NCBI RefSeq assembly: GCF_030464365.1
Contig: NZ_VCYI01000001.1
Location: 186,001 to 250,000 of the forward strand
DNA length: 64,000 bases
Reading direction: 5' to 3'
DNA from: Methanoculleus methanifontis
GTDB taxonomy: Archaea > Halobacteriota > Methanomicrobia > Methanomicrobiales > Methanoculleaceae
The notes under the pieces are model-generated. The model was not told the origin of the DNA and did not search any database. It saw only the letters and a program-made list of their open reading frames with translations. Within the stretch, counting starts at the first letter, position 1. Each line of letters opens with the position of its first letter. This document shows positions 1 through 64,000 of this stretch, piece after piece. Made by a program: the position numbers and the translations under genes.

Positions 1-1515
1 CGGGCTCGATTTGAACTCGGGATGGAACTGCGTCGCGAGGTAGAAGGGGTGATCCGGGATCTCGCAGACCTCCATCCGCGGCCCGCAGGAACCCGAGAAG
101 ACAAGCCCGGCACCTTCAAATTCCGCGATGAACGCGGGATTCACCTCATAGCGGTGCCGGTGCCGCTCCACGATTGCCGTTTTGCCGTAAAGGCCAGCCA
201 CCTTCGTCCCATCCTTCAGGACGACGTCGCAGTCCCCGAGACGCATCGTGCCCCCGAGGTCGCTGACGTCTTCCTGCTCGGGGAGGATGGCGATGACGTG
301 CGTTCCCTCTCCCATCTCCTCGCTCGTGGCGTCCTCGATGGCGAGGACGTGCCGCGCGTACTCGATCACCGCGAGCTGGAACCCGAGGCAGAGGCCGAGA
401 TACGGCTTGTTGTTTTCGCGGGCGTACCGGATCGCCCGGATCTTCCCTTCAATCCCGCGCTTCCCGAACCCGCCCGGGATCAGGATACCGTCGACGTCGG
501 CGAGATCGCAGACATCGAACGTCTCCGCATCAAGCCAGCGGATGTTCACCTCGGTGGAGAGCGCTCTTCCGGCGTGCTTGAGCGACTCCTTGATGGACAT
601 GTAGACGTCCTCGATCCCGTATTTGCTGACGACGGCGACCGTCGCCCGGTTCGTATACTCCTGCGAGACGACCCGGTACCACGTGGAATCCGGTTCGTGG
701 TTGTCGAGGCCAAGATAACTGCAGACGACGTCCGCGACCCCTTCTTTCTCCAGTTCCATCGGGATCTGGTAGATGTCCGGGGCGTCCTTTGCGGAGACGA
801 CGGCCTTTACCGGGACATCGGTGAAGGCGGAGATCTTCTTCTTCGTCTGCGGGCTGATCACGTCGCTGCTTCTCGCGACGATGATGTCGGGCTGCAACCC
901 GAGTTCGCGGAGCGCCTTCACCGAGTGCTGCGTGGGTTTGGTCTTGAAGTCCCCCATTGTGTCCATTGGAACCAGGGTGACGTGAACCAGGATCATCTCT
1001 TCCGGCGCGAGTTCGCCGTGCATCTGCCGGACGGCCTCCAGAAACGGCATGCTCTCGATGTCACCCACCGTGCCGCCGACCTCGACCAGGCAGATATCGG
1101 CAACCTTGCCGCCGTTGACCGCCTCCTGTGCCGCGCGGCTGATGCAGTGCTTGATCTCGTCGGTGATGTGGGGGATGATCTGGACGGTAGCGCCGAGGAA
1201 ATCCCCGCGCCGCTCTTTCTCGATGACGTTCCGGTAGACCTTGCCTGTCGTGATGTTGTGGATCGATTTCAGGTTGATGTCTAAGAACCGCTCGTAGTTG
1301 CCGAGATCAAGGTCGACTTCCCCTCCGTCGGAGAGGACGAAGACTTCACCGTGCTGGGCGGGATTCATGGTGCCGGCGTCGATGTTCAGGTACGGGTCAA
1401 TCTTTACCGCCGTCACCTGGTAGCCGCGGTTTTTCAAGAGGCGGCCGATGGATGCGGTGGTGATGCCTTTCCCAAGCCCGCTCATCACGCCGCCGGTTAC
1501 AACGATATACTTCAA
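1..1515 (-). CDS. pyrG: CTP synthase (C-terminus cut by window edge)
   Basis: This enzyme converts UTP to CTP using ATP and glutamine (or ammonia), the last step of de novo pyrimidine nucleotide synthesis in the cytoplasm. Translation of the minus strand gives the family start [16 protein letters not shown], the P-loop-like synthetase domain, and a class I glutamine amidotransferase domain with the nucleophile elbow GLCLGFQ near residue 390. About 505 residues are present, and only the last ~25 of a normal ~530 are missing beyond position 1. The start is TTG at 1515, preceded by GGAGGGG; no in-frame ATG lies before the conserved N-terminus. It is convergent with nothing in the window and is probably monocistronic. 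The identification is very secure. Confidence 0.96.
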
Positions 1516-1651
1516 GCTCTCGTTCCCCTCCGGTTCTTCCGGATACTCTCTCTTATGTATGTGTCCTGGGTATTGAGAATGTATTGTTCCAGCAGTCCCG
1601 GGGAATCCCCACCGGCGAAAGAGGGTTTTTGCCGGGCGGGCCGTCCCGACG

Positions 1652-2062
1652 CTACTCCCCGATGACTGCGAACGATGTCGACGTCCGGGTAAGAAGCGTA
1701 TCGTCCGCCGCGTTCCTGACTTCTCCGTCTGCAAACGCTACCCGGCGGCCTTTGCGGACAACCTTCCCGGTGGCGACGATCGTCCCGGTGTTGACGCCTT
1801 TGATGAAACTGGTATGCTCATCGATCGTGGCGATCCTCTCGTTCTCGGCAAGAAGCGTGTAGAGCGCAAGCGCAATCGCCTCGTCGGCGAGCGCCACGTA
1901 GACCCCGCCCTGGAGCCACCCGGCGCCGTTCAGCATATCCGGCCGGACCCCCATGCTGAGCCGGGCGCGCCCGTCGCCGTATTCGTCCACGTCTATCCCC
2001 ATCAATTTGAAGAAAGGATTTGCGTCCCTTCCTACCCGTTGTAGTTCGTCGATGTACCCCAC
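1652..2062 (-). CDS. PaaI-type hot-dog fold thioesterase
   Basis: A protein of about 136 residues with the hot-dog thioesterase pattern: [20 protein letters not shown] around residue 55 matches the PaaI/YdiI signature (N/H-G-G-x-x-x-x-L-A-D). The family hydrolyses acyl-CoA thioesters in the cytoplasm, and the substrate cannot be told from sequence. An open frame extends upstream to 2416, but the upstream part is low-quality sequence antisense to the next gene. I chose GTG at 2062 because AGGTG lies eight bases before it and homology begins there. The gene follows the pyrG start region on the same strand with a 137-base gap, so it is probably separately transcribed. Confidence 0.82.
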
Positions 2063-2351
2063 GCGACCACACCTGTCTCCCGGAGGGTTTGGGGTCTTTT
2101 GGGGATAAACGTTATGAATACCGGTGCCTGATGCGAAATCTGATTCGTTTATCCTGCTCGTTTGCCGGCCGGAGACCGGAATCGCGACGGCAGGATCTGC
2201 CACCGCGTCGCTATCCGGTAAAAAAAACCCTTTTTCCTGAAAAAAATATCCTTGAATTGCTGCAGATACGCGATTTGGCCCTATCTCCAGGATGGGGAGG
2301 CCCGGAGAACATATAACAACAAATATCTCTTCCGCTCTCAACCAGTGTAAC
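2063..2351. promoter_or_regulatory. Divergent intergenic region with a TATA box
   Basis: The 289 bases between the thioesterase gene and the plus-strand gene at 2352 hold no convincing coding sequence. An archaeal TATA-like element, ATATAAC, at about 2311-2317 lies 35-40 bases before the ATG at 2352 and would start a short-leader transcript. A/T-rich runs at 2220-2255 could belong to either promoter. Confidence 0.5.
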
Positions 2352-3527
2352 ATGGAAGACGCGTGGCAGCCCGGGGCACTCCACAACAGGCGACTCGAGC
2401 AGCTTCGGGCTACCATGGACGACTACATCGCAAAGAACACCGAGCAGGTGAAGGGAAACCTCCCGGTCTTTTTCGGACACGTTGCCGCCACGCTTGACAA
2501 GACGTTTCCCGAGCTTGACGACCGGTCCTATGACGACTTCGTCGATGCGACTGCTTTTGCACTTCTCAGCGCCACGCGCGAGCCCCCTGCCCCGGAGTTT
2601 CTCGAAAAAGTCCTGCGGCATGCCATGGGGAACAAGCGCCGTCGCAAGGGCCGGGCAACGCTCGACGTGATCGTTGCCCTCAAACTGATCGATTCCGGCA
2701 ACTACTACCAGGCGATCGAGTATCTTGCTCCACACAGGGGTTACGACGGGCGTATCAATGCTGCAATCGCCTACTGCTACTACGCCCTGTCCCTCGCGAA
2801 GAACCAGGAGTCGAGACTTCGCCCCGACGACCTGGAACTGCATGCCCGTGAGGAGATGCTGACCCTCTCCCGGATCCGCGCCCCGGTCAACCGTCTTGGG
2901 CTCTTCAATCACAAAGACAACCAGCTGAACTCGATCTTCTGGTTCATGCTGGATCTGGCGTTCACCTGGTTCCCGAGCGAACCGGAGTTCTACCGCATGG
3001 GTGTTGCCTGGACGAAGGACGAGGGGGATGCCGAACGCCGCAACTATCTCCTTGCTCATGCAACGGAACGGTTCTCGGACGACAGGTTCTTCCTGACGGA
3101 GGCGTTTAACACCCGTGTTGAACTGCGCAACGGAAGCGGTGCCGCCGCTGTCGTCAAACAGATGATGCAGCAGTTCCCGAACGACCTCGAACCGCTCTAC
3201 TACGGGATGAAACTCGCGATCCTCGGATCTCAGCCGAAATCCTACGCGAATTTCCGGAAACTGGCGATCTTGAAAGAGTTCCCCCGGCACCTGCTCCTGA
3301 TGCTCGATGCCGTCTTCGAGGTGATGTGCAACCACAAGATGGAGAGTTACGTCTGCTTTGAGGAGGCGAAGAAGGCCTCTCCCGGGCGGGAGTACTACAT
3401 CATGGCACTGGATTACATCCTCCACGACTTCATCGAGGGTGACGAGGAACGGGCGAAACGTGCGCGGTCTACGTTCTTCACGTCCGTGGATCAGTACTGC
3501 ATGCGGGTTCTGAAGTTCAGGGAGTGA
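2352..3527 (+). CDS. Conserved protein of unknown function
   Basis: This is a soluble protein of about 391 residues that I do not recognise. It has no signal peptide and no transmembrane segment. The sequence is rich in helix-forming residues, with repeated aromatic/Ala patterns such as KLIDSGNYYQAIEYLAPHRG and INAAIAYCYYALSLAKNQE that look like TPR-type helical hairpins, so it may be a helical-repeat scaffold. The frame is open from 2292, but ATG at 2352 (MEDAWQPG) fits the TATA element at 2311 and lacks the poor upstream residues. It stands alone between a divergent thioesterase gene and a PAS gene. Coding is well supported; function is not. Confidence 0.75.
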   Translation: MEDAWQPGALHNRRLEQLRATMDDYIAKNTEQVKGNLPVFFGHVAATLDKTFPELDDRSYDDFVDATAFALLSATREPPAPEFLEKVLRHAMGNKRRRKGRATLDVIVALKLIDSGNYYQAIEYLAPHRGYDGRINAAIAYCYYALSLAKNQESRLRPDDLELHAREEMLTLSRIRAPVNRLGLFNHKDNQLNSIFWFMLDLAFTWFPSEPEFYRMGVAWTKDEGDAERRNYLLAHATERFSDDRFFLTEAFNTRVELRNGSGAAAVVKQMMQQFPNDLEPLYYGMKLAILGSQPKSYANFRKLAILKEFPRHLLLMLDAVFEVMCNHKMESYVCFEEAKKASPGREYYIMALDYILHDFIEGDEERAKRARSTFFTSVDQYCMRVLKFRE

Positions 3528-3792
3528 CGGAGGTGGTTGTTGTGCTGCAGATCCTCCTGGGAGAATCCAGAGCATTCCGGCGGGGAATCCTGTGTCCCGC
3601 CCCTGTTCCGGCCACTGCTCATGAACGGTGCCGGAATGCCGGAGTTCTTCCGGAAAAGCGGTTGAATCGACCAATTTCAAAAATAACGCGGAAAAGCAGA
3701 ATGATGCATATCTCTATCCCAAAAGGCAAAACTTCCTGTGAGCGCCGCTTACAGGCCCGAATATACAGGGACGCCGTGGAGGACCGGTTGCG
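3528..3792. promoter_or_regulatory. Intergenic region upstream of the PAS gene
   Basis: This stretch has one open frame on the plus strand (3524-3796) of low-complexity, Arg-rich translation that I do not believe. A TATA-like GCATATCTCT near 3709-3718 lies about 80 bases before the PAS gene start and is the only plausible promoter element seen. Confidence 0.35.
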
Positions 3793-5052
3793 ATGACGGG
3801 AAATAAGACAACCCGGGACGGTGCCCGTAAATCGCCGGGCCCTGGAGTGGATATCTGCTTATCGATCCTCCGTGAAATGCCGGACGGCTTTGTTCTGGTG
3901 GATGGAGAGGGCAAATGCCGGTACCTGAACCCGGCGTTTACCCGGATCAGCGGGTATACTCAAGAGGATGTCCCGACACTCGCTCTATGGCTTGAGCGTG
4001 CCCACCCGAACCCTGCATACCGGCAGAAGGTGCAGGAACTGGGGGAGGAACTCTTTTCAGGCACCCGGGATACCCTGGTTGCCGGCGTGGTCTGCCGGGA
4101 CGGCAGGGTGCGCGATATCGAACTCCGGCGGGTGGCGGTCGAGGGCGGCTCTGTCCTGCTCACTGTCCGGGACGTCACCGAGCAGGCCCTGACCGAGGAG
4201 GATCTCAGGCAGGCGACGTCTGAGTTGACCGCGGTGATCGAGGCCTTTCCCGATCTCTTCATCCGATTGAACGCTGACGGGACGATCCTCGATGTCCGGG
4301 CGGGGAGGCTCGCGGAGGTGTCGATCATCTCCCGGGCGCATCTTGGGCGGCGGGTGCAGGATCTGCTCCCCGCCGGGGTGGGCGAGGCGCTTTCGGGCGC
4401 GTTACAGGAGGCCGTCAGGGCGAATACGCCCGCGGAACCCCTCGAGTTCAGCCGAACGGTTGCCGGAGAGACCCGGCATTTCGAGGCCCGCGTCATACCG
4501 TTCCGGGAGATGCACCTGATGGCTATCATCAGGGAGATCACGGAGCGCAAGAAGGCGGAAGAGGAGTTGCACCGTCACCGCGAGCACCTGGAAGAACTCG
4601 TTGCCGGACGGACCGCCGAACTCGAGCGTGCGAACAAGCAGCTCGAGGAGTTGCTCTACTACATCGAGATGACCGAGCGCAAAGCCGCGGAGGATTGGCT
4701 GGACTTATCGGTCGAACAGGGCACCCTGGGGGCGGATGAGCCCGAAGAGGCGAGGATCACCGCCGACGCCGCCGGGACGATCGTCATCGTGGATATGGTG
4801 GTCGAAGGCCTCACCGGCTACACGGGGGACGAGCTGGCCGGGAAGCCGGTCTGGTCGCTCTTTCCAGGCGCCGGTCTGGGGGAGTTTCTTTCCGGGGAGG
4901 TGCTGGGACAGGGCCGGTCGGCTGAGTACGCAGAGGTCGTGGAACTCGTGAAGAAAGATGGGTCGAGAGAGGCCGTCCGCGTCTCCGGTGACCCGATTGC
5001 CGATGCCGGCGGCGCCGTGGTCGGTATGGTCTGCACGTTCCGGCGGGCGTGA
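3793..5052 (+). CDS. Multi-PAS sensor protein without a kinase domain
   Basis: A cytoplasmic protein of 419 residues built from PAS modules. PAS 1 covers about residues 20-135 (MPDGFVLVDGEGKCRYLNPAFTRISGYT, ending in a VTEQA linker). PAS 2 covers about 145-255 (PDLFIRLNADGTILDV, ending in ITERKKAEEEL). A coiled coil follows at about 250-305 (HREHLEELVAGRTAELERANKQLEEL in part), then PAS 3 at about 320-415 (EARITADAAGTIVIVD). No HisKA, HATPase, GGDEF or receiver domain follows. It probably senses a small ligand or redox state and acts through protein contacts. The start is ATG at 3793, and the gene ends five bases from the convergent hydrolase gene. Family assignment is firm; the partner is unknown. 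Confidence 0.85.
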   Translation: MTGNKTTRDGARKSPGPGVDICLSILREMPDGFVLVDGEGKCRYLNPAFTRISGYTQEDVPTLALWLERAHPNPAYRQKVQELGEELFSGTRDTLVAGVVCRDGRVRDIELRRVAVEGGSVLLTVRDVTEQALTEEDLRQATSELTAVIEAFPDLFIRLNADGTILDVRAGRLAEVSIISRAHLGRRVQDLLPAGVGEALSGALQEAVRANTPAEPLEFSRTVAGETRHFEARVIPFREMHLMAIIREITERKKAEEELHRHREHLEELVAGRTAELERANKQLEELLYYIEMTERKAAEDWLDLSVEQGTLGADEPEEARITADAAGTIVIVDMVVEGLTGYTGDELAGKPVWSLFPGAGLGEFLSGEVLGQGRSAEYAEVVELVKKDGSREAVRVSGDPIADAGGAVVGMVCTFRRA

Positions 5053-5056
5053 GGCT

Positions 5057-5842
5057 TCAGAGCCGGAAGCCGTAGGATTCGGGGTGAGCCGCTCCCGGAT
5101 CCTGGGGCGCTACAGCGACCCCGATCTGGTCGGAGTAGAGCCCGAGCCCTTCGAGCGCGGAGAGAAGCACTTTTTCCGGTGTGTTGTTGATCTCGCTCAC
5201 ATGTGCGAGCATCGCCATATGGATGCGGTCGGCGAGCCTCTGCAGGCAGCGGGCGGCGTCGGGGTTCGAGAGGTGCCCGCGTTTTGACCGTATCCGGCTC
5301 TTCAAGTAGGCGGGATACGGGCCGTTTTCAAGCATATCGGGGCAGTGGTTGCTCTCGAGGAGGACGGCGTCGCAGGATGCGAGCCTGTCAAACATCGAGG
5401 TGGTGACGGTGCCGGTATCGGTGCAGCACCCGACACGGAGATCGCCTTCGGCGACACAGAACCCGCAGGGTTCCCGGGCGTCGTGGGAGGCGGCGAAGGG
5501 TTCGATCGAGAAATCGCCGACGGAAAACGTCTCGCCGCAGCGGCACTGCCGGGTCTCCGCGGTCGTTCCCCTGCACTTCGCGGTGAACGCTTCGAGTGTC
5601 CCGCCGGTCGCGTAGACCGACACCCCGAGCCTCCGTGCCAGGACGTCGACGCCCCGGACGTGGTCGATGTGTTCGTGCGTGACGAGTATCGCCTCGATGC
5701 GTGTAGCGTCCCCGCCGGCGGCTTCGAGGCGCCGAAGGGTCTCGCGAGCGGAGAGCCCCGCGTCGATGAGCAGCGCACCCTGCTCCCCCTGGAGATAGGT
5801 GCAGTTTCCTTTGCTCCCGCTGGCGAGGACTGTCAGTTCCAT
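5057..5842 (-). CDS. Metallo-beta-lactamase fold hydrolase (YycJ/WalJ-like)
   Basis: A hydrolase of 261 residues with the binuclear-metal motif THEHIDH at about residues 55-61, plus downstream His/Asp ligands (CTDTGTV, ESNHCPDML, HLSN). The N-terminus MELTVLASGSKGNCTY is typical of the YycJ/WalJ branch of the metallo-beta-lactamase superfamily, which includes DNA exonucleases; substrate in archaea is unknown. It starts at ATG 5842. A TATA-like ATATTAAATAG lies about 30 bases upstream on the minus strand (near 5871-5880), so the mRNA may be almost leaderless. It is convergent with the PAS gene. Confidence 0.85.
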   Translation of the reverse strand: MELTVLASGSKGNCTYLQGEQGALLIDAGLSARETLRRLEAAGGDATRIEAILVTHEHIDHVRGVDVLARRLGVSVYATGGTLEAFTAKCRGTTAETRQCRCGETFSVGDFSIEPFAASHDAREPCGFCVAEGDLRVGCCTDTGTVTTSMFDRLASCDAVLLESNHCPDMLENGPYPAYLKSRIRSKRGHLSNPDAARCLQRLADRIHMAMLAHVSEINNTPEKVLLSALEGLGLYSDQIGVAVAPQDPGAAHPESYGFRL

Positions 5843-6015
5843 TGTAGAAATTGTGGGCTTTGCGGCTATTTAATATCAGGGAAGACGGCGTGCAGAATGA
5901 AGACCGGGATCGGGGTTCCAATCCCCGGTGAGAGCGGGTGAGCACGACGGAGGAGTCCCGGCAGGGGGTCGTCGGCCGGATCGTCCCGGGTGAGGATGAG
6001 ACCTCTCGTCGAGAC

Positions 6016-7113
6016 CTACCCGCGCCCTGAACCCCGGTGGTTCACCCCGCGGACGACGTGAACCGACTCCGGCGCAAACGAGACCGAGACCCGGCTCCCC
6101 TCCCGGATCTCGAGGACGTCCACCGCCTTCCAGGAGAGGACGGATGAGAGCGGGACCCCGCAGTCGACCGTCACCCTGCTGAACGGCCCGCGCGGCACGA
6201 TGGAGGTCACGGTGCCGGGGAGGCTGTTCCTGCCGGGTGTATCCATCGACGGCGCGGCGATCCGGAGATCCTCTGAGCGGATGCAGAGGGTGACCCGCTC
6301 TCCCGTCGATGCCGGCGAACGTGCCCGGACGCGGACACCCCCGGCATCGACGACGGCGGTGCCGTCTTCCCCCTCGACGACGCCGCCCTCGACGATGTTC
6401 TCGATCCCGACGAACCGGGCGACCTCCCGGCTTGCCGGGAGGGTGAAGACCTCCCGCGGCGTCCCCACCTGCGAGAAGACGCCGTCCATCAGCACCCCGA
6501 TCCGGTGGGCGAGCCGCTGGCCCTGGTACATGTCGTGGGTCGAGAAGACGATCGTCGTCCCGAGGTCGCGGTTGATCCGCACCACCAGGTCCTCGATCAT
6601 CGCCACCGAGACCGGGTCGAGGTTCGCGGTCGGCTCGTCCATCAGGAGGACTTCCGGCTCGATCACCATCGCCCGGGCGAGAGCCACCCGCTGCATCTCC
6701 CCACCCGAGAGTGTCCGGGCTTTTCGGTCTCCGTATCCGGCAAGGCCGACCATATCGAGGGCGTCCTCGACCATCTTCCGTATCTCGCTCCTGCCCGCTC
6801 CCCGGAACCGGAGCCCGACGGCGACGTTCTCCGTGACCGTCGTGTTGAAGACGGCAGGCTTCTGGAAGACCATCCCCATCATCCGGCGGATGGAGAGGCG
6901 CCTTCCCTTATCCGCATGGATGTCGAGGCCGTTGATGCGGATCGCCCCTTCCGTCGGGGTATCGAGGAGGTCGATGAGGCGCAGCAGGGTCGACTTCCCG
7001 GCCCCGCTCGGCCCGATGACGGCGAAGATCTCTCCCCGGTTCACCTGTCCGGTGACGCCGGCGAGCACCGTCGTATCGCCGAAGTTTTTTGAGACGCTAT
7101 CGAGTTCAATCAT
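6016..7113 (-). CDS. tupC: Tungstate/molybdate ABC transporter ATPase (Tup cluster 1)
   Basis: This is the ATPase of a 365-residue class that powers oxyanion import. Walker A GPSGAGKST is at residues 34-42, the signature LSGGEMQR is near 140, and Walker B VLLMDEPTANLDP follows. A C-terminal region of about 120 residues (VGIENIVEGG, then LCIRSEDLRIA) is the TOBE/MOP-like regulatory domain seen in Mod/Wtp/Tup ATPases. It is the last gene of a three-gene minus-strand cluster and lies four bases after the permease gene. The Tup assignment rests on the neighbouring permease and binding protein. Mo versus W preference cannot be read from sequence. Confidence 0.88.
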   Translation of the reverse strand: MIELDSVSKNFGDTTVLAGVTGQVNRGEIFAVIGPSGAGKSTLLRLIDLLDTPTEGAIRINGLDIHADKGRRLSIRRMMGMVFQKPAVFNTTVTENVAVGLRFRGAGRSEIRKMVEDALDMVGLAGYGDRKARTLSGGEMQRVALARAMVIEPEVLLMDEPTANLDPVSVAMIEDLVVRINRDLGTTIVFSTHDMYQGQRLAHRIGVLMDGVFSQVGTPREVFTLPASREVARFVGIENIVEGGVVEGEDGTAVVDAGGVRVRARSPASTGERVTLCIRSEDLRIAAPSMDTPGRNSLPGTVTSIVPRGPFSRVTVDCGVPLSSVLSWKAVDVLEIREGSRVSVSFAPESVHVVRGVNHRGSGRG

Positions 7114-7117
7114 GAGA

Positions 7118-7819
7118 TCACCGGTGCTGCACCCTGGCTATGGCGAGATTGACGCCGAGGGCGATGACGAGGAGGACGATACCGAGCGCGATAGATTGGG
7201 AGATGTTCCCCATCGACGTCTCGAGCGATATCGCGGTCGTCAGCACCCTGGTCGAACTCGCAAACGACGACGCCATGATGTTGCCGCCGACGAGGATCGC
7301 CGCCCCGACCTCGGAGATCGCACGCCCGAACCCGACCGCGACGGCCGCGAGGATCGCAAACCGGGCCTCTTTCATGATGTTTATGAGGAACTGGAGACGT
7401 GTCGCCCCGAGCGAGTAGAGGGTATCCCTGATCACCGGGTCGACCCCCGAGAGCGCGGATATCGTGAGGCCGGTCATGATCGGCAGGACGAGGACCGTCT
7501 GTGCGATGACCATGGCGGTCGGGGTGAAGAGCAGCCGCAGAAAGCCGAACGGACCGACACGGGATATGAGCAGGAATATCAGGAGCCCGACGACGACGGT
7601 CGGGAGGGAATACAGCGTCTGGATCAGGTTGATGAGACTCTTCTTTCCGGGGAACGTGCCGAAGTTGATGGCGGCCCCGAGCGGAACGGCGAACAGCGTG
7701 GCGATGATCGTTGCGGTGAGCGATATGATGATGCTTCGTGCGGCGATGGCCATCACGTCGGGATCAAGCGTGACGATGAGCCGGATCGCCTCCAGGAATC
7801 CTTCGATGATCTCGTACAT
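7118..7819 (-). CDS. tupB: Tungstate-type ABC permease (Tup cluster 1)
   Basis: A membrane permease of 233 residues with five to six hydrophobic segments (for example IIISLTATIIATLFAVPLGA and VVGLLIFLLISRVG). The EAA loop, VGFGRAISEVGAAILVGGNI at about 160-180, is the contact with the ATPase. The short length and the N-terminus EIIEGFLEAIRLIVTLDP fit the TupB family rather than the larger ModB. It sits between the ATPase gene (four-base gap) and the lipoprotein gene (50-base gap). A T7 tract on the minus strand at 7847-7853, just after tupA, may lower expression of tupBC relative to tupA. Confidence 0.88.
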   Translation of the reverse strand: MYEIIEGFLEAIRLIVTLDPDVMAIAARSIIISLTATIIATLFAVPLGAAINFGTFPGKKSLINLIQTLYSLPTVVVGLLIFLLISRVGPFGFLRLLFTPTAMVIAQTVLVLPIMTGLTISALSGVDPVIRDTLYSLGATRLQFLINIMKEARFAILAAVAVGFGRAISEVGAAILVGGNIMASSFASSTRVLTTAISLETSMGNISQSIALGIVLLVIALGVNLAIARVQHR

Positions 7820-7869
7820 GCTCTCTACCTGACTTTACGCGGCCGAAAAAAAGGGTGATTTAAGACGGA

Positions 7870-8796
7870 TCAAGCGATCGGATCCTTCACTTCAGCCTGG
7901 GGCACGCCGATCTTCTCCCAGTCGTCCTGGGCAGCGTAGAAGAGCGGCTGGCCGTACTGGTCGACACCGAAGGAGGCGATCTCCTTCTGGACATCGTCAG
8001 AGATCATGAAGTTGATCCAGTCTTTCGCGACGGTGGTGTTGGTGTCGGGGTACTTTGCGGGGTTGATCTGCATGGCGCAGTAGATGTTGAGCAGGATGTC
8101 GCCCTCGTCCACGAGCGTCACGAGGTCGAGATCGCCCTTGTAGGCAAGGTAGGTCCCGATGTCGGAGAGGGTGTAGGCCTGCTTCTCGTTCGACATCGTC
8201 AGGGTTGCACCCATGCCCGTCCCGGCCTCCTGGTACCAGTCGCCGGAGCCCTGCACGTCTGCAGAGTAGTTGAACCCGGCGCCCTTCCAGATGGCCTTCT
8301 CCTTGGAGTGCGTGCCCGACGCGTCGCCGCGCGAGACGAAGACGACATCCGATCCGTCGGCCATTCCCGCCTCGCGGATGGCGGTGAACGCCGCCTCAGG
8401 CTGCATGCCGTTGATGCCTGCCGGGTCGGATTCGGGGCCGACGAGGACGAAGTAGTTGTAGGCGAAGACGCGCCGGTCGGTACCGTAGCCATCGGCGAGG
8501 AAGGCATCTTCACGCGCACGGTCGTGCACCATCAGGACGTCCACGTCGCCGTTCTGTCCGTATTCGATCGCCTTGCCGGTCCCGGCGGAGACGATCAGCA
8601 CTTCGGCGTTGTACTCCTCCTCGAAGATCGAGGTGAGGTGATCGAGGAGTTTGGTGTCGTAGAGACTCGTCGTCGTGGCGATACGAAGCTGCTGCGTCTC
8701 CACGGGGGTCGGGTCGGATGTTGTCCCGGTACAGCCGCAGATCAGCATGAGGGCGACCATCACGGCCGCAACGGCAAAAATAATTCGTTTATGCAT
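7870..8796 (-). CDS. tupA: Tungstate-binding lipoprotein (Tup cluster 1)
   Basis: This extracellular binding protein captures oxyanion and hands it to TupB. A signal peptide of about 20 residues ends in the lipobox LICGC, followed by a Thr/Pro linker. The mature protein begins RIATTTSLYDTKLLDHL; the ATTTS stretch and VFVSRGDASGTHSKE are hallmarks of the TupA family. The length is 308 residues from ATG 8796. An in-frame TTG at 8805 would add three residues, but a TATA-like ATTTAAAT at 8828-8835 is about 33 bases before the ATG. It is the first gene of tupABC, and a paralogue lies at 21270. Confidence 0.9.
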   Translation of the reverse strand: MHKRIIFAVAAVMVALMLICGCTGTTSDPTPVETQQLRIATTTSLYDTKLLDHLTSIFEEEYNAEVLIVSAGTGKAIEYGQNGDVDVLMVHDRAREDAFLADGYGTDRRVFAYNYFVLVGPESDPAGINGMQPEAAFTAIREAGMADGSDVVFVSRGDASGTHSKEKAIWKGAGFNYSADVQGSGDWYQEAGTGMGATLTMSNEKQAYTLSDIGTYLAYKGDLDLVTLVDEGDILLNIYCAMQINPAKYPDTNTTVAKDWINFMISDDVQKEIASFGVDQYGQPLFYAAQDDWEKIGVPQAEVKDPIA

Positions 8797-8827
8797 AGTT
8801 ATCAATTAGATGTATCACAATACGTGC

Positions 8828-8856
8828 ATTTAAATAGATGCGTTTTGAGTTAATGG
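8828..8856 (-). promoter_or_regulatory. tupA1 promoter with CCATTAACT motif
   Basis: On the minus strand ATTTAAAT (8828-8835) is placed as a TATA box for tupA at 8796. About 15 bases further upstream is CCATTAACT (8848-8856), which recurs before tupA2 and, with one change, before the modA-like gene. A shared regulator site is inferred, not shown. Confidence 0.45.
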
Positions 8857-8921
8857 CAACTTAATATAATTAATGCATTTTACAAATGGGATTATTAAAT
8901 GGGATGTTGTTGATTTGCCCT

Positions 8922-9620
8922 TCACCCCATCACGATATCGCGGTAGGCATCGCCGTCCGCTTCGACAAACAGGACTGCCTTCCCACCGACGCAGGCAGGC
9001 TTCGGGAACTTTCGCAGGCTGATCGTGCCTTCCCCGACCGCCGTCCCGTCCCGGGTCATCACCTGGTCGACGCCGGAAGCGAGGATCGCGGTGACCGTCT
9101 GGCTGCCGCTGAGGTCCCGGTTCGTTCCCTTCTGGATGAACCGGCCGTCGTTCCCCGATGCCGCAAGCCCGACCCCGGCAAGCGCACCGATCACGCCGTC
9201 CTCGGTGCCGCCGAGCCCCTCAAGGCGGATTCCGGCCTGTCGGGCGAGCCCTCGTGCCTGATCCTGCGTCACGACGCTCGCCTTCGCGGAGAAACCGAAC
9301 CGGGAGAGGTCGCAGTTGATGTTCCGGTCGGCGGCGACGCAGATCCCGGGATCGCTCCCCTCGATGAAGTCGGCAAGCATCAGTTCCTTTGCCGCCACGA
9401 AGATGTCGGCCGCAGTCCCGTTCCCGGTATCCTGGATGTGGATGACCGCGGAACTGTTATGGGAGGTGTAGGGGACAGCCGGATGGACAAAGAGCTGGTG
9501 TCGGGTCACCCCGGTCACCATGTAGGAGTGTGCGAGTTCTGCTGCAATCGCGCGTGCGAGCCGTCCGGTGCCCCGGGACTCGCGTGTGTCGGTGTCGTCG
9601 ATGCCAAGGTAGAGGGTCAT
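8922..9620 (-). CDS. GIDDTD-domain protein related to the TiaS N-terminus
   Basis: A protein of 232 residues opening with MTLYLGIDDTDTRESRGTG. GIDDTD is the nucleotide-binding signature of TiaS, which makes 2-agmatinylcytidine in archaeal tRNA-Ile2. True TiaS is about 420 residues with OB-fold and zinc-ribbon parts, and these are absent here. It is therefore a stand-alone relative of the catalytic domain, also with SRGT-like and GTEDGVIGALAGVGLA glycine-rich stretches. It lies between the Tup cluster and the storage-protein homologue on the same strand, so a role tied to Mo/W is possible but unproven. A true tiaS is expected elsewhere in the genome. Confidence 0.7.
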   Translation of the reverse strand: MTLYLGIDDTDTRESRGTGRLARAIAAELAHSYMVTGVTRHQLFVHPAVPYTSHNSSAVIHIQDTGNGTAADIFVAAKELMLADFIEGSDPGICVAADRNINCDLSRFGFSAKASVVTQDQARGLARQAGIRLEGLGGTEDGVIGALAGVGLAASGNDGRFIQKGTNRDLSGSQTVTAILASGVDQVMTRDGTAVGEGTISLRKFPKPACVGGKAVLFVEADGDAYRDIVMG

Positions 9621-9700
9621 AGAATTGCTCTATATCTATCCGTATCCCGGGCAAAAGAAGACTTCTCTTGAGTAAACTAAAAGTGGTTGACCCGGGGCCG

Positions 9701-10507
9701 TCATGCCCGGATCAGGGTGCCGACCCGCTCCCCGTTGACGGCTTTCGTGATGTTGCCCGGGACATGAGCGTTCACGATCTTGATCTCGGTCACGTGGACG
9801 GCGTCCCGGAGCAGCTCGACGGCTTTCGGTTCGAGCACCATATCCTCCATCTCCATCTCGATGAGTTCATCGGCCGTGATCTCCGGGATGAACTCGGCGT
9901 CGGGATTCACGAACGGGTTTTCGGTGTAAAGGCCGTCCACGTTCTTCCCGAGGATGCAGTTCTTTCCGCCGACCACCTCCGCCATCAAAAACGCCCCGGT
10001 ATCCGTCCGGTGCGGCGGGATGCTCCCGAGTTTCGGCGGATGCTCATACAGCCCGTAGGGCGGAGTGCCCTGCACGACCGGCAGCATCCCGAGGGATATG
10101 AGCGAGGGGAGGTTTAAGAGATCGTCGGTGTGGATCCGGGTGCCGTTGTACTTCGAGAAGAGGATGGACATCATGATCGCGTTCTGCTCGCTGATCTTGC
10201 CCGCCAGCTCCGCAAGCACCCCCGTCGGCATGCCGAGATCGATCCCGACGTCGAGGATGTGCCGCACCCGGACACCGCCGCCGGTGGCGACCAGGACCTT
10301 GTTATTCCGGGAGAGTTCCCCGATCTCCTCGACCAGGGGATAGATCACGTCTCGCCCGTAGTCGATGACCCCGTGGCCGCCGATCTTGATCACGTTCAGG
10401 TCGGGCATGATCCTGACCTGTTTGCCGCTCCGGGTCTCGCGGAGCAGGCCGCGCCGGACCAGACTCTCGCCGCGGAACTTTGATTCCATCTCAAACCGTT
10501 CTGCCAT
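9701..10507 (-). CDS. Molybdenum/tungsten storage protein homologue (amino acid kinase fold)
   Basis: A protein of 268 residues that resembles MosA/MosB, the subunits of the Azotobacter molybdenum storage protein. Shared stretches recalled from that family include NVIKIGGHGVIDYGRDVIYP, the glycine loop VATGGGVRVRH, PPYGLYEHPP, IPPHRTDTGAFLMAE, the DGLYTENP segment and VNAHVPGNITKAVNGE. The bacterial complex uses ATP to build polyoxomolybdate or tungstate clusters in its cavity. The length equals that of the bacterial subunits (about 270), and only one gene is present, so a homomeric cage would be needed. UMP-kinase-like activity is an alternative. The gene sits inside the Mo/W import island and is divergent from the 10599 gene. 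Confidence 0.75.
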   Translation of the reverse strand: MAERFEMESKFRGESLVRRGLLRETRSGKQVRIMPDLNVIKIGGHGVIDYGRDVIYPLVEEIGELSRNNKVLVATGGGVRVRHILDVGIDLGMPTGVLAELAGKISEQNAIMMSILFSKYNGTRIHTDDLLNLPSLISLGMLPVVQGTPPYGLYEHPPKLGSIPPHRTDTGAFLMAEVVGGKNCILGKNVDGLYTENPFVNPDAEFIPEITADELIEMEMEDMVLEPKAVELLRDAVHVTEIKIVNAHVPGNITKAVNGERVGTLIRA

Positions 10508-10556
10508 GATAACAGCCTTACTACTTGTATGATAGAAAAAGTTAAGTGTCTTTGGT

Positions 10557-10574
10557 GTATACCTGCTGGTATAC
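10557..10574. promoter_or_regulatory. Perfect dyad GTATACC-N4-GGTATAC
   Basis: A seven-base perfect inverted repeat with a four-base centre, GTATACC TGCT GGTATAC, lies in the divergent region between the storage-protein homologue (start 10507) and the small gene at 10599. Another half-site, TGGTAT, follows at 10579-10584. The symmetry and place suit a dimeric repressor operator. The winged-helix protein at 10881 is a candidate binder by proximity only. Confidence 0.45.
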
Positions 10575-10598
10575 CAACTGGTATGGGATGGGAAGAAG

Positions 10599-10832
10599 AT
10601 GAAGATCTACGTACGTGAACGCCAGAAAGTCGGCACCGGCGTGAAGCAGCCCCGCTTCCGCGTCGTCGCCGTCGTCGAAGAGCAGGGTGAGAACAAGCAT
10701 CTGAAAGTGGAAGGAACGCACTTCAGAAAAGTCGAACTCGAACAGATTGCAAAGGACGTCGGGGCGGAGATCATCTACCTCGAGGAGATGCCCGAAGAAG
10801 AGCGCGGCGAGATGAAGGCGGAAGCGGCATAA
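10599..10832 (+). CDS. Small conserved protein, function unknown
   Basis: A 77-residue, highly charged soluble protein (MKIYVRERQKVGTGVK at the start, an acidic EEMPEEERGEMK tail). The pattern of short beta-like segments (RFRVVAVVEEQ, KHLKVEGTHF) followed by a helix (VELEQIAKDVGAEIIYLEE) suggests a small alpha/beta domain. I do not recognise a family. The start is ATG at 10599, preceded by GGGATGGGAAG. A T7 run at 10844-10851 follows the stop and probably terminates transcription. It shares the divergent regulatory region with the storage-protein homologue. Confidence 0.7.
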   Translation: MKIYVRERQKVGTGVKQPRFRVVAVVEEQGENKHLKVEGTHFRKVELEQIAKDVGAEIIYLEEMPEEERGEMKAEAA

Positions 10833-10843
10833 CCAGACGACCT

Positions 10844-10851
10844 CTTTTTTT
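10844..10851 (+). terminator. T-tract terminator
   Basis: A run of seven T bases twelve bases after the stop of the 77-residue protein gene. Poly-T tracts without a stem are the usual intrinsic terminator in euryarchaea. Confidence 0.5.
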
Positions 10852-10880
10852 GCGCCGGGCACGAGTACTTCTACGATTGG

Positions 10881-11249
10881 ATGTCCACACACGAACACGA
10901 CGACATAATCGATGCGGCCGTCCGGATCCTCCTCGAAGAGGACCGGTGCCTGACCGTCGGCTTTTCCCCGGACGGCATCTCGCTACGGTTCCCGACGACC
11001 CGGAAACTTGCCGAGCACCTCGGGATCCCGCATTACTACGTCCTTCCCCGGTTCGGGGAGATGGAGCGGGACGGGCTGATTCGCCGGGCCGAGCGGGTCG
11101 GTATCTCCACCACGGCCGCGGGGACGGAGCGTCTCCTCGCGGTCATGGCGGAGCGGCACGGCGATCGTGCGGAAGAAGTTCTGGGTGCCGGGGTCCTCCG
11201 GGCGCTCGAGATCCGCGCCGCTCAGGCCTCTTCTTCTTCCGAAGAGTAG
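10881..11249 (+). CDS. Winged-helix DNA-binding protein
   Basis: A protein of 122 residues whose middle reads PTTRKLAEHLGIPHYYVLPRFGEMERDGLIRRAERVGISTT. This is a helix-turn-helix (TRKLAEHLGIPHYYVLPRF) followed by a wing, as in MarR/ArsR-like regulators. The N-terminal helix (DDIIDAAVRILLEED) fits the fold, and a Ser/Glu tail ends the protein. It is a single DNA-binding domain with no visible ligand or metal-binding motif. Its last 28 bases overlap the convergent end of the ModC-type ATPase gene. The location in the Mo/W island makes it a candidate local regulator. Confidence 0.72.
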   Translation: MSTHEHDDIIDAAVRILLEEDRCLTVGFSPDGISLRFPTTRKLAEHLGIPHYYVLPRFGEMERDGLIRRAERVGISTTAAGTERLLAVMAERHGDRAEEVLGAGVLRALEIRAAQASSSSEE

Positions 11250-12283
11250 ACGTGGGCGGCTGAAGGCAGGAAGGCGAGATAGATCGCTTCGCCGGGTGCG
11301 AAGCCCGTCTCTTCGAACCCCTGCCGCGTCAGCGTCACCCGAAACGGAACTCCGGCATCGACAGAGACCTTGACCAGCCCCCCGTTCGGCCGCACCGAAT
11401 CCACCCGGCCGAAGACGACGTTTCTTCCGTTCTTTGACAGAGGCGCCTTTGAGAGCTGGATCTCCTCCGGCCGGATAGCAACGGAGACGGGGCCGGGTAT
11501 GGCGTTCTCCGCACGTATCTGGAGATCCCCCACCGCGACCGTCCCGTCGGATGAACCCGTTCCGCGGAGAAGGTTCTCCACCCCGACAAAACCCGCGACG
11601 AAGTCGGAATTCGGCTTCCGGAAGATCTCCTCCGCCGACCCCACCTGGATCACGTCGCCGCCGCGCATGATCGCCACCCGGTCGGCGAGGTCGAAGACCT
11701 CCTCGAAGTTATGGGTGATGTGGACGATCGTCGTCCCGGTGGCCTCGTGGATCCGGGCGAGTTCCGCCCGCAGGTTCTCGCGCGTCTTCACGTCGAGCGC
11801 GGAGAGCGGTTCGTCGAGCAGCAGGGCTTCGGGTTCCATCACCAGCGCCCGGGCAATCGCCGCACGCTGCTGCTCGCCGCCCGAGAGCGTTCCCGGGTAG
11901 CGGTGGAGGAGGTGGCCGATGTTTAAGAGATCCGCGCTCTCCTGCACCTTCCCGCGGATGAACGCGGGGTCGGCACGGTGCGATTTCAGCCCGAAGCTGA
12001 TGTTGTCCTCGACGGTCAGGTGCGGGAAGAGCATGTAGTCCTGGTAGACCATGCCGATCTTACGCTCCCGGGCCGGGACGTCCGTGATTTCCCGGCCGTT
12101 TAGGAAGATCCTGCCCGCATCGGGGGTGTAGATCCCGGCAATCGTCTCAAGAAGGATCGTCTTTCCCGCCCCTGTGGGGCCGAGGACGATGAAGTACTCC
12201 CCGTCTTCGATCGAGAGCGAGACGTTCGAGAGCGAAAACTCTCCGAGGCTCTTTGATACTGAGTCTATGGTAAGCATGGACAA
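11222..12283 (-). CDS. modC: Molybdate/tungstate ABC transporter ATPase (Mod cluster)
   Basis: An ATPase of 353 residues. Walker A GPTGAGKT is at 35-42, the Q-loop YQDYMLFPHLTVEDN near 85, the signature LSGGEQQRAAIARA near 135, and Walker B LLLDEPLSALD follows. The C-terminal ~110 residues (VGVENLLRGTG, VAIRPEEIQLS) form a TOBE-like oxyanion-sensing domain. It is the last gene of modA-trmO-modB-modC, five bases after the permease stop. The overlap of its 3' end with the winged-helix gene is convergent. Confidence 0.88.
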   Translation of the reverse strand: MSMLTIDSVSKSLGEFSLSNVSLSIEDGEYFIVLGPTGAGKTILLETIAGIYTPDAGRIFLNGREITDVPARERKIGMVYQDYMLFPHLTVEDNISFGLKSHRADPAFIRGKVQESADLLNIGHLLHRYPGTLSGGEQQRAAIARALVMEPEALLLDEPLSALDVKTRENLRAELARIHEATGTTIVHITHNFEEVFDLADRVAIMRGGDVIQVGSAEEIFRKPNSDFVAGFVGVENLLRGTGSSDGTVAVGDLQIRAENAIPGPVSVAIRPEEIQLSKAPLSKNGRNVVFGRVDSVRPNGGLVKVSVDAGVPFRVTLTRQGFEETGFAPGEAIYLAFLPSAAHVYSSEEEEA

Positions 12284-12288
12284 ACCTC

Positions 12289-13086
12289 CTAATAAACGTG
12301 CGTGGCTCCGCCGTAGCGCTCGAAGGCGTAGAGCGAGACGACCGAGATCATGATGAGGATCGTCGCCGCAGCGATGGCATACTCGAGTTTTCCGGTAGAC
12401 ATGTTCAGGAAGAGCGAGAGCGGGAGCGTCTCGGTCTTCATCCGCGTTGCCCCGGCAAGCATCAGCCCGGCGCCGAACTCACCGATCCCCTTCGACCAGG
12501 TGATCACCGATCCGGCGAGGAGACCGTTCCACGACATGGGAAGCGTGACCCGCCAGAAGGCCTGTGCGTCGGTGCAGCCGAGCGTCTTTGCCACGTACTC
12601 GTAGCGGGGGTTGACGCCCTGGAACGTCGAACGGGTCACCCGGAGCATGTAGGGTAGGTTCACGAAGAACTGGGCCATGATGATCCCGAGCGGTGTAAAG
12701 ACGAACGCAAGTCCTGCCGCAGCAAGCGACTTTCCTATCGGAGAGACCCCGAAGAAGAGCAGGAGCCCCACGCCCGCCACGAGCGGCGGGAGCGCCATCG
12801 GGATATCCATCAGCATGTTCATCACCGTCTTGCCCGGGAACGTGTAACGGGCGAGGGCGTAGGCCACCGGCACGGCGACCAGGATGCAGAGGAGCGTCGA
12901 GATGATCGACGTGATGATCGAGAGCCTGATAGCGAACTGGATCTCCTCGGAGAGGAGGCATTCAATCAGAACGGCCGGCGGGGAGTGCGTGACCACCCCG
13001 ACAAGGATCATCACGATGAAGGCGGCGATGAGGAGTGCGACCGCAACGGTCGCCATCCGAAAATAGGAGGAGTTTTTCAGGTTCAT
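12289..13086 (-). CDS. modB: Molybdate/tungstate ABC permease (Mod cluster)
   Basis: A 265-residue membrane protein with about six hydrophobic helices, beginning with VAVALLIAAFIVMILVGVV. The EAA loop around WSKGIGEFGAGLMLAGATRMKTETL matches the ModB/WtpB/CysT family. DIPMALPPLVAGVGLLLFFG is the conserved periplasm-facing segment. It starts with an ATGA overlap with the TrmO-like gene and is followed after five bases by the ATPase gene, so translational coupling is likely. Confidence 0.88.
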   Translation of the reverse strand: MNLKNSSYFRMATVAVALLIAAFIVMILVGVVTHSPPAVLIECLLSEEIQFAIRLSIITSIISTLLCILVAVPVAYALARYTFPGKTVMNMLMDIPMALPPLVAGVGLLLFFGVSPIGKSLAAAGLAFVFTPLGIIMAQFFVNLPYMLRVTRSTFQGVNPRYEYVAKTLGCTDAQAFWRVTLPMSWNGLLAGSVITWSKGIGEFGAGLMLAGATRMKTETLPLSLFLNMSTGKLEYAIAAATILIMISVVSLYAFERYGGATHVY

Positions 13087-13586
13087 GAAGACTCCTCATG
13101 CTCCCGGAGATCCTTTGGCGAGAAACTCCGGACCTTCACCTCCTCGATGTGCTTTGCGTCGACCCAGCCGCTCTGGACGTCGTCGCGGTGGTCGAACTGG
13201 CGGACGTAGGGTTTGATGTCCAGGAGCGGCGTGCCGTCCAGCACGTCGATCCCGCGGACCCGAACGGTGTTGCCTTCAACGGAGACGACCTCGACGAGAG
13301 AGATTCCGATCGGGTTCGGGCGGTTGAAATGGCGTATGGCAAAGATCCCGCGCTCTTTGCTGCCGTCGACGAACGGGCGCTCGAGCAGGCGGAAACCCTT
13401 TGCCTGGTGGAAATGGTAGAGGAGAATGATGTGGGAGAACCCCTCAACCCCCTGCAGCCCTTCCGCATACTCGGGAAAGACCTCGATCGTCCCTTCCGCC
13501 TCGGAGAAGATGCTCTGGATGGGCGTGGTGTCCTGTTCGGTGAACGGTGAGTGAATGGTTCCTATGATCTGGTAGGTGACTTCCAT
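13083..13586 (-). CDS. trmO: TrmO/TsaA-like tRNA N6-methyltransferase
   Basis: A protein of 167 residues of the TsaA/YaeB (TrmO) beta-barrel family. The motifs IGTIHSPF at the N-terminus, GFSHIILLYHFHQA, RHFNRPNPIGISLVEV and GIDVLDGTPLLDIKPYV are diagnostic. In bacteria TrmO methylates N6-threonylcarbamoyladenosine at position 37 of tRNA using S-adenosylmethionine. Only the catalytic barrel is present, which is the usual archaeal length. It lies inside the modABC operon, 27 bases after modA and overlapping modB by four bases, an arrangement that suggests co-transcription rather than a shared reaction. Confidence 0.85.
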   Translation of the reverse strand: MEVTYQIIGTIHSPFTEQDTTPIQSIFSEAEGTIEVFPEYAEGLQGVEGFSHIILLYHFHQAKGFRLLERPFVDGSKERGIFAIRHFNRPNPIGISLVEVVSVEGNTVRVRGIDVLDGTPLLDIKPYVRQFDHRDDVQSGWVDAKHIEEVKVRSFSPKDLREHEESS

Positions 13587-13612
13587 GCGACTTCTCCCTC
13601 CTTCCTCGTATA

Positions 13613-14431
13613 TCAGGGTTCGACGTCCGCGTAGGTGTCGCTTGGGTAGGTGACGAAACCGTGTTTGGTGAAGATCTCCTTTCCTTCGTCGGAGATGACG
13701 AACGCATTGAACTGATGGGCTTCATCGGGGTGTTCTGATGACGTCAGCACGCCGATGGGAACGATCTTGACCAGGTTGTTGGTGTTCGGGATGTAGATGA
13801 TATCCATCTTCTCGGGCACGTAGAGGTCTTCCCAGATAATACCGACATCGGCCTGTTCCATGGAGATGTAGACCAGCAGTTCGTTCACCGTGCCGCTGCG
13901 GGTCACGAGGTTCTTCTCCACATCCTCAAGAAGGTCGTTCTTTTCGAGGAGTTTGTTGGTCAGCTGCCCGATGGCGGTGCCGGGGTTCTCGCCGAGCGCC
14001 ACCCGCACCCCGGGCTTTGTCATGTCTTCAAGACAGGTGATGCCGGCCGGGTTGCCCTTCGGGACGGCGATGATCGGGACGTGGTAGACGACCAGGTGCT
14101 CCTCCTCGACCAGCCCCTTCTCGTGGGCCGCATCGAAGTAGGCGGTCGCGCCTGGCATGTAGACGTCGCCCATCTCCGTCAGTTCCATCTGGGTGAGCAG
14201 GGTGTTCGACCCGCCGAAGACGAAGTTGATCGGGATGCCGGTCTCGTTCGTGAAGGTCATCGCGATCTCGTCCATCGGTTCGCGCATGCCCGCGCCGCAG
14301 TAGACGAGCAGCTCGGGTTTTGTCGTGTCGGACACCGCCGGCGTATCGGCGGTGGTTCCGGTGCATCCGCATGCAAAAGCGGCGGATGCCGCGACAAGCA
14401 GTGTGAGAATGAGAAGCAGGTGTGCTTTCAT
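13613..14431 (-). CDS. modA: Molybdate-binding lipoprotein (ModA-like)
   Basis: An extracellular binding protein of 272 residues. The signal peptide ends in AFACGC, a lipobox variant, followed by a Thr-rich linker. The mature part begins LLVYCGAGMREPMDEIAMTF and contains FVFGGSNTLLTQMELTEMGD, the ModA-type anion loop with Ser/Asn near residues 75-77. The GDVYMPGATAYFDAA stretch is the second lobe entry. It heads modA-trmO-modB-modC. A TATA-like ATGTATAAACG on the minus strand at 14462-14472 lies 31-41 bases upstream. It is divergent from the MOT1 gene. Confidence 0.86.
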   Translation of the reverse strand: MKAHLLLILTLLVAASAAFACGCTGTTADTPAVSDTTKPELLVYCGAGMREPMDEIAMTFTNETGIPINFVFGGSNTLLTQMELTEMGDVYMPGATAYFDAAHEKGLVEEEHLVVYHVPIIAVPKGNPAGITCLEDMTKPGVRVALGENPGTAIGQLTNKLLEKNDLLEDVEKNLVTRSGTVNELLVYISMEQADVGIIWEDLYVPEKMDIIYIPNTNNLVKIVPIGVLTSSEHPDEAHQFNAFVISDEGKEIFTKHGFVTYPSDTYADVEP

Positions 14432-14461
14432 AAGGATAATTACTCAGGAGAGCAAAATAAA

Positions 14462-14504
14462 CGTTTATACATCGGATCAAATTAACCTAAATAACTTAAT
14501 GGAT
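14462..14504 (-). promoter_or_regulatory. modA promoter with CCATTAAGT motif
   Basis: The divergent region between modA and the MOT1 gene holds a minus-strand TATA-like ATGTATAAACG (14462-14472). Further upstream is CCATTAAGT (14494-14502), which differs by one base from the CCATTAACT found before both tupA genes. The site could serve both directions. Confidence 0.45.
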
Positions 14505-14579
14505 TTACTTTGTCCGAAATGGTAATGTTGGTTCGTAACATCCGTTCGGAGCGGGCCGGAACCAATCCGAAACCGAGAA

Positions 14580-15743
14580 ATGGAGACGATACATACCGGG
14601 AATTGCACAATGGCGGAGAACACTGGAACGGAGGAAAGAAGCATCAGGTTTTCCCTCGAGGAGATCGCCGGAGCCGTCGGCGACTTCGGCACCATCTTTC
14701 CCATCCTGCTCGGCGTCGCTATCGTCTGCCCGGACGTGAACGTCAGCCACTTCTTCCTCTTCCTCGCCGCCTGGTACATCATCGCCGGGTTCTACTACCG
14801 CCTCCCCATGCCAATCGAGCCGATGAAGGCGATCGGCGCCATCGTCATCGCCGAAGGGCTCTGCGCCGGCGAGATCGTGGCGTCAGGCCTTGTCGTCGGG
14901 GCGCTCTTCCTCGTCCTCGGCCTCGTCGGCGGCATGACCTGGATCGGGGAGCGAATCCCAAAAAGCGTCGTCCGGGGGGTGCAGGCGGGTCTTGCGCTCA
15001 TCCTCCTCAGGACGTCGCTCGGCTACATCGTTCCCGACGCTCTCTTTGCGGCCGTATCCATCGGGATCATCCTCGTCTTCTTCGTCGCATCGCAACGCAC
15101 CCGGATCCCGGACGTCTCCGCCCTGCTGGTGCTCGGCATTGGGCTCGCCGCCGGTATCGCAACGCAGGGGATGCCGCCGTTCCGCCTGATGCCCCTCCCC
15201 GCCCTCGTCATCCCGATGCCGATGGACTTCATCACCGGAACCTGGGACCTCGCCCTCCCGCAGATACCGCTCACGCTCACGAACGCCATCCTCGCGACAT
15301 CCCTCCTCACCTACGACCTCTTCCCGAAGCAGGGCGTGAACCCTGATAGGCTCTCGCGGACGATCGGGGCGATGAACCTGGTCTCGACGCCGCTCGGCGG
15401 GTTTCCGATGTGCCATGGCGCCGGGGGGCTTGCGGCGATGTACCGGTTCGGCGCGAGAACCGGCGGGGCGAACATCGTCGCCGGGATTTTCATCCTCATC
15501 TTCGCCGTCGCCTTCGCCCCGCCGGAGGTGCTGACCCTCATCCCCTTCGGCGTCTTCGGCGCGCTCCTGGTCTTCGTGGCGCTCGAACTCGGGAAGCACA
15601 GCGCCAAGACGGATTCTTACCTGGTCACGGGGACCATCGCCGTCCTCACCCTCGCGATCGGCCTCACGGTCGCGTTCATCGTCGGGATGATCCTGGCCTA
15701 CATCATCGAGCGGCGGAGGAGTGCGGCAGCGTCCCGGTCATGA
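14580..15743 (+). CDS. MOT1-type molybdate permease
   Basis: A polytopic membrane protein of 387 residues with about ten hydrophobic segments. It carries both MOT1 family signatures, PMPIEPMKAIGA near residue 78 and GGFPMCHGAGGLAAMYRFGARTG near 275. Plant and algal MOT1 proteins are high-affinity molybdate transporters distantly related to SulP. The N-terminal pattern GAVGDFGTIFPILLG is also typical. An alternative ATG at 14610 would drop ten residues, and neither start has a strong Shine-Dalgarno. It is the only non-ABC importer in the island and is divergent from modA. Confidence 0.87.
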   Translation: METIHTGNCTMAENTGTEERSIRFSLEEIAGAVGDFGTIFPILLGVAIVCPDVNVSHFFLFLAAWYIIAGFYYRLPMPIEPMKAIGAIVIAEGLCAGEIVASGLVVGALFLVLGLVGGMTWIGERIPKSVVRGVQAGLALILLRTSLGYIVPDALFAAVSIGIILVFFVASQRTRIPDVSALLVLGIGLAAGIATQGMPPFRLMPLPALVIPMPMDFITGTWDLALPQIPLTLTNAILATSLLTYDLFPKQGVNPDRLSRTIGAMNLVSTPLGGFPMCHGAGGLAAMYRFGARTGGANIVAGIFILIFAVAFAPPEVLTLIPFGVFGALLVFVALELGKHSAKTDSYLVTGTIAVLTLAIGLTVAFIVGMILAYIIERRRSAAASRS

Positions 15744-15997
15744 TAAGGGTCGTTTGCGAAAGGGAGCCACCCTTTATCTACTGAACTTCGCGTCCTTCGC
15801 ACCTGCGGTGCTCAAGCTCCGCTTCTGGCGAAGCGTCGTTCTTCGCGTGAGTTAACCGGGATGAGCAACGATACAGCCTCACGCGAAGTGCGACGGATGG
15901 GGCATCCGGAGCTTGAGAAGCCATCAGGCTTCGAAGAGCGCGAAGCCGCGAAGGATCTGACCAGGGTTTATCTCATCCGGCGTAAGACCGGGGGGAG
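15744..15997. repeat. Intergenic long imperfect palindrome (element copy 1)
   Basis: The 254 bases after the MOT1 gene contain CTTCGCGTGAG at 15841-15851 and its complement CTCACGCGAAG at 15878-15888. Flanking arms add further pairing, such as CTCAAGCTCC (15811-15820) with GGAGCTTGAG (15909-15918). The same 11-mers occur in the opposite order at 37673-37744. I see no coding sequence. The element is probably a dispersed intergenic repeat that could form a hairpin or act as a bidirectional terminator. Confidence 0.6.
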
Positions 15998-16254
15998 ATG
16001 GACACCGTCACCACACTCGGTCTTCTCGCCGGCTCGCTCACGACGCTCGCGTTCGCACCGCAGGCCTTCCGGGCGTGGCTGCCACGCGCTCGACCGCCGA
16101 CCTCTCGCTCGCGACACTCGTCGTGCTCCTCGCGGGCGTCCTGCTCTGGCTCGCCTACGGGGTGGTGAGAGGGGATATCGCCATCGTGGCGGCGAACGCC
16201 GCGACAGCCGTCCTGGTCGGGCTTACCCCCTCGCTCAAGAAAAAGAACGGATGA
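15998..16254 (+). pseudogene. Frameshifted SemiSWEET (MtN3/PQ-loop) sugar transporter
   Basis: The frame from ATG 15998 reads MDTVTTLGLLAGSLTTLAFAPQAFRAW, a SemiSWEET first helix with the PQ motif. It then loses homology and stops near 16169. A second frame continues the family as TRSTADLSLATLVVLLAG, then LLWLAYGVVRGDIAIVAANA, and ends at 16254. The two parts are joined by CTGCC after the TGG codon, where one codon is expected, so two extra bases account for the break. An intact protein would be about 85 residues, the usual SemiSWEET size. It may be a real pseudogene, a sequencing error or programmed frameshifting. Its end overlaps the convergent WtpC gene by 20 bases. Confidence 0.72.
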
Positions 16255-17302
16255 CGTGGATCGCCGTCGCCTTCACGGAGAGGGTGGCGGGCGTTCCCGA
16301 AACGATGCCGAGATCCTGCACCGACCGCCGGGTCAGGACCGCGGTGAGCGTGACGCCCGCGTCAACCCGCACCTCGGCGACGGGGCCGTTCTCGACAACC
16401 TGGACGACCGTCCCGGCCAGCGTGTTCCGGGCGCTGGTGCGCCGTCCGCCCCCGGCGGCGAGGACGACGTCGTCGGCCCGGATACAGAGCGTGACCTCCT
16501 CGCCCGCCGTTGCGTCGGTCACCGCCTCGAAGACCAGCCCTCCAGCAACCACCGTCGCGAGCCCGTCCTCGTTTGCCGTCACCGTTCCGTCCAGGATGTT
16601 CTCGATCCCGACGAACGACGCGACTTCGCGGCTCTTCGGGGTGTTCAGCACGATACCGGCCTTCCCCTCGTCGACGAGAGCCCCATCGATGATCACCGCC
16701 ATTCTGGTGGCGAGGAGGTGCGCTTCGCGGCGCGAGTGGCTCACCTGGACGACGGTGAGCCCGTCCTCCCGGTGGAGCCGCCGGAGGTCGTCGATGAACT
16801 TCTCCTGCGTGACGGGGTCGAGCGCCGAGAGCGGTTCGTCGAGGAGGAGGATGTCGGGTTTCACCGCGATGGCTCTTGCGAGCGCCACCCGCTGCTGTTC
16901 GCCGCCGGAGAGCGTCCCCGGGTAGCGGTCGGTGAGGTGAGCGATCCCGAACCGCTCGAGGAGGGGGGCGACCTCGGCCCGGGCCTCCTTCTTCCCCATC
17001 CCCTGCACCCGGAGCCCGTAGGAGACGTTGTCGCTGACCCGCATGTTCGGGAAGAGCGAGTAGTCCTGGTAGACGAGAGCGACCTTCCGCTTCTCCGGGG
17101 GGAGTGCGGTGATCTCCTCGCCCCGGAGGAGGACGCGGCCGCTGTCCGGCCGGTGGAGTCCGGCGATCGCCTCGAGGAGCACCGTCTTTCCCGCACCCGA
17201 CGGCCCGACGATGAAGTAGTAGTCGCCCTTCCTGATCGTCAGGCTGACGTCGTTTAAGCGGAACGAGCCGAGTGCGAGCGAGACACGGTCAAACTCTATC
17301 AT
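16235..17302 (-). CDS. wtpC: Tungstate/molybdate ABC transporter ATPase (Wtp cluster)
   Basis: An ATPase of 355 residues with Walker A GPSGAGKT at 33-40, YQDYSLFPNMRVSDN as Q-loop, signature LSGGEQQRVALARA and Walker B LLLDEPLSALDP. The C-terminal region (VGIENILDGTV, LCIRADDVVLA) is a TOBE-like regulatory domain. It follows the permease gene with a 14-base overlap, so translational coupling is likely. It assigns to the Wtp system by the WtpA two genes upstream. The gene's last 20 bases overlap the frameshifted SemiSWEET gene on the other strand. Confidence 0.88.
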   Translation of the reverse strand: MIEFDRVSLALGSFRLNDVSLTIRKGDYYFIVGPSGAGKTVLLEAIAGLHRPDSGRVLLRGEEITALPPEKRKVALVYQDYSLFPNMRVSDNVSYGLRVQGMGKKEARAEVAPLLERFGIAHLTDRYPGTLSGGEQQRVALARAIAVKPDILLLDEPLSALDPVTQEKFIDDLRRLHREDGLTVVQVSHSRREAHLLATRMAVIIDGALVDEGKAGIVLNTPKSREVASFVGIENILDGTVTANEDGLATVVAGGLVFEAVTDATAGEEVTLCIRADDVVLAAGGGRRTSARNTLAGTVVQVVENGPVAEVRVDAGVTLTAVLTRRSVQDLGIVSGTPATLSVKATAIHVIRSFS

Positions 17303-18164
17303 CGTACCTCCCTAAGTACCGGGTCATTCTTCGCAGGAGGTAGAAGACCCCGAAACTGACCAGGATGACCGTGAATGCGATACTCCTGCTCGTGTGGATG
17401 CCGTCCGTCGTGAAGGAGTAGTAGATCAGCGTCGATATGATGAACGGGTAGTAGGCGATCATGATAACGCCGGCAAACTCCCCGATCGCCCTCCCCCAGG
17501 CGAGGATGGCCCCGCTGTACATGTGCCGGAGGCTCAGGGGGAGCGTGACCGTGCGGAACGTGGTGAAGGTGCCCGCCCCGAGCGTGCGGGCGACGTTCTC
17601 CAGGTGAACCGGCACCTTCTCGAACCCCTCCCGCATGGTGTTGACGTAGAACGGCGAGGCGACGAAGAGCATCGCGACGATCGTCCCCGGGAGCGCGTCT
17701 TCGAACGCAAGCCCGATCTCCGAGAGCGGCGCGCCGAGCCATCCCCGGCGCATGAAGAGGAGGTAGACGAGCAGGCCCGCCACGGTGTGCGGCAGGATGA
17801 GCGGGATGTCGACGATGCTCTCGACGGCGCCCTTGAGGCGGGAGGGGCGGGATCGCGCGAGAACGTAGGCGAGCGGGGTTCCGAAGAGGATGAGGAGGAG
17901 GACGGCGCTCGCCCCCGCGCCGAACGTGAGGAGGATGGATTCGATCACCTGCGACGACGCCGCGACCTTGAGGAGGTGAGCCGGGTCGGCGAGTTCCGTC
18001 GTTGCGATGTTCGCGAGCGCAAGCACCGTGATCCCGACAAGCAGCCCGCCCATGATGCAGAACCCGAGGGTGCACCAGTCGATATGCCGCCCCAGGTGCT
18101 CTTTCCACCGGGTGGCGACTGTCTTTGCCGGGAAGGGATCGGTTGAGAGCGCTTCAGTCTTCAT
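17289..18164 (-). CDS. wtpB: Tungstate/molybdate ABC permease (Wtp cluster)
   Basis: A membrane permease of 291 residues with about six helices. It has a longer cytoplasmic N-terminus (about 35 residues) than the other permeases of the island. The EAA loop AWGRAIGEFAGVIMIAYYP near residue 225 contacts the ATPase, and DIPLILPHTVAGLLVYLLFM is the conserved mid segment. The start is ATG 18164; the stop lies inside the ATPase gene. The gap to wtpA is 70 bases and contains two ACTGATAAC(T/C)GGT-like copies (about 18176-18215), perhaps an RNA processing or regulatory site. Confidence 0.87.
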   Translation of the reverse strand: MKTEALSTDPFPAKTVATRWKEHLGRHIDWCTLGFCIMGGLLVGITVLALANIATTELADPAHLLKVAASSQVIESILLTFGAGASAVLLLILFGTPLAYVLARSRPSRLKGAVESIVDIPLILPHTVAGLLVYLLFMRRGWLGAPLSEIGLAFEDALPGTIVAMLFVASPFYVNTMREGFEKVPVHLENVARTLGAGTFTTFRTVTLPLSLRHMYSGAILAWGRAIGEFAGVIMIAYYPFIISTLIYYSFTTDGIHTSRSIAFTVILVSFGVFYLLRRMTRYLGRYDDRV

Positions 18165-18234
18165 GTCCGTGTATTCGCTGATAACTGGTATGCACGCTTC
18201 ACTGATAACCGGTTGGGAAAAAGAAGAGTGGGGT

Positions 18235-19302
18235 TCAGGCTTTCATCTCAACAAGCGACTGGAGAGCGTCAGGAACGTCGCCGTAGCCGCCCGCGGGCAC
18301 GATCGGGGGCTGGCCGTCGCCGGTGAGGATCTCCTGTCCGGTGGCGCCGATCAGCGTCTCCACGAACTCGATACCGAGGTCGGGGTGCTCGGCGATCTTC
18401 GGGACAGTCACGCCGTAGACGATCGGCGAGCCCACGTAGAGTGTGGTGCCGTCGCCCTTCTTTGCCTCGGTCTGGACGGTCGCGTAGTTCTCCGCGAAGT
18501 CTATCGACGAGAGATCGATCTCCTCAGGGAGTTCGATGAACTCGAGGTCGTTCTGGACGGCAACGCTCCGGTACTCCCAGGCGTAGTCAAGTCCGCCGGC
18601 CTGAACCATCTGGACGAGTTCGACGCTCTTCGGGCGGATCGTCAGGGTGGTGCTGTCGGGCTTCGGGTCGGCGGCGTGGATCGTGTAGACCCCGTCCTCG
18701 TCGGTGACGGTGATCGCGCTGTGCTCGCTGACTAGGGTCTCGAAGATCTGGTCGTCTTCATAGTAGGCCTCGGCGAGCTGGATCACCATCGGGGTGCGGT
18801 AGCCGCAGGGATCGGAGTTCGGGTCGGAGAAGCCCCACCGGACGCCGTCACGGTCGAGGATCTCGTACCAGTTCTCGGCGGTGATCTCGTCTGCGTACTT
18901 GCTCTCGTTAGAGTAGGTCAGGACCATCCGGTTCTTCGCGAACGTGAGGTACCAGTCGGCGTGCTCCGGGATCATCATCTCCGGGATGAGGTAGTAGTCG
19001 GCGGAGGCGACGACGTCGGCGGGTTTGCCGTTCTCGGTCACCTTCTTGATGCAGTCGACGCTGCCGGCTGGCTCGAGGAGCACGGTGACGCCGGCATGTT
19101 CTGCTTCGTATTCTGCTTTCACCTTCTCAAACGGTCCGGTCAGGCTCCCGGCATGGAAGACCTTCACCTGGACGTCTTCGGCGGCGGTCGCCGTCGGCGT
19201 GGGGGTCGTCGTCGGGTCTTCGGTCGTCCCCGTGCAGCCGGAGAACAGAACCGCGGCAGCGACGATGAGACCGATAAACGCACATAGGCGGGTTAGTTTC
19301 AT
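18235..19302 (-). CDS. wtpA: Tungstate/molybdate-binding lipoprotein WtpA
   Basis: The binding protein of a Wtp system, 355 residues. The signal peptide ends in the lipobox LFSGC and is followed by a Thr/Pro linker. The mature sequence opens VKVFHAGSLTGPFEKVKAEY, and the WGFSDPNSDPCGYRTPMVIQ stretch is the archaeal WtpA signature. Characterised Pyrococcus and Archaeoglobus WtpA proteins hold tungstate or molybdate in octahedral coordination with very high affinity. It heads wtpABC on the minus strand. The upstream region is A/T rich with ATACTTTTAACATT, a weak TATA candidate. Confidence 0.9.
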   Translation of the reverse strand: MKLTRLCAFIGLIVAAAVLFSGCTGTTEDPTTTPTPTATAAEDVQVKVFHAGSLTGPFEKVKAEYEAEHAGVTVLLEPAGSVDCIKKVTENGKPADVVASADYYLIPEMMIPEHADWYLTFAKNRMVLTYSNESKYADEITAENWYEILDRDGVRWGFSDPNSDPCGYRTPMVIQLAEAYYEDDQIFETLVSEHSAITVTDEDGVYTIHAADPKPDSTTLTIRPKSVELVQMVQAGGLDYAWEYRSVAVQNDLEFIELPEEIDLSSIDFAENYATVQTEAKKGDGTTLYVGSPIVYGVTVPKIAEHPDLGIEFVETLIGATGQEILTGDGQPPIVPAGGYGDVPDALQSLVEMKA

Positions 19303-19423
19303 GAAATAACGTTTGGCGGTGGCCCAATGTTAAAAGTATTCATCTCGGCAAATGTTAATCAAATTGATTTACCTGGCATTCCCGGACGGATCAGATTCCG
19401 GTGGAAAGGGCTTTGATGGGGAT

Positions 19424-20509
19424 TCAGGCCCCTTTCCGCGGGATGAGATGAACCGCCTTCGCCTGGAGAGAGACCCAGACCTCCATCCCCTCGTGAAGAC
19501 CGAGGGCCTCCGCCCTCCTCGCGGTCACCAGTGCGACAAGATCGCACCCGCAGCGCACCGTCACGTTCACGAACGGCGCCGTGGGCTCGATGGCGGTGAC
19601 CGTCGCCGGGAAGAGGTTCTCGGCCTCCTCGTAGCCGGGCTTCCTCCGGTGCAGGGAGATGTCTTCCCCACGGATGACCATCTTCACCTCGTCGGCGGGC
19701 GGCGGGGTCGCCGAGAGGATCTCCTTTTCCCTCGCCTCCACGACGGTGAAGTCCCCTCTCCGGGAGACGACCCGGGCGGGAATGATGTTCTGGACGCCCA
19801 CGAACCGGGCAATCTGCTGGTTCTTCGGTTCGCGGAATATCTCGCGGGACGGCCCGGTCTGGGCGATCGTGCCCTCGATCATCACCCCGACCCGGTCGGC
19901 AAGGCGCTGACCCTGCGCCAGATCATGGGTGCTTATGAGGACGGTCATGTCGGCCTCGCGATTCAGCCGGGTCACGATCGCCTCGATGGTGGCGGTCGAT
20001 GTCGGGTCGAGGTTCGCCGTCGGTTCGTCCAGGAAGAGGATCTCGGGATCGGTCACGAGCACCCTCGAGAGCGCCACCCGCTGCTGTTCGCCGCCGGAGA
20101 GATCGATCGCCCGGCTCTTGATGTAGCGGGAGAGCCCGACGGCTTCGAGGGCCTCCTTCACCTTCCGGTCGATATTGTCGCCGGGAGCACGCCGGTACCG
20201 GAGCCCCATCGCGACGTTGTCGTAGACGGACGAGTTGAAGACGATCGGCCTCTGAAAGAGCATCCCCATCCGGCGGCGGAGGTCGAGCCAGGTGCCGTGA
20301 TCCGCGACCGTGTCGACCCCGAAGACCGAGAGTTCCCCGGCGTTCGCGGGCTCGATCAGGTCGAGGAGCCGCAGAAGCGTGCTCTTCCCCGACCCGCTCG
20401 GGCCGATGAGCGCGAGGATCTCGCCTTCTTCGACCGAGAGGTCGACGTCGTGCAGGACTTCAAGGCTGCCGTAGGATTTTCTGATGTTGTGTGCTTCGAT
20501 GACCGTCAT
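19424..20509 (-). CDS. tupC: Tungstate/molybdate ABC transporter ATPase (Tup cluster 2)
   Basis: An ATPase of 361 residues with Walker A GPSGSGKST at 36-44, signature LSGGEQQRVALSRV and Walker B ILFLDEPTANLDP. The TOBE-like C-terminus includes VGVQNIIPARVV and VIRGEDISLHR. It resembles the Tup cluster 1 ATPase more than the Mod or Wtp ones (RLLDLIEPANAGE, FQRPIVFNSSVYDNVAMGLRYR versus FQKPAVFNTTVTENVAVGLRFR). It is the last gene of the second tupABC, four bases after the permease. Confidence 0.88.
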   Translation of the reverse strand: MTVIEAHNIRKSYGSLEVLHDVDLSVEEGEILALIGPSGSGKSTLLRLLDLIEPANAGELSVFGVDTVADHGTWLDLRRRMGMLFQRPIVFNSSVYDNVAMGLRYRRAPGDNIDRKVKEALEAVGLSRYIKSRAIDLSGGEQQRVALSRVLVTDPEILFLDEPTANLDPTSTATIEAIVTRLNREADMTVLISTHDLAQGQRLADRVGVMIEGTIAQTGPSREIFREPKNQQIARFVGVQNIIPARVVSRRGDFTVVEAREKEILSATPPPADEVKMVIRGEDISLHRRKPGYEEAENLFPATVTAIEPTAPFVNVTVRCGCDLVALVTARRAEALGLHEGMEVWVSLQAKAVHLIPRKGA

Positions 20510-20513
20510 GGTA

Positions 20514-21209
20514 TCACCGCCGCTGCACCAGGGAGAGGGCTATGTTCACCCCGAGCGCCACCGCGAGGAGGATGATCCCGAGTGCAATCGAGAGGGAGTA
20601 GTTTGCCATCGAGGTGTTGAGCGCGATCGCGGTGGTGAGGACGCGGGTGGCGCCCCGGATGTTGCCGCCGACGATCATCACCGTCCCGACCTCGGCGATC
20701 GCCCGCCCGAAGCCCAGGAGGACGCCGGACATGACCGCGAACCGCGCCTCCGCGATGATCGTCATGACCGTCTGGAGCCTGCTCGCGCCGAGCGCGGTGA
20801 TCGTGTAGCGCTTGTCCCGGTCGATCCCGGAGAGCGCCGAGACCGTCAGCCCCATCAGGAGCGGGATGATGAGGACGGTCTGGGCGACGATCATGCCGCC
20901 GGGGGTGTAGAGAAAGCGGAGGAACCCGAAGGGGCCGACGTTGGAGAGGAGCAGGAAGATGACCAGACCCACGATGACGGTGGGGAGGGCGTACAGCGTC
21001 TGCAGCGTGGAGACGACCGCGTGCTTCCCCCGGAACTCGTAGAAGTAGATCAGCGCCCCGAGCGGCAGGGCGATGAGCGCGGCGAAGAAGGTGGCGGTGA
21101 GGGAGACATAGAGCGAGCGGATGGTGATCTCCACCACCTGCGGGTCGAGGGTGATGATGAGCTCGATTGCTTCGATGAATCCCTCGATGATTGGGTTCCC
21201 GTTCACCAC
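20514..21209 (-). CDS. tupB: Tungstate-type ABC permease (Tup cluster 2)
   Basis: A membrane permease of 231 residues, clearly paralogous to the one at 7118 (IIEGFIEAIELIITLDPQV, SALSGIDRDKRYTITALGAS, LGFGRAIAEVGTVMIVGGNI as EAA loop). Five to six hydrophobic helices are visible. It lies between the ATPase gene (four-base gap) and the binding-protein gene (60-base gap), copying the spacing of Tup cluster 1. A duplication of the whole cluster with later divergence is the simplest origin. Confidence 0.88.
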   Translation of the reverse strand: MVNGNPIIEGFIEAIELIITLDPQVVEITIRSLYVSLTATFFAALIALPLGALIYFYEFRGKHAVVSTLQTLYALPTVIVGLVIFLLLSNVGPFGFLRFLYTPGGMIVAQTVLIIPLLMGLTVSALSGIDRDKRYTITALGASRLQTVMTIIAEARFAVMSGVLLGFGRAIAEVGTVMIVGGNIRGATRVLTTAIALNTSMANYSLSIALGIILLAVALGVNIALSLVQRR

Positions 21210-21269
21210 ACTCCCTCACCCTCCGGACTCCCTGTCACCCTGCCGATCACCTTGTTACCACTCCACGTT

Positions 21270-22241
21270 TCAGGCAGTCACCGGCTCCGCGCAGGTGCAG
21301 TTGAACGGCGGCTCGGTGCACTCGGGTGCGTAGAGGGGTGTAAAGAGCGGTTTGCCGAACTCCTCGGTCCCGAATTCGCCGATCATCTGCTTCGTCTCGT
21401 TCGTGGTGAGCCAGTTGATGAAGTCCGCGGCCCCCTCTGCGTTCACTCCGGGGTGCTCTTCGGGGTTGACGGCGATCGCGCTGTAGCGGTTCATGAGCTC
21501 CGCACCCTCGGCGACGACCGGCACCAGGTCGAGCCGGTCGGCGAACGAGAGATAGGTGCCCTCATCGGAGAGGGTGTATGCCTGCTGCTCGTTTGCAAGG
21601 ATCAGGGTGTCCCCCATGCCTTTGCCGGCCTCGACATACCAGCCCCCGGCGTTCAGGATCTCGCCGTCGTAGTCGTAGCCCGCCTCCTCCCAGAGCACCT
21701 GCTCCTGGGTGTGTGTCCCGGAGTTGTCGCCGCGGGAGACGAAGGCGACACCCTGCGTGTCGTTCGTGCCGGCGAGATAGATCGTCCGGAAGGCCTCCAC
21801 CGGGGTCATGTTCGCGATCCCCGCCGGGTCGGATTCGGGGCCGACGATGATGTAGTAGTTGTAGGCGATGCATCGCGGGTTGATCCCGAAGCCGTCGTCG
21901 ATGAACTGCTGCTCAAGGTCCGGGGCATGGACGAGCACCAGGTCCACGTCGCCGCGCCTCCCGGAGTCGATGGACTGTCCGGTGCCCTGGGCGATGAACT
22001 GCAGATCCATTCCTGTCTCGCCCTCGTAGACCCGTTCGAGCTCCGCGAGCAGCCCGGTGTTCTCGAGGCTCGTCGTGGTGGCTATCCGCAGGATGTCCCC
22101 TCCGCCGGCGGGAGCGGTCGTCGCCCCGGCCCCCGGCGTCTCGTTTTCGCCCGGCGCCGTCTCCGTGCATCCCACAGAGAGGGCGAAGATGAGCAGGATC
22201 GCAACGATGCCTGCCGTCAGATGAGTAGCATTCGTCTTCAT
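21270..22241 (-). CDS. tupA: Tungstate-binding lipoprotein (Tup cluster 2)
   Basis: A 323-residue binding protein with a signal peptide ending in the lipobox-like ALSVGC, then a Gly/Ala/Thr linker. The mature part begins LRIATTTSLENTGLLAELERVY and carries VAFVSRGDNSGTHTQEQ, both TupA hallmarks. Its C-terminus has a Cys pair (ECTEPPFNCTCAEPV) absent from the first TupA, which may form a disulphide or bind metal. It heads the second tupABC. On the minus strand CTATATAT (22269-22276) is about 28 bases before the ATG. Confidence 0.9.
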   Translation of the reverse strand: MKTNATHLTAGIVAILLIFALSVGCTETAPGENETPGAGATTAPAGGGDILRIATTTSLENTGLLAELERVYEGETGMDLQFIAQGTGQSIDSGRRGDVDLVLVHAPDLEQQFIDDGFGINPRCIAYNYYIIVGPESDPAGIANMTPVEAFRTIYLAGTNDTQGVAFVSRGDNSGTHTQEQVLWEEAGYDYDGEILNAGGWYVEAGKGMGDTLILANEQQAYTLSDEGTYLSFADRLDLVPVVAEGAELMNRYSAIAVNPEEHPGVNAEGAADFINWLTTNETKQMIGEFGTEEFGKPLFTPLYAPECTEPPFNCTCAEPVTA

Positions 22242-22267
22242 ACCAGCGCGTTAGGGAGCCCTCCTCG

Positions 22268-22301
22268 GATATATAGTTATCCTGGCCGGAAAGTTAATGG
22301 G
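22268..22301 (-). promoter_or_regulatory. tupA2 promoter with CCATTAACT motif
   Basis: A minus-strand TATA box, CTATATAT (22269-22276), serves tupA2. CCATTAACT (22292-22300) lies about 16 bases further upstream and is identical to the nine bases before tupA1. Spacing between the motif and the start codon is 50-60 bases in both. Confidence 0.5.
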
Positions 22302-22370
22302 CTTCGTTCCGGGGGGAGGTTGCCACCGAGGTCGAAACCTTAACGCTCTGGCCCGCCGATTCTTTTCCTC

Positions 22371-23621
22371 ATGTGGCAGGCGCTGGATATCGAGACCTGG
22401 ATCGCCGGACGGCGGTCGGACCTTGACCGGGTGAAAGGATCGGTCTCGGAGATCATCGAGAGGGTGCGCTCAGAGGGCGACGCTACCCTCATCGACCTGA
22501 CGAAGAGGTTTGACGGGATCGATCTCGAGGAGATCGCCGTCCCCGACGAGGAGCGGGAGGCGGCCTACGATGAGGTGGATGCACGGCTGGTCGAAAGTCT
22601 CGTGGAGGCGGAGGAGCGGATCAGCCGGTTCCACGAACTGCAGCGCGGGCGCGACCTCTGGCTGCAGGAGATGGAGCCCGGGATCACCCTCGGCGTCAAG
22701 ACGACGCCCCTCTCCCGGATCGGCGCCTACGTCCCCGGAGGGCGGGCGGCCTACCCCTCGACGGCGCTGATGTGCACGATCCCGGCGAAGGTCGCGGGGG
22801 TCGCGGAGATCTGCTGCTGCACCCCGCCGCCGGTCAATCCAATCACTCTCGTCGCGCTCGATATCGCCGGGGTTGACGAGGTCTACCGGGTCGGTGGCGC
22901 CCAGGCGATCGCGGCGATGGCGCTCGGGACCGAGTCAATCCCACGGGTGGAGAAGATCGTCGGCCCTGGGAACGTCTACGTCACCGCGGCGAAGATGCTT
23001 CTGCGCGACGAGGCCGAGATCGACTTCCCGGCGGGCCCGAGCGAGATCGCGATCCTCGCGGACGGCACGGCGAACCCGACGTTCATCGCGGCCGATGTCC
23101 TCGCCCAGGCCGAGCACGACCCGAACGCCGCCTGTGTTCTGGTGACGACCGACGCGGCTCTCGCGGAAACGGTCGGCGCCGAGGTGAAACGGATGGCCGG
23201 AGAGGCAAAACGCCGCGATATCGTCGCAAAGGCGCTTGAACACTCCGGTTACATCGTTGCCGCTGACATCGACGAAGCGGTCGCGACGGTCGACGGGGTC
23301 GGCCCCGAACACCTCTCGATCCAGGTGGCCGACCCGCTCTCGGTCATCAACCGCATCCGGAGCGCCGGGTCGATCTTCGTCGGCCCCTACGCGGCGGTGG
23401 CCTGCGGCGACTACGCCTCGGGGACGAACCACGTCCTCCCGACGGCGGGCTACGCTCGCCTTTACTCTGGCCTCGACGTGAACCACTTCTGCCGGCGCTC
23501 GACCGTCCAGGTGATCACGCGGGAGGGGCTTGACGCCATTGGCGACGTGGTGGAGACGATCGCCGACGCGGAAGGCCTCCACGCTCACGCGGAGTCGGTG
23601 CGGGTTCGGAGAAGAGGATAG
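22371..23621 (+). CDS. hisD: Histidinol dehydrogenase
   Basis: This zinc enzyme catalyses the last two steps of histidine synthesis, oxidising L-histidinol to histidine with two NAD+. At 416 residues it is near the usual 420-430. Visible family motifs are IGAYVPGGRAAYPS, VGGAQAIAAMALGT, KIVGPGNVYVT, DFPAGPSEIAILAD, the zinc-binding AQAEHDPNA and GPEHLSIQ. GTNHVLPTAGYARLYSGL closes the active site. The start is ATG 22371. No other his gene is next to it, so the pathway is scattered as in many methanogens. It is divergent from tupA2 with a 129-base gap. Confidence 0.96.
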   Translation: MWQALDIETWIAGRRSDLDRVKGSVSEIIERVRSEGDATLIDLTKRFDGIDLEEIAVPDEEREAAYDEVDARLVESLVEAEERISRFHELQRGRDLWLQEMEPGITLGVKTTPLSRIGAYVPGGRAAYPSTALMCTIPAKVAGVAEICCCTPPPVNPITLVALDIAGVDEVYRVGGAQAIAAMALGTESIPRVEKIVGPGNVYVTAAKMLLRDEAEIDFPAGPSEIAILADGTANPTFIAADVLAQAEHDPNAACVLVTTDAALAETVGAEVKRMAGEAKRRDIVAKALEHSGYIVAADIDEAVATVDGVGPEHLSIQVADPLSVINRIRSAGSIFVGPYAAVACGDYASGTNHVLPTAGYARLYSGLDVNHFCRRSTVQVITREGLDAIGDVVETIADAEGLHAHAESVRVRRRG

Positions 23622-23625
23622 GCGA

Positions 23626-23897
23626 ATAATTCATCTTATCGGGACTGTTCTATGGGAGCCGTTGGGAGATCTGATCGCTTCTCGAACGCCAACTTTCCAA
23701 CTGGTCACAACCCCGTGCACGGCTTTCCATAGGATATCGCCACGGTCCACTGTCCGGGATGACCCCGGGGAAGAACCAGATCCAGCACCTCCGGAGGGGC
23801 GATGAGCGGCAAGCAGAGTCCGATAATTCGGAATCGATGCCTAGAAACAGGACCCCTGCTCCGGTCATCTTCTGGACAAAATGGTAAGATGAATTAT
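23626..23897. repeat. 272-bp segment bounded by 13-bp inverted repeats
   Basis: ATAATTCATCTTA at 23626-23638 is matched exactly by its complement at 23885-23897. The segment fills the gap between the convergent hisD and HEAT genes and the right repeat covers the stop codon of the HEAT gene. No gene is visible inside. It could be a small non-autonomous insertion (MITE-like) or a chance dyad; no target-site duplication is evident. Confidence 0.4.
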
Positions 23898-24829
23898 CGC
23901 GACGTCGGCGGCGAAGGCTCCGGGGCAACCTCCCCGTGGACCATCCGGATGCTCTCGATCGCGTCCTCTGCGACGGTTCGTTCGTCCTGATCCCCGCTCC
24001 GGGCGAGGTCTTTGAGAGCGTCGATCGCCCGCGGGTCGCCGATGTACTTGAGCGCCCCCGCCGCGTAGAGCCGGACGTTCCGGTCGGCATCCTTCGTCGC
24101 CGCGACGAGGGGCTCGACCGCGGCACCGCCCATCCGCATGAGGGCGCCCGCCGCCGCCCCCCGGACGTCGTCGTTTTCGTCCCGGAGCGCCGTGATGAGC
24201 GGCTCGACCGCGGACGTCTCCCCGCTATCCCCGAGGACACCGGCCGCGAGGATCCGGGTATCCGGGTTCGGGTCGGTGAGCATCCGGCGAAGCGGCTCCG
24301 CCGCTCCGGCACCGAACTTTACTATGGCTCCCGACGCCTGGCACCGAATATCGTCGTTTTCGTCCTGGAGCGCCCGGGCCAGTGGATCGACCGCAGCGGG
24401 ATCACCGATCTCGCCGAGGATGGCGACCGCGTAGACTCGCCGGAGCTCTTTCGCGGTGTCAACCTCCCAGGTCTGGCCGCCGGCCCCGGTCACAGTCGGC
24501 GGGCTCACGGCCTCCTCCTCGTACTTCCCCGACGCCTCCGGGTTCTCGAGGAGTTCGGCCAGCGGTTCGACCGCCGGCGTCCCGAGCAGCGTGAGCGAGT
24601 CCGCCGCCGCCTCCCGCACCGCTGTCAACGGGTCGCCGAGCGCCCGGATGAGCGGCCCGACCGCTTCGGCACCGCCGAAGTCCCCGAGCGCCAGGGCGGC
24701 CCGCTGGCGGGTCAGGCCGTCGCTGCTCCCGAGCGCCTCGATCAGGCCGTCGACATTCTTCTCCGCTCTCAGCATATCGATGTTGAACCGCTTCTCCACG
24801 TTCTCTTGCTCCAACGCGTTCACCTCCAC
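23894..24829 (-). CDS. HEAT-repeat (PBS-lyase-like) protein
   Basis: A protein of 311 residues made of about seven HEAT-like repeats of 31 residues. Examples are DGLTRQRAALALGDFGGAEA, DPLTAVREAAADSLTLLGTP, DENDDIRCQASGAIVKFGAG, DPNPDTRILAAGVLGDSGET and DENDDVRGAAAGALMRMGGA. These PBS-lyase HEAT proteins form curved solenoids and usually act as protein-binding scaffolds; some bind phycobilin but methanogens have none. No signal peptide is seen. It ends where the 13-bp inverted repeat begins. A related protein gene lies directly upstream on the same strand. Confidence 0.85.
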   Translation of the reverse strand: MEVNALEQENVEKRFNIDMLRAEKNVDGLIEALGSSDGLTRQRAALALGDFGGAEAVGPLIRALGDPLTAVREAAADSLTLLGTPAVEPLAELLENPEASGKYEEEAVSPPTVTGAGGQTWEVDTAKELRRVYAVAILGEIGDPAAVDPLARALQDENDDIRCQASGAIVKFGAGAAEPLRRMLTDPNPDTRILAAGVLGDSGETSAVEPLITALRDENDDVRGAAAGALMRMGGAAVEPLVAATKDADRNVRLYAAGALKYIGDPRAIDALKDLARSGDQDERTVAEDAIESIRMVHGEVAPEPSPPTSR

Positions 24830-24833
24830 TTTG

Positions 24834-25766
24834 TCACCGTGACGCCGGCGGAACAGGCGTGGCCTCGCCCCGCCTCTGCCGGAACCGCGTCATCCCGTCC
24901 TCGGCTCCCCTCCGGACAGCGGGGTCGGGGTCGGAGAGCGACCGGCCGAGCGCTCCTTCCGCCCGCGGATCAGCGATCTCGCCGAGGGTGACGGCGGCGT
25001 AAGCCCGGCGGAGCCCTGTGCCGGGCACGGTTCCCTCTTTCACGGCGCCGGCCCTCCTCGCACCAGGAAAGAGAACCTCGTGCTCCCTCGCATCCTCCGG
25101 GCCGCCGAAGAGGTCGTGCTGCGCGATTGCGGAGTGCCGGAGACCCTTTTTCGTCCCGACGTCCCCGGGCCCGCCGAGGAGGTCGTGCTGGGTGATCTCC
25201 TCCTCCCCTTCGACGGCCCTTCTGGCGCCCGATCTCCTGATATCCTCCGGGCCGCCGAAAGCGTCGTGCTGGGCGAACCCTTCCTCCACGTCGCGGGCGC
25301 GTCCGCCTCCCGCCTCCCGGATATCGGCGGGTCCGCCGAACGCATCGTGCTGCCTGATGCCTCCCCGGTGCCGGAGCGTCCTCTTCGTGGCCGGTATGCC
25401 TTCAGGGCCCCCGAGGAGATCGACCTGGGTCAATCCTTCCCCGGACGCTTCCCGCGCCGGCCCTTCCCCGACCGCAGCGCCGCGACGTTCGAGGACGTCG
25501 ATGAGCGGTTCGACCGCCGGTGTTCCGACTATGACGAGCGCGTTCGCCGCCGCCTCCCGGACGTCCTGCACCGGATCGGTGAGCGCCCGGATGAGGGGGT
25601 CCACCCCCCGCCATTCTCCGAGCGCCCCGAGACCGAGTGCGGCGCTCCGGCGGGAGGCCGGATTACCGCTCTGCAGTGCCTCGATAAGGCCGTCGACGTC
25701 CTGTCTCGACGTCATGTGCTCGACATCGTACTGCTTCTCACCTGTTGGAATATCCCGTCTCTGCAC
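24834..25766 (-). CDS. HEAT-repeat protein with five QHD-FGGP internal repeats
   Basis: A protein of about 310 residues. Two HEAT repeats lie at about 20-85 (PASRRSAALGLGALGEWRGV, DPVQDVREAAANALVIVGTP) and one or two at the C-terminus (RRAYAAVTLGEIADPRAEGA). Between them sits an insert of about 140 residues with five copies of a motif, consensus (A/T)QHD(A/L)(F/L)GGPEDI(R), spaced 22-30 residues apart, in a charged linker. I do not recognise this repeat. GTG 25766 was chosen because GAGGTGAT is 4-5 bases upstream; the frame is open to 26000 but would run into the divergent ATPase gene. A TATA box ATTTTTATAC is at 25821-25830 on the minus strand. Confidence 0.72.
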   Translation of the reverse strand: MQRRDIPTGEKQYDVEHMTSRQDVDGLIEALQSGNPASRRSAALGLGALGEWRGVDPLIRALTDPVQDVREAAANALVIVGTPAVEPLIDVLERRGAAVGEGPAREASGEGLTQVDLLGGPEGIPATKRTLRHRGGIRQHDAFGGPADIREAGGGRARDVEEGFAQHDAFGGPEDIRRSGARRAVEGEEEITQHDLLGGPGDVGTKKGLRHSAIAQHDLFGGPEDAREHEVLFPGARRAGAVKEGTVPGTGLRRAYAAVTLGEIADPRAEGALGRSLSDPDPAVRRGAEDGMTRFRQRRGEATPVPPASR

Positions 25767-25932
25767 CACAATCACCTCAGGATGCGGCGATATAATCGGC
25801 CATGAGTATAATAATATTGTGTATAAAAATCGGTATGCGCTGTATTGAGAATCCAGCCCCTCCCGGGAGAGGGTGCGCGAACACGGGCCGGCGAGAGCAG
25901 GTATTTTATCCGCGCAGGGTGAGGTGGATATC

Positions 25933-28398
25933 ATGCCGGAGGAGAAGAGAAAGGCTGAACTAAAGATCTCCGGGATGCACTGCGCGTCCTGCGCGCTCAA
26001 CGTGGAACGCGCTCTCCAGGGCCGGGACGACGTCTACGACGCCCGGGTCAACTTCGCAAACGAGACCGCTACCGTCGAGTACGACCCGGCGAAGACAACC
26101 CTCGCCGACCTTGAGAGGACGGTCTCGGACGCCGGTTACGAGGTTGTCAGGAGCGAGGCCACCGTCAGGATCGGGGGGATGGTCTGCGCGAGCTGCGCCC
26201 AGGTGATCGAGACCTCGCTCGCCGACCTCGACGGGGTCTACGAGGCCCGCGTCAACCTCGCAAACGAGAACGCACACGTCGTCTACAACCCCGCGCTTGT
26301 CACGACCGCGGATATCCGGGCCGCCGTCGAGGATGCCGGCTACCGGTATCTCGGGCTCGAGGAGGAGATCCCCGAGGACGTCGAGGCCCGGATGCGGGAA
26401 GAGAATCTCCGGGACAAGTTCCGCCGGTTTGCCGTCGGGTTCGCCGTGAGCATCCCGCTCTTCTTCTACATGCTCTTCGGGATGCCGGGGGCGGCCGCCC
26501 TCCCGGTCTCCATCAATCTCGTCATGCTGGTCATCACCCTGCCGGTCTTCCTCTACGTCAGCGCCCCCATCTTCCGGGCCGCGGCCGCCGCGCTCCGGAA
26601 CCGGGCGCTGACGATGGACGTCATGTACGCGATGGGGATCGGCGTCGCCTACGGCGCAAGCCTCCTCGGGACGTTTCAGATCGTCCTCACCCCGGACTTC
26701 AACTTCTACGAGACCGCGGTGATGCTCGCGGCGTTCCTGACCCTCGGGCGCTACCTCGAAGCCCGGGCGAAGGGACGGACGTCTGAAGCCATCAAGAAAC
26801 TCGTCGGGCTCCGGCCCCGGACCGCGACGGTGATCCGGGATGGACAGGAGGTCGAGGTTCCGGTCGAGGACGTCGTCGTCGGCGACGTCATCCTGGTCCG
26901 GCCGGGCGAGAAGGTGCCGGTGGACGGGACGGTCGTCGGCGGCGAGAGTTCGGTCGATGAAGCGATGATCACCGGCGAACCCATCCCGGTCGACAAGCAG
27001 GAGGGTGACGAGGCCGTCGGCGGCACCCTGAACGTGAACGGTGTGCTCCGGATCCGGGCCGAGAAGATCGGGAAGGATATGGTGCTTTCACAGATCATCA
27101 GGCTCGTCCGGGACGCCCAGGGCTCGAAACCCCCGGTGGAACGGATCGCCGACGTCGCGGTCTCCTACTTCATCCCGGTCGTCCTCGCGATAGCGGCCGG
27201 CGCCTTCCTCGTCTGGTACGTGGGGCTCGGTTCCTCGCTCCTGTTTGCGCTCACGGTGCTGATCTCCGTCCTGGTCGTCGCCTGCCCCTGTGCGCTCGGG
27301 CTCGCCACCCCGACCGCCGTGACCGTCGGGATCGGCCGGGGCGCGGAACTCGGACTGCTGATCCGGAACGGGGAGGCGCTGGAGGTCTCGGAGAAACTGA
27401 CCGCGATCGTCTTCGACAAGACCGGGACGCTCACCCGGGGGAAACCCGATGTCACCGATATCGTGGCGCTCACGGTGCCGGAAGACCGGCTGCTGGCGGT
27501 CGCCGCGGCGGTCGAGCACAACTCGCAGCACCCGCTCGCGGAGGCGGTCGTGCGCCGGGCAGAGAGCGCCGGGGTCGGCGTCCCGGCGTCGGAGTGGTTC
27601 ACGACCTTCGGCGGCCGCGGGGTCAGCGCCGTAGTGGAGGGTGACGAGGTGCTGATCGGGAACCAGCCGTTCCTCGAAGAGCACGGCATCCCTGTTCCTC
27701 CCGTGGCGGAAGACCGGATTGCTGCCCTCCAGGACGAGGGGAAGACCGCGGTTCTCGTCGGCGCAGGGGCCGGGCTCGCGGGCATCCTCGCCATCGCCGA
27801 TACCCTCAAACCGACGACGAAGAGCGCCATTGCGGAACTGAAACGGATGGGGTTGTCGGTTACGATGATCACCGGTGACAACGAACGGACGGCGAACGCC
27901 ATCGCCCGCGAGGTCGGGATCGATGACGTCCACGCCGGGGTGCTGCCGCAGGAGAAGGCACAGGAAGTCCGGGCGCTCCAGGAACGGGGCGAGGTCGTGG
28001 CGTTCGTGGGCGACGGGATCAACGACGCCCCGGCGCTCGCGCAGGCGGACGTCGGGATCGCCATCGGGAGCGGAACCGACGTCGCTATCGAGAGCGGGGA
28101 TATCGTCCTCATCCGCGATGACCTTGTCGACGCCGTCGCGGCCGTCGAACTCTCCCGGAAGGTGATGAGCCGGATCAAGCAGAACCTCTTCTGGGCGTTC
28201 GCCTACAACTCCGCCCTCATCCCCCTCGCCGCGGGGGTGCTCTACCCGTTCTTCGGGATAACCTTCCGCCCGGAACTTGCGGCGCTCGCGATGGCCCTCT
28301 CGTCGGTGACGGTCGTCTCGCTCTCCCTGCTGCTCAAGACTTATATACCTCCGGCGAAGAGAGGGACGTTATCGGAGGCTGATGCACGTGGCACTTGA
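25933..28398 (+). CDS. copA: Copper-transporting P1B-type ATPase
   Basis: A membrane ATPase of 821 residues that pumps Cu+ out of the cell. Two heavy-metal-binding domains at the N-terminus carry MHCASC (about 15-20) and MVCASC (about 82-87). The transmembrane metal site is ACPCAL, the phosphorylation site is DKTGTLT, and TGE ([10 protein letters not shown]), the SEHP-type HPLAEAVV and [14 protein letters not shown] are all present. NAFAYN-type [14 protein letters not shown] and MALSSVTVV near the C-terminus fit the Cu+ (P1B-1) group. The frame is open from 25873, but ATG 25933 has GAGGTG nine bases upstream. Its end overlaps the YHS gene by 17 bases. Confidence 0.95.
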
Positions 28399-28534
28399 TC
28401 CGGTATGCAAGATGGATGTCGACGAGGCGAGTGCGAAGTACACCGCCGAGTACCAGGGCAAGACCTACTACTTCTGCGCCCCGGGGTGCAAGAAACTCTT
28501 CGAGCGCGACCCTGAGGCGTATCTGAAGGAATAA
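28382..28534 (+). CDS. Small YHS-domain protein
   Basis: A protein of 50 residues consisting only of a YHS domain: [14 protein letters not shown], then [21 protein letters not shown]. The family signature is DPVCGM...YxFCSxxCxxxF, and the cysteines here (DPVCK, FCAPGC) are conserved. YHS domains are thought to bind metals, and this one may carry copper to or from CopA. ATG 28382 overlaps the copA stop, so translation is probably coupled; GTG 28388 is an alternative start. A T7 tract at 28540-28546 ends the operon. Confidence 0.88.
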
Positions 28535-28539
28535 TAACC

Positions 28540-28546
28540 TTTTTTT
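28540..28546 (+). terminator. T-tract terminator after copA-YHS
   Basis: Seven T bases begin six bases after the YHS stop codon. This is a typical euryarchaeal intrinsic terminator. Confidence 0.5.
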
Positions 28547-28618
28547 CCGGCGGGTGTTCCGGTGCGGATCGGAAGGCCCATATACTCGAAGAATAATAGG
28601 ATATTTGCGAATCAGGGA

Positions 28619-28669
28619 AACACCTGACGGTATTTTTAATATAGCAGCCCGCGGTTTATGTCAGGTGTT
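28619..28669. repeat. 10-bp inverted repeat AACACCTGAC
   Basis: AACACCTGAC at 28619-28628 is matched exactly by GTCAGGTGTT at 28660-28669. The 31-base centre includes TTTTTAATATA. It could fold as a hairpin with a long loop or be a protein site. It lies between the copA operon terminator and the end of the minus-strand gene at 28691. Confidence 0.35.
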
Positions 28670-28690
28670 GGTGAAGGGTCCTGAGCCTGC

Positions 28691-29086
28691 TCAAAAAAAA
28701 CTCATCCCCGTAAACCCTGTCGCGGTCTCGTCCTCGATGGTATTGGTATCCTTTCTCGCGATTGTCTTCCCGCGCTGCTGCTGCAGATCTTCGATAAGGT
28801 CCCGGATAGCGGATATATCAACGCTGCGGTGAGACTCCAGCTCTGCAATCTCCAGCAGTGCCTCTCTGAGATGGTAAAGGTCGGTATACTGATCTAGCGA
28901 GATCCGGAACCTATCGGGGCTCGGCCCTGCAACGTACTGGAACCTCCCTGCAACCGCGTGGACGATGAGTTTGTCTTCCGCAGCACGGCCTTGCCCGGGC
29001 TCTACTGCAATCTCAAGGACTGCCGGCGAGATCCCGGGAGTGTCGATATCGCTCACCCCGAATGCGGTGATGACGGTTATATTCAT
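28691..29086 (-). CDS. Small protein of unknown function
   Basis: A protein of 131 residues (MNITVITAFGVSDIDTPG at the start). It mixes beta-rich N-terminal parts (VLEIAVEPGQG, LIVHAVAGRFQYVAG) with a C-terminal helical region (LREALLEIAELESHRSVDISAIRDLIEDLQQQR in part). I recognise no family. ATG 29086 has GGAGG nine bases upstream, whereas the longer frame to 29167 adds low-quality sequence that overlaps the next gene. It lies 53 bases after the HD-domain gene and may be co-transcribed. Confidence 0.6.
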   Translation of the reverse strand: MNITVITAFGVSDIDTPGISPAVLEIAVEPGQGRAAEDKLIVHAVAGRFQYVAGPSPDRFRISLDQYTDLYHLREALLEIAELESHRSVDISAIRDLIEDLQQQRGKTIARKDTNTIEDETATGFTGMSFF

Positions 29087-29139
29087 GCCTCGCATCCTCC
29101 AATCATCGTCGTTCCTCTTCTCTCCATAGTGAGATGCCG

Positions 29140-30096
29140 TCAGAACCGGTAGACCGGGACACGGCACCGTGCCCCCTGCCTCTCCTCTCCCTGCGCGAGA
29201 TCCGCGGCGTCGTCGCAGGTCGCCCGGAGGTACGCGCTCGCGTTGTCGGCGAAATGAACTGCCCAGGCCTCCGGCGTCCGGGGCTTGATCTCGCCGTAAG
29301 AGCCGTGGTGCGACATCACGATATGGAGGATGTGGCCGAACCGTGCAGGGTCGACCCTGGCGGAATGTTTCATGAGCGCCGCGGCCCCGAGCGCCGTATG
29401 CCCGACGAGGGTGTAATCCGGGAGCGCGACGAACGAGAACCCCCGGCGGCAGAAGCAGGACGCCTTCCCGACGTCGTGGAGGAGGGCTCCGGCGAGGGTC
29501 ACGTCGGTATCCATCTCGGCCCGCGAGATCGTGCCCGCAAGAGAGAGCGCCATCTCCGCGGTCTCGAGGGTGTGCTCCGCAAGGCCGCCGATGTAGGCGT
29601 GATGGTGGAATTTTGCTGCAGGCGCGTCAAAGAACTCCGGAATGCTGTCGATGACCTCCAGGACGAGAGACTTTATGCCGGGCTCCTCGATCTTCGCGGT
29701 CATACGCCCCAGCCTCTCCCGGATGCTTTTGATATCGACGGGCGCGTAGACGAACAGGGACGGTTCAAGCGTTTCCGGCGGCACCGGGTCAGCGAGGCAG
29801 GCGATCCCCTCGTTCACGTTCACCTCGCAGGTGCCGTTGTAGACCTTCGCGTAGCCCTGGATGCGATAGACCTCGCCAGGCCGGATTGCACGGCAGAACG
29901 CCTCCATCTGCTCCGCGCTGTTATCCGACGCCCCCCAGACCTTACAGGCTCCCCGGCCGGTATTATCGGAGATGGAGAGCTGGATGTACCGGCCGCCGTC
30001 CCGCTTCTCCTTCAGTTCTGCAGCGTCCACCACGAAAGGCGCGTCGACCTGCATGCCCCCGTTTATCCCCGCGACAAAGACCGTCTTTTCAAGCAC
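29140..30096 (-). CDS. OB-fold/HD-domain phosphohydrolase (YhaM-like)
   Basis: A protein of 318 residues with two parts. An N-terminal OB fold spans about 15-105 (FVVDAAELKEKRDGGRYIQL, VWGASDN, YRIQGYAKVYNG). A C-terminal HD domain spans about 160-290, with metal ligands HHHAYIGGLAEHTLE, LLHDVGK and SHHGSYG. This layout is that of YhaM, a bacterial 3'-5' exoribonuclease, so nuclease activity on RNA or DNA is likely. The start is GTG 30096. It is at the head of a two-gene minus-strand unit. Confidence 0.83.
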   Translation of the reverse strand: MLEKTVFVAGINGGMQVDAPFVVDAAELKEKRDGGRYIQLSISDNTGRGACKVWGASDNSAEQMEAFCRAIRPGEVYRIQGYAKVYNGTCEVNVNEGIACLADPVPPETLEPSLFVYAPVDIKSIRERLGRMTAKIEEPGIKSLVLEVIDSIPEFFDAPAAKFHHHAYIGGLAEHTLETAEMALSLAGTISRAEMDTDVTLAGALLHDVGKASCFCRRGFSFVALPDYTLVGHTALGAAALMKHSARVDPARFGHILHIVMSHHGSYGEIKPRTPEAWAVHFADNASAYLRATCDDAADLAQGEERQGARCRVPVYRF

Positions 30097-30305
30097 CGGA
30101 TCACTGTTCCTGTACCATCCGTTTGCCCCGAAAACCTTAAAACCCGGCGATTTGTTCCGGTATGGAGACCCAGTCCGGTCTCACATGAAAGCGAGACGTC
30201 CTTGCGCTAATCTGTGAACTCTCCCTTGTATGAAGGAACAGTGCAGGGACAGCAACAGGTCTCGCGCGACGGCCGCGAAGCCACGGCCTGCGTCCCTGGA
30301 CTCCC

Positions 30306-31019
30306 TCACCTGAACCGGAGCCGGAACATCCCGCGGAGCATCGCCTTCGCGTCCGACGTCGCTACCTTCGACTCGTCCCGGTTCTCCCAGGTGATCGGAA
30401 CCTCGTCCACCCGGTAGCCGTTCCGGCGCAGCCTCCAGAGGAGTTCGACGTCGAACTCGAACCCGGTCGACCGGAGCGAGGAGAGAACCGCATCAAGTGC
30501 ATCTTTCCGGAAGACCTTCGCGCCGCACTGGGTGTCCCGGTAACCGAGCCCGAAGAGCGCCCTGACCATCAGGTTGAAGAGACGGCTCTCGACCCGGCGC
30601 CGGAACCCCTGCCGCACGGTGAGAACCGAGCCCGGAACCCAGCGCGAGCCGATGGCGCCGTCGGCGGTTGCGAGATGGTCGAAGAGCCGTTCCATCTCGG
30701 AGAGCGCGGTCGAGCCGTCCGCGTCCATGTAGCCGACGAAAGGCGTCGCCGCCGCCGTCATCCCGGCCACGACGCCTCCCCCCTTCCCGAGCCGGGCTGG
30801 AAACGTCAGGCACCGGATGGAGAGCGACGGGTGAGCGTCCGCAAACGCATTGACGATCTCTGCAGTGGCGTCGGTCCCGTCGCAGACGAAGACGAGTTCG
30901 CCCCCGAAATCCGAGACATCCTTGAGGAGCGACCGGATCCGCCGCTCCTCGTTGTATGCGGGGATCACCAGGGTGCAGTCCGCCGGATTCACGCCGCCGG
31001 CGTGGGTATCGTCTAGCAT
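30306..31019 (-). CDS. Family 2 glycosyltransferase (dolichol-phosphate sugar synthase-like)
   Basis: A 237-residue GT-A enzyme with LVIPAYNEERRIRSLL at the N-terminus, the metal-binding MDADGS motif near 98, and GSRWVPGS, GYRDTQCGAKVFRKDA and FEFDVELLWRLRRNGY further on. These are features of the DPM1/DPG synthase branch, which transfers a sugar from a nucleotide donor to a polyprenyl phosphate. No transmembrane extension is present. In this organism it may supply the lipid-linked sugar for N-glycosylation of surface proteins. It overlaps the DJ-1/PfpI gene upstream by seven bases. Confidence 0.88.
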   Translation of the reverse strand: MLDDTHAGGVNPADCTLVIPAYNEERRIRSLLKDVSDFGGELVFVCDGTDATAEIVNAFADAHPSLSIRCLTFPARLGKGGGVVAGMTAAATPFVGYMDADGSTALSEMERLFDHLATADGAIGSRWVPGSVLTVRQGFRRRVESRLFNLMVRALFGLGYRDTQCGAKVFRKDALDAVLSSLRSTGFEFDVELLWRLRRNGYRVDEVPITWENRDESKVATSDAKAMLRGMFRLRFR

Positions 31020-31528
31020 TCCAGTTTCGTGATGATGGTGTCGGCGAACTGTGCGGCGGCCTCGGGGCCGTTCGCGGTCACGACCTGCATTTCGGCGACG
31101 ACGGGGATCTCAAGGAGGTTTGCGCCCGCCTTCTTCATCTCCGCGACAGCCGCCGGACTCGGGTATACCGTCGCATGCCGTCCGGCGAGGACGCCCGCCC
31201 GTGCCAGCACGACCGGCGCGAGGCAGATGGCGGCGACGACTTTGCCCTGCTCGAAGAACGACCGCACGAGGTCCCGGAGCCGCTCGCTTCCCCAGAGATG
31301 CTCCTGTGAACCGCTGCCGCCCACAATCACGATCCCGGCGTAGTCGTCGCTGTTCACGTCCTCCAGCGTCATGGAAGCCTCCGCGGTGCCCCCGAGCATC
31401 CCCGTGCACGTGCCGGCGACCGTAGAGGCGAGATCGACGCCGATCCCCGCCTCCTCAAAGGTGCGTTTCGGGATCTCCAGTTCCTCGTCCCTGAACCGTT
31501 CAGGTGCAATCGCAAGCAAGAGTCTCAT
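31013..31528 (-). CDS. DJ-1/PfpI family protein
   Basis: A 171-residue protein of the class I amidotransferase-like superfamily. The nucleophile elbow is VAAICLAPVVLARAG, with Cys near residue 102, and the pattern GIVIVGGSGSQEHLWG precedes it. Family members include the PfpI-type intracellular protease and deglycase/chaperone proteins; function here is open. It starts at ATG 31528 and its stop overlaps the glycosyltransferase start, so the two are probably co-translated. Confidence 0.87.
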   Translation of the reverse strand: MRLLLAIAPERFRDEELEIPKRTFEEAGIGVDLASTVAGTCTGMLGGTAEASMTLEDVNSDDYAGIVIVGGSGSQEHLWGSERLRDLVRSFFEQGKVVAAICLAPVVLARAGVLAGRHATVYPSPAAVAEMKKAGANLLEIPVVAEMQVVTANGPEAAAQFADTIITKLEC

Positions 31529-31964
31529 AAGGGTCTTCTATCAAGGGTTTGTTCATAAGCGTATTGATGGTTGTGGAGCGGGGGATACGCCGGCGGTGCC
31601 GGATCACCGGGGTCGCTGCAGCCGCGGAACCGGGCCGTGCCCCCGGACGGAAGCCGGAGGGCAACCTGACCGGCGTACCCCCGCTCCTTTTGGGGGGAGG
31701 ATCGCGGATGTTCGGCCCCTCGATACCGGGTAATCCCGAACCTCTGCCGTACCCGTATTTTGAAACAAACTTATTATAATAATTGCGCTATTGAAGTGCA
31801 GGCCCCGCAGTGCTACGGGACCGGCGATCGCTACAGGCGATCCGGTCTTCGACGATAAACCCGTGTTTCGGTTCGCCGTAAACCCCGGAAGATGGGGGAG
31901 GGTACCGGCGGTCCCGGCAAGGACCGCAGCGCGTTCCCGGGGTGAAGATGGGAAGAGGTACATC
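31529..31964 (+). promoter_or_regulatory. Promoter and structured leader of the 31965 surface-protein gene
   Basis: A TATA box TTATTATAAT at 31771-31780 predicts a transcript start near 31800 and a leader of about 165 bases, long for an archaeon. The leader holds a strong hairpin: GACCG (31819-31823) with CGGTC (31843-31847), and GATCGC (31826-31831) with GCGATC (31837-31842), loop TACAG. The rest (31529-31770) is G/C rich with no convincing gene. Confidence 0.5.
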
Positions 31965-34799
31965 ATGCAACGCAGCACCTATTTCGGGATCATTCTCCTT
32001 TCGGCACTCGCGCTCATCGCAGTCGCGGGAGCGCAGACAGGAGACACGACTGTTATCTGGAACCAGACCTACGGAGCACCGGATGCCCGGGAAGCGGGAT
32101 ATGCGTTCGTCCCGGACCCGGGAGGTACCGGATTCTTCCTCGCCGGCGAGACGGCGTTGCCCGGAGAGGGGAAGACGGACGCCCGGGTGAGCAGGCTGAC
32201 GCCGGAAGGCACCGAGGAATGGAACAGGACTTACGGCGGGGAGGAGAGCGACACCGCACGCTCCATCATCCGGACCGACGACGGCAACCTCCTCTTCGCG
32301 GGGAACCTCACCCTCGTCACGAACGGGACGGAGGCCGACACCGATGCCTGGCTCGTGGAGATAGACCCCTCCGGCAGCGAGGTCTGGAACCGGACTTACG
32401 GCGGGCCGGACGTCAACGCCTCGGCGGCCGCGGTCATCGAGGCGGAAGACGGGGGTTACGTCTTCGTCGGGTCCACCGCGCCGCGGGAGGGGAACGAATC
32501 CTCGGCCTGGGTGGTCAGGGTGAACGAGACGGGGAGTGAGGTCTGGAACAAGACGTTCGGCGGAACCGGAGAGAATGCCGCGAACGCCGTAACCCGGATC
32601 CCCGGCGGCGATCTTGTCGTTGCCGGCAGAACCGAGTCCTCGGGAGCGGGCATGGCCGACGTCTGGGTGTTCCGGCTGAACGGGTCGGGTAGTGAGGTCT
32701 GGAACAAGACGTTCGGCAGCCCCGACGACGACGCCGGCCGGGCGGTGATCAACACCTCCGACGGCAACCTGCTGGTCGCCGGCACGTTCACGGAACGGCC
32801 CGATAACACGACGGTCGATACCGACGCCCTCCTCATCAAACTCACGCCTGACGGGGATATCGTCTGGAACTGGATCTACGGCGATTTCGGTGTGGACGAG
32901 ACGGCGGCGGCCGTTGTCGAGACCGCGGACGGCGGCTACCTCTTTGCCGGGGAGACGGCTTACCCCGGGGTGGATGATACCGATGCCTGGCTGGTCGCGA
33001 CCGACGCTGGCGGAGCGGTGGCGTGGAGCAGGACGTTCGGCGGCGTAAACCCCGGCGACACGGCCGCAGCGCTTGTCGAGTCCGCACCGGGCGAGTTCGT
33101 CTTTGCAGGGACGTTCAACGCCACGGTGAGCGGAGGGACGGCGAACATGGATGCCTGGGCGGTGAAACTGGGGCCGGAGCCCACGCCGACACTGACACCG
33201 ACTGCTACCCCGACACCCGAACCCACGGCGCCACCTTCGAAACCCTCGAAAGCGCCGATAATCTCCCAGAAGCCGCCGGTCCCGACTGAAACGATGACTG
33301 CCGCCCCGGCCCCGACAAGCCCGGGGGGAGCGACGACGGTTCCGACGGGGACCGCCCCACCGTCGCCGACCACAGTCCCGACGGGGGCCCCGACATCCGG
33401 GCCCACCTGGACGACGACGCCCACGGCCGCGCCGACGATGACGGGTGCACCGTCCCCGACCATGACGGCCGGGCCGTCTCCGACCATGACGCCGGTCGGG
33501 GACGACGACGATGACGATGATGATGACAATGACGACGGCAATAACCAGACCGGCGGCGCCGAAAACGGATCGCTCTCGGGGACGGTCTGGTTCGACCTGA
33601 ATGGTGACGGCGTCCGCGATCCCGGCGAACCGGGTATCCCCGAGATCAACGTGCGGCTGATCGGCCAGCGAACTATGCTTGACTACACCGCCACCGGCCC
33701 GGACGGGTCATACCGGTTCGCGGCCATCCCTTCCGTCGGCTACGCCGGTGTTGAGTTCGTTCTCCCGGACGGGTATTCCTGCACCATCCCGGGCCTGGAC
33801 AACCACGCCGCCCCTCTCGACACGGACGTGATATTCGCCGAAGGCGGGGTTGACCGGCAGACCCTGAATGCGGGACTCGTCGGGAATCTCCTGCCCGGAA
33901 CCCCGGCGGCGGAATACGGGTGGGTGTTCGGGACGGTCTGGAGCGACAGTAACCGGGACGGGGTCCGGGACGAGACTTACGGGCTGACGGACGTCGAGGT
34001 CCGCCTCCTGGACGTGGACGGGAACGTAGCAGCGTCGACCCGGACCAGGTACCATGACAGTCACTTCTCCATGTATCTCTTTGGCCCGCTCCCGCCCGGG
34101 GAGTACGCCGTCGCGTTCACTGCGCCGGACGGCTACGCCTTCACGAGTCCCGGCCAGGACAGCCACGCCGACCCCTCGACCGGCACGACCGGCCCGTTCG
34201 CGGTCGGCGGGGGGGAAGCGGTCGTCAGGGGTGCGGGGATGTTCCTCTCCCCCACCTCCCTGTCTCCGGCCGCTCCGCCCGTGACCGACACTCCCCGGGT
34301 TCCGGGGGGTGAGGCCGGAGATGACGGCGATGGCGCCGGCGAGCGGGAGAGCGGCGACGACCGTGAAACGGTGAGAGACGACGATGACGACCGTGAAGAA
34401 GTGAGAGATGACGATGATGACCGTGAAACGGTGAGAGACGACGATGATGACCGTGAAGAAGTGAGAGATGACGATGATGACCGTGAAACGGTGAGAGACG
34501 ACGATGATGACCGTGAAGGAGTGAGAGACGACGATGATGACCGTGAAGAAGTGAGAGATGACGATGATGACCGTGAAACGGTGAGAGACGACGATGATGA
34601 CCGTGAAACGGTGAGAGATGACGATGATGATCGTGAAACGGTGAGAGACGACGATGATGATCGTGAAACGGTGAGAGATGACGATGATGATCGTGAAGAG
34701 CCGGGAGACGACGACCGGAACGAGGTAGATGACCGGGAGAGGCCGGATGAGGTGAGAGAGAGCGCCCGGGGCGACGAAGACAGGGACGAAGATGATTGA
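31965..34799 (+). CDS. Exported surface protein with beta-propeller-like repeats, SdrD-B domains and acidic repeat tail
   Basis: A protein of about 944 residues. A signal peptide (IILLSALALIAVAGAQ) is followed by six to seven ~55-residue repeats (GSEVWNKTFGG, DGGYVFVG type) that suggest a beta-propeller. A Thr/Pro-rich linker and a nine-Asp run come next. Two SdrD-B-like domains follow (TVWFDLNGDGVRDPGEPG and TVWSDSNRDGVRDETYG), which bind calcium in relatives. The C-terminus is about twelve copies of a ten-residue unit, DDDDDRE(T/E)VR. Many Asn-X-Ser/Thr sites suggest N-glycosylation. ATG 31965 is preceded by GAGGT and starts the signal peptide; the frame is open from 31791. No membrane anchor is seen at the C-terminus. 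Confidence 0.82.
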   Translation: MQRSTYFGIILLSALALIAVAGAQTGDTTVIWNQTYGAPDAREAGYAFVPDPGGTGFFLAGETALPGEGKTDARVSRLTPEGTEEWNRTYGGEESDTARSIIRTDDGNLLFAGNLTLVTNGTEADTDAWLVEIDPSGSEVWNRTYGGPDVNASAAAVIEAEDGGYVFVGSTAPREGNESSAWVVRVNETGSEVWNKTFGGTGENAANAVTRIPGGDLVVAGRTESSGAGMADVWVFRLNGSGSEVWNKTFGSPDDDAGRAVINTSDGNLLVAGTFTERPDNTTVDTDALLIKLTPDGDIVWNWIYGDFGVDETAAAVVETADGGYLFAGETAYPGVDDTDAWLVATDAGGAVAWSRTFGGVNPGDTAAALVESAPGEFVFAGTFNATVSGGTANMDAWAVKLGPEPTPTLTPTATPTPEPTAPPSKPSKAPIISQKPPVPTETMTAAPAPTSPGGATTVPTGTAPPSPTTVPTGAPTSGPTWTTTPTAAPTMTGAPSPTMTAGPSPTMTPVGDDDDDDDDDNDDGNNQTGGAENGSLSGTVWFDLNGDGVRDPGEPGIPEINVRLIGQRTMLDYTATGPDGSYRFAAIPSVGYAGVEFVLPDGYSCTIPGLDNHAAPLDTDVIFAEGGVDRQTLNAGLVGNLLPGTPAAEYGWVFGTVWSDSNRDGVRDETYGLTDVEVRLLDVDGNVAASTRTRYHDSHFSMYLFGPLPPGEYAVAFTAPDGYAFTSPGQDSHADPSTGTTGPFAVGGGEAVVRGAGMFLSPTSLSPAAPPVTDTPRVPGGEAGDDGDGAGERESGDDRETVRDDDDDREEVRDDDDDRETVRDDDDDREEVRDDDDDRETVRDDDDDREGVRDDDDDREEVRDDDDDRETVRDDDDDRETVRDDDDDRETVRDDDDDRETVRDDDDDREEPGDDDRNEVDDRERPDEVRESARGDEDRDEDD
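34360..34709 (+). repeat. 30-bp tandem coding repeats (acidic tail)
   Basis: About eleven to twelve copies of a 30-base unit, containing GTGAGAGACGACGATGATGA, encode the DDDDDRE(T/E)VR tail of the surface protein. Copies differ at a few third positions, by T/E/G codon swaps (ETVR, EEVR, EGVR) and by GATGAC/GATGAT wobble. Such arrays usually vary in copy number between strains. Confidence 0.85.
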
Positions 34800-35142
34800 T
34801 CGGAAGGGGTGCGGCTGTGCGCGCGCTCCTGCTACAGTTTTCTGACCGGTACGGCTCTCTGTCCCCGACCGGTTCGGGCCACGGAAGCCGGGATATTTTC
34901 TCTTTTCAGGATGAGATTCGGACGGATTGCCCGGGCGAACCAGTGGACTCCCCGGCCATCTCACTCAGAGGTATAAAAATATTAATATATTTTAAAACCT
35001 ATCAGGAACCGAACCCCGGGGCCGGTACCGGATCGGAAAAAATCCCGACCCTGCAGTCCGCCAAAAATCGGTATGGACAGGCACAGCGGCCTCATCACCA
35101 GGGTTACACGCCCGGGGCGTCCGGGCAGACGAGGTGAATCGA
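34800..35142 (+). promoter_or_regulatory. Promoter and leader of the 35143 gene
   Basis: A TATA box GTATAAAAAT at 34971-34980 predicts a start near 35000 and a leader of about 145 bases. The leader ends in GAGGTGA, six bases before ATG 35143, and contains GCCCGGGGCGTCCGGGC (35110-35126), able to form a hairpin. No gene is seen in the rest of the gap. Confidence 0.5.
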
Positions 35143-35634
35143 ATGAAATCTATCAGCGTTCTTGCAGCAGTCATCATATCAGCGTTCGTCTTCGGTTCGA
35201 TCGCAAGCGCCGCAGTCCCGGCGCGGCCCGGATCGGGTGCAGTGTATGAGAGAACCGTCGGCACGATCGGGGGCACGATATTTCTGGACACCGACGCGGA
35301 CGGCGTCCAGGGCCCCGGCGAGCGGGGCCTGAGCGGCGTTGCCGCCCACCTCCTCGACGCCGCAGGGGAGCGGATCGCAACCGCGGAGACGTTCGCCCAC
35401 GCCTGCGAAGGGCTCTACATCTTCAGCGGCGTCATCCCGGGGAACTACACCGTCGAGATCGTCCCGCCGGAGGGCTACGGCTTCACCGTCCCCGGTATGG
35501 GGGCTCCCGGCGAGACGGCGAGCACCGTCGATGCGGCGAACGGCACGACCACCACCATCGACCTGACGGAAGAGGCGGTTCAGACGATGGATCTCGTCGT
35601 CAGGGATGCCGGTCTGGTGCCGGCCGCTGCCTGA
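35143..35634 (+). CDS. Exported SdrD-B-like domain protein
   Basis: A protein of 163 residues with a signal peptide (SVLAAVIISAFVFGSIASA) and one SdrD B-like domain (GGTIFLDTDADGVQGPGERG, LYIFSGVIPGNYTVEIVPPEG). This domain resembles those in the larger protein upstream, so the two probably belong to the same envelope layer. There is no transmembrane segment at the C-terminus. An in-frame GTG at 35134 is rejected because it forms part of the Shine-Dalgarno for ATG 35143. Confidence 0.8.
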   Translation: MKSISVLAAVIISAFVFGSIASAAVPARPGSGAVYERTVGTIGGTIFLDTDADGVQGPGERGLSGVAAHLLDAAGERIATAETFAHACEGLYIFSGVIPGNYTVEIVPPEGYGFTVPGMGAPGETASTVDAANGTTTTIDLTEEAVQTMDLVVRDAGLVPAAA

Positions 35635-35655
35635 CGGCGGCCGCATCACCTATTT

Positions 35656-35889
35656 TCACTGGTGCTCAGCGACGTGCTGCCGGAGCATCGTGTCGGGCCT
35701 GTAGCGGTCGGCGATCTCAAGCGCCGTCTCCCGGAGAGCCGCGTGCTCCACGATGCAGGACTCCGGGGGAGCAGCCTTCCGGAGGATCTGGGAAGTGTTC
35801 TCGGTGATCTGGATGAGCTCCGTGGCTATCAGGGCGTTGAGCCAGATGAGGTCGCGGAGCATCTCTTTGGTTTCTTCGTCCTGGTGCAT
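35656..35889 (-). CDS. Small helical protein, unknown function
   Basis: A protein of 77 residues starting [20 protein letters not shown]. It is helical, with a heptad-like pattern ([20 protein letters not shown]), and has no motif that I recognise. Longer starts at 35916 (ATG) or 35964 exist; the upstream extension is Cys/Ala-rich and overlaps the promoter of the divergent ligase gene, so I prefer 35889. It ends 22 bases after the convergent exported-protein gene. Confidence 0.55.
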
Positions 35890-35993
35890 GGATACAAATA
35901 GGCGATGCTCCCACATCAATCGTGCCGAACCGGCCGCGGCAGAACAGAAGGGTTGATTGGCCACGCCGGGAAATACTTCAGGAGATTATGGGT

Positions 35994-37640
35994 ATGCAGT
36001 TTCTGGAGTTCGCTCAAGTCTGCGAGCGCCTTGAAGGGACCCCCGGGCGCCTCGATATGATCGAGCAGGTCGCCGCCGTCCTCCCCCGGCTCGACGACGA
36101 GGAGCTCCCCGTCTTCGTCCGGTTCGTCATGGGCAGGGTCTTCCCCGACTGGAGCACCAAAAAACTCGGCGTGGGCCCGAACCTCCTCTACGACGCCGTG
36201 GCCTACGTTGTCGGGACGAAGCGGGAGACCGTCCGCGAAGCGATCAACACGACCGGCGACGTGGGCCTTGCCGTCGAGGGGCTCCTTGCAAAGAAGGAGC
36301 AGACGTCGTTCTTCATCGAGGAACTCGACCTCACCGACGTCCACCGGGAGTTCGAGCGGATGGCGGCCGCCGAGGGGCAGCGGTCGCAGCGGGAAAAACT
36401 CCGCGTGGCGGAGGGCCTCTTCGGTAACGCCCGGCCGCTCGAGGGCCGCTACCTCGCGCGGCTGATGCTCGAAGAACTCCGGATCGGGATGGGGGAAGGA
36501 AACGTCCGCGACGCCGTCGCGAAGGCGTTCGAGGTCGACGTCCGCCTGGTCGAGCATGCCCACCAGGCGCTGAACGATCTCGGGGAGGTCGCCCTCCTTG
36601 CCCGGCGCGACCCCGACGCGCTCTCCCGCGTGACGATCGAGCCGTTCCGGCCGGTGAAGATGATGCTCGCGCAGGCGGGCACCATCGCCGCCCAGCTTGA
36701 GGATCACGGCGAGGTGGCGGTCGAGTACAAATACGACGGGAGCCGGTTCCAGTTCCACAAGGTGGGCGGCGTCTGCCGAATCTACTCGCGGAAACTGGAG
36801 GACGTCACGGGGAGCCTCCCCGACATCGCGAACCTCCTCCTGGAAGCCACCGATCACGACGTCATCCTGGACGGGGAGGCGGTCGCCGTCCGCGACGGGA
36901 AGCCGATGCCGTTCCAGTACGTGATCCGGCGGTTCCGGCGCAAGCACGAGGTGGACTCGATGATGGAGCAGATCGAGCTTGTGCCGAGGGTCTTCGACAT
37001 CCTCTACCTGGACGGCGAGACGCTGATGGATCGCCCCCTCGCGGAGCGGCGCAAAGCCCTCGATGAGGTGCTCCGTGCACACGTCGCTCCGCAGTTCCCG
37101 GCCGCCGATGCGGCCGTGGCGGAGACGATCTACGCCGAAGCCCTGAACCTCGGGCACGAGGGCGTGATGGTGAAGGTCCTCGACTCGCCCTACACCCCCG
37201 GCGTCCGGGGCCGGCTCTGGGTGAAGGTCAAACCCGGCGTCGAGACGCTCGACCTCGTGGTCGTGGGGGCGGAGTGGGGCGAGGGCCGGAGGGCCGGGAC
37301 GTTCGGGTCGTTCCTGCTCGCGGTGCAGGACCAGGGCCGGCTCCTCCCCGTCGGGAAGGTTGCAACCGGGATCACGGACGAGGTGCTGGCCGACCTCTAC
37401 GCGCTCTTCAAGGACAGGGTGATTGCCCGCTCCGGAAAGGAGGTGACGCTCGAGCCGGAGGTGGTCTTCGAGGTAGGCTACTCCGAGATCCAGACGAGCC
37501 CGAACTACGAGAGTGGCTACGCGCTCCGGTTCCCGCGGTTCGTCCGGGTGCGCGAGGACAAGAGCGTCGACGAGGTCGAGACCCTCGATACCCTCGTCGA
37601 GCGCTACGCCCGGCAGAAGAATGGGCAGGGGTCTCTGTAG
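35994..37640 (+). CDS. lig: ATP-dependent DNA ligase
   Basis: This enzyme seals nicks in replication and repair using ATP. At 548 residues it matches archaeal LigI-type proteins (about 550-560). The active-site lysine is in [12 protein letters not shown] near residue 250. An N-terminal DNA-binding domain ([13 protein letters not shown] to [17 protein letters not shown]), the adenylation domain and an OB-fold domain ([23 protein letters not shown], then [25 protein letters not shown]) follow in order. ATG 35994 fits the family N-terminus MQFLEFA. ATG 35988, six bases upstream, has GGAG at a close distance and is possible. Confidence 0.95.
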
Positions 37641-37672
37641 GTACCTCGTGCCAGCAGGCAAAGCAATTAAAT

Positions 37673-37744
37673 CTCACGCGAAGTCGCGAAGATCAGTTTA
37701 TCCAAGACAGACTCTCCTTTGCGGTTTCACGTTCTTCGCGTGAG
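37673..37744. repeat. Intergenic inverted repeat (element copy 2)
   Basis: CTCACGCGAAG at 37673-37683 and its complement CTTCGCGTGAG at 37734-37744 flank 50 bases between the convergent ends of the ligase and NreA-like genes. The same 11-mers are at 15841-15888 in the reverse order. The place between convergent genes suits a bidirectional terminator or a dispersed repeat. Confidence 0.6.
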
Positions 37745-37779
37745 GGTCCCAGGCTTCCTCAACTTGCACCTTATATTAT

Positions 37780-38934
37780 TCAAAAGTCAAACAGCGTCTT
37801 CTGCGTCACGAGTTCCGGGATGAGCCTGCTGTGGGGCTGCCAGTGGTTAAACCCGATCAGCCGGGAGGCAACGCCGATCGCCTGCCGGAGGTCGGCGCAG
37901 ACCGTCTTCTCGCCCCGCATGGCGTTCCGCGTCGCCTCCCGCACGACCCAGGTGCCGAGCGGCGCCCAGTAGTCGCCGGTGACGTTTCTGAGCACGAGCA
38001 CCCGTGCCGAGCGGCGCACGCTCTCCAGGTACTCCGCGACCGCGAGGCGCGCCGAGTAGTATGCCCCCGCGAGCGGCGAGTAGCCGGACTTGGTGAACCC
38101 TTCGCCGTCCACGGCGATCGTCTCGCTCCCGCCGCCCCAGAGCGACTGTTTTCCCCAGACCTCGATCATCTCGAACTTCCAGTCCCCCGGGACGAGGAGA
38201 CAGACGATGTGGTTGCCGTAGAGCGCGGCGGAGAAGACCTCTATACCGGAGAGCGGGGGGTAGCGGGCGATCTTCTTCTTGAGCTGCTTTGAGACCGTGT
38301 CGTCGACCGCCGTGATCGCCCAGCGGGTGGGGACGACGCGCCGCTTCTTCTCGCTCCCGAGGAGGCCGGCGGTGAGGAGTTGCGTGATCCGGTAGACGTC
38401 GGTTCCCGAGGCGTTGAGGATCTCGCAGGCGTCGGTCGCGCCGAGATCGGTATCGGAGGTCACCCGGTCGACCGCACGGTCAACCCGGGCGTTCTCGAGG
38501 ACATCCATCTTTTTGATGGCGCCGGTGAGCCCGACCGGCGCGATCGTCCCGTCGAACCGGAGGTCGAAGGCGACAGGTTTGTTGAACCGGACTTCCACGT
38601 CGAGCGGCAGGCTTGAGAGCGCGATCTCCCGGATGCTCCCGGAGAGGTTCTTCGCCTCACCGGCACCGCGGATCGTCCGGGCCCGGAGCCCCACGATATC
38701 CTCGATCCCGAGGCCCCGTGCCACCCAGTCCGGCGGATGGTCGGCGTCGTCGATCATCAGCGGCCCCCCCGCGACTTTCGGGTAGCCGTAACTCCCCACA
38801 AAGACCGACGGCGCGGCTCCCTGGTAGCGGTCGCTCTGCCGGACCGGGAGCTGCGCGTAGAACCTGCTCATGATCGGGCAGCGTTCGAGCCCGCAGAACC
38901 CCCTTCCCTTACACTCGGCGCATCGCATGCTCAT
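37780..38934 (-). CDS. nreA: NreA-like archaeal DNA repair protein
   Basis: A protein of 384 residues of the archaeal Nre family. It opens with a Cys-rich motif (RCAECKGRGFCGLERCP) typical of the zinc finger. The central Gly-rich part reads SVFVGSYGYPKVAGGPL, and the C-terminus is QKTLFDF, a PCNA-interacting (PIP) motif. In Haloferax, NreA-type proteins take part in repair of alkylation or mitomycin C damage. ATG 38934 overlaps the stop of the upstream gene (ATGA), which argues for this start over longer frames to 39009. Confidence 0.85.
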   Translation of the reverse strand: MSMRCAECKGRGFCGLERCPIMSRFYAQLPVRQSDRYQGAAPSVFVGSYGYPKVAGGPLMIDDADHPPDWVARGLGIEDIVGLRARTIRGAGEAKNLSGSIREIALSSLPLDVEVRFNKPVAFDLRFDGTIAPVGLTGAIKKMDVLENARVDRAVDRVTSDTDLGATDACEILNASGTDVYRITQLLTAGLLGSEKKRRVVPTRWAITAVDDTVSKQLKKKIARYPPLSGIEVFSAALYGNHIVCLLVPGDWKFEMIEVWGKQSLWGGGSETIAVDGEGFTKSGYSPLAGAYYSARLAVAEYLESVRRSARVLVLRNVTGDYWAPLGTWVVREATRNAMRGEKTVCADLRQAIGVASRLIGFNHWQPHSRLIPELVTQKTLFDF

Positions 38935-39962
38935 GCTCCCCGGAGATCGAGGACGACCCGCACCCTCCCCGCGAGGACGCGGAGCGTCTCCTCGACCCAC
39001 GCCTCCCACGAGTCGGTTTCAAGGTCCCGGACGGCCGCAAGTTCCCGCCCGACATCGTCGTCGCGGCCGTCCTGGACCTCGACCACCACCGACCCGGGCG
39101 CGTACCCGGGCTTCACGATGGTGTCGGCGTCTCCGTCGACCACGCCGAAGACGGGGATACCGGAATGCGAGCAGATATGCCCGCAGACGGCGGTGGTATC
39201 GTCGCCGACCGCGAGGACGCCGCAGACATCCTCCCCGATCTCGCGGTAGAGCGTGTGGCCGCAGTGGTCAATGACCGCGACCCTCCCCCCGCAGCGGGCC
39301 CGCTCGCCCTGCCGGGGCGGGCTCGAACGCACCGGCCCGCTCTTGCACCAGGCCGTCTGGATGTCCGGAAGATCCGCCCGGAGGAGTTTCTCAAACCCGT
39401 GCGGTTTCGGATCGAGGCCCGAGACGGCCCGGAGATTGCCGTTCTCGCTTGCGAGGATGACCGTCTCCGCCGTCGCTGTCCCGATGACGATCCCGTTCAC
39501 GAAGACTGCCTCCCCCGGCAGGCACCCGCGGATCTCCCGCACGTCTTCCCGCCGGCCACCGTCACTCTCCGCACAGACGAGGGCGTACCCCGTCAGCCGG
39601 ACGATCTCCTCCGCGAGTTCCCGGTCGCCGCGGTTCCAGCAGTAGACGGTGTCGTTCGAGGTCTCGACGTGGACGAGCCCTCCGAGCCTGCCGGCGACAA
39701 GCTCGCCGAAGATCCGCCCCGACTCCGGGGTCTTTCCCCGGTTGACCAGGCATGAGCGCCCGGAGAGCCCTCTGAACACCACGCTCGGCCGTTCGTCCGT
39801 GCAAACGACCGAAAGCCCCGACTCCTCGGCGGCCGTCCGGGCCATTATCCCGGCGACCAGCACCCGCCGGGGCGCGAGGAGCCCGATCAGCCGCCTGGCG
39901 TCGCCGGCATCGAAGGCTTCCGGGCCGTGCACCACCATGACGATATCCGCCGTCGGGATCAT
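38931..39962 (-). CDS. Archaeal DUF2117-like protein
   Basis: A 343-residue cytoplasmic protein (MIPTADIVMVVHGPEAFDAG). It has a Rossmann-like start (RRVLVAGIMARTAAEESG), several Cys/His pairs (IDHCGHTLYREIGEDVCG, AVCGHICSHSG), and a closing VVEVQDGRDDDVGRELAAV. I match it tentatively to the DUF2117 family found in methanogens, whose function is unknown. It is the first gene of a pair and overlaps nreA by four bases, so a DNA-repair link is possible from context only. Confidence 0.65.
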   Translation of the reverse strand: MIPTADIVMVVHGPEAFDAGDARRLIGLLAPRRVLVAGIMARTAAEESGLSVVCTDERPSVVFRGLSGRSCLVNRGKTPESGRIFGELVAGRLGGLVHVETSNDTVYCWNRGDRELAEEIVRLTGYALVCAESDGGRREDVREIRGCLPGEAVFVNGIVIGTATAETVILASENGNLRAVSGLDPKPHGFEKLLRADLPDIQTAWCKSGPVRSSPPRQGERARCGGRVAVIDHCGHTLYREIGEDVCGVLAVGDDTTAVCGHICSHSGIPVFGVVDGDADTIVKPGYAPGSVVVEVQDGRDDDVGRELAAVRDLETDSWEAWVEETLRVLAGRVRVVLDLRGA

Positions 39963-39993
39963 ACCCTGATCTTGGGTCTCGCGGACTATCAGG

Positions 39994-40680
39994 TTACTGT
40001 CCCGATGAGTTCTGGATGAGATACGGCATCAGCGAGGAGGCGAGTTTCGCGATATCCATCGACTGGAGGACGACCCTGCCCGGCCCCGTCAGCGTCGTCA
40101 GGAACAGTCCTTCCCCGCCGAAGAAGACGGTCTTCACGCCGCCGGCGAGCTGGATGCTGTAATCGACGGTGCTCTCGAACCCGACGACGAGCCCCGTCTC
40201 GACCCTGACCACCTCGCCCGGCGCAAGCGTCATCTCCATGATGTCGCCGCAACAGTGGAGGAACGCCTTCCCGCTGCCGGAGAGCCGCTGGAGGATGAAC
40301 CCCTCGCCGCCGAACGCGCCCGACCGGATCTTCTTCGTGAACGCGATATCGAGGTCGATGCCCTGCTCGGAGCAGAGGAACGCATCCTTCTGGGCGATGA
40401 ACTCGTTCCCGTTAAGGTCGAGGGTGAAGATCTTCCCCGGGACGTTCCCGGCGAACGAGACGAATCCCTCCCCATCCTGTGGGGTGAACTCGGTCATGAA
40501 GAGGCTTTCGCCCGTCATCATCCGTTTGAGTCCCTTGAAGAGCCCGCCTTTCATATTGGTGGTCATCTGCATGTTCCCGCTCATGTTGACCATGGCGCCT
40601 GCCTCGGCGCAGGCTTTCTCGCCGGGGGCGAGGCGGAGTTTCACCATCTGCAGGTTGTCTCCGGTGATCTCGTACTGCAT
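39994..40680 (-). CDS. AIM24/TIGR00266-type protein
   Basis: A protein of 228 residues with the family pattern MQYEITGDNLQMVKLRLAPGEKACAEAGAMVNMSG, then GGLFKGLKRMMTGESLF and GGVKTVFFGGEGLFLTTLTGPGRVVLQS. These are beta-rich, tubby-like proteins of unknown function that occur in bacteria and archaea, and AIM24 is the mitochondrial relative. ATG 40680 starts the family N-terminus; a GTG at 40728 would add 16 charged residues that are not in the family. It is alone on the minus strand. Confidence 0.82.
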   Translation of the reverse strand: MQYEITGDNLQMVKLRLAPGEKACAEAGAMVNMSGNMQMTTNMKGGLFKGLKRMMTGESLFMTEFTPQDGEGFVSFAGNVPGKIFTLDLNGNEFIAQKDAFLCSEQGIDLDIAFTKKIRSGAFGGEGFILQRLSGSGKAFLHCCGDIMEMTLAPGEVVRVETGLVVGFESTVDYSIQLAGGVKTVFFGGEGLFLTTLTGPGRVVLQSMDIAKLASSLMPYLIQNSSGQ

Positions 40681-40880
40681 GCCGGAATATCTTCGCTTTT
40701 GGGTAATTGATGTTTTCTCTTTGTTCACCGGAGATCGGCGGCTGTTTTTTGAGAATCACGGAGTGGCTAGCCTGGTAAAAGCCGATGCCGTAACGCTCCA
40801 TATGGGAAAGGATAGTCTACCGCTCGCTGCGAATCATAATCATCCGTAAGGTATATCGTCCGGAAAAATAATTTCTCCGC

Positions 40881-41168
40881 GTGACATCCTGGCAAGGGAC
40901 CCCGGTTGCGGTCAATCCCGACGATACGCCGATCGGGGACGCGTATCTCACGCACGAGGCCGTCCGGGCCGTTCTTGAGCGGCAGGACAACCGGTGCGCC
41001 GGGTGCAGCGCCGTGCTCGATGCCGGGTCGACATACTTCGACCTCCGGCTACCGGTGATCTGCGGCGGACCCCACACCCTCGGGAACCTTGCAGCCCTCT
41101 GCCCCTCCTGCCACCGGAATCACATGCGCCGGATCCGCAAGCAGTTCGCCGACCATAGGAATAAGTAA
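40881..41168 (+). CDS. Small HNH-type protein
   Basis: A 95-residue protein from GTG 40881. The C-terminal half has the two zinc Cys pairs of an HNH fold: CAGC near residue 40 and CPSC near 76, with GGPHTLGNLAALCPSCHRNHMR carrying the metal-bound histidines. It resembles restriction-type HNH endonucleases but lacks any partner gene. A TATA-like GGTATATCG at about 40850 lies 25-30 bases before the start, so the mRNA may be leaderless. Nuclease activity is likely but target unknown. Confidence 0.6.
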   Translation: MTSWQGTPVAVNPDDTPIGDAYLTHEAVRAVLERQDNRCAGCSAVLDAGSTYFDLRLPVICGGPHTLGNLAALCPSCHRNHMRRIRKQFADHRNK

Positions 41169-41190
41169 TCTTTTGCACCCACTGGTTATC

Positions 41191-41463
41191 ATGACCTACA
41201 GACGGAGTGTATCGGAGACGGGTTCGTGGCGCTCGACGGCCATGCGGAAGGCGAGCGACCTTGCGGAGCGGGTCGCGCTCCCCTCATCGCCCCACCGCGA
41301 ATGGCGCTCCTGCACGATGCGGATGGCGAGCGACGTCTTCACCCCCGGGACGACGGCCAACTTCGCGGTCACGCTCGCGGTGACGACCCTGCTGATCCCC
41401 CGGATCCCGAACCGAACGCTCGCGATGGCCGCCGGGTTTGTCGCCGGTTCGATCCTGCGCTGA
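41191..41463 (+). CDS. Possible small membrane protein
   Basis: A 90-residue frame from ATG 41191 with a basic N-terminus and a C-terminal hydrophobic segment (FAVTLAVTTLLIPRIPNRTLAMAAGFVAGSILR in part). I recognise no family. It ends five bases before the convergent radical SAM gene. Coding is uncertain: another frame (41226 onward) is open over the same stretch but is antisense to a known gene. Confidence 0.35.
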   Translation: MTYRRSVSETGSWRSTAMRKASDLAERVALPSSPHREWRSCTMRMASDVFTPGTTANFAVTLAVTTLLIPRIPNRTLAMAAGFVAGSILR

Positions 41464-41468
41464 TACCC

Positions 41469-43268
41469 TTACGCTCTCTTCTTTCGTTTCGCCGGGACGA
41501 GACACTTCCACGCGCTGCCGATGAGATCCCCCCTCCCGGCGGCGCGGAGCCCTTCGCGGACGAGCCCGTAGTTCTCCGGGTCGCGATAGTGCATGAGCGC
41601 CCGCTGGACACGTTTCTCCCGATCTCTCGGGACGTAGACCTCTTCGAGGGTGAAGGGGTCGAGCCCGGTGTGGTAGATGGTCGTCGAGATGCTCATCGGG
41701 GTCGGCGTGAAGTCCTGCACCTGCTCGGTGTAAAGCCCGGTGTCCCGGACGTACTCGGCGAGTTCGACCATATCGGTTATCCGGCAGCCGGGATGGCCGG
41801 ACATCAGGTAGGGGACGAGATACTGGCGTTTCTTCTTCCCCTCCTGGAGGACCTCGAACCGTTCGCGGAAGGCGTCGAACGCCTTGCGGGGCGGTTTCCC
41901 CATGCAGGCGCAGACCCGTTCCGAGACGTGTTCGGGAGCGACCTTGAGGTGGCCGGAGACGTGGTGTGCGCAGATCTCGGCGAGATACTCCTCGTCTCCC
42001 GGGATCAGGTCGTAGCGGATTCCCGACGCGATGAAGACCCGTTTCACCCCCGGGATCTCCCGGAGCCGCCGGAGCAGGCTGACCTGTTCCTCGTGGCTCC
42101 GGTCGAGTGCGGGGCAGTCGATGCAGCGGCGCTCAGAGCAGGTGCCGGCGGTCTCCCACCGGCCGCAGTGGATGCCGTACATGTTCGCCGTCGGCCCCCC
42201 GACGTCCTGGACGACCCCGGTGAACTCCGGCATCTTCGCCATCCGTTCCACCTCGCGGACGACCGAGTCCGCGCTCCGGCTCTGGATGATCCGTCCCTGG
42301 TGGTGGGTCAGGGCGCAGAACGAACAGGCGCCGAAACACCCCCGGTGGGTGACAACCGAGAACCTGACGGGTTCGAGGGCGGGTATGGGTTCGGAGTAGG
42401 AAGGGTGGGCTCTGCGCGTGTAGGGGAGTTCGTAGACCCGGTCGAGTTCGTCGCTCGAGAGCGGCATCGCCGGCGGGTTCTGGACGACGACGGTCTTCGG
42501 GTGCGGCTGGGCCACGGGCCTGCCCCGGAGCGGGTCCTGCTCGGTGTAGTGCATCGCAAACGCCTTTGCGTAAGCATACCGGTCCTCCTTCACCTCCGGG
42601 TAGCCGGGGATGACGACGTAGCCGGACTGGTCGATGCCCCGCCAGGTCTTCTTCTCGACACGATAAGCGGTGCCGGGGATGTCGGTGAGGGCTCGCGCAG
42701 TCTCCCCGGCGGCGAGACGGTCGGCGACCGCGACCACCTGCCGCTCGCCCATCCCGAAGACCAGGAGGTCGGCCGGGGCGTCGGCGAGGATGGACTGCCG
42801 GACGGAGTCGGACCAGTAGTCGTAGTGGGCGAACCTCCGGAGGCTCGCCTCGATCCCGCCGATGACGATGGGCGTTTTTGGGAAGAGAGCGTGAATGCGG
42901 TCGGTGTAGACCAGGGTCGCCCGGTCGGGCCGCAGAAGCCTCCCCGCCGGCGAGTAGACATCCGAACGCCGGCGTTTCAGGTTCGGCGTGAAGGCGTTCA
43001 CCAGCGAATCGACGTTTCCGGCCGAGACCGAGAAAAATAGCCGCGGCTCGCCGAGGCGCCTCAGATCTTCGTCGTTCTTCCAGTCGGGCTGGGCGATGAT
43101 GCCGACCGAGTAGCCGGCGTTGACGAGCACCCGACCAAGGAGCGCCGTCCCGAAGGAGGGATGGTCGACGTAGGCGTCGCCGGTGATGAGGACGACGTCG
43201 AACTGGTCGATCCCGAGCCGTTCCGCCTCCGCGACCGTCATCGGGAGGTATTCTGGCTGGCCGGTCAT
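41469..43268 (-). CDS. YgiQ-family radical SAM protein
   Basis: A 599-residue enzyme of the YgiQ group (UPF0313). The 4Fe-4S motif CFGACSFC near residue 300 follows VVTHRG, and the N-terminus DVVLITGDAYVDHPSFGTALLGRVL is the family signature. Also present are GGIEASLRRFAHYDYW, GHLKVAPEHVS and TPTPMSISTTIYHTGLDPF. YgiQ proteins lack a proven reaction; some carry a B12-like N-terminal fold. The stop of the PPC-domain gene upstream overlaps its start by four bases, so the pair is probably co-translated. Confidence 0.9.
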   Translation of the reverse strand: MTGQPEYLPMTVAEAERLGIDQFDVVLITGDAYVDHPSFGTALLGRVLVNAGYSVGIIAQPDWKNDEDLRRLGEPRLFFSVSAGNVDSLVNAFTPNLKRRRSDVYSPAGRLLRPDRATLVYTDRIHALFPKTPIVIGGIEASLRRFAHYDYWSDSVRQSILADAPADLLVFGMGERQVVAVADRLAAGETARALTDIPGTAYRVEKKTWRGIDQSGYVVIPGYPEVKEDRYAYAKAFAMHYTEQDPLRGRPVAQPHPKTVVVQNPPAMPLSSDELDRVYELPYTRRAHPSYSEPIPALEPVRFSVVTHRGCFGACSFCALTHHQGRIIQSRSADSVVREVERMAKMPEFTGVVQDVGGPTANMYGIHCGRWETAGTCSERRCIDCPALDRSHEEQVSLLRRLREIPGVKRVFIASGIRYDLIPGDEEYLAEICAHHVSGHLKVAPEHVSERVCACMGKPPRKAFDAFRERFEVLQEGKKKRQYLVPYLMSGHPGCRITDMVELAEYVRDTGLYTEQVQDFTPTPMSISTTIYHTGLDPFTLEEVYVPRDREKRVQRALMHYRDPENYGLVREGLRAAGRGDLIGSAWKCLVPAKRKKRA

Positions 43269-43714
43269 GGGAGCGTCCGGTCGAAGACCGGGAGGTCGAC
43301 GCCGGTCTTCTCGTCCGGGAGCCGTTTTGCGGCGATGCCGACGAACTCCGTGACGATAGCTTCAATCACCAGGTAGACCTCCGCCTTCTCGCGGAGGCAC
43401 CCGACGAGCGACCGTATCCCCTTCCCTGCCGCCGCATGAAGGTGGATGGACGCCCCGTCCTCCCCCGGGTAGATGGTCGCGAACCCGAGGAGTTCCCAGC
43501 CCCCGAAGACCTCTTCGCCCCGGGGGGACGGCGGGATGACCGGCTCTTTGGGCCCCGTCACGATCGTTGCCGACCGGACGGCCCCGAGGAACTGGATCGT
43601 GCCGTTCTGGATGTTCATCGCCGCGACAAACCGCTGGATCTCCCGGATAAAGTCCTCTCCGTTGTCGATCCGGATGGTAAAAACCCTGCCGACCTGTCCT
43701 TCCGAGTACTGCAT
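43265..43714 (-). CDS. PPC (DUF296) domain protein
   Basis: A protein of 149 residues consisting of one PPC domain. The pattern GRVFTIRIDNGEDFIREIQRF, then GAVRSATI and the metal-site IHLHAAAGKG near residue 105, is typical. PPC proteins in archaea form trimers and are linked to DNA binding or regulation. ATG 43714 is preceded by GGAGAGTGA. The TATA-like ACTAATAATACC lies 40-50 bases upstream. It overlaps the radical SAM gene downstream. Confidence 0.86.
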   Translation of the reverse strand: MQYSEGQVGRVFTIRIDNGEDFIREIQRFVAAMNIQNGTIQFLGAVRSATIVTGPKEPVIPPSPRGEEVFGGWELLGFATIYPGEDGASIHLHAAAGKGIRSLVGCLREKAEVYLVIEAIVTEFVGIAAKRLPDEKTGVDLPVFDRTLP

Positions 43715-43785
43715 GGATTCACTCTCCAGGATATGATGGTGTCGTCTGGTATTATTAGTGCCTGGGCCGTTGCGCGTGCGGGCAG

Positions 43786-43794
43786 TTATATACC
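43786..43794 (+). promoter_or_regulatory. TATA box of the acyltransferase gene
   Basis: TTATATACC at 43786-43794 lies about 45 bases before GTG 43836 and is the likely promoter of the plus-strand gene. The same A/T-rich segment could also contribute to the divergent PPC gene. Confidence 0.5.
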
Positions 43795-43835
43795 CTCCCG
43801 GTAATGTTCCTCTGTCCTGCGGGCGATAGAGAGGT

Positions 43836-44975
43836 GTGGCTGCGGTGGTCTGGTTCCGGGAGGTCGAGTACATGCGGGGGTTTGCGCCCCTCGCCGTGGT
43901 CGCCGTCCACATCTCCATGAACTACACCCGGATCCCCGCCGTTAACCTGCTCGCGCTTGTAAACGTCTTCATCTACGTCGCCGCCCACTTCGCGGTGCCG
44001 GTCTTCGTCTTCATATCCGGCTGGGTGCTTGCGGCGCGGTATTCCGGCGATTACCCGCTCCGTGGATTCTACCGGCGCCGGGCGAGGACGATCCTCCTTC
44101 CCTACCTCTTCTTCACCGCGCTCTACCTCATGGTGACGGTCGAGGGGACGATCGGGTTCGCCGGCGTTCCCTCTCCGGAGATGGCGGCAGAAGCCCTCCT
44201 CCTCGGGACCGCCGCCTACCACCTCTGGTTCTTCGTCCTGATCATCCAGCTCTACCTCCTCTTCCCCCTGATCATGAGAGGCTACGACCGGTTCGACCGG
44301 AGCGGGGCGGCGCTCTTTCTCCTCCTCGCCCTCCTCTTCGTCCAGATTCTCTGGAACGCGGGCGCCCACCTTGCGGGAGCGTTCGCGGGCACGGAGTGGT
44401 ACACGGTGCTGATCCGCCTCTTTCCGTCGCACCTCCTCTACTTCGTCCTCGGGATCCACGCCGCCCGGTATACCGATGGCTGCCGCTCGGCGCTCTGCTC
44501 TCTCCCGGCGGCGTGGATCCTCGCCGCGGCCGGTGCGGGCGCCCTCCTCATCGGCGGCATCTGGGCGGCGACCGTGCTCCGCTACGGGAGTATCTCCGGC
44601 GCGACTCTCGCGGTCTTCTGCATCTACCGGATCCTGGAGCCGTTCTACTACGTTCCCGTCATCGCCGCGCTCGTCCTCGCGGCCTGGCGGCTGGATGAGA
44701 GGGGGGGCCGGCGTGCGGCTGCTTCCCGGTTATTCGGGGAGCATTCCTACGGGATATACCTCGTCCACCCGCTCGTCATCGCCGCCGGTGCGGCCGCCTG
44801 GACCTCCCTCACGGGGCTCTCGTGGGCGGACTGGGAAACCTACCCGGTGATCTTCGCCGCGGCGGCCGTGGTGAGTTACGGGGCGGTGCGGCACCTCTCC
44901 CGCGTCCCGTATGCCGGGTGGCTGCTCGGGGAGCCGCGGGTGCGGCGGAGGCCGGGGCGCTCCGGCGGCACGTAA
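43836..44975 (+). CDS. Acyltransferase 3 family membrane protein
   Basis: A 379-residue membrane protein with about ten hydrophobic segments. The first helix EVEYMRGFAPLAVVAVHISMNY has the conserved R and H (MRG..VVAVH) of the acyltransferase 3 family, and FRRRARTILLPYLFF and EHSYGIYLVHPLV are also typical. Members move acyl groups, often acetyl, onto surface sugars or lipids. The start is GTG 43836; GTG 43845 is also possible because GAGAGGTG lies just before. The C-terminus is a short Arg-rich tail. Confidence 0.85.
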   Translation: MAAVVWFREVEYMRGFAPLAVVAVHISMNYTRIPAVNLLALVNVFIYVAAHFAVPVFVFISGWVLAARYSGDYPLRGFYRRRARTILLPYLFFTALYLMVTVEGTIGFAGVPSPEMAAEALLLGTAAYHLWFFVLIIQLYLLFPLIMRGYDRFDRSGAALFLLLALLFVQILWNAGAHLAGAFAGTEWYTVLIRLFPSHLLYFVLGIHAARYTDGCRSALCSLPAAWILAAAGAGALLIGGIWAATVLRYGSISGATLAVFCIYRILEPFYYVPVIAALVLAAWRLDERGGRRAAASRLFGEHSYGIYLVHPLVIAAGAAAWTSLTGLSWADWETYPVIFAAAAVVSYGAVRHLSRVPYAGWLLGEPRVRRRPGRSGGT

Positions 44976-45480
44976 CCGGAGCTCCCTGTTGCCGGCAACC
45001 CATGAAGTAAAAAGGTATGGTTTTAAATAATGGGTGATCCGTTCCGGTTTCCAAAACCAGCCCCTCCAATGGATCGTGAGTCGAGATCCCGGGGCGATCC
45101 GGCTTCCCGGGTATCCCTCCCTCCCATGTACACCAAACCCTCCCGGATTTTTCCATAATTCCGGCAATTCGGTGAAATTTATTTTTATAATGTGTTGCTT
45201 ATAAACAATCCCCGTAGCACCCCCTACAACCTTTAAAAACCGTCCACAACATTCCTCCGGGACCCTGGATCAGGGATAACTATATATGTGATGATGGATA
45301 TCTCCTGCTCACGGTAGCCGCTGAGGCCAGCCGGGGGGGGAGACGTTAATCTCGACGGGCGCCCGGCAGGCCGGTGAGGCAGGGCCGTCCCGGTTATCCG
45401 GGAGAGCGGTCATGCTACTGTGCCGGGCGACCCGTCTCGTAAACCACCGCCCGGGAGTCAAATCCAAGGAGTGATTGGAG
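44976..45480 (+). promoter_or_regulatory. Long intergenic region with promoter and structured leader
   Basis: No gene is seen in these 505 bases. TATATATGTG at 45281-45290 is a strong TATA box, giving a leader of about 170 bases before ATG 45481. In it GGGCGCCCGGCA (45357-45368) pairs with TGCCGGGCG-A-CCC (45421-45433) over 12 bp with one bulge. Inside is a perfect hairpin TCCCGG-TTAT-CCGGGA (45388-45403) extended by CCG/CGG (45385-45387, 45407-45409). Another TATA-like TTATAAAC is near 45199-45206. It could be a cis-regulatory RNA; I could not match a known riboswitch. Confidence 0.5.
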
Positions 45481-46551
45481 ATGAAAGTTCGAGTACCGCT
45501 AGGTATCGCTACCGCGGTTATGATGATACTGGCAGCCATGGTCCTGCCGGTGTCGGCGGAAGTGGTGCCGATGTGCACCCCCGTAGATGGAGAAGATGTC
45601 GAAACGTTGGCCCAGATTGCGACGGGGGGAGGAGAAGTCCCCATTGTGCTCTGCAAATGGGAATCTGACACCACTGGATCCTGGGAAGACGGCGATCCGA
45701 CACACGCTATCCCGGGAAGCCAGTTCCTGCCCCCCGTAACGTACAACGGCGTGAAGACTGTTAAATATTACGCTGTTGTCTACGATGATGAGGAGAACGG
45801 CGATGTGAACGTCGTCTCCTGGGATGTCTCCCAGCCGGAGAACTGCTGGGGCAACGGCTCGTTCGTGTACCAGGTGATGGGCACGAAGGTCAACAACCAG
45901 GACCAGGCCGTGACGCTCTTCCAGCGGGCTCTGGACCGCGGTCTGCTGACCGTTGCCGAGGGCTACGACGCCAACCTCATCCTCACCGAGTACCTCGAGA
46001 AGGGCACCGCCGCTCTCTGGGTCGGCCAGGCTGACCTCTGCTACTGCGCTCCCGCTGGTGACTACTGCGTTGAGGCGAACGCCATCGACCACAACAACAA
46101 CTGGGCCGAGCCGCTCTACAACACCTTCGAGTACGTGCCCGTCACCGCCTTTGACATCGACTTCAGCTCGGTCAACTACGGCAGCGTGAACATCAACGTG
46201 CCCAAGTGGGTTGCAGGCAACACCGTCTTCAGCGAGGGTGACAACCGCCCGACCGTCCGCAACATCGGCAACACCCACCTGCAGGTCGCCATCCAGCAGG
46301 ACGACATGCAGCTTGGAGAGAGCCTGAACGGCTGGAACGTCGAGTGGGGCGCCCGCATGGGCAACGATAACGCCAACGCGGCCTACTACGAGCCCTTCGA
46401 GCCCGTCGTCCTGCCAAACGCCCTCACGCTCTGCGACCAGGACGAGCTCGACTTCTACATCGAGGTCTTCAAGGGAACCACCGGTGAGAAGACCGGCACG
46501 ATGATCCTTGGGGCTGTTCCGTCGTGCGATGACGACGAGATTCTCGAGTAA
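45481..46551 (+). CDS. Exported surface-type protein, paralogue of the 47931 gene
   Basis: A protein of 356 residues with a signal peptide (IATAVMMILAAMVLPVSA). The mature part has several Cys residues (MCTPVDG, VLCKWE, CYCAP, CDQDEL) that may form disulphides. It shows the pattern PGSQFLPPVTYNGVKTVKYYAVV and DIDFSSVNYGSVNINVPKWVAGN, also VRNIGNTHLQVAIQQDDMQLGE. These stretches recur in the third gene of the cluster, so the two are paralogues. There is no membrane anchor. ATG 45481 has AGGAGTGA nine bases upstream. Confidence 0.82.
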   Translation: MKVRVPLGIATAVMMILAAMVLPVSAEVVPMCTPVDGEDVETLAQIATGGGEVPIVLCKWESDTTGSWEDGDPTHAIPGSQFLPPVTYNGVKTVKYYAVVYDDEENGDVNVVSWDVSQPENCWGNGSFVYQVMGTKVNNQDQAVTLFQRALDRGLLTVAEGYDANLILTEYLEKGTAALWVGQADLCYCAPAGDYCVEANAIDHNNNWAEPLYNTFEYVPVTAFDIDFSSVNYGSVNINVPKWVAGNTVFSEGDNRPTVRNIGNTHLQVAIQQDDMQLGESLNGWNVEWGARMGNDNANAAYYEPFEPVVLPNALTLCDQDELDFYIEVFKGTTGEKTGTMILGAVPSCDDDEILE

Positions 46552-46582
46552 GATCGAGTGCAGTACAGGTTATGACTATCCC

Positions 46583-46618
46583 GCCGGGCTTGCGCCGTTC
46601 TGCGGCGCAACAACCGGC
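46583..46618 (+). terminator. Hairpin after the first surface gene
   Basis: TTGCGCCG (46590-46597) and CGGCGCAA (46603-46610) form a perfect eight-base stem with a five-base loop, extended by GCCGG/CCGGC on the outside (46583-46587, 46614-46618). It lies between two genes of the same cluster and may cut or attenuate transcripts. Confidence 0.45.
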
Positions 46619-46669
46619 ATTTATGGCTGCGAGAACGTAGCCCAAGACAACTGAGAAGAAGGAGAGGCG

Positions 46670-47863
46670 ATGAATCTGAGAAGAAGGGTGGTGACGGTCG
46701 CTGCCATCGTACTGGTGGCGGTGCTCGTCTGCCAGCCCGTGAGTGCTGCAGGCATAGCCGTTGGACCTTCCAGCCTGACGATAGAGAACGGGCTGCGTGG
46801 AGGGTCTTTCGAGCGGTCGTTGACCGTCTTCAACCCCTCCGATACGGGTTTTGAGGTGGTCCTCAAGACCGAAGGTTCCGCAGGGGACTGGCTCCGGTTC
46901 TCTGCCGTTGATGGTGATGAGGAGATTGAGAAGGTCTACGTCCCGGAGAAAGGCCAGACCCCTGTTCTGATGGACGTGACGGTTCCTGACGATGCGGCGA
47001 ACGGCCGTTATACGGCAACGGTCGTCGTTGAGACGGTGCCCGGCGAAGAGATCCCCGGCTCAGTGGGGATGATCCTCCAGGCGAAGTCCGCCCTGGAGAT
47101 CTCGGTGACTGATGTCGAGAAGATCTCGGGCGAAGTCACGAGCATCGTGGTGAGAAACACCGAGGTGGATGTCCCGCTGGGTATCGAGGTCGGTTTCAAG
47201 AACACCGGGAACGTCGCGGTGACCCCTGAGATCGCCGCCGTCGTCTCCCGTGACGGGTCGGTCATCGACACCGCGACCTGGGCCGAGACGCCGGTTCGCC
47301 CCGGCACTACGGAACAGATCGTGGTGCACTGGCCCAACGAGGGACTTGCCGCTGGAACCTGCCAGGCGGACGTTACGGTCTTGCTCCGCGGCGAGGTACT
47401 GGCCAATGAGGGCCGGACCTTTGAAATTCTGCCGTTGGGATCCCTGACCCGGCAGGGTGAACTGGTCGATCTCAACTACGACGGGGCGCTTGTCGTCGGT
47501 AAACCGATCAAGATCACCGGGCTCTTCAAGAACTCGGGGTCCATCGCAACGAGAGCCAAACTCTCGGGCGAGATCTACCGGGGCGACAGCCTTATCGATG
47601 TCATCACCGGCGACGAGATGACGGTTCTGGTCTTCTCGGAGGATCCCCTGACCGCGTACTACACCCCGACGGAGCCGGGGGAGTACACGATGAAGACCTG
47701 TGCCGTCTTCGAGGGCAAAACGACCGAGGCGAAGGATATGGTCTTCACGGTTCAGTCCGATTCGTCGGGCCTGACCCTGCCGCTTTCCCCGGTCCCGGTT
47801 GCCGCAGCACTCGCGTTCATCTGCCTCCTGGTAGCGAGAAGGCGACATCGCGAGAACCGGTGA
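46670..47863 (+). CDS. Exported, membrane-anchored beta-domain protein
   Basis: A protein of 397 residues. A signal peptide (VVTVAAIVLVAVLVCQPVSA) is followed by about 330 residues of beta-sandwich character with NEW3/COG1470-like traits (LTVFNPSDTGFEVVLKTEGSAG, FKNTGNVAVTPEIAAVVSRDG, GLFKNSGSIATRAKLSGEIY). A C-terminal hydrophobic helix (VPVAAALAFICLLVARRRHR) with a basic tail anchors it to the membrane, with the bulk outside. The start ATG 46670 has AGGAGAGG upstream. It is the middle gene of the cluster. Confidence 0.82.
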   Translation: MNLRRRVVTVAAIVLVAVLVCQPVSAAGIAVGPSSLTIENGLRGGSFERSLTVFNPSDTGFEVVLKTEGSAGDWLRFSAVDGDEEIEKVYVPEKGQTPVLMDVTVPDDAANGRYTATVVVETVPGEEIPGSVGMILQAKSALEISVTDVEKISGEVTSIVVRNTEVDVPLGIEVGFKNTGNVAVTPEIAAVVSRDGSVIDTATWAETPVRPGTTEQIVVHWPNEGLAAGTCQADVTVLLRGEVLANEGRTFEILPLGSLTRQGELVDLNYDGALVVGKPIKITGLFKNSGSIATRAKLSGEIYRGDSLIDVITGDEMTVLVFSEDPLTAYYTPTEPGEYTMKTCAVFEGKTTEAKDMVFTVQSDSSGLTLPLSPVPVAAALAFICLLVARRRHRENR

Positions 47864-47872
47864 TCAGTTCCT

Positions 47873-47903
47873 GCCCGTGCGAGCTGCATGTTCTTGCGCG
47901 GGC
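47873..47903 (+). other. Hairpin before the third surface gene
   Basis: GCCCGTGCGAG (47873-47883) pairs with CTTGCGCGGGC (47893-47903) in an 11-bp stem with two G-T pairs. It follows the stop of the middle gene by nine bases and may be a processing or attenuation site. Confidence 0.4.
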
Positions 47904-47930
47904 GGGGCCACCGGATGAAGAGAGGAGTAA

Positions 47931-49550
47931 ATGATGAAAATTATGGGCAGAATCGCGGTAATCCTTGCGATTCTTCTTGTTTCGGCCTCCGTCGTGCCGG
48001 CACTTGCGGGCTCGCCCGTGGATACCCCCGGGGATCCTCTCGTGGGAAACGATCAGCAGACGGAGGCCGGCGCCGAAGCGATCGACGGTGATAGCCAGCC
48101 GCCCGAAGACCCCCTTTTCGAACCTGCCGACCCTGAGGACGATTCTTCGGGGCCGGATGAAGATCTGCCTGGTTCGGATGATTCATCCGATGACGAGGTA
48201 GACGATACGTCTCCGGTCGAGGGTGACGATGCCTCTGAGGCGACACCCGCACCGGAGGAACCGGACGACGGCCTGTCGCCGATCGAGAACGAGAACGAGA
48301 ACGAGAACGGTACGGTGACGCCGGAGCCGGAGGAGACGGTTGACCCGGTCACCACGGCACCCGACGATCCGGTGCCGGGGAACACCACGGCACCCGACGA
48401 TCCGATGCCGGGGAACACCACGGCACCCGACGATCCGATGCCGGGGAACACCACGGTGCCCGACGATCCGATGCCGGGGAACACCACGGTGCCCGACGAT
48501 CCGATGCCGGGGAACACCACGGTGCCCGACGATCCGATGCCGGGGAACACCACGGTGCCCGACGATCCGGTGCCGGGGAACACCACGGTGCCCGACGATC
48601 CGGCACTGACGAACACCACGGCGACCGAACCCGGGGTTGTGACGAACGAGTCCGTCTCCACCGACCCGCCGGCTGAGAACGAAACGGCCGCAGCGCTCCC
48701 CTCTCGCGCGGCTGTGCTCTGCATCTGGGAGCAACTCGATACTGCCGACGGTGCACTCGATGATGATCCGGTGGAGCCGGGCAGCCAGTTCCTGCCGCCC
48801 TGCGCCTACGGCGCCACGAAGGCCGTGCAGATCCGTGCGGTCGTCGCCGGGGGGAGCACGGTGTCGTATCCGATCGTTGCCGACGTGACGCTGCCCGACG
48901 GTTCGCCCCTCTCGCGGGTCAACCTGACCCGGCAGAACGCCACGGTGGATGCGCTCGAGAAGGCCTCCGTGGCCGGCCTGGTCTCCTACGCTCGCGATAC
49001 AGACCTCAATGAGGCTGTGCGCGCCCTGGAAGAGGGCGGTGCAGCGATCTATGCGGGTGAAGTCGACCTCTCCTTCAACCAGGCGCCCGGAGATTACCAG
49101 GTCTCGGTGCAGGTTCTTTCTGAAGAGGCGGATCCGGTCGATCAGCCGCTCGGGAGCATCTTCACCTACCTGCCGACGGCGTCGTTCGAGATCGACTTTG
49201 CCGCAGTGGATTACGGCACGATTGAACTGGGTGTCGATGCCTGGGTCGAGGGTGACGCTGAGTTCGGGACGGCACGGAACCCGACGGTGAGGAACACCGG
49301 CAACGTGCCGATCCGTGTCATCGTCAGCCAGGACGATATGGGGCTTGACGCCTCGGTCACGTACCTGGCTAAACTCGGCAGCAACGGCGTCCCTGTAGGT
49401 TTCGGGCCGATGGAAGAGGTGACACTCCCCGAAGTCCTGCCGGTGAATGAGACGGCGCCGCTCTCGCTCGCCCTTCGCATTTCCGGCGGCGAGGGTACGC
49501 CGAACGGCAGGCTCTGGGTCAGTTGCGTTCCTGCAACAGGGGATGACTGA
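47931..49550 (+). CDS. Exported protein with PDDP-PGNTT repeats, paralogue of the 45481 gene
   Basis: A protein of 539 residues. After the signal peptide (IAVILAILLVSASVVPALAG) comes an acidic, Pro/Ser/Asp-rich region, then about eight copies of an 11-residue repeat, (A/V)PDDP(M/V)PGNTT, each with an Asn-Thr-Thr glycosylation site. The C-terminal half is globular and aligns with the 45481 product: PGSQFLPPCAYGATKAVQIRAVV, then EIDFAAVDYGTIELGVDAWV, and TVRNTGNVPIRVIVSQDDMGL. No membrane anchor is visible. A long glycosylated stalk bearing a folded head at the cell surface is the likely form. ATG 47931 follows GAGAGGAG. Confidence 0.82.
   Translation: MMKIMGRIAVILAILLVSASVVPALAGSPVDTPGDPLVGNDQQTEAGAEAIDGDSQPPEDPLFEPADPEDDSSGPDEDLPGSDDSSDDEVDDTSPVEGDDASEATPAPEEPDDGLSPIENENENENGTVTPEPEETVDPVTTAPDDPVPGNTTAPDDPMPGNTTAPDDPMPGNTTVPDDPMPGNTTVPDDPMPGNTTVPDDPMPGNTTVPDDPVPGNTTVPDDPALTNTTATEPGVVTNESVSTDPPAENETAAALPSRAAVLCIWEQLDTADGALDDDPVEPGSQFLPPCAYGATKAVQIRAVVAGGSTVSYPIVADVTLPDGSPLSRVNLTRQNATVDALEKASVAGLVSYARDTDLNEAVRALEEGGAAIYAGEVDLSFNQAPGDYQVSVQVLSEEADPVDQPLGSIFTYLPTASFEIDFAAVDYGTIELGVDAWVEGDAEFGTARNPTVRNTGNVPIRVIVSQDDMGLDASVTYLAKLGSNGVPVGFGPMEEVTLPEVLPVNETAPLSLALRISGGEGTPNGRLWVSCVPATGDD
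48351..48605 (+). repeat. 33-bp tandem coding repeats (glycosylated stalk)
   Basis: About eight near-identical 33-base units, each with CCCGACGATCCG and GGGAACACCACGG, encode the (A/V)PDDP(M/V)PGNTT repeats. Divergence is limited to A/V and M/V codons, which implies recent expansion or gene conversion. Confidence 0.85.
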
Positions 49551-49746
49551 CCCGGCGCCTCTTCTTTTTGGCGGAGGGTGCCCCGGAGGGCCGAAAGCGG
49601 TAGGGGCGCACTGAGGGCCCGGGGGTGCTAGGGGTAGGGCTGCCTGAAGGCTTGCGGTCCGGGGTGTAATTGTTTTTCCAGAGATCTCTCGTTAGAAGGG
49701 GGGCAGATCGATATCCCCGGCTCCCGATAGAACTTCTTGAGCAGGC

Positions 49747-50114
49747 ATGCCTGTATGCCGGAAGCCGACGATGCAGATGACTGCCAATGCATTTGAAGCG
49801 TTTATTGGAGCAATTTATTATGCTGCAGGGATAGAAAAGGCGCGGAAGGTTATTCTTGGTACATTTTGTCGAAGAGCTCAAGACCTTCAATCTTGAAAGG
49901 CAACTGCAAAGGCAGACTTAAAGAGTATGTTGAATGGTACTCGTTAGGGATATTGAAATACAGCCCTTCTGATGAAGGCCCCGGCCATAAAAAGGTTTGG
50001 AAATCAACAGTCTGTCTTAACGGGGAAGAGATTGCGCAAGGTATCGGGTTCACCAAAAAGCGAGCCGAAATGGATGCTGCACGCAAGGCCCTAGTGGAAA
50101 TACTCGTCAAATAG
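49747..50114 (+). pseudogene. Degenerate ribonuclease III (catalytic remnant plus dsRNA-binding domain)
   Basis: From 49747 a frame reads MTANAFEAFIGAIYYAAGIEKARKVILGTF, the RNase III segment around the second active-site motif, and stops at about 49896. The homology moves to a second frame, with a partial VEELKTFNLE, then a third. That frame gives KGRLKEYVEWYSLGILKY, KVWKSTVCLNGEEIAQGIGFTKKRAEMDAARKAL (in parts), a dsRNA-binding domain, and ends at 50114. At least two frameshifts are needed and the N-terminal half with the first catalytic motif is gone. Base composition is lower in G+C than the neighbours, a sign of transfer. The gene lies just upstream of the cas operon. Confidence 0.7.
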
Positions 50115-50505
50115 CCTTTTCGAGAGGATTTCAGAGATTTTCCCGCGACATCGTGTGCACACTCATAACAGATGAGATGGCCGGCCAGGATATGGTGGAA
50201 GAGATTGGACGGTGCAGTGCTCGATCCAGAGTTTTACGAAGAAGGAAGGCCCGGCTCTGTGAACTGTGATATACATCCCGGGGGGTGAAGAGGGGTAGCA
50301 GTCCCACCCTTGTCGGAGAGGATCCTGTCTCTCGTTTAATAGCAGGTGCGACTATGCCCCTTCAACGCCCGGCAGCTGCGCTCTCTAACTGAGGGTTGGT
50401 TCCTGGTGTGGCTTTTTTTCCGGGAATCCCGGCAGGAAGGCGCCGAAGACGAAACGTCTGCATTTATTATCCCTTCATCGAACTGTTAGATCGGTGACTG
50501 GTTCG
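50115..50505 (+). promoter_or_regulatory. Intergenic region with cas operon promoter
   Basis: The 390 bases between the RNase III remnant and cas3 show no convincing gene. A TATA-like CATTTATTAT (50461-50470) is 36-45 bases before ATG 50506, and GGTGA (50493-50497) is its ribosome-binding site. The 49551-49746 gap upstream of the remnant also holds no gene. Confidence 0.45.
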
Positions 50506-52686
50506 ATGTATTATGCTCACTCTACAGACGATCCCGATAAGCGTGACTGGCAGTTGCTGAGAGTCCACCTGCAGAACGTGGCTGACATTGCTTCGGAGTT
50601 CGCAGGCTGTTTCGGTGCCGGTGACCTTGGCTATGCTGGTGGCTTGCTGCACGATATCGGGAAGTACTCGCCTGAGTTCCAGCGCCGCCTCGAAGGAGCA
50701 AACATGCGGGTCGACCACTCGACTGCCGGTGCACGGGAGGCAAGGGGGTTGTATCACTGGCAGTTGAGCCGCGTTCTGGAGTATATCATCACCGGACACC
50801 ACGGCGGCCTCTTGAATTACGGCAGCAGTGAAAGCGGGCTTGAGGAGCGCCTGGAAAAGAAGCTTCTGCCGGATTACTCGACATACCAGGATGAGATCTC
50901 AATCCTTGATCTCGCGAGTTTCCGCCTGAGGTTGCAGCCGGTTCAGAGAAAGACGGGATTCTCAATAGGTTTCTTCACGCGCATGCTCTACTCGTGCCTT
51001 GTCGATGGGGATTCCCTCGATACCGAAGGTTTTGCAGACCCCGGCTCGGCCTCTGTCCGGGGGCGATACGAATCGTTCGAGACCCTCTCCCGGAGGTTCG
51101 ATGAGCATATGGCCGCACTCCTCTCGGGCGCCGACGAGACTCCGATCAACAGGCAGAGGAGGGAGATATACCAGCAGTGCAGAGAGAAGGCAGCCCTCCC
51201 TCCACAGATGTTTACCCTGACCGTTCCGACCGGCGGGGGGAAGACGCTCTCATCCATGGCGTTTGCGGTTGACCACTTGAAACAGCACGATCTACAGAGG
51301 ATCTTCTATGTAATCCCCTATACGAGCATCATCGAACAGAACGCCGCTACGTTCAGGAAGATCTTCGGGAGCCGGAACGTGCTGGAGCACCACAGCAACT
51401 TCGACCCGAAGGCCGTATCCGATGACGACACTGCCTCCGTGAAGCGTCTCCTTGAACTCTCGGCCGAGAACTGGGATATGCCGATCACCGTGACGACGAA
51501 CGTCCAGTTCTTTGAGTCGCTCTTTTCGAACAAACGGTCGAGATGCCGCAAGATCCACAACCTTGCCCGGAGCGTGATCATCCTCGACGAGACCCAGATG
51601 TTGCCGACGGACTTCCTGCGCCCCTGCCTCCAGGCCCTCTCTGAACTCGTCCGGAACTACGGTTCCACAGTCGTCATCTGCACGGCAACCCAGCCGAAAC
51701 TCAGCAATCTTCTGGACGAATCTATCAGGCCCGTCGAGATCATGCGGTCGCCTGCAGAACTCTACGAGGCGTTTCGGCGGGTGCGCGTGAACGACCTTGG
51801 ATCGTTGAGCGACGGAGAACTCACTGCCGGACTGCAAAAGCATCGCCAGGTTCTGTGCATCGTCAACACCCGGGCACATGCACAGCACCTGCATGCCGCA
51901 CTCTCGGAACACGGCAGGTGCTACCACCTGAGCGCCAGAATGTGCCCTGCTCACAGAAGGAAGCAACTGGAGGAAATTAAGGGTCTGCTCAGAGCGGGTG
52001 CAGAGTGCCGTGTCGTCTCGACCCAGCTGATCGAGGCCGGTGTGAATATTGATTTCCCTGTTGTCTACCGGGCGATTACCGGCGTTGACTCTATCGCTCA
52101 GGCAGCCGGTCGGTGCAACCGCGAGGGGAAGGCGGACCGGGGCGAGGTCTATGTCTTCCGGTCGACCGAGAGGTATGGTCAGGCCACCAGCTGGCAGCGT
52201 CTGACTGCGGAGGTCGGCAGGATGGTCATGGACGCGCATGACGACCCGCTCTCCCTTCCGGCCGTCGAGGCCTACTTCCAGAGACTCTATTCGTATAAGG
52301 GTGACGAAGGTCTCGACCGGGAGGGGATACTGCAGTCATTCGAGAAGAGGGCTCGTGAGTTTGCATTTCCGTTCGAGGATGTCGGCTGGAAGTTCAGCAT
52401 CATCGAGCAGGGAACGAAGGATCTTGTTGTTCCCTATGATGAAGAAGGGATATCACTCGTGGACAAACTCCGATCCAGTGAATCACCGTGGCGGTATGCA
52501 CGACGCCTGCAGGGGTACACGATCAACATCTATCCCAATGAGTTCCGGGAGCTGGAGCGCGCAGATGAAATCGCTCTTTTCGGCGATAGATTCTATGTGC
52601 TGAACGATATGAGCAAATACTCCGAGGAAACCGGACTTATAAATAGAAAAGGTATTGGTGGGGAGGGATCACTACTGATTGTTTAG
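50506..52686 (+). CDS. cas3: Type I-C CRISPR-associated helicase/nuclease Cas3
   Basis: Cas3 is recruited by the Cascade complex and unwinds and cuts the target DNA. This protein has 726 residues. The HD nuclease domain is N-terminal, with GLLHDIGKYSPEFQ near 45-60 and TGHHGG near 105. The helicase follows with Walker A PTGGGKT, motif II ILDETQ (a DExx variant) and CTATQ, then the C-terminal helicase part STQLIEAGVNIDFPVVYR and AAGRCNREG. ATG 50506 has GGTGA eight bases upstream; GTG 50494 is a weaker start. Its stop lies within the start region of cas5. Confidence 0.95.
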   Translation: MYYAHSTDDPDKRDWQLLRVHLQNVADIASEFAGCFGAGDLGYAGGLLHDIGKYSPEFQRRLEGANMRVDHSTAGAREARGLYHWQLSRVLEYIITGHHGGLLNYGSSESGLEERLEKKLLPDYSTYQDEISILDLASFRLRLQPVQRKTGFSIGFFTRMLYSCLVDGDSLDTEGFADPGSASVRGRYESFETLSRRFDEHMAALLSGADETPINRQRREIYQQCREKAALPPQMFTLTVPTGGGKTLSSMAFAVDHLKQHDLQRIFYVIPYTSIIEQNAATFRKIFGSRNVLEHHSNFDPKAVSDDDTASVKRLLELSAENWDMPITVTTNVQFFESLFSNKRSRCRKIHNLARSVIILDETQMLPTDFLRPCLQALSELVRNYGSTVVICTATQPKLSNLLDESIRPVEIMRSPAELYEAFRRVRVNDLGSLSDGELTAGLQKHRQVLCIVNTRAHAQHLHAALSEHGRCYHLSARMCPAHRRKQLEEIKGLLRAGAECRVVSTQLIEAGVNIDFPVVYRAITGVDSIAQAAGRCNREGKADRGEVYVFRSTERYGQATSWQRLTAEVGRMVMDAHDDPLSLPAVEAYFQRLYSYKGDEGLDREGILQSFEKRAREFAFPFEDVGWKFSIIEQGTKDLVVPYDEEGISLVDKLRSSESPWRYARRLQGYTINIYPNEFRELERADEIALFGDRFYVLNDMSKYSEETGLINRKGIGGEGSLLIV

Positions 52687-52690
52687 GGAG

Positions 52691-53359
52691 GTGACGGCTA
52701 TTGGCTATGGAGTACGACTGAAGGTCTGGGGTGATTACGCCTGCTTCACCCGACCGGAGATGAAGACGGAGCGGGTGAGTTACGATGTGATGACGCCGTC
52801 GGCTGCACGGGGCATCCTCGAAGCAATCCATTGGAAACCTGCCATCTGCTGGAAAATCGACAAGATCCATGTCTTAAACCCGATAAAGTTCGACAATATC
52901 CGCCGAAACGAGAGGGGGGGTAAGATCCCGGCGGCGAAGGTGAAGAGCGCGCTTCGCGGGAAGGATGTTGCTCTATTCCAAGATCAATCCCAGGGAGCTG
53001 TTCAGCGGGCATCTCTGCTGTTGCGTGATGTCTGTTACGGGATTGAAGCGCATTTCGAACTGACCGACGAGGCGGGGCCCGACGAGACTGTCGAGAAACA
53101 TTACAACATCATGCTCCGCAGGATGCGAAAGGGACAGTGCTTCTACCAGCCTTACTTCGGCTGCCGCGAGTTCCCGGTCCGGTTTGAACTCGTTGAAGGA
53201 GAGATGCCGAAGTCCTGCTACACCGGAGAGAAAGATCTTGGGTTCATGCTCTACGACATCGATTTTGCCGATGATATGAAGGCCATATTTTACCGTGCGG
53301 TCATGGTGGACGGCATCATCGATGTGCAGCGCTGCCTCGCTTTCGGGGGCGTCTCATGA
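52691..53359 (+). CDS. cas5c: Type I-C Cas5 (Cas5d), crRNA endonuclease
   Basis: In type I-C, Cas5 replaces Cas6 and cuts the pre-crRNA at the repeat hairpin. The protein is about 222 residues with the family motif GVRLKVWGDYACFTRPEMK at the start, SYDVMTPSAARGILEAIHWKP, and GQCFYQPYFGCREFPVRF. The start is uncertain. The frame opens with TTG 52679 (overlapping the cas3 stop). GTG 52691 lies inside the GGGAGGTGA ribosome-binding site, and the codon best placed for it is ATT 52700. I use GTG 52691. The end overlaps cas8c by four bases (ATGA). Confidence 0.92.
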   Translation: MTAIGYGVRLKVWGDYACFTRPEMKTERVSYDVMTPSAARGILEAIHWKPAICWKIDKIHVLNPIKFDNIRRNERGGKIPAAKVKSALRGKDVALFQDQSQGAVQRASLLLRDVCYGIEAHFELTDEAGPDETVEKHYNIMLRRMRKGQCFYQPYFGCREFPVRFELVEGEMPKSCYTGEKDLGFMLYDIDFADDMKAIFYRAVMVDGIIDVQRCLAFGGVS

Positions 53360-55245
53360 TCATCCAGTCCCTCTGTCGTTATTATGACATTCTGGCGGAG
53401 GATGAGGACGTAACGATCTCCCGGCCGGGTTACAGCAGTGGAAAGGTGTCGTTTGCGCTGGTTCTCAGTCCCGAAGGGGAGTTGTCGTATATCGTCGATC
53501 TCAGGAGTGACGACAAAAAACCACGACCACGGGTTATGGATGTGCCGCTACAGGCTACCCGTGCAGCAGGCATAGCGCCTTACGTCCTGTGTGACAACGC
53601 AAAATATGTCTTTGGTGTTGAGAAATTCAAGCGAAACGAATTTGAAAAGAAGTTCCTGAAACCTTCCAGTGAGGCCCCGTCTCCTGAGTACAGGGTTCTG
53701 GCTGAGAGCGATAAAGAGGTCGTTGTGGTTCATCAGCGCTCAAGGGACTATTTTGAAGCCTTTAAGGCCCGTCAGCATGAGATATTCGATTCACTTGACG
53801 ATCCCGGCATCCGGGCTCTTTTTGCCTTTCTGGATACCTGGAACCCCGAGGCCTTTACCTGGCATCCGAAGATCGTAGAACATATGGATGTTCTTCTCAG
53901 CGGGGGGAGCTGCATCTTCGAATGCGATGGGGTCTTCTTGCACACGAAACCTTCGGTGAGGAAGGCCTGGGAGCAGTACCACTCCAATAATAGAGACGGT
54001 AATACCTTTACTGCTCAGTGCCTTGTGACCGGAGAACTGGGTGCGATAGCCCGCATACATCAGCACCTTAAGGGCGTTTCTGGCGCTCAAATGTCGGGGG
54101 CTTCACTTGTCGGTTTTAATGACGATTCATTCTGCTCGTACGGAAAAAAGCAGAGTTTTAATGCTCCGGTTAGCGAGTCGTCGGTGTTCAAGTACACCAC
54201 CACCCTGAACTACCTCCTTGCCCGTCAGGACTATCGAATGCGGATTGCCGATACAACGGTTGTATTCTGGGCAGAAACGAATGGTACCGCCTGCGAGGAG
54301 GTTGTAAACTTCTTTTTCGATCCTCATGAGGGTACAGAGGGAAATACAGATGAAGATCCCTCTGATCCGGCAAGGGTGCAGAACTGGCGGAAGATCGAGC
54401 TGATGGGGGATGTTCTCGACAAAGTTCGGACGGGCCGGAAGATCCATATCGAGGATGTCGGGGCGGACCCTGAGACGAATTTCTACATGCTCGGTCTGGC
54501 TCCAAACAATGCGAGACTCGCGGTGCGGTTCTGGCACGTTGACACCTTTGGCAGTTTCGTCGTGAGAGCGGCACGGCACCACCTGGACATGGAGATCGTC
54601 AGAGGTGATTACGATCCGCAATACGTGTCGCTATATCGCCTGCTCAAGGAGACCGTTGCACAAAGCTCCGATAATACAGCGGCCTCGCCACTCATCGGCG
54701 GTCTCCTTATGAGGTCGATCCTGAACGGTACGCCCTATCCGGTTCAGATGTACAGTGCGATTCTCAGTAGAGCGAAGGTTGAGCGGTCGATTAACTCTGT
54801 CAGGGCGGGCTTTATCAAGGCCTACCTGCTCCGGCTTGCGAGAGCCGGCTTGACGAATTTACAGGAGGATATGATTAGCGTGAGTCTAAACGAAGAGAAC
54901 CAGAACGTGCCGTATCGCCTTGGAAGGCTGTTTGCGGTGCTTGAGAAGGCGCAGGCCGATACGAACCGAGAGATGAAGAGCACGATCAACAGCAAGTACT
55001 TCAGCAGCGCGTCGACGACGCCGGCGGTGGTCTTCCCTGTTCTGCTGAAACTCGCACAGCACCACATAGCCAAGTCGGACTGGGGATTCAAGATATCCCA
55101 GGGTATTGAAGAAACGCTGCAGGGAGTGAACGAGTTCCCTGCGTATCTGACCCTGGAGGAACAGGGTATGTTCATGCTTGGTTATTACCACCAGAGGAAG
55201 GCGTTTTTCAAAAAGAAAGAGGAAATTGCAAGCGAAGGTGAATGA
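53356..55245 (+). CDS. cas8c: Type I-C Cas8c (Csd1), Cascade large subunit
   Basis: Cas8c recognises the PAM and holds the R-loop in type I-C Cascade. The length, 629 residues, is normal for Csd1. It begins MIIQSLCRYYDILAEDEDVT, followed by SFALVLSPEGELSYIVDLR, GGSCIFECDGVFLHTKPSVRKAW and a central region SLVGFNDDSFCSYGKKQSFNAPVSE that are typical. The start overlaps cas5 (ATGA) and the stop overlaps the start region of cas7. Internal ribosome entry producing a small subunit (Cas11c) from its 3' part is known in other I-C systems and may occur here. Confidence 0.93.
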   Translation: MIIQSLCRYYDILAEDEDVTISRPGYSSGKVSFALVLSPEGELSYIVDLRSDDKKPRPRVMDVPLQATRAAGIAPYVLCDNAKYVFGVEKFKRNEFEKKFLKPSSEAPSPEYRVLAESDKEVVVVHQRSRDYFEAFKARQHEIFDSLDDPGIRALFAFLDTWNPEAFTWHPKIVEHMDVLLSGGSCIFECDGVFLHTKPSVRKAWEQYHSNNRDGNTFTAQCLVTGELGAIARIHQHLKGVSGAQMSGASLVGFNDDSFCSYGKKQSFNAPVSESSVFKYTTTLNYLLARQDYRMRIADTTVVFWAETNGTACEEVVNFFFDPHEGTEGNTDEDPSDPARVQNWRKIELMGDVLDKVRTGRKIHIEDVGADPETNFYMLGLAPNNARLAVRFWHVDTFGSFVVRAARHHLDMEIVRGDYDPQYVSLYRLLKETVAQSSDNTAASPLIGGLLMRSILNGTPYPVQMYSAILSRAKVERSINSVRAGFIKAYLLRLARAGLTNLQEDMISVSLNEENQNVPYRLGRLFAVLEKAQADTNREMKSTINSKYFSSASTTPAVVFPVLLKLAQHHIAKSDWGFKISQGIEETLQGVNEFPAYLTLEEQGMFMLGYYHQRKAFFKKKEEIASEGE

Positions 55246-55247
55246 TT

Positions 55248-56099
55248 ATGAGTGAACCCATCGAAAACCGATATGAGTTTGTACTGTTGTTTGATGTCGA
55301 GAACGGGAATCCAAACGGTGATCCGGATATGGGAAACATGCCGCGGGTCGATCCGCAGACCGGGCATGGTATCGTGACTGATGTCTGTCTCAAGAGAAAG
55401 ATCCGGGATTACGTTGATCTGGTGAAGAGTAGCGTCCCCGGTTATGGGATCTACGTCCAATCCGGTGTGGTTCTGAACGAACAGCACAAGAAGGCGTACG
55501 ACTATCTTGGCATCGAGCCCAGTGCAAAAAAACCAAAGGATGACCGGCTGACAAGGTTCATGTGCGATAACTTCTTTGATATCCGGACGTTCGGTGCCGT
55601 GATGACCACGGAAGTGAACTGCGGGCAGGTCAGGGGACCTGTGCAACTCAACTTCGGCCGGAGCATCGATCCGATCTTCCAGCAGGAGATTACGATTACC
55701 CGCCAGGCGGTCGCGAACGAGAGGGATAGTGAGAAAGGCCAGACGATGGGGAAGAAGCAGGTTGTCCCGTACGCGCTCTACCGCACCGAGGGCTATATCT
55801 CCGCTCACCTCGCCCAGAAGACGACGAGGTTCTCCGAGGAAGACCTGGAACTCTTCTGGGAAGGCCTTGTCAATATGTTCGAGCACGACCATTCGGCCTC
55901 AAGAGGAAAGTTGTCCGCCCGGAAACTTATCGTCTTCAAGCACGACACGGCGCTGGGGTGCTGCCAGTCCCATCTCCTGTTCGATAAGATCAAAGTGGAC
56001 CGCACCTCCGGTGATCTGCCTCCGCGTTCCTTCGGGGATTACCGGGTCACTATCGACAAAAACGTGCCCGCCGGCGTTGAGGTAATCGAAAAGTTATGA
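55248..56099 (+). CDS. cas7c: Type I-C Cas7 (Csd2), Cascade backbone
   Basis: Cas7 monomers polymerise along the crRNA. The protein of 283 residues has the family core FVLLFDVENGNPNGDPDMGNMPR, SVYVQ-like GIYVQSGVVLNEQHKKAY, DIRTFGAVMTTEVNCGQVRGPVQ and YALYRTEGYISAHLAQKTTRF. ATG 55248 is chosen because GGTGA lies six bases before it; ATG 55242 is two codons upstream. The stop overlaps the cas4 start by four bases. Confidence 0.95.
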   Translation: MSEPIENRYEFVLLFDVENGNPNGDPDMGNMPRVDPQTGHGIVTDVCLKRKIRDYVDLVKSSVPGYGIYVQSGVVLNEQHKKAYDYLGIEPSAKKPKDDRLTRFMCDNFFDIRTFGAVMTTEVNCGQVRGPVQLNFGRSIDPIFQQEITITRQAVANERDSEKGQTMGKKQVVPYALYRTEGYISAHLAQKTTRFSEEDLELFWEGLVNMFEHDHSASRGKLSARKLIVFKHDTALGCCQSHLLFDKIKVDRTSGDLPPRSFGDYRVTIDKNVPAGVEVIEKL

Positions 56100-56779
56100 G
56101 GAAGAGGTATACCGACGAAGAACTGTTGGCGTTGTCGGGCATCCAGCACTTCTGCTTTTGCCCACGGCAGTGGGCGCTCATCCACGTCGAGCGCCAGTGG
56201 GAGGAGAACCTCAGGACGGCGGAAGGCCGCCTGATCCACCAGCGGGTGGACGACCCGTTCTTCACTGAGAGCCGCGGCGATGTCATCGTCTCGCGGGCGG
56301 TTCCGCTCGTCTCATACGGCCTTGGCCTCTATGGTGTGGCCGACGTGGTCGAGTGCATCCGCTCGGAGGATGGCGTCTCTCTTCCGGGTCGTGAAGGTCT
56401 CTGGGCGATGAGGCCGGTGGAGTACAAGCGGGGGAGACCCAAGATTGATGAGCGCGATGAGGTTCAGTTGTGCGCCCAGGCGCTCTGCCTTGAAGAGATG
56501 CTTGATACCCGTATCGGCCGGGGTGACTTCTATTATAACGAGATCCGGCGGAGAGTGCCGCTGCTACTCTCTGATGAATTGCGAGAGCGGGTTTACACGT
56601 TATCAGAAGAGATGCACGTTCTCTTCGCCAGAGGCGTCACACCCGCGGCCGAGGTCTCGCGGAAGTGCAACCTCTGTTCTCTCCAAAATGTCTGCATGCC
56701 AAAACTGACGAAAAAGCCTCGTTCTGTTCGTAAATATCTACAGAAACACGTCAAAGAGGCTTGTGTAGAGGATGTCTGA
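56096..56779 (+). CDS. cas4: Cas4 exonuclease
   Basis: Cas4 helps Cas1-Cas2 select PAM-containing prespacers and trims them. The 227-residue protein has the N-terminal motif SGIQHFCFCPRQWALIHVE, the RecB-type nuclease motif PVEYKRGRPK with active-site residues, and a C-terminal iron-sulphur cysteine cluster (CNLCSLQNVC plus an N-terminal Cys). It overlaps cas7 by four bases. All four cysteines (one N-terminal, three C-terminal) are conserved. Confidence 0.95.
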   Translation: MRKRYTDEELLALSGIQHFCFCPRQWALIHVERQWEENLRTAEGRLIHQRVDDPFFTESRGDVIVSRAVPLVSYGLGLYGVADVVECIRSEDGVSLPGREGLWAMRPVEYKRGRPKIDERDEVQLCAQALCLEEMLDTRIGRGDFYYNEIRRRVPLLLSDELRERVYTLSEEMHVLFARGVTPAAEVSRKCNLCSLQNVCMPKLTKKPRSVRKYLQKHVKEACVEDV

Positions 56780-56846
56780 GTCCTGAGGGAATTGAGCGGC
56801 ATGTGCACCCCAAGAGATTGACCCCGTTTGCCAGGAGGCTCTGTGG

Positions 56847-57878
56847 ATGAGGAAATTGCTGAATACGCTGTACGTGACGACGCCGGAGTCCTACCTGACC
56901 CGCGAGAGGGAGAATGTCGTTGTCAGAGTCGATAACAAGGAGAAATTCCGTATTCCGATCCACAACCTCGAGGGGATCGTCTGTTTCGGTTACATGGGGG
57001 CGAGCCCTCACCTGATGCGGCTCTGTTCCGATAACAATGTCGCCCTGTCATTTTTAACGCCGTCCGGGAAGTTTCTGGGAAGAGTCAACGGTCGGGTGCG
57101 CGGCAACGTTCTGTTGCGGCGGATCCAGTTCCGGAAAGCGGATAATTGCGATGCGTCGCTGGATATCGCGAAGTCTTTCATCATCGGCAAGATCGTGAAC
57201 TGCCGGACAGTCCTCGGGCGGGGCATCCGTGACCACGGCGCTGTTATCGATTCCGATAAGGTTCGAGCGGTGGATGCTTTGCTGATCGAGAACCTCTTGA
57301 AGGTTGAGGGTTGCGGTTCTGCCGATACGCTCCGGGGGGTTGAAGGGAACTGTGCTAAGTTCTATTTCATCACTCTTGACGAGTTGATCCTCAAACAGAA
57401 GGATGATTTTTACCTGTTTGAACGGAACCGGAGGCCGCCGCTGGACAATATGAATGCGTTGCTCTCTTTTCTGTATACGCTCCTTGCTCACGATGTTGAA
57501 TCTGCTCTGGAGACGGTGGGGCTTGACCCCTACGTCGGGTTCTTCCATACCGACCGACCTGGACGGCCGAGTCTGGCGCTTGATATGATGGAGGAACTGC
57601 GGCCGTTTATGGCCGACCGCCTTGCACTGAATCTTGTGAACATGAAGCAGATCAGCGGCGGCGACTTTCTGAAGAAGGAGAATGGTGGGGTTATTCTGAC
57701 GGATGGGGGGCGAAAATCGGTCATTGGAGCATGGCAGAAGCGTAAGCAGGACACGATTATGCATCCGTACCTGAACGAGAAGATACCTATTGGGCTGCTT
57801 CCGTATGTGCAGGCGATGCTGATGGCTCGTTTTCTGCGGGGAGACATCGACGGTTATCCACCGTTCTTCATGAATTGA
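56847..57878 (+). CDS. cas1: Cas1 integrase
   Basis: Cas1 inserts new spacers at the leader end of the array, together with Cas2. The 343-residue protein begins MRKLLNTLYVTTPESYLTRER. Conserved parts include LSFLTPSGKFLGRVNGR, the glutamate in GVEGNCAKFYF, and the His/Glu region LDPYVGFFHTDRPGRPSLALDMMEELRPFMADR. It lies 67 bases after cas4 and ten bases before cas2. The catalytic Glu and His residues are intact. Confidence 0.96.
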   Translation: MRKLLNTLYVTTPESYLTRERENVVVRVDNKEKFRIPIHNLEGIVCFGYMGASPHLMRLCSDNNVALSFLTPSGKFLGRVNGRVRGNVLLRRIQFRKADNCDASLDIAKSFIIGKIVNCRTVLGRGIRDHGAVIDSDKVRAVDALLIENLLKVEGCGSADTLRGVEGNCAKFYFITLDELILKQKDDFYLFERNRRPPLDNMNALLSFLYTLLAHDVESALETVGLDPYVGFFHTDRPGRPSLALDMMEELRPFMADRLALNLVNMKQISGGDFLKKENGGVILTDGGRKSVIGAWQKRKQDTIMHPYLNEKIPIGLLPYVQAMLMARFLRGDIDGYPPFFMN

Positions 57879-57888
57879 GGTGTTCTGG

Positions 57889-58179
57889 ATGATGGTTCTG
57901 GTCACGTATGATGTCAATACCGAGACTCCCGATGGAAAGAAACGGCTTCGCAGGGTGGCGAAGGAGTGTGTGAATTACGGGCAGCGGGTTCAGAACTCCG
58001 TATTTGAATGTCTCGTCGATCCTGCCCAGTTTGCGAAGCTTAAACACTCCTTATGTGGAATGATCGATGACGAGAGAGATAGCCTCCGCTTCTATTACCT
58101 GGGGAAGAACTGGAAAAACCGGGTGGAGCACTTCGGTGCAAAGGGAGGATACGATCCGGAGGGTTTATTAGTGACATGA
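57889..58179 (+). CDS. cas2: Cas2 integrase subunit
   Basis: A 96-residue ferredoxin-fold protein (MMVLVTYDVNTETPDGKKRL) with the conserved Asp in VTYDV and FECLVDPAQFAKLKHSL. It pairs with Cas1 for spacer uptake. ATG 57889 has GAGGTG seven bases upstream; the next ATG (57892) is also possible. It is the last gene of the cas operon, 290 bases from the first repeat. Confidence 0.95.
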   Translation: MMVLVTYDVNTETPDGKKRLRRVAKECVNYGQRVQNSVFECLVDPAQFAKLKHSLCGMIDDERDSLRFYYLGKNWKNRVEHFGAKGGYDPEGLLVT

Positions 58180-58470
58180 CTCTGCGAACCTCAAGTGGAC
58201 AGTGATTCCCGGGGGGTTCGCGGAGAAATTTCTCAACTGTTATTTCTTTCTTGCGGTGTGGCTGCTCTGGTTGACGTGTTGGGTGTCCCCCTGAAGAGGA
58301 AACTGCTTTACGAGAACTATTTTTAAGTTAATATATTCGGCAGCGTATTTTTATCGGTCCGCTGAATTGGTTGAAAAGAACATTTATCTGTCTGCCGATT
58401 GAATACCGCTGTAATTCGGATTGTCCTGTCTCTCCTGAAGGGATGTGAGGATGATCCGGGTTGTCTTGCA
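58180..58470 (+). promoter_or_regulatory. CRISPR leader
   Basis: The 291 bases between cas2 and the first repeat contain no gene and are A/T richer than the surroundings. TTTTAAGTTAATATATTC (58321-58338) and ACATTTATCTG (58380-58390) are TATA-like promoter candidates for the array transcript. The side next to cas2 is the leader end, where new spacers should be added. Confidence 0.7.
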
Positions 58471-61400
58471 GTCGCACCCTTCGCGGGTGCGTGGATTGAA
58501 ATCGGAGGTCGGTGCGCAGGAGGAGTATCCTGAAACCGTCGCACCCTTCGCGGGTGCGTGGATTGAAATTCTTTCTGTAGGTCGGAGACGGCCCGCTGAT
58601 GAGCGGGTCGCACCCTTCGCGGGTGCGTGGATTGAAATGCGTCCGCGTCACCCCCCGCGGCCTCCGCCCGCTTCGTCGCACCCTTCGCGGGTGCGTGGAT
58701 TGAAATATGTCGTCGGTGAGGTCGCCGAAGACCTGCTCAGTCGCACCCTTCGCGGGTGCGTGGATTGAAATTCGTGCGTCTCGTCGCCGGCGAGCACCGG
58801 GTCGGTGTCGCACCCTTCGCGGGTGCGTGGATTGAAATGACCGGAGGCGGTCCGCTGGAGGCCCTGGCGGTCGGTCGCACCCTTCGCGGGTGCGTGGATT
58901 GAAATCTGAGGTAACCATGACAAACGACAGACAGTATATAGTCGCACCCTTCGCGGGTGCGTGGATTGAAATTTCTGCCCATCTTCGTAGTACCAGATCT
59001 GCCGGGTCGCACCCTTCGCGGGTGCGTGGATTGAAATGGCATCCAGTCCGTCCGTAGCGGGATATACGCCGTCGCACCCTTCGCGGGTGCGTGGATTGAA
59101 ATCAGAACTTGCGCTCGATGTCGCCGTTGTCCTTGCGTCGCACCCTTCGCGGGTGCGTGGATTGAAATCGGCGGCAGAGGGTTCATGGGTCAGCGTCCCG
59201 CCGCGTCGCACCCTTCGCGGGTGCGTGGATTGAAATCGGTCGGACGTGCTGGCGGCGCTCCTGACGGCGTGGTCGCACCCTTCGCGGGTGCGTGGATTGA
59301 AATAAATCCGCGGAGCAGCTCCGCGGGCACCCCCGGATGGTCGCACCCTTCGCGGGTGCGTGGATTGAAATGCCGAGGCGTACCGGGAGTGGTGCCGGGA
59401 GCAGTGTCGCACCCTTCGCGGGTGCGTGGATTGAAATTGCTTGGGGTTGCATGGATATCGATTAACCATATCGTCGCACCCTTCGCGGGTGCGTGGATTG
59501 AAATATGCAGGGTGAGGTCCGTCGCGCGGCGGAAGAAGGTCGCACCCTTCGCGGGTGCGTGGATTGAAATCCGATCCCGTTCATCTTCGGGGTCATTGCC
59601 TGGGCGAGTCGCACCCTTCGCGGGTGCGTGGATTGAAATATCCTCGTAAAACCGAAGGGCAAGTCTGCCATCGAGTCGCACCCTTCGCGGGTGCGTGGAT
59701 TGAAATTGCGGGTCCGGGACCGTGCTCACTGCCGCAAAGAGTCGCACCCTTCGCGGGTGCGTGGATTGAAATTCTTCGGCCCGCTCATCGTTGGCGCCGG
59801 CAACATAGTCGCACCCTTCGCGGGTGCGTGGATTGAAATCCCCTCAGCCGCCGGGGGAGTCAGCAAGTATCCGGGTCGCACCCTTCGCGGGTGCGTGGAT
59901 TGAAATCTGGCGCGGGCCTGCACGATCGACGACATGAGGGGGGTCGCACCCTTCGCGGGTGCGTGGATTGAAATCACCAGGCAGGGAGTGCGATCGCTTC
60001 CTGCGCTGTCGCACCCTTCGCGGGTGCGTGGATTGAAATTACGTCGCCGCGTTCGAGGACGGCGACCAACCGCGTCGCACCCTTCGCGGGTGCGTGGATT
60101 GAAATGAGGACGGCGACCAACCGCATCACGTCACCGAGGTCGCACCCTTCGCGGGTGCGTGGATTGAAATCAGATTATCCCAGATGTGCGCCGGCGCCCC
60201 GGACAGTCGCACCCTTCGCGGGTGCGTGGATTGAAATTGGGGTCCCTGGGGGCATATCATGGGTGGCTAAAGTCGCACCCTTCGCGGGTGCGTGGATTGA
60301 AATAACTGGGAAACAAACTCATAAAACTCATAAACTCGTCGCACCCTTCGCGGGTGCGTGGATTGAAATGGGCGTCGGGTCCATCGGCACATCGGCAAGC
60401 ACGAACGTCGCACCCTTCGCGGGTGCGTGGATTGAAATACCCTGGTTCGGGGGGCGATACTACGTGATGCCTGCTGTCGCACCCTTCGCGGGTGCGTGGA
60501 TTGAAATACCCTCTCCCTCGACTACGACTATCCGACGGCGCGTCGCACCCTTCGCGGGTGCGTGGATTGAAATAGGATCTCCATTTTATGGAGGGTTTGA
60601 GGCCCACTTGTCGCACCCTTCGCGGGTGCGTGGATTGAAATCTCCAGGTCACGTTCCATCACCCGGGCGTGCCGAGTCGCACCCTTCGCGGGTGCGTGGA
60701 TTGAAATCTCCAGGTCACGTTCCATCACCCGGGCGTGCCGAGTCGCACCCTTCGCGGGTGCGTGGATTGAAATATCCTCGTAAAACCGAAGGGCAAGTCT
60801 GCCATCGAGTCGCACCCTTCGCGGGTGCGTGGATTGAAATTCCTCCTCACGGGCAGCCTGGAGACCGCGGCACACGTCGCACCCTTCGCGGGTGCGTGGA
60901 TTGAAATGTCTACGGCGGCCAGTTTCGGCTCGGTTCCGCCGTCGCACCCTTCGCGGGTGCGTGGATTGAAATAAGGCAGTCGTCGTGGGGGTGATGTGCG
61001 ATGAGTGGTCGCACCCTTCGCGGGTGCGTGGATTGAAATCTCACAGGGCAGTGGGAAAAATTGCCCCGGTTCAGGTCGCACCCTTCGCGGGTGCGTGGAT
61101 TGAAATTCTCTTCGAGCGCCTTCTCCACCTCTTCGAGCGTCGTCGCACCCTTCGCGGGTGCGTGGATTGAAATCGGCTCGGTGATCCGCACCTGGTTGAG
61201 CACCGGGTCGCACCCTTCGCGGGTGCGTGGATTGAAATACCAACCCGAGCACCGGTCACGTCAAGATCCGAACGTCGCACCCTTCGCGGGTGCGTGGATT
61301 GAAATCCCTGATACTCCTTACTGGTATCGTGGATCTCGATCGTCGCACCCTTCGCGGGTGCGTGGATTGAAATCCGTTCGGCGTCGAGTGCAAAGCGCAG

Positions 61401-64000
61401 GAACGGATCGTCGCACCCTTCGCGGGTGCGTGGATTGAAATTCCTTCGGCGAGGTGCCCGTATGACTCCCTCCGGTGTCGCACCCTTCGCGGGTGCGTGG
61501 ATTGAAATGTCATGCAGAAGACTCAGATGGACACCAGCGACTTGTCGCACCCTTCGCGGGTGCGTGGATTGAAATCACCTCCCGGCCCTCCTGGATAACG
61601 CACAGACGCGCGTCGCACCCTTCGCGGGTGCGTGGATTGAAATCAGGAGTTGTGCGGGTATTCGCTGCTCCAGGATGTCGCACCCTTCGCGGGTGCGTGG
61701 ATTGAAATACATTGCGCGCCGCCCCAATCTCCACGTACTCCGGCGTCGCACCCTTCGCGGGTGCGTGGATTGAAATTCGGGGCGACGCGGACCTACGGCG
61801 ATGCGCTCCGCCAGTCGCACCCTTCGCGGGTGCGTGGATTGAAATCCCTCCGCCTCGCCGGGCTTGCTCTCGCCCCACAGTCGCACCCTTCGCGGGTGCG
61901 TGGATTGAAATGGCATCGATTATGCGTTCGACCTCAAAAACCCCCGGTCGCACCCTTCGCGGGTGCGTGGATTGAAATTGCAGCGTCGCACCGCCCATAT
62001 CCCGTCGTGCCGCGTGTCGCACCCTTCGCGGGTGCGTGGATTGAAATGAGGCTGCGAGCGGGGGAGATCCGCTCTCCGCTGCTGTCGCACCCTTCGCGGG
62101 TGCGTGGATTGAAATGCGTTCGTCAGCCCGGAAGTCACGATTGACAACGTCGCACCCTTCGCGGGTGCGTGGATTGAAATGGCAAGGGACCGGGGATCTC
62201 GTTCCTGAGGTGACACAGTCGCACCCTTCGCGGGTGCGTGGATTGAAATGTGCGGGGCGTCGGAGACAAGACCATCAGGTGATTGTCGCACCCTTCGCGG
62301 GTGCGTGGATTGAAATCTCATTGCGGCGCGGAGAAGCCTCAAGAAACTCGTCGCACCCTTCGCGGGTGCGTGGATTGAAATGCCATCGTCGCGGCCCTCG
62401 TCTCGGGGCTGCTCGTGTCGCACCCTTCGCGGGTGCGTGGATTGAAATCAGAACTCTGCCACAATCCGCCCGGAAACCCGCGCGTCGCACCCTTCGCGGG
62501 TGCGTGGATTGAAATGGGCGGAAGTATCTCTACGAGAACCCCGCGATTCGTGTCGCACCCTTCGCGGGTGCGTGGATTGAAATTCGTAGAGCCTGCGGAC
62601 AGTGATCGCGTCGTCGGTCGCACCCTTCGCGGGTGCGTGGATTGAAATCGGTGCCGAGCCCGAACTCCGTGAGCATCGTGCCCCGTCGCACCCTTCGCGG
62701 GTGCGTGGATTGAAATAACCAGAAATTGTGTCACAGTTTAATGGATGCAATGTCGCACCCTTCGCGGGTGCGTGGATTGAAATACCCCCCGCGCCGCGCA
62801 CCCTCATATAGGTCCGGTCGCACCCTTCGCGGGTGCGTGGATTGAAATTCCTCCGCGATGATCCGCTCATATTCCGCTCGGGGGGTCGCACCCTTCGCGG
62901 GTGCGTGGATTGAAATCAAACCCTAATAATCTATAATCATCTAACACACTAGTCGCACCCTTCGCGGGTGCGTGGATTGAAATTGAATATACTCCCACAT
63001 GATACATCCAGCCTGAAATGTCGCACCCTTCGCGGGTGCGTGGATTGAAATGCCTCGACGAGGAGCTGTGCCTCCTTGAGCCGGGCGTCGCACCCTTCGC
63101 GGGTGCGTGGATTGAAATCAAATCCGGTCGCGGTCTGATAACAGTATCCTACAGTCGCACCCTTCGCGGGTGCGTGGATTGAAATCACTTTGAGCTGGAT
63201 GACAACCCGGCGCTCTCGGGTCGCACCCTTCGCGGGTGCGTGGATTGAAATTCCTTTCTGCTGCGCCTTGGCATCCCAGACATAGTCGCACCCTTCGCGG
63301 GTGCGTGGATTGAAATGGTGATTGTCTGCGAGAGTTCCACCCCAGCCTCGTCGTCGCACCCTTCGCGGGTGCGTGGATTGAAATAGGGGTACCCAACTCC
63401 GAGTGCATCAATGAGGAGTCGCACCCTTCGCGGGTGCGTGGATTGAAATTTGACGAATGTGGCGTAGGCGTCCTCGTAGTTCCCGTCGCACCCTTCGCGG
63501 GTGCGTGGATTGAAATTTTCCATACTTGCCTCCAGGGATCTTGCATTTAAGGTCGCACCCTTCGCGGGTGCGTGGATTGAAATATGCGGTCTCCTCGAAA
63601 AAGCCGTCGGCGGGAATCGAGTCGCACCCTTCGCGGGTGCGTGGATTGAAATCCCGCTTTGCGGGGATTTTCCTCTCCTTTCGAATCGTCGCACCCTTCG
63701 CGGGTGCGTGGATTGAAATGTCTGCACGATCACCCACTGGGTCGCCCGCTGCACCGTCGCACCCTTCGCGGGTGCGTGGATTGAAATGCCGAGATCGTGA
63801 GGTTCGTGCCGGTCTCAGACCGTCGCACCCTTCGCGGGTGCGTGGATTGAAATTCCAAGCATCCTTCGACAACCTCCAAATCTCCGGTAGTCGCACCCTT
63901 CGCGGGTGCGTGGATTGAAATCCACGTCGCCGGACGGTGGCAACCCTTGGTGTCGCGTCGCACCCTTCGCGGGTGCGTGGATTGAAATAACTCCGATGCG
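58471..64000 (+). CRISPR. Type I-C CRISPR array, 83 repeats in window, continues beyond
   Basis: I counted 83 copies of a 32-base repeat, first at 58471-58502 and last at 63957-63988, then 12 bases of a further spacer at the window edge. Each repeat begins GTCGCACCCTTCGCGGGTGC and ends GTGGATTGAAAT. The inner GCACCC/GGGTGC arms form a hairpin with loop TTCGC. Spacers are 33-37 bases, giving a period near 67. The repeats look identical throughout, also in the last ones, so the array does not show trailer decay in the window. The repeat type, ATTGAAA(T/C) 3' end and the neighbouring cas genes all match type I-C. The 82 complete spacers have no visible source in this window. Confidence 0.97.

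Follow-up and report, generated by a model that had tools for sequence, protein, structure and literature searches.

A single-gene relative of the bacterial molybdenum storage protein, with a strict 77-aa companion, in the archaeon Methanoculleus methanifontis

The window analyzed here, a 64,000-nucleotide stretch of the Methanoculleus methanifontis genome, encodes a 268-aa protein of the molybdenum storage protein (MoSto) family. The storage reading is based on homology, predicted fold, phylogeny, genome context and a strict companionship with a second, small protein. It is quite probable that the protein builds a MoSto-type Mo/W storage cage from one kind of subunit, which is fed by importers and serves Mo/W-pterin enzymes. 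To our knowledge, MoSto has been described solely from nitrogen-fixing bacteria, as a heterohexamer; in Azotobacter the cage consists of three MosA and three MosB subunits. A paper from 2019 described MoSto as having no known homologs (PMC6448029). No report of an archaeal MoSto was found in open-access full texts, and priority is not certain.

The storage gene is surrounded by a 16-kb island (6016–22241) in which a MOT1 transporter accompanies four ABC importers of the Mo/W type. The features of the island, in window coordinates, are as follows.

6016–8805, minus strand: tupCBA-like tungstate ABC importer 1 (TupA 7e-55, TupB 2e-46, WtpC-like 5e-80; below the equivalog cut-offs), with an ATPase carrying TOBE (6016–7113), a permease (7118–7819) and a binding protein (7870–8805)
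8922–9620, minus strand: TiaS-TCKD-like protein with weak TCKD similarity, directly downstream of the storage gene
9701–10507, minus strand: probable archaeal single-subunit Mo/W storage protein of the MoSto family, 268 aa, assigned by homology, tree and predicted fold
10599–10832, plus strand: 77-aa protein (small77), encoded divergently to the storage gene and strictly linked to archaeal MoSto across genomes
10881–11249, plus strand: 122-aa probable winged-helix regulator with weak DtxR/2x4h-type and HTH similarity, a recurrent neighbor
11222–14431, minus strand: ModABC/Wtp-type importer (ModA TIGR01256 86.9 bits, above cut-off), with an ATPase (11222–12283), a permease (12289–13086) and ModA (13613–14431)
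13083–13586, minus strand: TrmO-N-type gene embedded in the ModABC/Wtp-type importer
14580–15743, plus strand: MOT1-family (MFS_MOT1) molybdate transporter (PF16983 2e-52)
16235–19302, minus strand: wtpCBA tungstate/molybdate ABC importer (WtpA TIGR03730 403 bits, above cut-off)
19424–22241, minus strand: tupCBA-like tungstate ABC importer 2 (TupA 7.5e-59; TupA/B/C below the equivalog cut-offs)

The first-pass annotation had placed an archaeal relative of MosA/MosB at 9701–10507 and gave no strand. The gene was confirmed at this position as an intact ORF of 268 codons with an ATG start, and it lies on the minus strand. A single-sequence search of the PDB returned Azotobacter vinelandii MosB (2ogx_B, 6ris_B, and 5o5w_B) at 2e-63, with residues 8–268 aligned end to end, and MosA (2ogx_A and 4f6t_A) at 6e-48 over residues 14–267; the next matches were UMP kinases (UMPKs), the best of them at 6e-10. 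The identities were ~43% to MosB, ~38% to MosA, and 21–25% to UMPKs. All four motifs quoted by that annotation were present (PPYGL, IPPHRTDTGAFLMAE, DGLYTENP, and VPGNITKAVNGE), and the counterparts in MosB (PPYKL, IPPYRTDAGCFLLAE, DGLYTANP, and VPGNLTRALAGE) were colinear with them in the alignment. These motifs are of the MosB type, and MosA has PPYHHHEFP instead. Agreement of the motifs by chance was ruled out by the end-to-end alignment with MosB. Among profile libraries, Pfam assigned the protein to the AA_kinase superfamily alone (PF00696, 3e-26, 92.8 bits against a gathering score of 24.9). No MoSto model was among its NCBIfam matches, and the PyrH models scored far below their cut-offs. 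A search for viral relatives found none.

A structure prediction had been recommended as a check, and the AlphaFold model (pLDDT 92, pTM 0.89) proved nearest to MosB. Foldseek matched the model to MosB at 5e-31 (TM 0.92) and to MosA at 1.5e-28, whereas the UMPKs were more distant (5e-15, TM 0.69, and not above 0.70 overall). The protein has the N-terminal arm of the MosB/MosA type, which UMPKs lack.

In a maximum-likelihood tree of 89 proteins, whose bootstrap was not fully settled, UMPKs were separated from all MoSto proteins (archaeal, MosA, and MosB) at 99/97. The clustering with UMPKs that had been named as a refuting outcome was thus not seen, and the proposed kinship to MosA/MosB was upheld by sequence, fold and tree alike. 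MosA and MosB formed one group each and were united at 99/99, which indicated that their duplication took place on the bacterial side. The archaeal protein is therefore not a MosB that lacks its partner, even though the mean identity of the archaeal proteins was 42% to MosB vs. 38% to MosA. In the same unsettled bootstrap, the archaeal proteins formed a single clade in only 26% of the trees. The MosA/MosB duplication does not include the archaeal gene, and a cage of one subunit type is therefore the likely form.

The copy number agreed with the earlier statement that only one subunit gene is present. Where bacterial MoSto has two different subunits (alpha3beta3), the source genome gave one match, and most relatives likewise had a single copy. 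Archaeal MoSto was detected in 67 of the 393 genomes of the phylum, mostly as a single gene, and it occurred in several families within and beyond the order of the source organism. Among near relatives, 46 of 61 had matches, some few of them weak and at the superfamily level. A tandem MoSto pair was carried by seven genomes, all from one genus in another family (f4/g6). This pair arose on its own, as a second route to two subunits.

The residues were compared across 46 aligned MoSto proteins, including 36 archaeal proteins and five MosA. K41, R80, R82, and H83 were invariant in 46/46, and the GxGxRxRH motif was specific to MoSto, with Arg80 and His83 being additional relative to UMPK. Archaeal Lys41 corresponds to MosB Lys42, for which a variant structure exists (6ris “Kb42S”), and archaeal Glu155 corresponds to MosA Glu159. 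The ATP-cleft residues shared with MosB are kept, and the cluster ligands of MosA and the Met149 of MosB are replaced. In MosA, Glu129 and His156 are covalent cluster ligands (PMC4504029). Both residues and His140 were found in all five MosA aligned, and the archaeal counterparts are His126, Gly152, and Leu136; the complete MosA set that holds the Mo8/W3 clusters, including the His156–His158 run, is absent from the archaeal protein. His140 is a further cluster ligand. His126 is itself variable in archaea (H in 23/36, otherwise K, S, A, Q, or P). Met149 of MosB is said to have been proposed as the molybdate gate by Bruenle and co-workers in 2019. Its position is Thr148 in 36/36 archaeal proteins, and MosB Lys153 is replaced by Gly. 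In the same stretch the archaeal proteins have a polar set of their own, namely Arg124 (30/36), His126, Asp129 (36/36), and His146 (28/36); the His146 position is Gln in the source protein. Since the cluster anchors and Met149 are replaced, the cluster chemistry may differ, and the archaeal store could be less clustered than that of Azotobacter or chemically different from it. Fold and residues together thus point to an architecture that is the same as in MoSto and a cage chemistry that is different.

These replacements are also what would be expected if the protein were a MoSto-family ATPase acting as a transient oxyanion chaperone or buffer for cofactor insertion, with no large polyoxometalate clusters and with a cage that is vestigial or holds few atoms. 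The single subunit, which has to be both pump and store, and the strict small companion would fit this explanation as well. However, the MoSto fold and the N-terminal arm are retained, and Arg124/His126 and His146 could be alternative cluster ligands. Moreover, not every cluster of the Azotobacter protein depends on ligands, some being retained through van der Waals contacts instead (PMC4504029). We consider a transient buffer unlikely.

An assignment as UMP kinase (PyrH), or as a kinase of some other small molecule within the amino acid kinase superfamily, is very improbable. It is favored by automated annotation, which often labels such proteins UMP kinase (Azospirillum MosB orthologs carry the annotation “uridine (monophosphate) kinase”), by the Pfam AA_kinase match, and by the NCBIfam pyrH_arch match (3e-17). 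PyrH (P. furiosus 2brx and E. coli 2bne) shares with MoSto the superfamily fold, the Lys/Gly-loop ATP site and an anion-binding Arg; archaeal Arg82 is equivalent to Arg62 of E. coli UMPK, which binds the UMP phosphate. However, PyrH has neither the N-terminal arm nor GxGxRxRH, and it retains an Asp for the UMP ribose that is lost in MoSto. This residue, Asp77 of E. coli UMP kinase, was Asp in 4/4 PyrHs in an alignment with them, whereas MosA, MosB and the archaeal proteins all have Ala there (Ala99 in the storage protein). The storage protein scored 63.1 bits against a PyrH equivalog cut-off of 158.05, and a separate true PyrH was found on another contig of the genome (267 bits, cut-off 158; 59.7 for the storage protein). 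The UMP kinase identity was rejected on the sub-cut-off score, the separate PyrH, the tree, the fold, and the PDB ranking.

The companion gene, small77, was found by profile search in 70 of the 393 genomes: in all 67 with MoSto and in 3 of the 326 without it (Fisher p ~1e-72, relatedness ignored). The three exceptions were incomplete genomes of one genus. Wherever MoSto is duplicated, small77 is duplicated too, and at G357:C1:954000-954652 both genes contained internal stops, which indicated joint decay. The two genes were divergent and 85–275 bp apart in 57 cases. Elsewhere they were convergent or, as in G292 and G415 (48 bp upstream), on the same strand, and in a few genomes the genes were apart. 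Because the pairing was kept in the convergent and same-strand layouts, a shared promoter does not explain it. Eight positions of small77 were invariant (R6, R8, G14, P18, A24, H41, R43, and E48). It had no family match in Pfam and none in the PDB, and a fold search gave no convincing match, which means little given that the model had a pLDDT of only 71. Relatives of small77 near bacterial mosAB were looked for and none were found. We conclude that small77 is a new protein family, and that it probably acts directly in the system, where it would regulate loading, assembly or the release of metal. Its basic invariant residues might, speculatively, fit the binding of an oxyanion or of nucleic acid.

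That the storage gene repeatedly stands divergent to the 77-aa gene and a winged-helix gene would also suit a sensor or regulatory subunit, which senses Mo/W and controls the importers together with these two neighbors and stores nothing. However, the persistence of the pairing in the other layouts points to more than a shared promoter, and the nearest family is established as a storage system; such a sensor is highly improbable. The 122-aa winged-helix-like protein carries invariant PHYY and RxERxG motifs and is a candidate Mo/W regulator.

The gene context strongly supports a Mo/W role for the storage protein. At least one Mo/W transport gene was found beside MoSto in 24 of the 27 archaeal loci with longer flanks (L013–L029 and L162–L171), other families included. 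Some TupA/B and WtpC scores fell below the equivalog cut-offs, so that the importers are assigned to tungstate or molybdate only tentatively. MOT1 was rejected as a strict companion, as it occurred in 124 of the 393 genomes, many of which had no storage gene. Across the genus, the TiaS-TCKD-like gene is found immediately downstream of the storage gene, and the TrmO-N (tRNA-methyltransferase O type) gene is retained inside the Mod/Wtp importer operon in many relatives.

The genome contains genes for four FdhA (formate dehydrogenase) and for at least three FwdB/FmdB (formylmethanofuran dehydrogenase B), and a search for Mo-nitrogenase found no NifD/NifK above the model cut-offs. Supply to nitrogenase in the source organism was rejected on this ground, and any store would thus serve Mo/W-pterin enzymes. 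Apart from further weak matches, PF00148 hit a CfbD-like protein in the genome that is encoded next to CfbC; the nitrogenase-like matches are accounted for by this pair. CfbC (cofactor F430 biosynthesis) and the adjacent CfbD-like gene lie ~45 kb from the storage gene (L154:9234-11079).

Here, we infer a mechanism that extends from a homohexamer with pumping and storage to the identity of the metal and the role of the companion. The Tup, Wtp, Mod, and MOT1 systems would import molybdate or tungstate, and six copies of the one subunit would most likely make the cage. The former UMP-kinase cleft of each subunit would hold Mg-ATP along with molybdate or tungstate, bound through the invariant Lys41, the GxG loop, Arg80/Arg82/His83, and Asp169. 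ATP hydrolysis would then drive the oxyanion into the cage, where it would condense and be kept as clusters. The metal would be released on demand to the formate and formylmethanofuran dehydrogenases of methanogenesis, not to nitrogenase. A fuller version is put forward tentatively, as a real possibility that falls somewhat short of probable: a distinct archaeal system, in which the one-subunit, ATP-driven cage outside the MosA/MosB duplication would hold mainly tungsten with its own cage ligands, depend on the 77-aa protein as an obligate partner for loading, nucleation or release, and supply the formate and formylmethanofuran dehydrogenases.

The Mop/Tub (TOBE-domain) proteins have likewise been proposed to keep a reserve of Mo/W in the cytoplasm, supplied by Tup/Mod importers, but their fold is unrelated to that of the storage protein. 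Tub of Eubacterium limosum has 70 aa and forms a hexamer that holds eight single oxyanions without ATP (PMC11980592).

The archaeal proteins suggest that the storage cage occurs far beyond the nitrogen-fixing bacteria. Several questions can now be tested, including the contents of a cage without the cluster ligands of MosA, and whether metal storage, perhaps of tungsten, is a buffer for methanogenesis from formate and CO2 in metal-poor settings. How a kinase was turned into an ion pump also becomes testable, because the ancestral protein may have been similar to the one-subunit form.

A genome-collection scan gave 354 loci with relatives of the storage protein. The best 80 of the 354 were all bacterial, and nearly all of these were adjacent mosB-mosA pairs in proteobacteria. 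One-subunit MoSto may occur in bacteria also. On plasmid p5 of Azospirillum brasilense Cd (NZ_CP033323.1, L136:5277-5876), mosB was an unannotated and apparently disrupted ORF of 199 aa, which adjoins an intact mosA; in other strains mosB is whole.
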